This document shows, piece by piece, positions 1-32,864 of a DNA stretch of 32,864 bases. The DNA is from an uncultured bacterium. Its GTDB lineage: Bacteria; Krumholzibacteriota; Krumholzibacteriia; LZORAL124-64-63. The notes beneath the pieces were generated by a model. That model was given only the letters and a program-made list of their open reading frames with translations. It did not search any database and had not been told where the DNA came from. The translations under genes and the position numbers were made by a program. The stretch is taken from contig CAIOLW010000391.1 in NCBI GenBank assembly GCA_903859215.1, positions 1 through 32,864 of the forward strand, written 5' to 3'. The first letter of the stretch is position 1, and every line of letters starts with the position of its first letter.

Positions 1-900
1 GTCGACGACGATGTTGCCGCGGTGCCCGGCGTTCCGGAAGACGACGAGGCGCTGACGGCGCCGACGCTGGCGGTCACCGCGGGCGTCGATGTCCCCGCCC
101 CGCGGGCGGAAGTCGATCCCGAGGAGCGCGCAAAGGCGCGGGCCGCATGGCAGCCGCGGTCGCCGTCGGTCAGCCATGACGCGGACCTCGGCCTGGGGCT
201 CGAAAACGAGGTATCGCGAGGGACACCGCGCGTGTTCTGGCTCGCGACCGGCGTGTTCGTGGTCGCGCTGCTGGCCGTGGCCTGGTACTGGTCCGAGTAC
301 GTGCGCGTGCCGCCCGGCGGCTATTTCTCTCCGGTGGCTACGCGCGAAGACTCGACGTCGGCGCGCCGGGATTCGACCGCGCTGGCTGCGGGTGCGCAAC
401 CGGCGACCGGGGCGGCAGGTGACGATGCGCGGCAAGTGGCCGAAGCCGGCAGCCTGACCTCCATCGACGATTCGCTGTCCGAGGCCCGGCGGGCGAACGG
501 TCCGGGGGGCGCGAAGCCGGCACCGGCGAATGCCGCCGCCGTACCCGACGTGATGCCGGCGGTGCCCGCGGGTCACGTGGCGTCGCCGGCCCAACCGGCG
601 GCCGCGCCGGCGATCGCGCCGCTCGATCGGAACACCTACGAAGTGCCCGTCGGCCAGGCCGGCTGGGCGCTGCACGTCTACTCGGTGCCCGACAGCGCCG
701 GCGCCGTGAAGGAATGCCTGGGGCTCAAGCGCGCCGGCTTCCAGTCGGCGGTACGCATCGTCGAGATCAAGGAAAAGGGCGGCCGCTGGTGGCGGATCTA
801 CGTCGGCAGCTATCCCTCGAAGAGCGCGGCGCTGGCGGCGATGCCGGCGCTGCTGGAAAAGCTCAGCGCGAAGTGGGCCGAGCCGTCCCTCATGAAATAG
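1..900 (+). CDS. SPOR-domain single-pass membrane protein (5' partial)
   Basis: The reading frame is open from the first base, so the true start is probably upstream; the first in-window start codon is GTG at 22. An acidic, proline/alanine-rich N-terminal segment (presumably cytoplasmic) leads to one transmembrane helix at about nt 231-293. A low-complexity Ala/Pro/Gly linker follows, and the C-terminus is a SPOR-like domain at about nt 650-870 with the typical pattern GWALHVYSV, RIYVGSYPSKSAA and a terminal helix. SPOR domains bind denuded septal peptidoglycan, so a periplasmic role at the division site is likely from family knowledge. The neighbour smc lies 97 bases downstream on the same strand, which fits a cell-cycle neighbourhood. 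The domain is short and divergent, so the assignment rests on pattern and topology. Confidence 0.7.
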   Translation, partial: VDDDVAAVPGVPEDDEALTAPTLAVTAGVDVPAPRAEVDPEERAKARAAWQPRSPSVSHDADLGLGLENEVSRGTPRVFWLATGVFVVALLAVAWYWSEYVRVPPGGYFSPVATREDSTSARRDSTALAAGAQPATGAAGDDARQVAEAGSLTSIDDSLSEARRANGPGGAKPAPANAAAVPDVMPAVPAGHVASPAQPAAAPAIAPLDRNTYEVPVGQAGWALHVYSVPDSAGAVKECLGLKRAGFQSAVRIVEIKEKGGRWWRIYVGSYPSKSAALAAMPALLEKLSAKWAEPSLMK

Positions 901-913
901 CGTGCCGTCCACG

Positions 914-933
914 GCGGGACCCCGGGGGCCCGC
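914..933 (+). other. GC-rich inverted repeat between SPOR gene and smc
   Basis: Stem GCGGG (914-918) pairs with CCCGC (929-933). The inner bases extend the pairing with one A/G mismatch. There is no T-tract after it, so it is at best a weak or Rho-assisted terminator. Apart from this hairpin and the smc ribosome binding site, I see nothing else in 901-997. Confidence 0.25.
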
Positions 934-997
934 GGTGGGAAGTCGCGGCATCACCGTTGCATCACGAACACCGCGCCCGGCGCGGAAAGGTGACCTT

Positions 998-3900
998 GTG
1001 CGTCTGAAGAATATCGAACTGCAGGGATTCAAGTCCTTCGTCGACCGTACGCGCCTGGACTTCGACCACGGCATCACGGCCATCCTCGGGCCGAACGGCT
1101 GCGGCAAGTCGAACATCGTGGACGCCGTGCGCTGGGTGCTGGGCGAGCAATCGGCCAAGCAGCTGCGCGGCGGCAAGATGGACGACGTCATCTTCAAGGG
1201 GACGACCAAGCGTCGGCCCGTGGGCATGGCCGAGGTCACGCTCACGTTCGAGAACGAGGACCGCGGGCTGCCCATCGACTTCAGCGAGGTCGCGATCAAG
1301 CGGCGCGTCACGCGCGACGGCGGCAGCGAGTACTTCCTGAACGGTTCTGCCTGCCGCCTGAAGGACCTTCGCGACCTGTTTTTCGACAGCGGCGTGAACA
1401 ACACGTCGTACTCGATCATCGAGGAATCGATGATCAAGTCGATCCTCAACGAGAACAACGACGACTTGCGGCACCTGCTCGAAGAGGGCTCGGGCATCAC
1501 CAAGTACAAGGCCCGGCGCAAGGAGACCCAGCGCAAGCTGGACCGCACGCAGAGCGACCTGGTGCGCCTCTACGACATCATCGACGAGATCGGCAAGGAA
1601 GTCCGCTCGCTGCAGCGGCAGGTCGGCAAGGCGCGTCGCCACCAGCGGCTGTACGGCGAGATCCGCGCGCTGGACCTGATGGTTGCCGCGCGGCGGCGGC
1701 AGGAACTCGACACCCGCGAAGCCGAGGCGCGCGACCGGCTGCAGGAATTCCGCACGCTGGCCGAAGCCGGCGTGGGCGAGCTGGCCGAGTTGCAGGCGCG
1801 TATCGAGGCGGCGCGGCCGACCATCGACGAGCGCGAGTCCGAGCGCCACCAGCTGGAAGAGGCCCTGCACGCCTTCGAGGAGGACCTGCAGGAGACCGAG
1901 CGGCAGGTGCTGGTGCTCGAGCACCGCATCGCCGAGCAGAAGCGGCGCATCGAGGCGGGCGAATCGGGCATTGCCGAGGCCGAGACGCGGCGCGGCGAGA
2001 TCGAGGGGCAGATCGCGCGGCTGGACGAGAGCCTGCTGCAGGTGCGCGATGAACTCGAGGGCGCGGCCCGGCTGCTGGCCGAGCGCGACGAGGAACTCCA
2101 GATCCTGGAGGACCGCCTGGCGCGCGACCGCGAGGCGCTGGACGACGCCACCACGCGCAACCTGGAAGTCATCGAGAGCGACGCCGCGCAGCGCAGCCAG
2201 CTGCGCGAGCTGCAGGTCAAGCAGGAGAACCGGCGCGAGCGCATCACCGTCCTGGGCGGGGAACGCGAGGCCGTCCTCGAACACGGCCGCGAGGCCGGCG
2301 CCCAGCTGGCCGCTGCGGGGCAGCAGGTCGAGCCCGCGCGGGCACAGCGCCACGCGGTGCTGAACGAACTGGCGGGCCTCGAGCGCGAGGAGACCGACCT
2401 CGAGTCGGCCGCCGCTTCGCTGCAGGAGGAGGCGTCCACCCTGGCCGGGCGTCGCGAGGCCGCGCGCAGCACGCACGACCTGCTCAAGCGCCTGCACGAG
2501 GACCACGAGGGCTACGGTCAGGGGCCGAAGGAACTGCTGCGCCGGCACGGCGGCGAGCCGCGCCTGGTCGGCGGCCTGGCGGACCAGCTGGCGGCGGCCC
2601 CGGCCGACCTGCCGGCGCTGGCCAGCCTGCTGGGCGAGGTCCTCGACGCGGTCGTGGTCGACCGCTGGGACACGGCCGCCGACTTCGTGGGCGAATTGCG
2701 CCGCGAATCGCTCGGCCAGGCCAGCCTGATCTGTCGCGACGGTTTCGCGGTCGAAGAGGGCGCGAGCACGGCAACGCCGGCCGGCGGCCGTCCCGCGCGC
2801 GAGGCCATCACGGGCCCCGGCGCTGCGATTCCCGCGCTGCGCGCGCTGCTCAGCCGTTCCTACATCTTCGCCACCGACGCCGACGCCGCGGCGGCGGCCA
2901 CCGCCTGGCGCGGCCCGGCGCCGATCGTCTGCGTCAGCCGCGAGGGCCTGCTGGTCACCAGCGACGGCCGCGTGCGGGGCGGGCGCGGCGAGGGCACAGA
3001 CACCGGCCTTCTGGGCCGGCGCGAGAAGCTGCTCGAGGTCGAGGGCGAGATCGAGAACCTCGACGAGCGCACGCAGGTCGCGCAGCAGCGCGTCGCGGCC
3101 AACCGCGCGCGGCGCGAGGACGTCCGCGTCGCCCTGATCAACGGCCGCGGCCGCCTGTCGGCCGGGGACAACGAGCTCAACGCCCTGCAGGTGAAGATCG
3201 CCGAGTTGCGCCAGCGCTCGGAGGCGGCGGGCGTCCGCGCGCAGGAGATGGACGTCGAACGCGCGCGGCTGGAGCAGGAGATCGCCGACCTGGCGACGAC
3301 CGAGCAGCAGATGACCGACCTGCTGAGCGAGAGCGGCCGCCTGCGGCAGGACAGCACGATGCGCCGCGAGGACCTGCGGAAGCGGGTCGAGGAAATCCAG
3401 ATGGAGCGCGACGAGGCCCGCGCCAACCTGTCCGAACTGCGCATGGGCCAGCAGAGGCGCGAGAGCCGGCAGCGCGAGACCGAGACGGCGCTCGCTCACC
3501 TGCGCGAGAACGTGGCCGAGCTGTTCGCGCGGCGCGAGCGCCTGGCCGAGGAGATCGAATCCGGGCGGCTCACTTCCGAGACGCTGGGCGAGGAGCTCGT
3601 CGCCAAGCGCGAGATCATGTCCCGCGCCATGGACGAGCGCGAGCGCCGCCGGACGGTCGTGAAACGGGCCGCCGAGGGCATTGCAGCGCTGCACGAGGAG
3701 ACCGCGATCTGGAACCGGCGCGTGCAGGAGATCGAGAAGCAGCGGGGCGGCTTCCGCGAGCAGGCGCACGGCCTGGAGACCGAACTGGCCACCCTCGACG
3801 TGCGGCGCAACAACCTCGAGGAGCGCGTCGAGGAGCAGTGGAAGGGCCCTTTCCGCGAACTCATCGACTCGGTGAACCCCGAGCACATCCCCGACGAACT

Positions 3901-4831
3901 GCTGATGGAGGACAACGTCTTCCAGATCGCGCAGGCCGAGGAACTGCTGGAGGACCGCCGGAAGAAGATGGCCGAGCTGGGCCCGATCAACCACCTGGCG
4001 CTCGAGGAGTACGACACCAAGAAGGAACGCCTGGACTTCCTGGAGAAGCAGCGCGACGACGTCGAGAAGGCCCGTGACGACCTGACGAAGGCCATCACCG
4101 AGATCAATCGCACCGCGCGCAAGCGTTTCATCCACACCTTCGAGGAAGTGCGGCGCAACTACATCGCGGTGTTCGAGACGCTGTTCAAGGGCGGCCGCTG
4201 CGACCTGCAGCTGCAGAAGACCGACGACCCGCTCGAGAGCAACATCCTGATCACCGCCCAGCCGACCGGCAAGGTGATCGACACGGTGTCGCTGCTGTCG
4301 GGCGGCGAGCGCTGCCTGACCGCGCTGTCGCTGCTGTTCGCGGTGTACCTGGTCAAGCCGTCGCCGTTCTGCATGCTGGACGAGGCCGACGCGCCGCTCG
4401 ACGACGCCAACATCGGGCGCTTCGTCAACATGCTGCGCGAGTTCAGCCGCAGCACGCAGTTCCTGGTCATCACGCACAACAAGCTGACCATGGAGACCGC
4501 GAACCACCTGTACGGCGTGACGATGATGGAGCCGGGCTGCAGCTCGATCGTCTCGGTCAGCTTCCACGACGTGCAGATGACGCAGAGCGACCAGGAGCTC
4601 GGCGGCGCCATCGCCCGCAAGCGGAAGGAAGTCGACGATGCGGCCATGAGCGCGCGCGGGCAGGCGTTCATGGAGACCATCGAGGCCGTCGAGGCGGCCG
4701 AGGCCGCCGCCGAGGCGGCTGTGGCCGCGGCGGACGACGCCGTCGCCGCGACCGGACTCGACACCGGGGACGACGACGTCACGCCGATCGGCGACGAGGC
4801 TGACGGCCGCAGCATGGAGGCCTCCGAGTGA
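998..4831 (+). CDS. smc: chromosome segregation ATPase SMC
   Basis: The start is GTG at 998, with GGAAAGG at 984-990 and the canonical N-terminus RLKNIELQGFKSF directly after it; upstream in-frame codons are not SMC-like. This gives 1277 residues, slightly longer than typical bacterial SMC (about 1190). The N-terminal head has Walker A GPNGCGKSN (residues 31-39). Two long coiled coils, rich in Glu, Arg, Leu and Ala, flank a globular hinge at about residues 505-670 (glycine-rich around GLADQLAA). The C-terminal head has the signature LSGGE (1100-1104) and Walker B LDEADAPLDD with Asp1128 and Glu1129, so it should be an active ATPase. The last 65 or so residues are an Ala/Glu/Asp-rich tail outside the normal fold. 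Function by family: DNA-entrapping condensin-type complex with ScpA/ScpB, neither of which is in the window. The stop overlaps the ftsY start by 4 bases, implying translational coupling. Confidence 0.97.
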   Translation: MRLKNIELQGFKSFVDRTRLDFDHGITAILGPNGCGKSNIVDAVRWVLGEQSAKQLRGGKMDDVIFKGTTKRRPVGMAEVTLTFENEDRGLPIDFSEVAIKRRVTRDGGSEYFLNGSACRLKDLRDLFFDSGVNNTSYSIIEESMIKSILNENNDDLRHLLEEGSGITKYKARRKETQRKLDRTQSDLVRLYDIIDEIGKEVRSLQRQVGKARRHQRLYGEIRALDLMVAARRRQELDTREAEARDRLQEFRTLAEAGVGELAELQARIEAARPTIDERESERHQLEEALHAFEEDLQETERQVLVLEHRIAEQKRRIEAGESGIAEAETRRGEIEGQIARLDESLLQVRDELEGAARLLAERDEELQILEDRLARDREALDDATTRNLEVIESDAAQRSQLRELQVKQENRRERITVLGGEREAVLEHGREAGAQLAAAGQQVEPARAQRHAVLNELAGLEREETDLESAAASLQEEASTLAGRREAARSTHDLLKRLHEDHEGYGQGPKELLRRHGGEPRLVGGLADQLAAAPADLPALASLLGEVLDAVVVDRWDTAADFVGELRRESLGQASLICRDGFAVEEGASTATPAGGRPAREAITGPGAAIPALRALLSRSYIFATDADAAAAATAWRGPAPIVCVSREGLLVTSDGRVRGGRGEGTDTGLLGRREKLLEVEGEIENLDERTQVAQQRVAANRARREDVRVALINGRGRLSAGDNELNALQVKIAELRQRSEAAGVRAQEMDVERARLEQEIADLATTEQQMTDLLSESGRLRQDSTMRREDLRKRVEEIQMERDEARANLSELRMGQQRRESRQRETETALAHLRENVAELFARRERLAEEIESGRLTSETLGEELVAKREIMSRAMDERERRRTVVKRAAEGIAALHEETAIWNRRVQEIEKQRGGFREQAHGLETELATLDVRRNNLEERVEEQWKGPFRELIDSVNPEHIPDELLMEDNVFQIAQAEELLEDRRKKMAELGPINHLALEEYDTKKERLDFLEKQRDDVEKARDDLTKAITEINRTARKRFIHTFEEVRRNYIAVFETLFKGGRCDLQLQKTDDPLESNILITAQPTGKVIDTVSLLSGGERCLTALSLLFAVYLVKPSPFCMLDEADAPLDDANIGRFVNMLREFSRSTQFLVITHNKLTMETANHLYGVTMMEPGCSSIVSVSFHDVQMTQSDQELGGAIARKRKEVDDAAMSARGQAFMETIEAVEAAEAAAEAAVAAADDAVAATGLDTGDDDVTPIGDEADGRSMEASE

Positions 4832-5886
4832 TCAAGGGGGTCCTCGACCGCTTCAAGAGCGGCCTGAAGAAGACACGCGACGGGTTCGTCGGGAAGCTGC
4901 AGACCCTGTTCGGCGGGCGTGTGCGCCTGGACCAGGAGACGCTCGACCGCATCGAGGAGCTGCTGATCAGCGCGGACATGGGCGTGGCTTCGGCCGTCGC
5001 CATCACGCGGAACATCGAGAAGCGGCTGAAGGAGGAGGGCGGCGAGGCCACCCTCGAGGCTGTGCTCGAGGTGATCCGCGCCGACGTGCTGGGCATTCTC
5101 AACACGGCCACGCCCCGTATGCGCCCGGTCAGCTGGGACGATGCGGGCGACGCCCCGAAGGCGAAGAAGAAGCCGCACCAGCCGGCGCCCGCGGCCCCGG
5201 CGCCCGTCGAGGCGAAGGGCCCGCGCGTGATCTTCGTCGTGGGCGTCAACGGCACCGGCAAGACGACGACCATCGCCAAGCTGGCGCACCGTCTCAAGAG
5301 CGAGGGCAACACGGTGCTGCTGGCAGCCGGCGACACGTTCCGCGCCGCGGCGGTCGAGCAGCTCACGGTGTGGGCCGGTCGCGTCGGTGTCGAGTGCATC
5401 AGCCAGGGGCAGAACGCCGACCCGGCGGCCGTGGCCTTCGACGCCCTGAGCGCGGCCGAGGCGCGCGGCGTGGACATCGTCATCATCGACACCGCCGGTC
5501 GCCTGCACACCAAGACGAACCTGATGGACGAACTGGGCAAGGTGGCCCGCGTCATCCGCCGCAAGACCGGCCGCGACCCCGAGACGCTGCTGGTGGTCGA
5601 CGCCAACACCGGCCAGAACGGCCTGCAGCAGGCGCGCGTGTTCGCCGAGACCATCCCCGTCGACGGGCTGGTGCTGACCAAGCTGGACGGCACTTCCAAG
5701 GGCGGCATCGTCGTGGCCATCGCCGAGACGCTGGGCCTGCCGGTCAAGTGGGTGGGCATGGGCGAGAAGGTGGACGACCTCGCTGCCTTCGACCCGCAGA
5801 TCTTCGTCGAGGCCCTGTTCGCGGACTGGTCGGGCGAAAGCGCCGCCGTGGCCCTGCGGGACGACGATGCGCCGGCCGCGCGCTAA
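4828..5886 (+). CDS. ftsY: signal recognition particle receptor FtsY
   Basis: GTG start overlaps the smc stop (GTGA), with GGAGG at 4816-4820. The 352-residue protein has the SRP-GTPase NG architecture. The N domain is a four-helix bundle at about residues 1-93. The G domain starts near 133 with P-loop GVNGTGKTTT (139-148), followed by AAGDTFRAAAVEQL, DTAGRLHTKTNLMDEL (from 221), TKLDGTSKGG (from 284) and a C-terminal GMGEKVDDLAAFDP segment. LHTKTNLMDEL and the absence of an M domain mark it as FtsY rather than Ffh. It docks SRP-ribosome complexes at the membrane for co-translational targeting. The acidic A domain is almost absent; a short basic amphipathic N-terminus could bind membrane instead. 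A Pro/Ala/Lys-rich stretch of about 40 residues (93-132) separates N and G domains, longer than in E. coli FtsY. Confidence 0.97.
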   Translation: MIKGVLDRFKSGLKKTRDGFVGKLQTLFGGRVRLDQETLDRIEELLISADMGVASAVAITRNIEKRLKEEGGEATLEAVLEVIRADVLGILNTATPRMRPVSWDDAGDAPKAKKKPHQPAPAAPAPVEAKGPRVIFVVGVNGTGKTTTIAKLAHRLKSEGNTVLLAAGDTFRAAAVEQLTVWAGRVGVECISQGQNADPAAVAFDALSAAEARGVDIVIIDTAGRLHTKTNLMDELGKVARVIRRKTGRDPETLLVVDANTGQNGLQQARVFAETIPVDGLVLTKLDGTSKGGIVVAIAETLGLPVKWVGMGEKVDDLAAFDPQIFVEALFADWSGESAAVALRDDDAPAAR

Positions 5887-7195
5887 CCAGCGCGGCGGGC
5901 TGCGCCGACTGGACGACCTGCTCGATCGCGCCGCCGGGCGCACCAACGACCGCTGGGACAGCCGCGACACCGACCGGGAGCGCCGCCGCGAGCGCGGCCC
6001 GGTCGTCCGCACGATGGACATCCGCCGCGACCATGAGATTTTCGAGCGCCTGACCGCCCTGGACTACGACTACCTGCTCTGCCAGCGCTTCGCCGCCGGC
6101 GCCCGCGTGCTGGGCGACCTGCTGCCGCAGTCGGTGGTCGGCCGCGCGCAGAACGGGCACGGCTGGTTCACCGACGAGTTCGGTATCTCCCTGCGCTTTC
6201 CCGACGCCACGTTCGAGCGCGTGCTGTCGGTGCTGGAGAAGGTCGACCCCAACCTGCGCGGCGTGCAGGTGCGCGAACGCCGCGGCGCGCTGGTGACGCG
6301 GTTCGGCGAGTGGCTGCTGGCCAACTGCGAACGGCCCCGGCTGAAGCTGGAGGTCGACGGCGCGCCGCCGCTGGGCATCGAGTTCCTGGCCGGCTATGAA
6401 GTGGACACGCGCGCCTTCTGCACGGGCATGGTGCTCGCGGGGTTCATGGACGACTGGGAGCACCGCCGCACGGCGATGCTGGCGCACAAGCGCACCTGGG
6501 GCGGGCAGCCGTTCACGGTCGGCGGCGGCGACATCATGATCGTCGACCGCGAGAAGTTCGAGATGTGCGGCATCGACGACCCGGGCGCGACGGTCATGGA
6601 GCCCGACCAGCTGCGCGAGCTGCGCGACTACGGGATCCTCCTGCGCGAAGGCAGGGGGCCGTACCGGTTCCCCGACCACGAGCAGGTCTACTTCCGGCGC
6701 CGGCTGGGCGACGGCGTCTGCGACGACCTGGCGCTGATCTGGATCGCGGCCAGCTACGGCTACGACGCCCTGCTGGGCGCGTTCCTGATGGACGGCATCG
6801 ACACCTACGACAAGTACCTGCTCGAGATGACCTGGGGCGGGTACGACACGTACCTCGCCGGACAGTTGCAGGAGCGCTTCCTGGAACGGAACGATCGCCC
6901 GCTGGTCAGCGACGAGCGCATCTTCGACCTCATCCACTTCGCGGCCAAGCGCAACGACCCGCCGGTGAACCTCAGCAGTTCGCACCGTCGCCTGATCCAG
7001 TTCGAGGCGCAGGCCCCGGTCCCCACGGTGCTGAACCACTGGCGTTTCGTGATGGGCGAGCCCGTCTACGACATCCACCTGGGGTTCTCGCGGGTGCCGG
7101 CCGAGGAGTTCTACGGCGCCGCCTGGTACCGCCTGCAGGCAGCCAAGCTGCCGGTGCCGGCGCCGCGGTTCCTCAAGCCCCGCAAGGAACGCTGA
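5867..7195 (+). CDS. conserved-looking hypothetical protein, no family recognised
   Basis: A 442-residue soluble protein whose ATG at 5867 overlaps ftsY by 20 bases. An in-frame ATG at 6014 is an alternative start and would remove a very Arg/Asp-rich 49-residue leader. GC-rich third codon positions and a long uninterrupted frame support coding. I see no signal peptide, membrane helix, P-loop, Rossmann motif or metal-binding cysteine cluster. The body is rich in aromatic and acidic residues, with segments such as NGHGWFTDEFGISL, GIEFLAGYEVDT, FTVGGGDIMIVDREKFEM, FRRRLGDGVCDDLALIWIA and FSRVPAEEFYGAAWY. The C-terminus is proline-rich and basic. The overlap suggests co-expression with ftsY, but that alone does not give a function. 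I assign none. Confidence 0.75.
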   Translation: MRRPRANQRGGLRRLDDLLDRAAGRTNDRWDSRDTDRERRRERGPVVRTMDIRRDHEIFERLTALDYDYLLCQRFAAGARVLGDLLPQSVVGRAQNGHGWFTDEFGISLRFPDATFERVLSVLEKVDPNLRGVQVRERRGALVTRFGEWLLANCERPRLKLEVDGAPPLGIEFLAGYEVDTRAFCTGMVLAGFMDDWEHRRTAMLAHKRTWGGQPFTVGGGDIMIVDREKFEMCGIDDPGATVMEPDQLRELRDYGILLREGRGPYRFPDHEQVYFRRRLGDGVCDDLALIWIAASYGYDALLGAFLMDGIDTYDKYLLEMTWGGYDTYLAGQLQERFLERNDRPLVSDERIFDLIHFAAKRNDPPVNLSSSHRRLIQFEAQAPVPTVLNHWRFVMGEPVYDIHLGFSRVPAEEFYGAAWYRLQAAKLPVPAPRFLKPRKER

Positions 7196-7253
7196 GGCAG
7201 CCGGTTACGCCGGCATGGGCGGACCTGCGAATCTGCGGCTGCCCGCACCCGCC

Positions 7254-7282
7254 TTGACGCCGCACGGCGCCGGATCTACGTT
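7254..7282 (+). promoter_or_regulatory. predicted sigma70-type promoter of the riboflavin operon
   Basis: TTGACG (7254-7259), a 17-bp spacer, then TACGTT (7277-7282). The -35 matches 5 of 6 consensus positions. The -10 matches 3 of 6, including the important TA and final T. It lies about 50 bases upstream of the FMN riboswitch, where an operon promoter is expected. Confidence 0.55.
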
Positions 7283-7301
7283 CTGCCCTGACATTCTCAA
7301 T

Positions 7302-7322
7302 GGCCGGCGCCCTTCGCCGGCC
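7302..7322 (+). other. leader hairpin upstream of the FMN aptamer
   Basis: A perfect 8-bp inverted repeat, GGCCGGCG (7302-7309) and CGCCGGCC (7315-7322), with a 5-base loop. It lies in the transcribed leader between the predicted promoter and the aptamer. There is no T-run, so it is not a standard terminator; it may insulate the aptamer or protect the 5' end. Confidence 0.4.
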
Positions 7323-7330
7323 GCGAGCCT

Positions 7331-7458
7331 CAACTTCGGGGCGGGGTGTAATTCCCCACCGGCGGTCACAGCCCGCGACCCGCCAGCGCCTTCGGGCAAC
7401 GGCGGCTGATCCGGTGGAATTCCGGGGCCGACAGTTAAAGTCTGGATGGGAGAAGTTG
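7331..7458 (+). promoter_or_regulatory. FMN riboswitch (RFN element)
   Basis: The RFN consensus is plainly readable: GGGGCGGGGTG.AATTCCCCACC, GGCGGT.A.AGCCCGCGACC, then GATCCGGTGGAATTCCGG, GCCGACAGTTAAAGTCTGGA and TGGGAGAAG. The P1 helix closes perfectly, CAACTTC (7331-7337) with GAAGTTG (7452-7458). The variable P5-side arm lies around 7383-7405. Known function of this class: FMN binding lowers expression of downstream riboflavin genes, which here are ribD-ribE-ribBA-ribH. The downstream expression platform is not a canonical U-tailed terminator. Confidence 0.97.
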
Positions 7459-7476
7459 GCGGTTCGAAACGATGCC

Positions 7477-7500
7477 GCGCGTCCGGCTGTCCGGATGCGT
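7477..7500 (+). promoter_or_regulatory. strong hairpin after the aptamer, possible expression platform
   Basis: A 10-bp stem (two G-U pairs) with a CTGT tetraloop: 7477-7486 pairs with 7491-7500. It begins 18 bases after the 3' strand of P1. No T-tract follows, so a simple intrinsic terminator is unlikely. Rho-dependent or translational control would fit better. I found no obvious antiterminator pairing with the P1 3' strand by eye. Confidence 0.4.
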
Positions 7501-7588
7501 CCGCGGTGTCGATTCGCCGCTTGCCGCCCATCGACGACGCCCCGGGATCGGACTGATCGTGGAGCGTGAACGCGTATCATTGCCGGAC

Positions 7589-7633
7589 GGCCAGATCGGC
7601 CAGATCGGCCAGATGGGCCAGATCGGGCAAGTC
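7589..7633 (+). repeat. 9-bp tandem repeat at the ribD start
   Basis: Five consecutive 9-bp units: GGCCAGATC (7589, 7598, 7616), GGCCAGATG (7607) and a diverged GGGCAAGTC (7625). The unit is in frame with ribD and encodes Gly-Gln-Ile/Met/Val. The single C-to-G change in the third unit creates the ATG at 7613 that best fits the RibD N-terminus. Confidence 0.9.
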
Positions 7634-8764
7634 GGTCCGGATGCAGACGCTTTCTTCATGGCCGAGGCCCTGTCGCTGGCCGCTTCGACGCCCGTGCGCC
7701 CGTGGCCGAACCCGCCGGTCGGCGCGGTCGTCGTCCGCGGCGGGCGCATCGTCGGCCGCGGCGCCCACCACGGGCCCGGCACGCCGCACGCCGAGGTGCT
7801 CGCGCTGCGCGAGGCCGGCGATCTGGCGAGCGGCGCCACGCTCTACGTCACCCTCGAACCCTGCAATCATACCGGCCGCACGCCGCCGTGCGCGCCCTCC
7901 GTCGCCGAGTCCGGCGTCACGCGCGTCGTGGTGGCGATGCGCGACCCGAATCCGCAGGTGAAGGGCGGCGGCTGCCGCTTCCTGCGCGAGCACGGGCTGG
8001 TCGTGAACATCGGCACGGGCGCCGCCGCGGCGCTGGAACTGGTGTGGCCGTTCGCCGTCACCGACGGCTTCAAGCGCCCGTTCGTCGAATTGAAGACCGC
8101 GACCTCGCTGGACGGCCGCTTCGCGCCGCCGGCGGCGCGACGTTCGCTGGTGGCGCCCGTCTACCTGACTTCGGAGGCGGCGCGGCGCCAGGTCCACGGG
8201 CGGCGGCGCTGGTCCGATGCGGTCGTCGTCGGCGAGGGCACGGCCGTCGCCGACCGGCCGCTGCTGGACGGCCGGCTGGTCGCCGGCGACACGGGCGTGC
8301 CGGGCACCGAGCCGGTCGCCGTGTACCTCGACACCGACCTCAGTTGGACCGGCGGCCTGGGGCGTTCGCCGTTCATGGTGATCGCCGGCGAACGGGCGCG
8401 CACATCGCCCAACCTGGCTGCGATCAGGGCGGCCGGTGGCGAGGTCGTCTTCGCCGCCGAGTCCGAAGGTCGCCTGGATCTCGCGGCGGTGCTCGCGGCG
8501 CTGCACGGCCGCGGCCTGTCGGCGCTGATGTTCGAGGGCGGGCCCGTGCTGTCGTCGGCGCTGCTGGCGGCCGGGCTGGTCGACCGCTGGCGGCAGTTCG
8601 TGGCGCCGGTTGCGCTGGGTGACGGCGTGGGCTGGCCGGCGGTCGCGCCGGTGGCGGGCGCCGGGACGTTCACGCTGACCCGGACAGGCACGGCGGGTCC
8701 CGATGCGCTGCTGGTGCACGACCGCCTGTCGTTCGCCGCGAAGCTCGACCAGGTGTCCAGATAG
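7613..8764 (+). CDS. ribD: bifunctional riboflavin biosynthesis deaminase/reductase RibD
   Basis: The N-terminal deaminase domain has zinc ligands in HAE (His59, Glu61) and the PCNHTGRTPPC motif (Cys84, Cys93). The C-terminal reductase domain starts near KTATSLDGRFA and includes QVHGRRRWSDAVVVGEGT and FEGGPVLSSALL. Together they convert the pyrimidine product of GTP cyclohydrolase II to 5-amino-6-ribitylamino-uracil phosphate. The ATG at 7613 gives 383 residues, close to family length, and a short lead before DADAFFMAEAL. No good ribosome binding site precedes it. In-frame GTG 7559 and ATG 7472 are alternatives, but 7472-7558 uses rarer codons and looks like leader. Oddity: the usual ADDP motif after the GT pair reads ADRP (Arg215), and the SLDG-downstream region is also diverged. 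Confidence 0.93.
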   Translation: MGQIGQVGPDADAFFMAEALSLAASTPVRPWPNPPVGAVVVRGGRIVGRGAHHGPGTPHAEVLALREAGDLASGATLYVTLEPCNHTGRTPPCAPSVAESGVTRVVVAMRDPNPQVKGGGCRFLREHGLVVNIGTGAAAALELVWPFAVTDGFKRPFVELKTATSLDGRFAPPAARRSLVAPVYLTSEAARRQVHGRRRWSDAVVVGEGTAVADRPLLDGRLVAGDTGVPGTEPVAVYLDTDLSWTGGLGRSPFMVIAGERARTSPNLAAIRAAGGEVVFAAESEGRLDLAAVLAALHGRGLSALMFEGGPVLSSALLAAGLVDRWRQFVAPVALGDGVGWPAVAPVAGAGTFTLTRTGTAGPDALLVHDRLSFAAKLDQVSR

Positions 8765-8789
8765 GCCGGTCACGGCAGGGGAGGCACGC

Positions 8790-9485
8790 ATGTTCACCGG
8801 CATCATCCGCGAAATCGGCGTCCTGCGCGGGCTGTCCCCGCGCGGGGATGTGCTGCGCCTGGCGATCGCCGCCCCGCGCACGGCGGCGTCGGCGCGCCCG
8901 GGCGACAGTATCGCCGTCGACGGCATCTGCCTGACGGTGACCGACGCGCGCCCGGGCGTGTTCGCGGCCGAGGCCGCGTCCGAGACGCGTCGCCTGACCA
9001 CCCTCGGCAACTGGCGCGCGGGACGCCGCCTGCACCTGGAGCCGGCGCTGCGCGCGGGCGACGGGCTGGACGGCCACTACGTGCAGGGCCACATCGACGG
9101 CGCCGGCAAGGTGCTGGCCGCGCGGCCGGCGCGCGGCGGCGGCCGCCTGCTGACGGTTTCGCTGTCGCCTTCGCTGGCGATGTACCTGACGCCGAAGGGT
9201 TCGATCGCCATCGACGGCGTCAGCCTGACCGTCGATGAGGGCCCGTTCGCCGACCGTGTCACCGTCAACCTGATCCCGCACACCCTGGCCGTGACGAACC
9301 TCGGCCTGCTGCGCGCCGGCGACGCCGTGAACCTGGAAATGGACGTGCTGGTCAAGGCCGCCCGTGGCGCCCGCCCGCACCTGACGATGCGCGAGCCCGC
9401 GGCGTCCCTGCCGATCGCGCCGCTCACCCTCGAACACGTGCGCGCGCTGGGCTACGGCGCCGCGCGCCGGAAGGCCCGCCCATGA
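8790..9485 (+). CDS. ribE: riboflavin synthase, alpha subunit
   Basis: ATG at 8790 with AGGGGAGG (8777-8784) upstream and the family N-terminus MFTGIIREIG. The 231-residue protein shows the internal duplication of two lumazine-binding barrels. The first contains SIAVDGICLTVTD and the second SIAIDGVSLTVDE, with HYVQGHIDGAGKV at their junction and NLIPHTLAVTNLGLLRAGDAVNLEMDVL near the end. It dismutates two 6,7-dimethyl-8-ribityllumazine molecules to riboflavin. The C-terminus is about 20 residues longer than usual, and the family's KY ending is replaced by KAARGARPH. It starts 25 bases after ribD, and its stop overlaps the ribBA start (ATGA). Gene naming follows the ribD-ribE-ribBA-ribH convention; ribC is used for this enzyme in some species. 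Confidence 0.95.
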   Translation: MFTGIIREIGVLRGLSPRGDVLRLAIAAPRTAASARPGDSIAVDGICLTVTDARPGVFAAEAASETRRLTTLGNWRAGRRLHLEPALRAGDGLDGHYVQGHIDGAGKVLAARPARGGGRLLTVSLSPSLAMYLTPKGSIAIDGVSLTVDEGPFADRVTVNLIPHTLAVTNLGLLRAGDAVNLEMDVLVKAARGARPHLTMREPAASLPIAPLTLEHVRALGYGAARRKARP

Positions 9486-10741
9486 ATCCCGACCGGAACC
9501 CGGCCGAGCCCGGAGGGGACCGCCCCCTGGTGGACAGCCCTCTGGTGGACAGCATCGACGCCGCGCTCGAGGCGCTGCGCCGCGGCGAGATCATCGTCGT
9601 CGTCGACGACGAGGAGCGCGAGAACGAGGGCGATTTCATCGTCGCCGCCGAGAAGGTCACGCCGCAGATCGTGAACTTCATTGCGCGCCACGGCCGCGGC
9701 CTGGTCTGCCTGGCGGCGACCGGCGAGCGCCTGGCCGAACTGGACGTGCACCCGATGGTCACGCGCAACACGGCCTCGCTCGGCACGCGCTTCACCGTCA
9801 GCATCGACGCGGCGCACGGCGTCACGACCGGCATCAGCGCCGCCGACCGCTCGCGCACCGTGCAGGTCTTCATCGACCCCACCACGAAGCCGGCCGACCT
9901 GGCGCGTCCCGGCCATATCTTCCCGCTCGAGGCGGTGCCCGGCGGCGTGCTGCAGCGCGCCGGCCACACCGAGGCCGTGGTCGACCTCTGCCGCGCGGCC
10001 GGCCTGTATCCGGCGGGCCTGCTCTGCGAGATCATGGACGACGACGGCGAGATGGCCCGCCTGCCGCGCCTGCGCGAGATCGCGACCGAGCACGGCCTGA
10101 AGCTGGCGACGATCGCCGACCTGATCCGCTGGCGCCGCCACAACGACCTGCTCGTACGGCGCGAGGTGGAGGTGCCCCTGCCGACGGCCGTCGGCGAGTT
10201 CCACATGGTGGCCTACTCGACGCTCGTCGACAACGCCACCCACGTCGCGCTGGTCAAGGGCGAGATCAACCCCGAGGAGCCGGTGCTGGTCCGCGTGCAC
10301 AGCGAGTGCATGACCGGCGACCTCTTCCACAGCCTGCGCTGCGACTGCGGCCAGCAGATGGAGTCGGCGCTGAGGCAGATCGAGGCGGCCGGCCGCGGCG
10401 TCTTCCTCTACATGAGGCAGGAGGGCCGCGGCATCGGCCTGGTCAACAAGATGAAGGCCTACCGCCTGCAGGACGAGGGCGCCGACACCGTCGAGGCCAA
10501 CGCGCGCCTGGGCTTCCCGCCCGACCTGCGCGAGTACGGGCTGGGGGCGCAGATCCTGCGCGACCTGGGCGTGCGCCGGATGCTGCTGATGACGAACAAC
10601 CCGCGCAAGATCGTCGGGCTCGAGAGCCACGGCCTGGAACTGGCCGGCCGCGTGCCGCTGGAGATCACACCGGGCACGAACAACGCGAAGTACCTGGAGA
10701 CGAAGAAGGCCCGCATGGGCCACCTGCTGGATCACCTGTAG
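9482..10741 (+). CDS. ribBA: bifunctional DHBP synthase / GTP cyclohydrolase II
   Basis: A 419-residue fusion of the two entry enzymes of riboflavin synthesis. The N-terminal 3,4-dihydroxy-2-butanone-4-phosphate synthase domain shows VVVDDEERENEGDFIVAAE, RPGHIFPLEA, RAGHTEAVVDL and CEIMDDDGEMARLP. The C-terminal GTP cyclohydrolase II domain has the zinc cysteines in SECMTGDLFHSLRCDCG, then MRQEGRGIGLVNKMKAY, YGLGAQILRDLGV and MTNNPRK. All catalytic motifs I can recall are present, so both activities are expected. The ATG at 9482 overlaps the ribE stop by 4 bases. A short variable leader of about 20 residues containing a repeated LVDSPLVDS precedes the first domain. Confidence 0.97.
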   Translation: MNPDRNPAEPGGDRPLVDSPLVDSIDAALEALRRGEIIVVVDDEERENEGDFIVAAEKVTPQIVNFIARHGRGLVCLAATGERLAELDVHPMVTRNTASLGTRFTVSIDAAHGVTTGISAADRSRTVQVFIDPTTKPADLARPGHIFPLEAVPGGVLQRAGHTEAVVDLCRAAGLYPAGLLCEIMDDDGEMARLPRLREIATEHGLKLATIADLIRWRRHNDLLVRREVEVPLPTAVGEFHMVAYSTLVDNATHVALVKGEINPEEPVLVRVHSECMTGDLFHSLRCDCGQQMESALRQIEAAGRGVFLYMRQEGRGIGLVNKMKAYRLQDEGADTVEANARLGFPPDLREYGLGAQILRDLGVRRMLLMTNNPRKIVGLESHGLELAGRVPLEITPGTNNAKYLETKKARMGHLLDHL

Positions 10742-10790
10742 AGAGAGTCGAAACCGGAACGACGGCAACGCAAAGGCAAGGAGAGGAACC

Positions 10791-11264
10791 ATGGGCCGCA
10801 TCTACGAGGGCAAGTTCGAGGCGCACGGCAAGCGGATCGCGATCGTCGCCAGCCGCTTCAACGACTTCTTCACCAGCGAACTGCTGGCCGGGGCGCAGGA
10901 CTGCCTGCGCCGCCACGGCGTGGCCGACGAGCAGGTCGACACGGCGTGGGTGCCGGGCGGCTTCGAGCTGCCGATCGCCGCCAAGCGCCTGGCGCAGAGC
11001 GGCCGCTACGCCGCGGTGATCTGCGTCGGCTGCATCATCCAGGGTGACACGCCGCACTTCGGGCTGGTGGCCAGCGAGGTGACCAAGGGCATCGCGCAGG
11101 TGTCGCTGGACGCGGGCATCCCGATCGCGTTCGGCGTCGTGACCGCCGACACGCTCGACCAGGCGCTCGAGCGCTCGGGCACCAAGGCCGGCAACAAGGG
11201 CTTCGACGCGGCGCTGTCGGCGCTCGAGATGATCGACCTGTTCGCGGCCATCGACAAGGGCTAG
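10791..11264 (+). CDS. ribH: 6,7-dimethyl-8-ribityllumazine synthase
   Basis: ATG at 10791 with a strong AAGGAGAGG at 10779-10787. The 157-residue length is normal. Family motifs: IVASRFNDFFTSELL, VPGGFELPIAAKRLA, IIQGDTPHFGLVASEVTKGI with the active-site His, FGVVTADTLDQALERSGTKAGNKG. It condenses the RibB and RibD-pathway products into the lumazine that RibE uses, probably as an icosahedral or pentameric assembly. It is the last gene of the operon. Only 13 bases separate its stop from the stop of the convergent minus-strand gene, and I see no terminator hairpin between them. Confidence 0.96.
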   Translation: MGRIYEGKFEAHGKRIAIVASRFNDFFTSELLAGAQDCLRRHGVADEQVDTAWVPGGFELPIAAKRLAQSGRYAAVICVGCIIQGDTPHFGLVASEVTKGIAQVSLDAGIPIAFGVVTADTLDQALERSGTKAGNKGFDAALSALEMIDLFAAIDKG

Positions 11265-11277
11265 GGGCGGGGCGGCG

Positions 11278-12882
11278 TCACTCGGCGCCGGCGTGCACGC
11301 GGTACACGCTGATCGCCAGGGCGGGATCTTCCCAGGCCGGCGTCCGGCCGGCGCCCGACAGCAGCGCCTTCCAGCGCGCGCCGGTCGCGTCCAGTCGCCG
11401 CGGCGTGCCCTCGAGCGCAGGGGCCAGCAGCAGCCAGCGCGCGCCGTACCGTGCGGCGCGCGCTTCCATTTGCGCCAGGTCGGGCGCATTCGAGCCGGGT
11501 TCGCCCAGCGCGATCACCGGGTGGTCCAACCGTACGTGCCGCGCGAGCGGTTCCTGCGCCATGAGGACGTCGCCCGGCGCGGTGTTGGCGGCGATCCACG
11601 CGGCGCCGTCGCCCGGGTCGACGAACCCGTGCCCCGCGCGCGCCGACGTTTCCTCCAGCGGCCGCGCCACGCGCCACGCGTTGTGGCCCAGGCAGGCCAC
11701 CAGCGCCACGATGACCAGCCCGGCGCGCACGCCGGCGCCCGGTGCGCCGCGCAGCGCCCACCACCACAGCGCCGGCAGCAGCGGCAGCAGCAGCCGCGTC
11801 TGCACGCCGGACGGCCAGCCGTCGAAGTTCGCCAGCGCCAGCAGCGTGAATCCCGCGTACCACAGCAGCAGGGGCGAGGTCGCGTCGTCGGGGGCGTCGC
11901 GGTGCCGCCTGACGGCGCCGATCGCGACCAGCGCCAGCAGCGCGACCGCGACCGCGGCCTGCAGCCACACCGCCACCGCGCCCAGCCGCGCGTCGAGCGC
12001 GCGACCGAACATCGGGACCATCAGCACGGGCAGTTCCTTCGCATAGCCCACGAGGTTGTGCGCCATGAACGCCGCGCGCGCCCCCGGGCCGGCGTGGTGG
12101 GCCAGCACCTGCGCCCGGTAGCCATCGCCCAGCCACAGGACGCCGGCCGACCAGCCGGGCAGAAGCAGCACCAGTTGGGTGGCGGCCGTGCCGACGAGGA
12201 CCACGCCGGCGCGCGCCCAGCGCCGGTGGCCCAGCAGCGTCGCCACGATGGCCAGCAGCACAGCCAGGCCGATCGTGCGCGTGAGCATCGCCAGGCCCGC
12301 CAGGATGACCACGGCGGCATACCGGCGCGGCGACGGCGCCCGACCGTCGACGAGCCCGCGTCCCAGCAGCAGCGCCGCCAGCGCGATGGCCGCGTACGGG
12401 ACATCGCTCGTGATGCGGCCGGCCCAGGCGACCGTCCACGGGTTCAGCGCGACGCAGGCCAGGATGAGCACGCTGTGCGTCGAGTCGTCGTCGCGGCCCA
12501 GGCGCCAGGCCAGGCCCACGAACGCCAGCGACGCCAGCACGCCCACGAGCTTGAGCAGGTCCAGGCCGTGCGGCTGCGCAAAGGCCAGGGGAGCCAGCAT
12601 GAGCGGATAGCCGGGAGGGAAGAGGCCGGGGTTGGCGGCGGGCGCGTCGGGGCCGGCCTGCACGACGGGCCCGTGGCCCGCGGCCAGCGATCGCGCCATG
12701 GCGACGTAGAAGGCGTCGTCGGTCAGGCTGCCGACGGGCGTCTCGTCCAACCGCAGGGCGACCAGGACCGCGAACGCGACCAGGACCACGGTCAACCCGC
12801 GGCGCACGCCCCCGAGGGTCCGCGGGTCGAGGGGCTTGCCCGGCCGGAACGGGCCGGAGCGTAAACGCGGGGTCAGCGGCAT
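11278..12882 (-). CDS. GT39-like (ArnT/PMT-type) multi-pass membrane glycosyltransferase
   Basis: An integral membrane protein of 534 residues if it starts at ATG 12882. A longer frame runs up to 13149 but would cover the promoter region. It has about 9-11 hydrophobic helices. The first, near residues 30-43, is followed by an extracytoplasmic loop with GSLTDDAFYVAMARSLAAG, matching the acidic (D/E) catalytic position in loop 1 of GT-C enzymes (Asp55/Asp56). FPPGYPLML and NPWTVAWAGRITSDVPYAA also match the GT39/PF13231 pattern. Such enzymes move a sugar from a polyprenyl-phosphate donor to an envelope acceptor. A soluble segment of about 100 residues ends the protein. The acceptor cannot be told from sequence. 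It is divergent from nusB and convergent with ribH, and has its own predicted promoter. Confidence 0.85.
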   Translation of the reverse strand: MPLTPRLRSGPFRPGKPLDPRTLGGVRRGLTVVLVAFAVLVALRLDETPVGSLTDDAFYVAMARSLAAGHGPVVQAGPDAPAANPGLFPPGYPLMLAPLAFAQPHGLDLLKLVGVLASLAFVGLAWRLGRDDDSTHSVLILACVALNPWTVAWAGRITSDVPYAAIALAALLLGRGLVDGRAPSPRRYAAVVILAGLAMLTRTIGLAVLLAIVATLLGHRRWARAGVVLVGTAATQLVLLLPGWSAGVLWLGDGYRAQVLAHHAGPGARAAFMAHNLVGYAKELPVLMVPMFGRALDARLGAVAVWLQAAVAVALLALVAIGAVRRHRDAPDDATSPLLLWYAGFTLLALANFDGWPSGVQTRLLLPLLPALWWWALRGAPGAGVRAGLVIVALVACLGHNAWRVARPLEETSARAGHGFVDPGDGAAWIAANTAPGDVLMAQEPLARHVRLDHPVIALGEPGSNAPDLAQMEARAARYGARWLLLAPALEGTPRRLDATGARWKALLSGAGRTPAWEDPALAISVYRVHAGAE

Positions 12883-12950
12883 GGCGTGCGGCCGGGCCTT
12901 TCGGCTGGGACACGGGTCCGGGCCGGCCAGGGAAGCGGGCCCCGCTGCCC

Positions 12951-12979
12951 ACTCTAGGGGCGGACGGGTCGCCGGACAA
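12951..12979 (-). promoter_or_regulatory. predicted promoter of the GT39-like gene
   Basis: Read on the minus strand: TTGTCC (12979-12974), a 17-bp spacer, TAGAGT (12956-12951). Each hexamer matches the sigma70 consensus at 4 of 6 positions. It predicts a leader of about 60 nt before the ATG at 12882, which supports that start over the upstream one. Confidence 0.5.
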
Positions 12980-13027
12980 GCACTGCCCGCGCCCGGGGAT
13001 GCGGCCGGCCGCCCGAACGGCATCCGA

Positions 13028-13056
13028 TTGTCATTTTCCGGGCGGCAGGCTATCAT
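13028..13056 (+). promoter_or_regulatory. predicted sigma70-type promoter of nusB
   Basis: TTGTCA (13028-13033), a 17-bp spacer, TATCAT (13051-13056). Each hexamer matches consensus at 5 of 6 positions, making this the best promoter in the window. The expected transcription start is near 13063, giving a leader of about 80 nt. Confidence 0.7.
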
Positions 13057-13063
13057 TGGGCCC

Positions 13064-13112
13064 GCGGCGGGTGTGGCCCGCCGCCCTTGCGACACGGGCC
13101 GGCCCCGGCCCG
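13064..13112 (+). promoter_or_regulatory. two GC hairpins in the nusB leader
   Basis: Hairpin 1 has stem GCGGCGGG (13064-13071) and CCCGCCGC (13077-13084), perfect over 8 bp with a 5-base loop, starting at or next to the predicted +1. Hairpin 2 has stem CGGGCCG (13095-13101) and CGGCCCG (13106-13112) with a 4-base loop. They precede the boxA-like element, and neither is followed by a T-run. Confidence 0.5.
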
Positions 13113-13119
13113 ACAAGCC

Positions 13120-13130
13120 GTTCTTTGACA
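13120..13130 (+). promoter_or_regulatory. boxA-like NusB/S10 binding site next to the nusB ribosome binding site
   Basis: GTTCTTTGACA matches the boxA consensus (G-C/T-TCTTTAACA) at all but one position. It also resembles the TGTTCTTTGAAA form found in rRNA leaders of other phyla. Its last base is the first base of the AGGAGA Shine-Dalgarno (13130-13135). NusB and NusE (S10) bind boxA RNA, so occupancy here could block nusB translation. Confidence 0.55.
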
Positions 13131-13141
13131 GGAGAATACCG

Positions 13142-13714
13142 GTGGGCAAACGCAGAAAAGGCCGTGAGATCGTCCTGCAGTCGCTCTACGCCTCGCTGAT
13201 CAGCGGGGGCGACGTGCTGGTCGTGCTGGAGGACCAGCTGCTCCGCCGGGAATCCGCTCCTGAAACCACCACCTTCGCGCGCGACCTCGCGCGCAAGGTC
13301 AAGGCGAACCGCCCCGGCACCGAAGCCTGGCTGGCGACGCTCATCAGCGCGCGCTGGGATCCCTCGCGCCTGGGCACCCTCGAGCTCTGCATCCTCCACA
13401 TGGGCCTGACCGAGCTGAAGCACAGCCCCGAGGTGCCGTTCCGCGCCGTCATCAACGAGGCCTGCGAACTGGCCCGCCGCTACTGCGAGGACGGCGCCAT
13501 CGGCTTCGTCAACGGCGTGCTCGACCGTGCCGCGCACCAGGTCTATCCTGACGCCGCCGCCGTGCCGGCCGCCGGCGTGCTGGACGATGACGACGACGAT
13601 GCCGAGTCCGGCAGCCCCGAGGGCGGGGATCCGGACGCCGGCGATCTGGACGCCGACTTCGGCGACACCCCGCTGCGCGGTGATGCCGCCGTCGACCCCG
13701 GGAAGGACTGCTGA
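13142..13714 (+). CDS. nusB: transcription antitermination factor NusB
   Basis: GTG at 13142 with AGGAGA at 13130-13135 and 6 bases spacing. The N-terminus KRRKGREIVLQSLYA is the family's arginine-rich start. The core of about 140 residues shows the expected pattern LARKVKANRPGTEAWLATLI, WDPSRLGTLELCILHMGLTEL, VPFRAVINEACELARRYCEDGAIGFVNGVLD. NusB with S10 binds boxA RNA and supports processive rRNA transcription. The protein is 190 residues because a highly acidic tail of about 50 residues (a run of six Asp, then many Gly/Asp/Pro) follows the core. This extension is unusual. Its stop overlaps the next gene's ATG (TGATG), so nusB leads an operon with envelope-glycan genes. Confidence 0.95.
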   Translation: MGKRRKGREIVLQSLYASLISGGDVLVVLEDQLLRRESAPETTTFARDLARKVKANRPGTEAWLATLISARWDPSRLGTLELCILHMGLTELKHSPEVPFRAVINEACELARRYCEDGAIGFVNGVLDRAAHQVYPDAAAVPAAGVLDDDDDDAESGSPEGGDPDAGDLDADFGDTPLRGDAAVDPGKDC

Positions 13715-14532
13715 TGCGGGTGTCGACCCCCGGCCACTGGCAGCGCTTCTGGGAACAGGCCGACCGCCTGGAACTGGACGATGTCTACGGCACCGACGGG
13801 CGCATGGTCCGCGAGATCACCGGCATCTTCGCCGGCGATGCGCAGGGCCTGCGTGGCCGCCGCATCCTGGAAGTGGGGGCGGGCACCGGCCGCGATGCCG
13901 TGGCGCTGGCCGCCGCCGGCGCGCAGGTCGTCACCATCGACTACGTGCCCGGCTCGCTCGGCCTGACGCAGAAGGCCGCCGCGCAGGCGCGCGCCGACGT
14001 GACGGCCGTCTGCGGCGACGGCCTGACGATGCCGTTTCCCGAGGGCACGTTCGACGTCGTCTTCCACCAGGGCCTGCTCGAGCACTTCCGCGAACCCGGC
14101 TTCCTGCTGCACGAGAACGTGCGCGTGCTCAAGCCCGGCGGCTACCTGGTCGTCGACGTGCCGCAGACCTTCCACTACTACACCCTCGGCAAGCAGTTGC
14201 TGATCGCGTTGAACCGCTGGTTCGCCGGCTGGGAGACGCAGTTCACCATCGCCCAGCTCGAGGCGCTGGCCACGGCGCAGGGCGCGACCGTCACGCGCAG
14301 CTACGGCGACTGGATGGTGCCGGGGCTGTGGTACCGCGCGCTGCGCAAGATCCTGCTGACGCGCACCGGCCTTAAGCTGCCGATGCGGCCCGAGCCGGTG
14401 CCGCCGCTCGCGCGCCTGGGCGAGGCGTGGCGCCGCTGGTTCGCCCGTCGCCGGCTGTCGCTGTACACGACGCCCACGATCGGCGTGATTGCGCGCAAGC
14501 GGGGCGGGGCCGCGGAACGAGCCACGTCGTGA
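13714..14532 (+). CDS. class I SAM-dependent methyltransferase
   Basis: A 272-residue protein starting at the TGATG junction with nusB. Motif I is ILEVGAGTGRD (residues 51-61), an acidic loop follows at TIDYVPGSL, then GDGLTMPFPEGTFDVVFHQGLLEHF and VLKPGGYLVVDVPQTFHYYTLG. This is the methyltransferase-11 type Rossmann fold. The C-terminal part (about residues 160-272) has the aromatic and basic character common in sugar or lipid methyltransferases, with no obvious membrane span. The downstream partners are a GT4 glycosyltransferase and a membrane protein, so a small-molecule, glycan or lipid acceptor is more likely than RNA or protein. The substrate is unknown. Confidence 0.88.
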   Translation: MRVSTPGHWQRFWEQADRLELDDVYGTDGRMVREITGIFAGDAQGLRGRRILEVGAGTGRDAVALAAAGAQVVTIDYVPGSLGLTQKAAAQARADVTAVCGDGLTMPFPEGTFDVVFHQGLLEHFREPGFLLHENVRVLKPGGYLVVDVPQTFHYYTLGKQLLIALNRWFAGWETQFTIAQLEALATAQGATVTRSYGDWMVPGLWYRALRKILLTRTGLKLPMRPEPVPPLARLGEAWRRWFARRRLSLYTTPTIGVIARKRGGAAERATS

Positions 14533-15671
14533 GGATCCTGGCCGTCAACTGGCGCGACATCAACGACCCCATGAGCGGGGGCGCCGAGCAGCACCTGCAC
14601 CACATCCTGGCCGGCGCCGTGGGGCGCGGCTGGCAGGTCGACCTGTGCTGCGCCGACTATCCCGGGGGCGGGCCGCGCGGGCAGGTGGACGGCGTCGAGG
14701 TTTACCGCCGCGGGCACTGGACGGTGGCCAACCTGACGGTGCCGACGCTGGTGCGCGAACTGCTGCGACGCCACCGCTACGATCTCATCGTCGAGGACAT
14801 CAACAAGATCCCGTTCTACACGCCGCTCTACGCCGGCAAGGTGCCGGTGCTGGCGATCGTGCCGCACCTGTTCGGCACGACGGTCTACCGCGAGGCCAAC
14901 GCGCTGGTGGCGACCTACGTCTACGGCGCCGAGAGCCTGATCCCGCGCGTGTACGGCCGGTGCGAGTTCGAGGTCATCAGCCCCTCGACCCGCGACGACT
15001 TGATGGCGCGCGGCCTGGACCCCTCGCGCGTGACGACCATCTTCTGCGGGCTGGAGCACGAGCGCTTCACGCTGGCCGACCCGCCGCCGCGCGACGACAC
15101 GCCGCTCCTGGTCAGCTGGAGCCGCCTGCGCCGCTACAAGAGCCTGGACGTGGCCATCCGCGCCTTCGACCTGGTGCAGAAGCAGATGCCCGACGCGCGC
15201 CTGCTGATCATGGGCCGCGGCCCGGACGAGAAGCGCCTGCGCGCACTGGCGGCGCAACTGGGCCTGCAGGACAAGGTCGAGTTCCGCGGCTTCCAGCCGT
15301 GGGACGAACTGGTGCGCACGCTGCACCGCTGCCATGTCTTCCTGAACCCCAGCCCGAAGGAGGGGTGGGGCCTGACGGTGATCGAGGCCAACCAGTGCGG
15401 CCTGCCGGTGGTGGCGACCGACGCGCCCGGCCTGCGCGACTCGGTGCGCGACGGCGAGACCGGCGTGCTGGTGCCGTACGGCGACGCGCAGGCGATGGCC
15501 GACCACGCGCTGCTGCTGCTGCGCGACCGCGACTACCTCGAGCGCATGGCCGCCGGCGCGCGCGCCTGGGCCGCCACGTTCAGCTGGGAGCGCTGTATCG
15601 ACGAGTCCCTCGAACTGATGAAGCGCGCCGCCGCCCAGGGCGCCCGCCCGCCGCGGAAGGACGCCCGGTGA
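14529..15671 (+). CDS. GT4-family glycosyltransferase
   Basis: GTG start overlaps the methyltransferase stop by 4 bases (GTGA). The 380-residue protein has the GT-B fold. The N-terminal domain begins RILAVNWRDINDPMSGGAEQHLHH with the GGAE donor-loop motif. The C-terminal domain has VSWSRLRRYKSLDVAIRAF, IMGRGPDEKRL and the EX7E motif EGWGLTVIE (Glu278 and Glu286), followed by CGLPVVATDAPGLRDSVRDGETG. This is typical of retaining glycosyltransferases that use nucleotide-sugar donors in cell-surface polysaccharide assembly. Donor and acceptor cannot be inferred. It also overlaps the next gene by 4 bases. Confidence 0.93.
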   Translation: MRILAVNWRDINDPMSGGAEQHLHHILAGAVGRGWQVDLCCADYPGGGPRGQVDGVEVYRRGHWTVANLTVPTLVRELLRRHRYDLIVEDINKIPFYTPLYAGKVPVLAIVPHLFGTTVYREANALVATYVYGAESLIPRVYGRCEFEVISPSTRDDLMARGLDPSRVTTIFCGLEHERFTLADPPPRDDTPLLVSWSRLRRYKSLDVAIRAFDLVQKQMPDARLLIMGRGPDEKRLRALAAQLGLQDKVEFRGFQPWDELVRTLHRCHVFLNPSPKEGWGLTVIEANQCGLPVVATDAPGLRDSVRDGETGVLVPYGDAQAMADHALLLLRDRDYLERMAAGARAWAATFSWERCIDESLELMKRAAAQGARPPRKDAR

Positions 15672-16648
15672 GTCCCGCCGTCCGCAGCCGCCTGTTCCTG
15701 GCGCTGAAGGTGCTCGGGACGATTGCGCTGGTCGCGTTCCTGTTGGCCAAGCTGCCGCTGCGCGAAGTCGAGGCCGCGATGAGCCACCCGCACTGGGGCT
15801 GGCTCCTGGCATCGCTCGCCGTCTACGCCGTGTCGGCCGTGCTCGGGGCCTGGCAGTGGGCGCTGATCCTGCGCGGGGTCGGCATCGACGCCGGCTGGGG
15901 CGAGATCGCGCGCCTCTACCACATCGGCCTGTTCTTCAACAATTTCCTGCCGGCGAACATCGGCGGCGACGCCTGGAAGATCCTCGACCTCGGCGCGCGC
16001 GACGGCCGGCGCGCCGGCGTGCTGGGCGCGACGATGCTCGACCGCCTGATCGGCCTCGCCGCGCTGACGGCGCTCGCCTGCCTGGGGATGGGCGCGGCGG
16101 CCGTCCTGCACGTGCCCCTGCCCAAGGTCGCCCTGCTGATGTTGCCGATCGGCGTGCTGCTGTTCGCGGCCCTGGCGGTCCTGCTCTCGCGCCGGCTGGG
16201 CGGCCTGCTGGTGACGATCGCGCGGCGGGTGGGGCTGGCGCGGCTGGCCGGGCCGCTGACCCATTTCACCGATGACCTGGCCCGCGTCGCCCCGCGCATC
16301 GGCTGGCTGAACGGGATCTTCGGGCTCAGCCTGGGGATCCAGTTCCTGCGCCTTGTGACCCACCTTTTGGCGGCCTGGGGGCTGGGTTTTGTCATCAGCG
16401 GGCAGGCTGCCCTCCAGTTGACGGTGCTGATCCCGCTGCTGGCCCTCAGTCTGACCCTGCCTATCTCCATCAACGGCATCGGGTTGCGAGAATCTGTCTC
16501 GGCGGGCCTGCTCACCTGGGCCGGCCTGGCCGCGCCGCAGGCCGTGGCGATGGAACTGGCCGCCTACCTGGTCCAGGTGGCCTTCAGCCTGGTGGGCGGC
16601 GTGTTCCTGTGGCGCCATCGCCGACCGCGCACCCCCGCCGGCAAATAG
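15668..16648 (+). CDS. UPF0104 / YbhN-like integral membrane protein (flippase-type family)
   Basis: GTG at 15668 overlaps the GT4 stop (GTGA). 326 residues with about seven or eight transmembrane helices. Family signatures of the lysylphosphatidylglycerol-synthase TM region (PF03706) are visible: FFNNFLPANIGGDAWKI, LGATMLDRLIGL, and ALSLTLPISINGIGLRESV near the C-terminus. There is no soluble aminoacyl-transferase domain, so it is not MprF. Members of this family have been linked to lipid or glycolipid translocation. Together with the preceding methyltransferase and glycosyltransferase, it may move or modify a glycolipid. That role is inference. Confidence 0.88.
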   Translation: MSPAVRSRLFLALKVLGTIALVAFLLAKLPLREVEAAMSHPHWGWLLASLAVYAVSAVLGAWQWALILRGVGIDAGWGEIARLYHIGLFFNNFLPANIGGDAWKILDLGARDGRRAGVLGATMLDRLIGLAALTALACLGMGAAAVLHVPLPKVALLMLPIGVLLFAALAVLLSRRLGGLLVTIARRVGLARLAGPLTHFTDDLARVAPRIGWLNGIFGLSLGIQFLRLVTHLLAAWGLGFVISGQAALQLTVLIPLLALSLTLPISINGIGLRESVSAGLLTWAGLAAPQAVAMELAAYLVQVAFSLVGGVFLWRHRRPRTPAGK

Positions 16649-16649
16649 G

Positions 16650-16669
16650 CCCGGGCGACCAGACCCGGG
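16650..16669 (+). terminator. possible weak terminator hairpin
   Basis: CCCGGG (16650-16655) and CCCGGG (16664-16669) form a 6-bp stem with an 8-base loop directly after the UPF0104 stop codon and before a predicted promoter. No T-tract follows, so termination is uncertain. Confidence 0.3.
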
Positions 16670-16687
16670 AACCGGCAGGAAGCCCGG

Positions 16688-16716
16688 TTGTTCGCTCCAG
16701 TTCGGTGTGCTAGCTT
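16688..16716 (+). promoter_or_regulatory. predicted promoter of the DUF2723 operon
   Basis: TTGTTC (16688-16693), a 17-bp spacer, TAGCTT (16711-16716), with TG at 16708-16709 forming an extended -10. Each hexamer matches consensus at 3 of 6 positions. The location in the 142-base gap before the next gene supports it. Confidence 0.45.
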
Positions 16717-16790
16717 GGCTTGCGACGCCTCCCGACCCTGCAGATGAACCCGGCCGCGATGCGGCCCCGCCCCCTGACGAAGGTGACATC

Positions 16791-19562
16791 GTGACCGCAA
16801 ACTGGTTCCGCCGGCCCCAGGTCCTGATCGCTGCCGGCGTGTTCGCCCTGACGCTCGGCGTCTACACGGCGACCCTGAACACGACCACCCCGTTCTGGGA
16901 CTCCGGCGAGTTCATCACCACCAGCCACATCGTGGGTGTCCCGCACCAGCCGGGAACGCCGCTCTATGTGCTGATGGGCCGGGTCTTCGACATCCTGCTG
17001 AGCGGCCAGCCCGACATCACCAAGGCGTCGATGCACACGGCCTGGGCCGTCAACTTCATGTCGGCGTTCTTCAGCGCGCTGGCGGTCATGTTCATCTACC
17101 TGCTGATCTGGGAGCTGGCGCGCCGCGCCGATCCCGATTCGGGATGGCTGGCCCACGTCGGCGGCGTGGTTGGCGCCCTGTTCCTGGCCTTTTCCACGAC
17201 GTTCTGGGGCAGCGCGCTCGAGGCCGAGGTCTACGGCCTGGCGGCCTTCATGCTGGCGCTGATGGCCTGGCTGTCGGTGCAGTGGTACCAGCACCGGGCC
17301 CACGTCGGCAGCAACCACCTCCTGCTACTGATGATCTACCTGCTGGGCCTGGGCGTCGGCTTCCACCTGGGCACGCTGCTGGTCTACCCGGGCATCTTCG
17401 TGCTGATGGTGCTCGGCAGCCGCCGCAAGCTGCCCCTGCTCGACGTGCTGGTGATGAGCGCCGGCCTGGCGCTGTTCCTGTTCTCGACGACGACCAGCAA
17501 CAACGGGCTGATCTTCGCCATGCTGGCCGTGTACCTGGTCGTAGTCGGCATCCGCGCGTTCAACGGCCACCGCTTCGCGCTGTGGGGCAGCGCGCTGTTC
17601 TTCCTGGGCCTGACCGTGCACGCGATGATGATGATCCGCGCCGGCGCCCATCCGGAGCCGTTCGTCAACCAGACGTCGCCGAAGGACTTCAGCACGCTGA
17701 TGTCGGTGATCCGGCGCGAGCAGTACCCGCCGCTCAACCCGTTCAACCGCCAGGCGCCGCTGGGCTGGCAGTTCGGCTACTACTACAAGTTCCTGATGCA
17801 GCAGTTCTGGTTCCTGGGCTCGGGCACGGGCCTGCTGACGACCATCTCGACGGTGCTGGGACCGATCTTCCTGGCTCTGGTCGGCGTGTTCCACGGGTTC
17901 CGCCGGATGCGCCCGCTGGTGTTCGTACCGCTGGTGGGCTACCTGATCAACGGCGAGATCCTGACGCTGTACCTGAACTTCACGAACCACGAGGTGCGTG
18001 AGCGCGACTACTTCTACTTCGCGGCCTTCATGTTCGCGGCCGTGTTCATCGGCATGGGCGTCGCCGCGCTGCTGCGCTACCTGGCGGGCGCGGAGGGGAA
18101 GTCGGCCGCTCAGATGGAGCGCGAGGACAAGAACGGCGACTGGCTGCGCGTCGCCGCAACGATCAAGCCGGTCAAGCTGAAGCCGGTGACGATCGCGGCC
18201 GGCGCGGTGCTCCTGCTGCTGCCGCTGCTGCCGCTGCTGCCGGGCAGCGCGAAGTGGTTCGAGCACGACAACACGAAGAACTACATCGCCTACGAATACG
18301 CCTGGAACATCCTGAACGGCTGCGACCAGAACGGCATCCTGTTCACCAACGGCGACAACGACACGTTCCCGATCTGGTACCTGCAGGAGGTCGAGAAATG
18401 CCGCCGCGACGTGACGGTGGTGAACCTCTCGCTGGTCAACCTGCCGTGGTACATCAAGCAGCTCAAGCACAACGTCGAACACCCGCTGGCCATGCGCCGC
18501 ACGGACCAGCAGATCGACGAGCTGCGGCACCGCATGTACGAGGACCCGAAGACGGGCGAGCGCACGTTCGTCATGATCAAGGACTACGTCCTCGAGGACA
18601 TCATCGCGACCAACAACTCGGGCGACAAGCGGCCGGCCTTCTTCGCCGTGACCATCCCGTCCGAGAACATGCAGCGCTACTTCCCGAACCTGCAGATGGA
18701 GGGCATGGACTACCGGCTGCTGGACAAGCCGGGCCCGGACAACCAGCCCGTCACCGATCCGCAGGCCGTGATCCAGAACATGCTGGGCGTGTACCGGCTG
18801 GGGTCGATCATGGACGCCGGCGACACGGAGCGACAGGCCGCGTACCGGTCGATGGCCGGCCTGGCCGGCGACGGCCCGCGGCAGGGCCCGGGGCAGACGA
18901 CGAAGGCCCTGGGTTCGGCCGACCTCAACCGGCTGGTCGACATGCTGGGCAAGGAGCGCAAGGACCAGTTCCGCGTGGCCAACGCGACGTTCCTGCTGGG
19001 CAATTATCCGGCGGCCCTCAACCGCGCCGGGTACGAGTTCTACCTGAAGGCGAACGAGGTCTTCCAGACCGACCGCGTGAAGTACAAGGAACTGCTCGAG
19101 TGCTCGCTGGCGGCGTTCCGGGCCAGCCTCGTGGTGGTGCCGTTCAACGACCAGGCCCTCGAGTTCTTCCCGCTGCTGCTGGTGCAGGCCTACAGGGATG
19201 ACGAAGCCGTGGCGGTGCTGAACTCGCTCAAGGGCAACGTCCCGGCGAAGGACGAAGAACGCCTCGTGTTCTCCGCGATCAGCGGCTTCGTGCGCGGGGG
19301 CGTGCCCGAACTGGGCGTGAAGTGGCTGACCGACCACATCGCGCAGGAGCCCGAGCGGAAGTTCTACTACTCGGCGTTGTTCGGCGTGCACCAGGCGCTG
19401 GGCGAGGTGCCGAAGGCGCGCGCCGTCATGGAAGCGTGGCAGAAGCAGAGCGGCGAGCAGGACCCCGACATGGCCAAGGCGCTCACGCAGATGCGCAGCA
19501 GCGCCGGCCAGAGCGAACAGGACCAGATCAGGCAGAAGGTGGAGGGCGCGCTTGGCAAGTGA
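16791..19562 (+). CDS. DUF2723 (TMEM260-type) membrane glycosyltransferase
   Basis: GTG at 16791 with GAAGG at 16779-16783. 923 residues. The N-terminal half has about 12 transmembrane helices. After the first helix comes TPFWDSGEFITTSH (Asp37, Glu40) and HQPGTPLYVLMGRVF, the hallmark of PF11028 and the likely GT-C catalytic loop. The last helix is built on a Leu-Leu-Pro repeat near nt 18210-18242. The C-terminal 400 residues are soluble and presumably extracytoplasmic, starting NGDNDTFPIWYLQEVEKCRRD, with helical repeat-like segments towards the end. Human TMEM260, in the same family, is a protein O-mannosyltransferase; a bacterial counterpart is plausible but not shown by sequence alone. 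It leads a tightly overlapped operon with an epimerase and two GT2 enzymes. Confidence 0.9.
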   Translation: MTANWFRRPQVLIAAGVFALTLGVYTATLNTTTPFWDSGEFITTSHIVGVPHQPGTPLYVLMGRVFDILLSGQPDITKASMHTAWAVNFMSAFFSALAVMFIYLLIWELARRADPDSGWLAHVGGVVGALFLAFSTTFWGSALEAEVYGLAAFMLALMAWLSVQWYQHRAHVGSNHLLLLMIYLLGLGVGFHLGTLLVYPGIFVLMVLGSRRKLPLLDVLVMSAGLALFLFSTTTSNNGLIFAMLAVYLVVVGIRAFNGHRFALWGSALFFLGLTVHAMMMIRAGAHPEPFVNQTSPKDFSTLMSVIRREQYPPLNPFNRQAPLGWQFGYYYKFLMQQFWFLGSGTGLLTTISTVLGPIFLALVGVFHGFRRMRPLVFVPLVGYLINGEILTLYLNFTNHEVRERDYFYFAAFMFAAVFIGMGVAALLRYLAGAEGKSAAQMEREDKNGDWLRVAATIKPVKLKPVTIAAGAVLLLLPLLPLLPGSAKWFEHDNTKNYIAYEYAWNILNGCDQNGILFTNGDNDTFPIWYLQEVEKCRRDVTVVNLSLVNLPWYIKQLKHNVEHPLAMRRTDQQIDELRHRMYEDPKTGERTFVMIKDYVLEDIIATNNSGDKRPAFFAVTIPSENMQRYFPNLQMEGMDYRLLDKPGPDNQPVTDPQAVIQNMLGVYRLGSIMDAGDTERQAAYRSMAGLAGDGPRQGPGQTTKALGSADLNRLVDMLGKERKDQFRVANATFLLGNYPAALNRAGYEFYLKANEVFQTDRVKYKELLECSLAAFRASLVVVPFNDQALEFFPLLLVQAYRDDEAVAVLNSLKGNVPAKDEERLVFSAISGFVRGGVPELGVKWLTDHIAQEPERKFYYSALFGVHQALGEVPKARAVMEAWQKQSGEQDPDMAKALTQMRSSAGQSEQDQIRQKVEGALGK

Positions 19563-20613
19563 GCACATCCGGGGCGCGGACGCCCGCGAGATTGTCGCCG
19601 GCCTGCCCGCGCGCGTGACGGACATCCTGGCGCCCGGCGCGCCGGTGGTCGTCACCGGTTGCGCGGGTTTCATCGGCAGCACCATCAGCGAGGCGCTGCT
19701 GGAACTGGGCTGCCGCGTGACGGGCGTCGACTGCCTGACCGACTACTACGACCCGGCGCTCAAGCGCGAGAACCTGGCCGGCGCCCTGGCGCACCCGAAC
19801 TTCACGTTCCGCCAGGAGGACCTGCAACAGCTGGACCCGGCGGGGCTGCTGGCGGGACAGCGCGCGTGCTTCCACCTGGCGGCCCAGGCCGGCGTGCGCG
19901 CCAGTTGGGGCGAGTACTTCGCCGAGTACCTCGGCCGCAACGTGATGGCTACGCAGCGCCTGCTCGAGGCCTGTCGCCAGCCGGCGGTCAGCGGCACGCT
20001 GGCGCGCTTCGTCTACTCGAGCAGCAGCTCGGTCTACGGGGACCAGGAACAGCTGCCGGTCACCGAACAGGCGCTGCCGCAGCCGCGCTCGCCGTACGGC
20101 GTGACGAAGATGGCGGCCGAGCACCTGTGCGTGCTGTATTCGGCGAACTTCGGCGTGCCGACCAGCAGCCTGCGTTACTTCACGGTCTACGGCCCGCGCC
20201 AGCGGCCGGACATGGCCTTCCGCAAGTACATCGAGGCGGCGCTCGACGGCCGCGTCTTCCACGTCTACGGCGACGGGCAGCAGACGCGTGACTTCACCTA
20301 CGTCGCCGACGCCGTGCGCTCGAACCTGCTGGCCGTGGCCTGCGACAAGCCGTGGGAAGTGTTCAACACCGGCGGCGGCAGCCGCGTCGCGTTCGGCGAA
20401 TCGCTGGCGCTGCTCGGCGACCTGCTGCGCGAACAGGTTCCCGGCATCTCGGCCACGATCGAGTACCGCCCGGTCGCCGACGGCGACGTGCGCGACACCT
20501 TCGCCGACCGCACCCATGTCGAGGCCGTCATCGGCTATCGCCCGACCATCGAGTTCGCCGAGGGCCTGCGCCGCGAGGTGGCGTGGGCCGTGGCCCGGAG
20601 GCGCAATTCTTGA
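19552..20613 (+). CDS. NAD-dependent nucleotide-sugar epimerase/dehydratase (extended SDR)
   Basis: TTG at 19552 with GGAGGG at 19541-19546; it overlaps the DUF2723 gene by 11 bases. The 353-residue protein has the Rossmann motif TGCAGFIGS (Gly36, Gly39, Gly42), VDCLTDYYDPALKREN, a serine-rich SSSSVYG segment and the catalytic YGVTK (Tyr182, Lys186). The C-terminal part has FTVYGPRQRPDMAFRKYI, DGQQTRDFTYVADAV and FNTGGG. This pattern is closest to the UDP-glucuronate/UDP-galactose 4-epimerase group. The exact sugar is not determinable. It probably supplies an activated sugar to the glycosyltransferases in the same operon. The first 30 residues before the Rossmann fold are an unusual extension. 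Confidence 0.92.
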   Translation: MASEHIRGADAREIVAGLPARVTDILAPGAPVVVTGCAGFIGSTISEALLELGCRVTGVDCLTDYYDPALKRENLAGALAHPNFTFRQEDLQQLDPAGLLAGQRACFHLAAQAGVRASWGEYFAEYLGRNVMATQRLLEACRQPAVSGTLARFVYSSSSSVYGDQEQLPVTEQALPQPRSPYGVTKMAAEHLCVLYSANFGVPTSSLRYFTVYGPRQRPDMAFRKYIEAALDGRVFHVYGDGQQTRDFTYVADAVRSNLLAVACDKPWEVFNTGGGSRVAFGESLALLGDLLREQVPGISATIEYRPVADGDVRDTFADRTHVEAVIGYRPTIEFAEGLRREVAWAVARRRNS

Positions 20614-21575
20614 ATGATCCAGGCGTGAGCGACCGCGACCCGGCCCCGGCGACCTGCGACCTGTCGGTCGTCGTGCCGGCCTTCAACGAGGCCGAGTCGC
20701 TGCCCGAGCTGGTCGACCGCATCGCCGCGGCCGCCGACGGGCGCGGCTTGTCGTGGGAAGTCTGGATCATCGACGACGGCAGCACCGACGAGACCTTCGC
20801 GGTCACGCAGGGGCTGGCCGCCCGGCGACCGCAGGTGCACGGTCTCTCGTTCGGCCGCAACTTCGGCAAGGCCGCCGCGCTGTCGGCCGGCTTCGCCGCG
20901 AGCGGCGGCGCCATCGTCATCACGATGGACGCCGACCTGCAGGACGACCCTGCCGAAATCCCCGCGCTGATCGACAAGCTGGACGAAGGGTACGACCTGG
21001 TCTCCGGCTGGAAGCAGAAGCGCCGCGACAGCCTCGTGAAGAACCAGACCAGCAAGGTGTTCAACTGGTTCACCGGCCGCATGTGCGGCCTGAAGCTGCA
21101 CGACTTCAACTGCGGCCTGAAGGCGTATCGCCGCGAGGTCACCCAGCGTGTCCGCTTGTACGGCGAGATGCACCGCTACGTGCCGGCGCTGGCGCAACTC
21201 GAGGGCTTCCGTGTCGCCGAACTGCCCGTCAGGCACGCCGCGCGCAAGTACGGCAAGACCAAGTACGGCATGGCTCGCTTCATCAACGGCTTCCTCGACC
21301 TGCTGACGGTGTACTTCCTGCACGCCAAGCGCACCTCGCCGCTGCACTTCTTCGGCCGCCTGGGCCTGGCCTGCTTCGCCGGCGGCGGGGGCATCAGCCT
21401 CTATTTCCTGGCCTGGTGGCTGCTGGGGCACGGCCTGCGCGTGCGCCCGATGCTCGTGCTGGGCCTGGTGCTGATCGTGCTGGCCCTGCAGTTCATCAGC
21501 CTGGGCCTGATCGCCGAGATGATCGTGGCCGGCCGCCGTCCCGAGACCGAGTACCGGATCAGCCGTCGTGCCTGA
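20610..21575 (+). CDS. GtrB/CsbB-like polyprenyl-phosphate glycosyltransferase (GT2)
   Basis: The start is chosen as TTG 20610, because GGAGG (20597-20601) sits 8 bases upstream and the codon overlaps the previous stop as TTGA; GTG 20625 is an alternative. 321 residues. The GT2 domain begins LSVVVPAFNEAESL, with IIDDGSTDET, SFGRNFGKAAALSAG and the metal-binding MDADLQDDP (Asp107, Asp109). KTKYGMARFINGFLDL leads to two C-terminal transmembrane helices (about residues 245-305). That architecture is the GtrB/CsbB/ArnC class, which transfers a sugar to undecaprenyl or another polyprenyl phosphate on the cytoplasmic face. A YfhO-family gene lies one gene downstream, as in CsbB-YfhO systems. Confidence 0.93.
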   Translation: MNDPGVSDRDPAPATCDLSVVVPAFNEAESLPELVDRIAAAADGRGLSWEVWIIDDGSTDETFAVTQGLAARRPQVHGLSFGRNFGKAAALSAGFAASGGAIVITMDADLQDDPAEIPALIDKLDEGYDLVSGWKQKRRDSLVKNQTSKVFNWFTGRMCGLKLHDFNCGLKAYRREVTQRVRLYGEMHRYVPALAQLEGFRVAELPVRHAARKYGKTKYGMARFINGFLDLLTVYFLHAKRTSPLHFFGRLGLACFAGGGGISLYFLAWWLLGHGLRVRPMLVLGLVLIVLALQFISLGLIAEMIVAGRRPETEYRISRRA

Positions 21576-22500
21576 GCGTGACGCCCTCCGGCACGACGGA
21601 CGCGGCGGCCCGTTGCCGCCGCTGGTCGTGGTCGTCGTCAACTGGAACGGGCAGGCCGACCTGCGCGACTGCCTGGGCTCGCTGCGCGATTCGCGCTACC
21701 CGGGGCTGCGCGTGGTCATGGTCGACAACGGTTCGACCGACATGTCCGTGCCCTGGACGCGGCGTCATCACCCCGGCGTCGAGGTGATCGAGGCCGGCGC
21801 CAACCTGCGGTGGGCCGGCGGCAACAACCTTGCGCTGCAGCGCCTGCAGGCCGAAGGTTCGGACCCGTACATCCTGCTGCTGAACGCCGACACGATCGTG
21901 CCCGAGGGCAGCCTGCGCTCGCTGGCGCTGGCGATGGCGGCCGACCCGACCGCCTGGCTCGCCACCCCGCGCATCTGCTACGCCGCCGACCCGGCGCGCG
22001 TCTGGTACGACGGCGGCGTCGTCGGGCGGCGCAGCGGCTGGGTGCGCCACGACGGCATCCGCAAGCTGGCCGGCCGCCTGGACCCGCAACCGCGGTACGT
22101 CGACTACGGCACCGGGTGCGCGCTGATGCTGGCCCCCGGCACCCTGGCGCGCCTGGGCATGCTGGACGATTCGTACCATTTCTACGGCGAGGATGCCGAC
22201 TACTCCCTGCGCGCGCGGGAGCGGGGCGGCAACATCCTGCACGTGCCGCGGTCGCTTGTGCTGCACAAGGTGTCCGCTTCCCTGGGGCAGGATAGTCCGT
22301 ACCGCGTGTGGCTGCGCAGCCGCAGCCACGTGCGACTGATGCGGAACCACTGGCCCCGCCGCCAGTGGCCGCTGCTGTTCGTGGCGCAGGCCGGTTTCTT
22401 CGCCGGCCACATGGCCTGGAACCTGTGGCACGGCCGCCTGGCCACGGCGCTGGCCGTCTGGCAGGGCGCCATCGACGAGCTGCGGGGCCTCGACAACTGA
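21568..22500 (+). CDS. GT2-family glycosyltransferase, rhamnosyltransferase-like
   Basis: GTG at 21568 overlaps the preceding gene by 8 bases. 310 residues. Features: VVVVVNWNGQADLRDCLGSL, VVMVDNGSTD, NLRWAGGNNLAL, the divalent-cation motif LLLNADTIVPEG, YGTGCALMLAPGTLARLG and YGEDADYSLRARERG. This is the pattern of rhamnosyl- and related inverting transferases that build cell-surface glycans. There is no full transmembrane domain, though the C-terminal segment around FVAQAGFFAGHMAW is hydrophobic and may be membrane-associated. It is the last gene before a predicted promoter and the YfhO gene. Confidence 0.92.
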   Translation: MPERDALRHDGRGGPLPPLVVVVVNWNGQADLRDCLGSLRDSRYPGLRVVMVDNGSTDMSVPWTRRHHPGVEVIEAGANLRWAGGNNLALQRLQAEGSDPYILLLNADTIVPEGSLRSLALAMAADPTAWLATPRICYAADPARVWYDGGVVGRRSGWVRHDGIRKLAGRLDPQPRYVDYGTGCALMLAPGTLARLGMLDDSYHFYGEDADYSLRARERGGNILHVPRSLVLHKVSASLGQDSPYRVWLRSRSHVRLMRNHWPRRQWPLLFVAQAGFFAGHMAWNLWHGRLATALAVWQGAIDELRGLDN

Positions 22501-22505
22501 ACACG

Positions 22506-22532
22506 GGCCGGGCCGCGGTTTACGCCCCGGCC
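22506..22532 (+). terminator. possible weak terminator hairpin
   Basis: GGCCGGG (22506-22512) pairs with CCCGGCC (22526-22532), a 7-bp stem with a 13-base loop, just after the GT2 stop. There is no T-tract. It overlaps the predicted -35 of the next promoter, so its role is uncertain. Confidence 0.3.
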
Positions 22533-22548
22533 TGCCTTCTGGTAGGAT
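22519..22548 (+). promoter_or_regulatory. predicted promoter of the YfhO operon
   Basis: TTTACG (22519-22524), an 18-bp spacer and TAGGAT (22543-22548), preceded by TG at 22540-22541 (extended -10). It lies in the 98-base gap before the YfhO start, and its leader would be about 45 nt. Confidence 0.45.
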
Positions 22549-22598
22549 GATGTCCGGTCGCGGGTTGCCGCGACCGTCACGCGAATCCGGGAGAGGAC

Positions 22599-25154
22599 AT
22601 GGCGCACGCAGGATCCCGCGCGGCGGACACCGCGAAGGACGGCAACGACGGCGCACCGCAGCTTTTCGCCGGGCGTCCGTGGGCGCGCTGGCTGGTGCTG
22701 GCCGCGGCCGTCTGGCTGATCGTCGCGGTGATCTACCCCGGGCCGGTCTTCCAGGGGATGACGTTCCGCAGCGCCGACGCCGGCAACGCCGACGCCTTCA
22801 CGCGCTCGGGGGACGCCGCCGTCGCGCGGGGCGAGGCGGCCAAGTGGAACCCGTACCTGTTCGCCGGCATGCCCACCTTCGGTTCGCTGACGTACGTGCC
22901 CGGCCTCTACCCGCCGGCGGCGCTGTTCCACTTCCTCCAGGGCAGCCTGGGGATGCCGCCCCTGACGTGGATGATCGTGCACCTGGTCTTCGGCGGCCTG
23001 GGCATGGTGTGGCTGCTGTCCCGCTGGCGCCTGCCGACGTCGTCGCTGCTGCTGGGCGCGGCGCTGTTCCTGCTGTTCCCGCAGGTCGTCGCCTGGGGCG
23101 TGCACGGGCACGGCTCGAAGCTGGGCGCCGCGATGTACCTGCCGTGGATCGTCGGCTGGACGCTGCGCGCGCTGGACGGCGCCGGGCCGCGCGCGATCGG
23201 CATGCTGGGCCTGCTGACGGGCCTGCAGTTGCTGCGCGGCCATTTCCAGATCAGCTACTACACGCTGGCGGTGGCCTTCTGGCTGGCCGCGTGGGGCTCG
23301 CTGCGCCCGTTCGAGGCGGCGCAGAAGGCCGTGACCGGCGCCGTTCGCGCGCGACGTTTCGGGGGCTTCGCTGCCGGCATCGCCCTGGCCTTCCTGCTGG
23401 GCGCGGTGCTGCTGGTGCCCGTCAAGCAGTACGCGGGCATCTCCATCCGCGGGCAGGACACCGAGGGCGGCGGCGGCGTGGGCCTGGAGTACGCGTCCGG
23501 TTGGGCGTTGGCGCCGGCGGAGACCGGCACCTTCATCCTGCCGGCGGCCGCGGGCTTCGGCCAGGCCACGTACATGGGCCGCATGCCGTTCAACGACTAT
23601 CCGAACTACTACGGCCTCCTCTGGCTGGCGCTGGCCGCGTTCGCGTTCGTGCGCGGCGGTCGCAGCCTGTGGGGCGCGCTGGTGGCCGTGTCGGTGCTGG
23701 CGGTGTTCGTCTCGTTCGGCACGTTCGGCTTCGGCCTCTACGAGCTCCTGTACAAGGTGCTGCCGTTCTTCAACAAGTTCCGTGTGCCGTCGATGATCCT
23801 GGTCGTGCCGGCGTTCGCGCTGGCGATCCTGGCCGCGCGCGGGCTGGCCAGGCTGGGGCAGGGCGGCGTGCCGGCCACGCGGCCGCTGCTCGCTCCGATC
23901 GCGCTCGGGGCGGTCGGCCTGCTGATGCTCGCCGGCGGCGGCGCCTCGCTGTTCGAGGGCGCGTACAAGTCCGGCCTGCAGGGGCTGGCCTCGGCCGGCG
24001 GCAAGCAGGCGCCCGATGTCCTGCTGCAGGCGGCGTGGGGGCTGCAGAAGGCGAGCCTGGTGCGCATCGGCCTGGTGCTGCTGGCCGCGGCCGGCGCGCT
24101 GGCGTTCGCCGCCCGCAACGCCGTGTTCCGGCGGCGCGGCCTGGCCTGGGTGCTGCTGGCGCTGGCCTGCGTCGACCTGCTGGGTGTCGACCGCCTCATC
24201 GTCCACCCCGAGCAGGGGCTGCTGCAGGTGGCGCGCGGGGCGAACGGGCAGGGGCAACTGGTCGAGGCGCCGCAACTATTGACCGCGCCCGCGGCGGGCG
24301 GCGCGGGCGGGCCGGGCACCGGCGCCGCGACGCTGTCCGCGGCCGTCGGCCACGACCGCATCTGGCCGCTGGGCGAGCACCAGCAGCGCAACACCTGGCT
24401 GGCCGACGGCATCCGCTCGCTGGGCGGATACCACCCGGCCAAGCTGGCGAGCTACGAGGCCATCCGCAGCCGCCTCTACGGCGACCAGCCGGCGGGCCGC
24501 CTGGCTTCGTGGCTGGGCGCGCGCCTGGTGGTCCTGGACGGCCGGCTGGACCCGCAGCAGCTGCCGTTGCTGGCGCAGATCGGCTGCGACGTCGAGCCGG
24601 ACCCGCTCACAGCCGGCGATGTGGTCGCCTACCGCAACCGCTCGGCGCTGCCGCGCGCGCGGCTGGTCTCGCGCTGGGAGCCGGCGCCCGGCGGCGGCCG
24701 CGCCGCGCTCGGGACGTTCCTGGACGGCATCCAGGCCGGCCGCATCGATGTCCGCGGCGCCGTGCGCCTGGACGCGACGCCCGACCCCGCCCCGGCGCCG
24801 TCGGAGGCGCCGCTGCCGGTGCCCGAATTCGTGACCGATGGCACGGACCAGGTCGTCCTGCGCACGAACGCCGCCACGCCGGCGGTGCTCGTGCTGGCCG
24901 ACATGATGGCGCCCGGCTGGAGCGTCGACATCGACGGCCGCGGCGCGAAGCTGCTGACGGCCGACCTGGTTCTGCGCGCGGTGGCCGTGCCCGCGGGCAG
25001 CCACACCGTGACCTTCCGCTACCGGGACTCGTCGTACCGCGCGGGATTGACGCTGACGCTGATCGGGGCCATCCTGACGCTGGGATTCGTTGCGGTTTCC
25101 TTCCTGCCGCGCCGCCTGCTGCCGGGTCGCGTCGCGAACCTCGTGAAAGGCTGA
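22599..25154 (+). CDS. YfhO-family GT-C membrane protein
   Basis: ATG at 22599 with GGGAGAGG at 22589-22596. 851 residues, normal for YfhO (PF09586). About 12-13 transmembrane helices follow a short cytoplasmic N-terminus. The first external loop carries YPGPVFQGMTFRSADAGNAD and KWNPYLFAGMPTFGSLTYVPGLYPP, the conserved loop-1 region of the family. GRMPFNDYPNYYGLLWLALA and VLPFFNKFRVPSMIL are further family-like segments. The C-terminal soluble part has the typical LVLADMMAPGWSVDIDG and AVPAGSHTVTFRYRD before a last helix. In Firmicutes, YfhO takes a sugar from the undecaprenyl-phosphate carrier made by CsbB and glycosylates lipoteichoic acid. The acceptor here must differ or is unknown. Seven bases separate it from the next gene. 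Confidence 0.92.
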   Translation: MAHAGSRAADTAKDGNDGAPQLFAGRPWARWLVLAAAVWLIVAVIYPGPVFQGMTFRSADAGNADAFTRSGDAAVARGEAAKWNPYLFAGMPTFGSLTYVPGLYPPAALFHFLQGSLGMPPLTWMIVHLVFGGLGMVWLLSRWRLPTSSLLLGAALFLLFPQVVAWGVHGHGSKLGAAMYLPWIVGWTLRALDGAGPRAIGMLGLLTGLQLLRGHFQISYYTLAVAFWLAAWGSLRPFEAAQKAVTGAVRARRFGGFAAGIALAFLLGAVLLVPVKQYAGISIRGQDTEGGGGVGLEYASGWALAPAETGTFILPAAAGFGQATYMGRMPFNDYPNYYGLLWLALAAFAFVRGGRSLWGALVAVSVLAVFVSFGTFGFGLYELLYKVLPFFNKFRVPSMILVVPAFALAILAARGLARLGQGGVPATRPLLAPIALGAVGLLMLAGGGASLFEGAYKSGLQGLASAGGKQAPDVLLQAAWGLQKASLVRIGLVLLAAAGALAFAARNAVFRRRGLAWVLLALACVDLLGVDRLIVHPEQGLLQVARGANGQGQLVEAPQLLTAPAAGGAGGPGTGAATLSAAVGHDRIWPLGEHQQRNTWLADGIRSLGGYHPAKLASYEAIRSRLYGDQPAGRLASWLGARLVVLDGRLDPQQLPLLAQIGCDVEPDPLTAGDVVAYRNRSALPRARLVSRWEPAPGGGRAALGTFLDGIQAGRIDVRGAVRLDATPDPAPAPSEAPLPVPEFVTDGTDQVVLRTNAATPAVLVLADMMAPGWSVDIDGRGAKLLTADLVLRAVAVPAGSHTVTFRYRDSSYRAGLTLTLIGAILTLGFVAVSFLPRRLLPGRVANLVKG

Positions 25155-25161
25155 CGGCCCG

Positions 25162-25914
25162 ATGAGCGCGCACGCCCACGACCGGACCTGCCCGCCGCTG
25201 GAACCGACCGCGGCGGTCGTCGTCGTGCCTACCTACAACGAGGCCGACAACATCGGCCGCCTGGTCCCGCTCATCCTGGCCCGCGACCCGCGCCTGTCGG
25301 TGCTGGTGGTCGACGACGGCTCGCCGGACGGCACCGCGGCCATCGTCAAGGCGCTGCCGGGCTTCGGGGATCGCATCCTGCTGCTGGAGCGGACGAAGAA
25401 GGAGGGCCTCGGCGCCGCCTACATCGCCGCCTTCAAGTGGATCCTGGCCAACACGAAGTTCGACGTCGTCTTCGAGATGGACGCCGACTTCAGCCACGAC
25501 CCGTCGGCGCTCGACGAGTTCCTGGTGCAGATCCGCGACCACGACCTGGTGCTCGGCAGCCGCTACCTGTACGGCATCACGGTCGTGAACTGGCCGCTGC
25601 GGCGCCTGGTCCTGAGCGTGGGCGCGAACCGCTATGCCGGCTTCGTCACCGGCCTGCCGATCAAGGACTGCACGGGCGGTTTCAAGTGCTTCCGGCGGAC
25701 GACGCTCGAGCGCCTGCCGCTGGACCGCATCCGCAGCGACGGCTACTCGTTCCAGATCGAGACCACCTATATCTGCTGGAAGAAGGGGCTGAGCATCCGC
25801 GAGCTCCCGATCATGTTCGTCGACCGGCAGGTGGGCACCTCGAAGATGTCGAAGCGGATCATCCTCGAGGCGATGTGGATGATCTGGGCGATGCGCCTGC
25901 GCAGGACGCACTGA
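25162..25914 (+). CDS. polyprenol-phosphate-mannose synthase-like GT2 (DPM1/Ppm1 type)
   Basis: 250 residues, the length of soluble DPM1-type synthases. Motifs in order: VVVPTYNEADNIGRLVP, VVDDGSPDGTAAIV, KEGLGAAYIAAFKW, MDADFSHDP (Asp107, Asp109), LVLGSRYLYG, IKDCTGGFKCFRR and DGYSFQIETTY, ending VDRQVGTSKMSKRIILEA. These match the Ppm1/DPM1 group, which makes polyprenyl-phosphate-mannose from GDP-mannose. The sugar is inferred from family similarity; glucose is the main alternative. No transmembrane helix is present. The start is ATG 25162. Its stop overlaps the next gene's ATG (TGATG). It could supply the lipid-linked mannose used by the GT-C proteins in the window. Confidence 0.9.
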   Translation: MSAHAHDRTCPPLEPTAAVVVVPTYNEADNIGRLVPLILARDPRLSVLVVDDGSPDGTAAIVKALPGFGDRILLLERTKKEGLGAAYIAAFKWILANTKFDVVFEMDADFSHDPSALDEFLVQIRDHDLVLGSRYLYGITVVNWPLRRLVLSVGANRYAGFVTGLPIKDCTGGFKCFRRTTLERLPLDRIRSDGYSFQIETTYICWKKGLSIRELPIMFVDRQVGTSKMSKRIILEAMWMIWAMRLRRTH

Positions 25915-28076
25915 TGGCGGGCACGCGCGGCCAGGCCGCCGAGGGCCACGCCCGCCTGGCGATCGTCATCGTCCACTACAACACCAGCGAGGACCTCGCG
26001 CGCTGCCTCGAGTCGATCGCCGCCTACCCGCCCTCGGTCCGCCACCAGGTCGTGATCGTCGACAACGCTTCGCGCGACGAAGGCCTGGCCGCGGTCCACC
26101 AGCGCCATCCCGAGTGCCAGTGGCTCTTCAACACCGAGAACACGGGCTACGCGCGCGGCTGCAACAAGGGCATGGCGGCCATCGTCGCCGACTACTACCT
26201 GATCCTGAACCCGGACATCGTCGTGCAGCCGGGCGCGCTCGACCACCTGCTCGAGTTCGCCGATGCGCACCCGCGCGCGGGACTGGTCGGCCCGCAACTG
26301 CTGAACGAGGACGGCAGCCTGCAGGAGTCCTGCCGCCGCTTCTACACGCTGCGCACGCTGCTGCTGCGGCGCACCATCCTCGGGAAGATCTTCCCCGACA
26401 GCCGGACGGTGCAGCGCCACCTGATGCGCGACTTCGACCACCGCAGCAGCCGGCCCGTCGACTGGGTGCTGGGCGGCTGCGTGCTGGCGCGGCGCTCGGC
26501 GCTGGACCGCAGCGGGCCCATGGACGAGCGCTTCTTCCTGTACTTCGAGGACGTCGACTGGTGCTACCGGATGTGGCAGGCCGGCTTCGAGGTGCAGTAC
26601 ACGCCCGACGCGCGCTTCAGCCACCGCCACCGGCGCGCCAGCGCGCGCGGGCGCTTCGGCCGCTCGTGGTGGCTGCACCTGGGCAGCCTCATCTCGTTCT
26701 ACGAGAAGTGGGGGATGTTCGTCTGGCTGTTGAAGAAGTGGCGCGACCCGCTGCTCTCGCAACTGCTGTGGGTGCTGGACATGGGCGGCCTGGCCGCGGC
26801 GTTCGTCGGCGCCTACGCCATCCGGCAGGCGGCCGCCGACTGGTTCTCCGAGCCGCTGTTCCCGTTCCACGAGTACCTGCCGCTGCTGGGCTTCGCCGGC
26901 CTGCTCGCCACGGTGACGTTCCTGATGACCGGGCGCTACCGCGTCGACGGCCGCGACCGGGCGCGCAGCCTGGCCGAGCACACGCAGCAGATGGGCGTGC
27001 TCGCGGTGCTGCTGCTGGCGGCCACCTACCTGGGCCACCTCGACGTGGTCAGTCGCGCGGTGCTGCTGCTGTTCATCCCGCTCCTGGCGCTGGCGACGTT
27101 CGCGGGCGACCGCCTGGTGCGCCGCGCCCGCCGCCGCCTCGAGCGCGGCCGCCTGACGCTCGAGCGCACCCTGCTGGCGGGCCCGCCCGCCCGCGTCGGC
27201 GCCTGGCTGGCGTCCCTGGGCGAGGGGGCCCGGCGGGGCCTGGACCTCGCCGGCTACGTGGCCGATCCGGTCGCCGGCACCGGTTTGCCGGCCCTGGGCG
27301 CCGGCGAGGTGCCCTGGCTGGGGCGGCCGGGGGAGATTCCCGAGATCGTGCGGCGCTACCGGGTCTCGCAGGTGGTATTCTGGGAAGAGGCTGGTCCGCG
27401 TTCGGCGGAGGACTGGGCGGTGCTGGCCACCCTGCGCCGCGAGCGTATCCGCCTGCGCTGGCCCCTGTCGGCCGCCTGGCTGGCCGTTGCGGGCGATCAT
27501 GTCGAGACTTTCGGTGACGAACTGAGCGCCGTGCACGCCAGCGGCGGGTCCCAGGCGCTGGCGGCGCTGCCCCGGCGGCTCGGCGGCCTGGCCGCGGGCG
27601 CAGGGCTGGCGCTGCTGTCGGCGCCGGCGTGGCTGTGGCTGCGCGCGGTGCGCGTGCCGCGCGGCGCGGCCGCCATCGTGACGGTGGAACTCAGTGATTT
27701 GTGGGGGCACGATCCCGCGTTGACGCTGGCGGTCGATCGCGCCGGGCGCGTGCTGCCCCTGTCCTGGCAATGGCGCGTGGCCGGTGCGCTCTGCGCAGGC
27801 CGCGTCGCGGTGAGCGGGCCGCGCCCGCAGACGGGCGGGCGGCGCGAGGCGCCGCGCACGCCCGACGAGGTTCTGACGTTCTGGCGCAGCACGCCGTGCG
27901 CGCCCGGCCTGACCGGGCCGTGGGCGGCGGCGCCGGCCGGCCGGCAGCCGGGAGTGTCGGCGAGGTTCAGGCAACTGTGGCGGGATCCGGGCGGCTTCGG
28001 GCTGCTGAACGCCACCGGGTCGTTGGCCGGGGGCGGGATTGCGGGAGCGCACCGGCCGCGGGAGGAAGGCTCTTGA
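25914..28076 (+). CDS. fusion of a GT2 glycosyltransferase with a degenerate WbaP/WcaJ-like phosphoglycosyltransferase
   Basis: A 720-residue protein. Residues 1-280 are a rhamnosyltransferase-like GT2: IVIVHYNTSEDLARCLESI, IVDNASRDEG, NTGYARGCNKG, LILNPDIVVQPG, YFEDVDWCYRMWQAG. Then come four transmembrane helices (about 283-401) and a Rossmann-like domain (about 415-545), the usual N-terminal layout of WbaP/WcaJ enzymes. A fifth hydrophobic helix (about 555-577) resembles the membrane entry of the catalytic domain. The catalytic part is shortened: only SGPRPQT (634-640) and APGLTGPW remain recognisable. The segment that should hold the Asp-Glu catalytic dyad before LPQL reads GRVLPLSWQW. 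Phosphosugar transfer is therefore doubtful, while the GT2 half looks intact. It is overlapped on both sides by neighbours. Confidence 0.85.
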   Translation: MAGTRGQAAEGHARLAIVIVHYNTSEDLARCLESIAAYPPSVRHQVVIVDNASRDEGLAAVHQRHPECQWLFNTENTGYARGCNKGMAAIVADYYLILNPDIVVQPGALDHLLEFADAHPRAGLVGPQLLNEDGSLQESCRRFYTLRTLLLRRTILGKIFPDSRTVQRHLMRDFDHRSSRPVDWVLGGCVLARRSALDRSGPMDERFFLYFEDVDWCYRMWQAGFEVQYTPDARFSHRHRRASARGRFGRSWWLHLGSLISFYEKWGMFVWLLKKWRDPLLSQLLWVLDMGGLAAAFVGAYAIRQAAADWFSEPLFPFHEYLPLLGFAGLLATVTFLMTGRYRVDGRDRARSLAEHTQQMGVLAVLLLAATYLGHLDVVSRAVLLLFIPLLALATFAGDRLVRRARRRLERGRLTLERTLLAGPPARVGAWLASLGEGARRGLDLAGYVADPVAGTGLPALGAGEVPWLGRPGEIPEIVRRYRVSQVVFWEEAGPRSAEDWAVLATLRRERIRLRWPLSAAWLAVAGDHVETFGDELSAVHASGGSQALAALPRRLGGLAAGAGLALLSAPAWLWLRAVRVPRGAAAIVTVELSDLWGHDPALTLAVDRAGRVLPLSWQWRVAGALCAGRVAVSGPRPQTGGRREAPRTPDEVLTFWRSTPCAPGLTGPWAAAPAGRQPGVSARFRQLWRDPGGFGLLNATGSLAGGGIAGAHRPREEGS

Positions 28077-28120
28077 AGATGCAGGTGACGATGAAGGTGA
28101 CGATGAAGGTGAAGATGCAG
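28073..28120 (+). repeat. 12-bp tandem repeat at the propeller-protein start
   Basis: Four 12-bp units in frame: TTGAAGATGCAG (28073), GTGACGATGAAG (28085 and 28097) and GTGAAGATGCAG (28109). Every unit begins with an NTG codon and has ATG as its third codon, giving eight candidate start codons in 48 bases. It encodes a repeating hydrophobic-Lys/Thr-Met-Gln/Lys pattern. Confidence 0.9.
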
Positions 28121-30553
28121 ACGACGATACGCGCGATGACCGGCGCGATGCAGTCGCGGCGCGCCGCCGCCGCGAGGCGCCTGCTGGCGGCCGGCCTGTG
28201 GCTGGCTGCGGGCGTCGCCGGCGCGCAGACGGTGGACTGGCAGCCGCTGTTTGCCCAGCACGACGTGACGGCGCTGCAGGAGGTGGGCGACCACGTCTTC
28301 GTCGGTCTTGAGGGCGGCGGCCTGGCCGCGCTGCCCAGCGCCGACCCGCAGGGCGGGGAGGTCTGGACCGCGGGGCAGGACCTGTCTGGCAACCGCGTGA
28401 CCGACCTGGCCTGGACGGGCCGGAACCTGTGGGTGGCCACCGAGGGCGGCGGGTTGACGCGCATCGGCGATCCCGCCGGCACGCCCGTGTTCCGGCAGTT
28501 CACGAGCAACCTGGGCGGGCTGGACCTGACCGCCGTCACCGGCGCGATCGTCGGCGGCAGCGAGCGCGTCTACTACGCGATGAACGGCGCCGGCATCGGC
28601 CAGATCATCGACGGCCTGTCGGGCAACCTCTATACGGCCGAGCAGGACGGCCTCATCTCGAACACGGTCAATGCGCTGCAGGTCTGGCAGGGGCAGCTGT
28701 TCGCCGGCACGCCGATCGGCGTCTCCCGCTTCGCGAACAACGTCTTCACCAACCAGAACACGGGACTCGGCAGTCTCGTGGTCAACGACTTCGCGATCGA
28801 CGATGGCGGCAACCTGCTGGCCGCGACCAACGGCGGCATCTACCGGTGGGACGATTCGTCCTCAGCCTGGCAGTACGTCTACTCGCTGGGCGCCTGGGTC
28901 ATGCGCGTCAGTTGCCGGGCCGGCGAGATCTGGGCGTTGGGCCTCAACAATATCGGCAACGGCGTGTTGCAGGCCTCCAGCGGCGGCACCTGGCGCACCG
29001 TGACCCTGACCAACCCCAAGTGCCGCGCGATCTACGCCGGCGCGGACGTCTGGGTCGGCGGACGTTCGGTGCAGACAAGCGGGGCGCGCACGCTGGAACA
29101 GGCCTATGTCGGGAAGCGCGGCGCCGGCGACCAGTTCGCGCTGCGCGACTTCAGGTCGAGCGTCGTGAAGAACGCCGAGGGCGTCACCTTTGGCGCGGGC
29201 GACGATTTCTGGATCGGCGACTGGACGGGCCTCGGCGCCTCCCGGTTCGACGGCACCGCGTGGTCGTACCTGTGGGAGAGCGCCAGCGTGGCGGCCGATT
29301 CCAACGGCATCTTCACCGCCGGCGGCAACGTGCTGAGCATGGCCTCCGGGCCGGACGGCACGATCTGGGGCGGCCAGTACACCTCCGGCCTCCTGCGCAT
29401 CGACGGCGCGACGGGCAAGGTGCACCACGTGACGCCGACCGAGGGCCTGTCGGGCCGCGCAGTCATCAACCTGGTCACGCACCCGGACGGCCCGCTGTTC
29501 GTCATGCACGACGCGGTCGACACCGAAAAGGTCGACGTGCTGGTCGACCCCGCGCACTGGCGCAATCCCGCGAACTGGATGGTGCTGCCGCGCACGGGCG
29601 GCCTGGGCGCCGGCCCGGGCGTGTGGGACGCCGTGGTGCAGCGGCGCGACGTGGTGTGGTTCGCCGTCGAGGACGTGGGCCTGGTGCGCTGGGACATCAA
29701 CGGCGATGCCGCGGGCCCGAACGACCCGTTGACCTGGCTGGACACCACGGACGACCGCTGGGACGCGCCCGTGCGCTACATTCCCGGCACATCGCTCGAC
29801 CTGGGCAAGGCGCTGGGGCTGGCCGTCGGGCCGGACGGCTCGATCTGGGCCGGCGGCAACGGCGTCGTGCAGTTCACCTACAACGACGCCACGCGGGTGG
29901 CCACGCTGGTGACGGCCGTCAGCGAGAAGTTCTCGGCCAGCAGCCAGGGCCTGGTCAACGGCAACGTGGCCGACCTGGCCGTCGACGCGAACAGCGACGT
30001 GTGGGTCGCCACGCGCACCGGCCTCAACCGCATCCGCGGCACCGGGTCGGACATCGCGGTCACAGCCTGGATCGACCTCGCGAACTACTACGGCTCGGAG
30101 ACCTACCCGACGCTGTATTCGTCCAACGTGATCGCGCCGCTGCCGGGCCTGACGTACCGCAAGCTGGTCATCGACGCCACGGGCCGGCGCCTGCTCCTGA
30201 GTTCCGACCAGGGCGCCGTGCTCCTGACCGTCGGGAGCGGGGACGGCGGCACCGGCGCCGTCGAACTGGCCGGCGCGTACTGCTACCCGAACCCGTGGCT
30301 GGCCGATGGGACCGGCGTCTCCCGGCTGAAGCTGGGCGGGTTGCCGGCAGGCGTGTCGGCGGACGAACCGGCGCTCGTGGAGATCTACGACCTGCAGGGG
30401 GAACTGGTGTATCGCGACCCCGAGGTGATGGCGGGGAACGCGTTCTGGAACGGGACCAACCGCATGGGCAACCTCGTGCGCACCGGCATGTACGTGGTGC
30501 ACGTGAGCTGGCGCGGCAAGGACACCGCGCTGACACTGGCCATCGTCCGCTGA
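28073..30553 (+). CDS. secreted beta-propeller protein with FlgD/T9SS-like C-terminal domain
   Basis: 826 residues if it starts at TTG 28073 (TTGA overlap with the upstream stop, GGAGG at 28061-28065). Starts at 28079, 28136 or 28148 are also possible. A Sec signal peptide is clear: RRLLAAGLWLAAGVAGA, with cleavage expected after AGA at residue 51. The body has repeated propeller-blade motifs of the two-component-regulator type (PF07494-like), for example VTDLAWTGRNLWVATEGGGL, VNALQVWQGQLFAGTPIGVS, VNDFAIDDGGNLLAATNGGIY and VADLAVDANSDVWVATRTGL. The last 90 or so residues (CYPNPW, VEIYDLQGELVY, WNGTNRMGNLVRTGMYVVHV) form a FlgD-Ig or type A sorting-like domain typical of FCB-group secreted proteins. 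No DNA-binding or kinase domain follows, so it is an extracellular protein. Ligand and role are unknown. Confidence 0.87.
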   Translation: MKMQVTMKVTMKVKMQTTIRAMTGAMQSRRAAAARRLLAAGLWLAAGVAGAQTVDWQPLFAQHDVTALQEVGDHVFVGLEGGGLAALPSADPQGGEVWTAGQDLSGNRVTDLAWTGRNLWVATEGGGLTRIGDPAGTPVFRQFTSNLGGLDLTAVTGAIVGGSERVYYAMNGAGIGQIIDGLSGNLYTAEQDGLISNTVNALQVWQGQLFAGTPIGVSRFANNVFTNQNTGLGSLVVNDFAIDDGGNLLAATNGGIYRWDDSSSAWQYVYSLGAWVMRVSCRAGEIWALGLNNIGNGVLQASSGGTWRTVTLTNPKCRAIYAGADVWVGGRSVQTSGARTLEQAYVGKRGAGDQFALRDFRSSVVKNAEGVTFGAGDDFWIGDWTGLGASRFDGTAWSYLWESASVAADSNGIFTAGGNVLSMASGPDGTIWGGQYTSGLLRIDGATGKVHHVTPTEGLSGRAVINLVTHPDGPLFVMHDAVDTEKVDVLVDPAHWRNPANWMVLPRTGGLGAGPGVWDAVVQRRDVVWFAVEDVGLVRWDINGDAAGPNDPLTWLDTTDDRWDAPVRYIPGTSLDLGKALGLAVGPDGSIWAGGNGVVQFTYNDATRVATLVTAVSEKFSASSQGLVNGNVADLAVDANSDVWVATRTGLNRIRGTGSDIAVTAWIDLANYYGSETYPTLYSSNVIAPLPGLTYRKLVIDATGRRLLLSSDQGAVLLTVGSGDGGTGAVELAGAYCYPNPWLADGTGVSRLKLGGLPAGVSADEPALVEIYDLQGELVYRDPEVMAGNAFWNGTNRMGNLVRTGMYVVHVSWRGKDTALTLAIVR

Positions 30554-30598
30554 GGCACCCGCCGGCGGGCCACGGGGCCGCAACGACACGGAGTTCGC

Positions 30599-31789
30599 AT
30601 GGGTGAGATCCAGGGGACCGAGTTCATTCGCCGCGACGACTTCCTGCCGTTCTTCCGCCCCGACCTCGGCGAGGCCGAACTGGCGGCCGTGACCGACGTG
30701 CTGCGCTCGGGCTGGCTCACGTACGGGCCCAAGGTGCGCGAGTTCGGCGAGGCCTGCGGGCTCTACCTGGGCGTGCCCCATGCGGTGCCGGTGTCCAGCG
30801 CCTCGTCGGGCCTGCTGGTGGCGCTCAAGGCGCTCGGCGTGGGCCCCGGCGACGAGGTGATCCTGCCGTCGCTGACGTTCGTCGCGACGCTCGGCGCGGT
30901 CGTCCACTGCGGCGCGCGGCCCGTGCTCGCGGATATCGACCCGGCCAACCTCGGGATGGCGCCCGAGTCGTTCGCCGCCGCCATCACCCCGCGTACGAAG
31001 GCCGTCATCCCGGTGCACCTGGCCGGGCATCCCTGCCGCATCGAGGAGATCCTGGCGATCGCGAAGGCGCACGGCATCCGCGTGCTGGAGGACGCGGCGC
31101 ACGCGTTCGGCGCCGAGGTGCGGGGCAAGCGCCTGGGCGGGCTCAGCGACGCCACGGTGTTCTCGTTCTACGCCACCAAGTGCATCACCAGCGGCGACGG
31201 CGGCCTGGTGACGACCAACGATCCCGAGGTGGCCCGGCGCGTGCAGGTCCTCAGCTTCCACGGCATGGACGGCAACGCGTGGCAGCGCTACACCGACAAG
31301 GGCCGCTGGTACTACGAGATCGTCGAGTTCGGCTACAAGATGCACCTGGGCGACCCGGCCGCGGCCCTGGGCCTGGTGCAACTGGGACGCTCGGACGAGT
31401 TCATGGCGCGGCGCACGGAGATCGCGCACCGCTTCAGCGCGGCGCTGGCCGGTCTGCCGGGCCTCGTGCTGCCGACGGCCGCCGACTGGTGCACGCACGC
31501 CTGGCACCTGTATGCCGTGCGCGTTGACCGCGACGTCATCGACGGCGGCCGCGACGGCGTGATCGCCGACCTGACGGCCAACAGGATCGGCAGCTCGGTG
31601 CACTTCATCCCGTTGCACTACCACCCGGTGTTCCGCGAGGCCGGAAGCGAATTCGCGCCGCACCTGGGACAGACCGAGCGCTACTTCGACCAGGCCGTGA
31701 GCCTGCCGCTGTTCCCGTCGATGACCGACCAGGAGATCGACGACGTCGTGACGGTGGTGCGCGAGAGCCTGCGGCGGCGGTGCCGTTGA
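30599..31789 (+). CDS. DegT/DnrJ/EryC1-family PLP-dependent aminotransferase
   Basis: ATG at 30599 with CGGAG at 30589-30593. 396 residues, normal for the family. PLP-binding features: SSASSGLLVALKAL, GDEVILPSLTFVAT, VIPVHLAGHPC, LEDAAHAFGAEVRGK (Asp165 contacts the cofactor nitrogen) and the Schiff-base lysine in FYATKCITSGDGG (Lys194). The C-terminal part has GYKMHLGDPAAALGLVQL and IPLHYHPVF. Members convert keto-sugars on nucleotide carriers to amino sugars for surface glycans. The epimerase at 19552 could act upstream, but the exact substrate is not known. A 45-base gap separates it from the propeller gene, with only a CCCGCC/GGCGGG palindrome in it. Confidence 0.94.
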   Translation: MGEIQGTEFIRRDDFLPFFRPDLGEAELAAVTDVLRSGWLTYGPKVREFGEACGLYLGVPHAVPVSSASSGLLVALKALGVGPGDEVILPSLTFVATLGAVVHCGARPVLADIDPANLGMAPESFAAAITPRTKAVIPVHLAGHPCRIEEILAIAKAHGIRVLEDAAHAFGAEVRGKRLGGLSDATVFSFYATKCITSGDGGLVTTNDPEVARRVQVLSFHGMDGNAWQRYTDKGRWYYEIVEFGYKMHLGDPAAALGLVQLGRSDEFMARRTEIAHRFSAALAGLPGLVLPTAADWCTHAWHLYAVRVDRDVIDGGRDGVIADLTANRIGSSVHFIPLHYHPVFREAGSEFAPHLGQTERYFDQAVSLPLFPSMTDQEIDDVVTVVRESLRRRCR

Positions 31790-32864
31790 TGGATTCCCGC
31801 ACGCGTGACGGCGGCGGCCTCAGCCTCGAGCGCGCCGCCGTCCCGCCGCCCGACTGGGATGAACTCGTGGCCGCCGACGGCTCCACCGACTACCCGCATA
31901 CGGCGCACTGGACGACCAGCGCCGTCGCCGCGTGGCCCGGTGCCTCGGCGGTGTGGCTGACGGCGCGGCGCGAGGGTCGCCTGGTCGGCGGCCTGCCCGC
32001 CGTGGCGCACCGCGCCGGCAGCGGCCTTCTGGCGCGGCGACGGATTGACAGCAGCCTCGAGGGCACCTCCTGCGGGCCGCTGGCGGCCGCGGACCTGCCG
32101 GAAGGCGAGCAGGCCCAGGTCGTGCGCGCGCTGCTCGAGGCCTACCGCGTCCTGCGCCCCGGTCCGTTGGGGGCGGTCACTCTGGCGCTCGGTCCCGAGC
32201 GCGAACGCCGGTTCGGTCCCGCGCTTGCCGCGCACGGGGGCTGGCGACGCCACGCCTCGCCGACCGCGGTCATCGACCTGTCGGGCGGCGCCGAGGCGGT
32301 TGCCGCCGGGCGCCTGTCGATGACCAAGCGCAACGAGCGCAACCGCGGCCTGCGGCGCGGCGCCGAGGTGGGCGCCTCGTCGGATCCGGCCGACCTCGCC
32401 GCGTACTATCCGCTGTATGCCGCCGCCGCCTCCCACTGGGGCGTCCGCCCGACGCCGCTGCCGTTCCTGCAGGCGCTGCTGGCCGACCCGCGCGGCCGCA
32501 CGTTCTTCACCTGCGTGCGTCTGGATGGTCGCGTGATCGGCGGCCACCTCAACCTGCACCTGGGCGATCGCGTGTTCGCCTGGAACGGCGTCACCGACCC
32601 GGAGTACGCGCGCACGCACTTCCCGGCCACACTCTGTTTCTGGGGTGACATCGTCGAGGCCTGCAGGCGCGGCGCGCGCGAACTCGACGTGGGGGCGAGC
32701 GGCGGCAGCGGCTCGCTCGAGGGGTTCAAGAAGTACTTCGGCGCCGACCTGCAGGAACGCGGCTACTACGTGCACGAGGGCCCGGGCCTGCGCCTGGCGC
32801 GCTTCGGCCGCGCGCTCGGGCGCCGCGACGGCGCGCCGCAGGTGCGCTGGCACGACGGCCGCAC
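31789..32864 (+). CDS. FemAB/GNAT-type acyltransferase-like protein (3' partial)
   Basis: ATG at 31789 overlaps the aminotransferase stop (TGATG). The frame stays open to the window end, giving at least 358 codons. Features: an N-terminal segment YPHTAHWTTSAVAAWPG with ARREGRLVGGLPAV, a central basic stretch LSMTKRNERNRGLRRGAEV, and a C-terminal GNAT-like half with FFTCVRLDGRVIGGHLNLHLGDRVFAWNGV and GARELDVGASGGSGSLEGFKKYFGADL. This is the pattern of the FemAB-like/BioF2-like acetyltransferase family (PF13480), often found in polysaccharide and exopolysaccharide loci. It could acylate an amino sugar made by the adjacent aminotransferase. That pairing is inference; no substrate is shown. Confidence 0.85.
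   Translation, partial: MDSRTRDGGGLSLERAAVPPPDWDELVAADGSTDYPHTAHWTTSAVAAWPGASAVWLTARREGRLVGGLPAVAHRAGSGLLARRRIDSSLEGTSCGPLAAADLPEGEQAQVVRALLEAYRVLRPGPLGAVTLALGPERERRFGPALAAHGGWRRHASPTAVIDLSGGAEAVAAGRLSMTKRNERNRGLRRGAEVGASSDPADLAAYYPLYAAAASHWGVRPTPLPFLQALLADPRGRTFFTCVRLDGRVIGGHLNLHLGDRVFAWNGVTDPEYARTHFPATLCFWGDIVEACRRGARELDVGASGGSGSLEGFKKYFGADLQERGYYVHEGPGLRLARFGRALGRRDGAPQVRWHDGR

Follow-up and report, generated by a model that had tools for sequence, protein, structure and literature searches.

A TMEM260-like GT-C glycosyltransferase of Krumholzibacteriota encoded near a DPM1-type synthase: a candidate for bacterial protein O-mannosylation

Introduction

A C-terminal TPR tail is a known feature of the TMEM260/TMTC enzymes. 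Human TMEM260 (CAZy GT117; PDB 9rql, 9rqm and 9rqn) is a characterised mannosyltransferase of the PF11028 family, and its substrates are IPT/Ig-like domains (PMC11292533). The PMT/POMT enzymes (GT39, PF02366) have a GT-C fold with an acidic DE site in loop 1. The CsbB/GtcA/YfhO systems combine a GT2 synthase, a flippase and a GT-C enzyme, with teichoic acids as acceptors; CsbB-type synthases are coupled with YfhO, and GT2/YfhO gene pairs adjoin in Firmicutes (PMC8035078).

In Bacteroidota, O-glycans are attached to Ser or Thr in D(S/T)x motifs by a reducing-end mannose that bears rhamnose, and both the core-glycan transferase and the flippase are reported as undiscovered (PMC12871550). Deletion of the LFG locus leaves a hexose-deoxyhexose core, with residual dHex-Hex in the mutants (PMC12871550; PMC8729774).

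An earlier note on the DNA analysed here proposed an O-mannosylation system built on a DUF2723 protein, the family now called PF11028, and described the function of bacterial members as largely unassigned. The literature that we searched agrees with the latter point: no paper named DUF2723, and PF11028 retrieved Plasmodium papers only, in which it is apparently a gene identifier.

Results

A run of glycosylation genes

The window is a stretch of 32,864 nucleotides from a metagenome-assembled genome (MAG) of 4.33 Mb and 71% GC. In a ranking of loci by sequence similarity, those named Candidatus Krumholzibacteriia come after the closest bacterial MAGs, and the host is accordingly taken as a member of Krumholzibacteriota. 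Between 13714 and 28076 it carries a run of genes on the same strand, most of which overlap or almost abut their neighbours, in the following order (a predicted active-site segment is given below its gene).

13714–14532, plus strand: class I SAM methyltransferase (Methyltransf_11, 3.9e-22), kept beside DUF2723; candidate glycan O-methyltransferase
14526–15671, plus strand: GT4 glycosyltransferase (Pfam Glycos_transf_1, 6e-44)
15668–16648, plus strand: PF03706 flippase-like membrane protein (Pfam 1.3e-31; TIGR00374 below cut-off); candidate lipid-sugar flippase
16791–19562, plus strand: TMEM260-like GT-C glycosyltransferase, PF11028 (formerly DUF2723), 923 aa (Pfam, PDB match, AlphaFold2, Foldseek, TPR profiles)
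16899–16946, plus strand: predicted loop-1 active-site segment, with D37 (GAC, 16899–16901), E40 (GAG, 16908–16910) and H52 (16944–16946) (invariance, TMEM260 alignment)
19552–20613, plus strand: SDR sugar-nucleotide epimerase (PDB 6zl6, 1.9e-68, deposited as 'Epimerase domain-containing protein')
20610–21575, plus strand: ArnC-type GT2 with C-terminal membrane helices (PDB ArnC, 2.8e-57); second candidate polyprenyl-phosphate-sugar synthase
21568–22500, plus strand: GT2 glycosyltransferase (Pfam 4.1e-16)
22599–25154, plus strand: predicted YfhO-like second GT-C glycosyltransferase (sub-threshold PF09586; AlphaFold2 pLDDT 69.6; Foldseek ArnT/AftD/STT3)
25162–25914, plus strand: DPM1-type soluble GT2, candidate polyprenyl-phosphate-mannose synthase, 250 aa (PDB match, motif, orthologues)
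25914–28076, plus strand: GT2 and CoA-binding_3 protein (domain matches)

The closest solved relative of the epimerase, 6zl6, is one that we take to be a UDP-glucuronate 4-epimerase. The ArnC-type product matches the NCBIfam ArnC model at 7.7e-56, under its equivalog cut-off. No Bac_transf domain was detected in 25914–28076, whose KSB1/Calditrichota relatives have one in addition. The minus-strand gene at 11278–13149 has no Pfam match, and a DegT aminotransferase gene lies near the cluster.

A GT2 synthase, a flippase-like protein and a GT-C enzyme are encoded together, the logic of the CsbB/GtcA/YfhO systems, and a YfhO-like gene follows. The systems differ in that the putative flippase here is the PF03706 protein; no GtrA-type flippase was found among the annotated ORFs. 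The further GT-C enzymes claimed in the earlier note are borne out in part, in that 22599–25154 appears GT-C-like in a model of moderate confidence.

A predicted TMEM260-family glycosyltransferase

The gene at 16791–19562 starts with GTG, with AAGGTG a few bases upstream. Its product matches PF11028 at E=5e-45 (153.8 bits against a curated cut-off of 24.2), and Pfam now names this family "Protein O-mannosyl-transferase TMEM260-like"; the protein therefore belongs to an already known family, as the DUF2723 (TMEM260-type) assignment had anticipated. When it was used alone as a phmmer query against the PDB, the sole match was human TMEM260 (9rql, E=1.3e-13). A 31-member profile aligned with 9rql in two separate regions, one covering loop 1 with the neighbouring helices and the other the post-membrane domain. 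The protein consists of a GT-C membrane core, a post-membrane domain with an invariant TNGDNDTFPLWY-type motif, and C-terminal TPR repeats that are matched by TPR profiles, a tail that the bacterial family shares with TMEM260.

The acidic residues D37 and E40, which the note had singled out as fitting a GT-C active site, are situated in the loop following the first membrane helix. Both are invariant across 31 Krumholzibacteriota homologues, as is H52, and D37, E40, H52 and E144 (in a later loop) are present in 62/62 homologues drawn from Krumholzibacteriota, Eisenbacteria, Zixibacteria, KSB1, Calditrichota, Neomarinimicrobiota, Cloacimonadota, Gemmatimonadota and Bacteroidota. D37, E40, H52 and P54 align with identical residues in human TMEM260. 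The bacterial protein differs from TMEM260 in being about 190 residues longer and in its presumed donor lipid, a polyprenol and not dolichol. In addition, an invariant TNGD-N-D-T segment follows the membrane part, and GDNDTF is invariant in the bacterial family only, TMEM260 keeping just GD.

An AlphaFold2 model (mean pLDDT 90.6, pTM 0.89) has a GT-C fold, and its Foldseek matches are the GT-C enzymes STT3/AglB, AftA, Pmt4, ArnT, ALG12 and ALG9; TMEM260 is absent from these matches, its entries seemingly being newer than the structure library. A search of a viral fold library gave nothing informative. Membership of the PMT family was considered and rejected, as PF02366 has no match in the protein or the host genome. 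The two share a GT-C fold, an acidic loop-1 site and an expected polyprenyl-phosphate-sugar donor, whereas 16791–19562 has DxxE instead of DE, and no MIR domain was found in it. Taken with the model, these comparisons indicate that 16791–19562 most likely encodes a bacterial TMEM260-family (GT117/PF11028) GT-C glycosyltransferase, predicted to lie in the inner membrane.

Almost all genomes of the groups sampled carry PF11028. The domain was found in 74/80 Krumholzibacteriota genomes (45/46 of the high-quality ones), 50/50 Gemmatimonadota and 246/247 Bacteroidota, and in 1/14 control genomes, namely the Bacteroides. The best 80 loci of an 84,980-species scan come from FCB-type phyla; two carry odd labels (Actinomycetota, Puniceispirillum) and are taken as misnamed MAGs. 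This spread bears on the acceptor, for a lipid-linked or LPS/exopolysaccharide molecule in the periplasm could be modified instead of proteins, as by ArnT or YfhO, with the cluster a surface polysaccharide locus. The GT4, the GT2s, the GT2-CoA-binding protein (kin of GT2/Bac_transf fusions) and the DegT aminotransferase are all typical of envelope polysaccharide loci, and ArnT, AftA and ALG9/12 are among the Foldseek matches. We nevertheless judge a non-protein acceptor clearly unlikely, given that the sequence similarity is specifically to the protein O-mannosyltransferase TMEM260, that the TPR region is an acceptor-type domain as in TMEM260/TMTC, and that PF11028 is near universal across phyla with very different envelopes.

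The DPM1-type synthase and its distribution

The soluble DPM1-like synthase reported at 25162–25914 was confirmed as such. Its GT2 domain has a dolichol monophosphate mannose synthase as best solved relative (5mlz, E=3e-22), it contains the DPM1-type motif MDADFSHDP, and it has no membrane domain. D107xD109 and the SH are invariant among 20 orthologues. With its GT2 fold, DxD-SH motif and soluble single domain, as in human DPM1, the protein resembles the archaeal and eukaryotic DPM1/DPMS enzymes, and the host genome contains a ManC/GMP-type gene, that is, a GDP-mannose-type gene.

A single-copy DPM1 orthologue is present in 70/78 Krumholzibacteriota genomes. Orthologues were also found in 98/99 Bacteroidota genomes and in 34/36 other genomes picked for having DUF2723, as a single copy in nearly all positives. 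Strong co-occurrence, which the note had proposed to look for, is seen in Krumholzibacteriota, Bacteroidota, KSB1 and Calditrichota, with Gemmatimonadota as the exception: about 9/50 have an orthologue (at least 49% identity), and about 41/50 keep DUF2723 without one, having more distant GT2 relatives (28–38% identical), a short fragment, or nothing at threshold. Presence and absence were rejected as a discriminating test, since in most sampled groups hardly any genome lacks either gene.

Linkage of the two genes

The relative position of the two genes was determined in 64 Krumholzibacteriota genomes. In 40 of these a single contig carries the pair; in the other 24 the pair is split between contigs, mostly of fragmented assemblies. 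On the same contig they lie less than 15 kb apart in 38/40, at about 8 kb. As a control we followed the SMC, FtsY, Rib (riboflavin) and NusB genes, which keep their synteny with the cluster all across the phylum. Because these housekeeping genes are equally syntenic, gene order within Krumholzibacteriota is weak, non-independent evidence, and adjacency within the phylum was rejected as sufficient. The same control favours the view that DUF2723 and DPM1 are functionally unconnected and are clustered only through inheritance of the chromosomal order, as do the synteny of PurE, ValRS and RecG in KSB1-type loci and the many Gemmatimonadota that lack a DPM1 orthologue.

We consider purely inherited order rather unlikely, however, since two chromosomal settings have only glycosylation genes in common. 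The second, found in KSB1, Calditrichota and some Zixibacteria, is marked by ValRS, RecG and PurE and again groups the methyltransferase, GT4, PF03706, TMEM260-like and DPM1 genes, with the PF03706 gene accompanying DUF2723 in both. This two-setting grouping is stronger evidence than gene order alone. At the 12 loci tested outside Krumholzibacteriota, RmlD (dTDP-rhamnose reductase, the last dTDP-rhamnose enzyme) lies directly 5' of DPM1; PurE takes its place in L110, and L149 and L153 have short ORFs only at that position.

The donor synthase

The pairing of DPM1 with DUF2723 as donor synthase and transferase, as put forward in the note, proved plausible and not exclusive. In the window the ArnC-type synthase is closer to DUF2723 than DPM1 is, and DPM1 lies directly 3' of the YfhO-like gene. 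In several other phyla (L097, L100, L108 and L142) ArnC-type genes adjoin DUF2723 with no DPM1 nearby, and in L201 and L219, two Bacteroidota loci that were examined closely, DUF2723 is beside a polysaccharide deacetylase gene and not DPM1. With two candidate synthases, at least two GT-C enzymes, ArnC occurring without DPM1 elsewhere and DPM1 adjoining the YfhO-like gene, it is probable rather than established that DPM1 serves DUF2723.

These arrangements lend some weight to a different donor, in which the TMEM260-like enzyme would glycosylate proteins with a sugar other than mannose, such as a uronic acid or amino sugar, supplied by the epimerase and loaded by the ArnC-type synthase, while DPM1 would serve the YfhO-like protein. 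The ArnC-type and epimerase genes are conserved between DUF2723 and DPM1, UDP-sugar dehydrogenases are present, and the DPM1 and YfhO-like genes adjoin like the coupled GT2/YfhO pairs of Firmicutes. On the other hand, KSB1 and Calditrichota loci retain DUF2723 and DPM1 with no YfhO-like or ArnC-type genes detected, and in one KSB1 locus (L139) DUF2723 is the sole GT-C gene found and DPM1 is present. The characterised TMEM260 is moreover a mannosyltransferase, and mannose is the core sugar on Ser/Thr in Bacteroidota (PMC12871550). A non-mannose donor accordingly seems fairly improbable to us.

Discussion

The proposal of an O-mannosylation system is upheld as far as TMEM260 family membership, the GT-C fold, the loop-1 acids and the co-occurrence with DPM1 are concerned. 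Beside the observed family membership, fold, conserved site, phyletic spread, clustering and GDP-mannose-type gene, we infer a donor, a flippase, a protein acceptor and a link to the Bacteroidota core glycan as follows. A cytoplasmic GT2 of the cluster, probably the DPM1-type 25162–25914, would charge polyprenyl phosphate with mannose, taking GDP-mannose as the source. The polyprenyl-phosphate-mannose would be turned to the periplasmic face by a flippase, either the PF03706 protein or another one. There, acting through its D37/E40 site, the TMEM260-like enzyme would transfer the mannose to Ser/Thr residues in exported proteins, and the TPR domain may help to select the acceptor. The FCB superphylum members of PF11028 would then be the missing initiating transferase of Bacteroidota-type general O-glycosylation with its Ser/Thr-Man-Rha core. 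We give this mechanism as a whole an even chance of being correct.

The PF11028 proteins fit the Bacteroidota gap because they belong to the TMEM260 O-mannosyltransferase family, are near universal in that phylum, and in relatives cluster with polyprenyl-phosphate-mannose and rhamnose genes. Krumholzibacteriota and Bacteroidota are of the same superphylum, and the polyprenyl-phosphate-mannose, dTDP-rhamnose and transferase that a Man-Rha core would need are all plausibly encoded by these clusters. The TMEM260-like proteins are thus a strong candidate for the initiating transferase of Bacteroidota O-glycans. More tentatively, and with somewhat less confidence than in the mechanism above, PF11028 may be the initiating protein O-mannosyltransferase FCB-wide, with the DPM1 orthologue as its donor synthase and human TMEM260 as its evolutionary relative. 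A search for D(S/T)(A/I/L/V/M/T) enrichment in exported proteins, using crude sets and the poor Krumholzibacteriota gene calls obtained at 71% GC, gives no support either way to this link, as its own positive controls, two Bacteroidota, were flat.

The contribution made here is the phylum-wide distribution, the gene linkage in two settings and a link, open to experiment, with the Bacteroidota transferase still to be found. The transferase that adds the first sugar to Bacteroidota glycoproteins was called undiscovered in a 2025 review. The conserved GT-C site, near-universal occurrence and clustering with donor genes reduce this open question to one deletion combined with glycoproteomics. If the proposal is true, human TMEM260, which carries mutations in a congenital syndrome of the heart and kidney, would gain a bacterial counterpart for mechanistic work.

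DUF2723 genes in the host genome and in homologous loci

Besides the cluster copy, the host genome (G000) carries three further PF11028 genes, all more divergent and located outside the cluster:

C219, 105009-105536
C248, 3452-3907
C156, 12166-12663

At homologous loci L061, L062, L066, L086, L090, L093 and L143, drawn from some Krumholzibacteriota plus one KSB1 locus, full-length DUF2723 genes are paired in tandem, possibly a two-subunit arrangement comparable to that of PMT heterodimers.

Neighboring genes

No Bac_transf domain is detectable in the GT2 + CoA_binding_3 protein (25914-28076, + strand), whereas its KSB1 and Calditrichota counterparts combine GT2, CoA_binding_3 and Bac_transf. 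KSB1-type loci have a conserved DUF4837 protein gene between the flippase-like gene and PurE, and in two Bacteroidota genomes (L201, L219) a polysaccharide deacetylase-like gene lies immediately 3' of DUF2723:

L139 (KSB1), 13738-14772, DUF4837 protein
L110, 14780-15814, DUF4837 protein
L201, 1668-2351, deacetylase-like, Pfam-confirmed
L219, 7527-8135, deacetylase-like, from a similar N-terminal motif

Candidate acceptor protein

The protein encoded at 27701-30553 of the window is secreted-looking. At its C-terminal end it shows similarity to the PorZ/T9SS C-terminal domain, with an NCBIfam match (3.8e-12) that falls far short of the cut-off. Because the substrates of human TMEM260 are Ig-like folds, proteins of this type could be acceptors.
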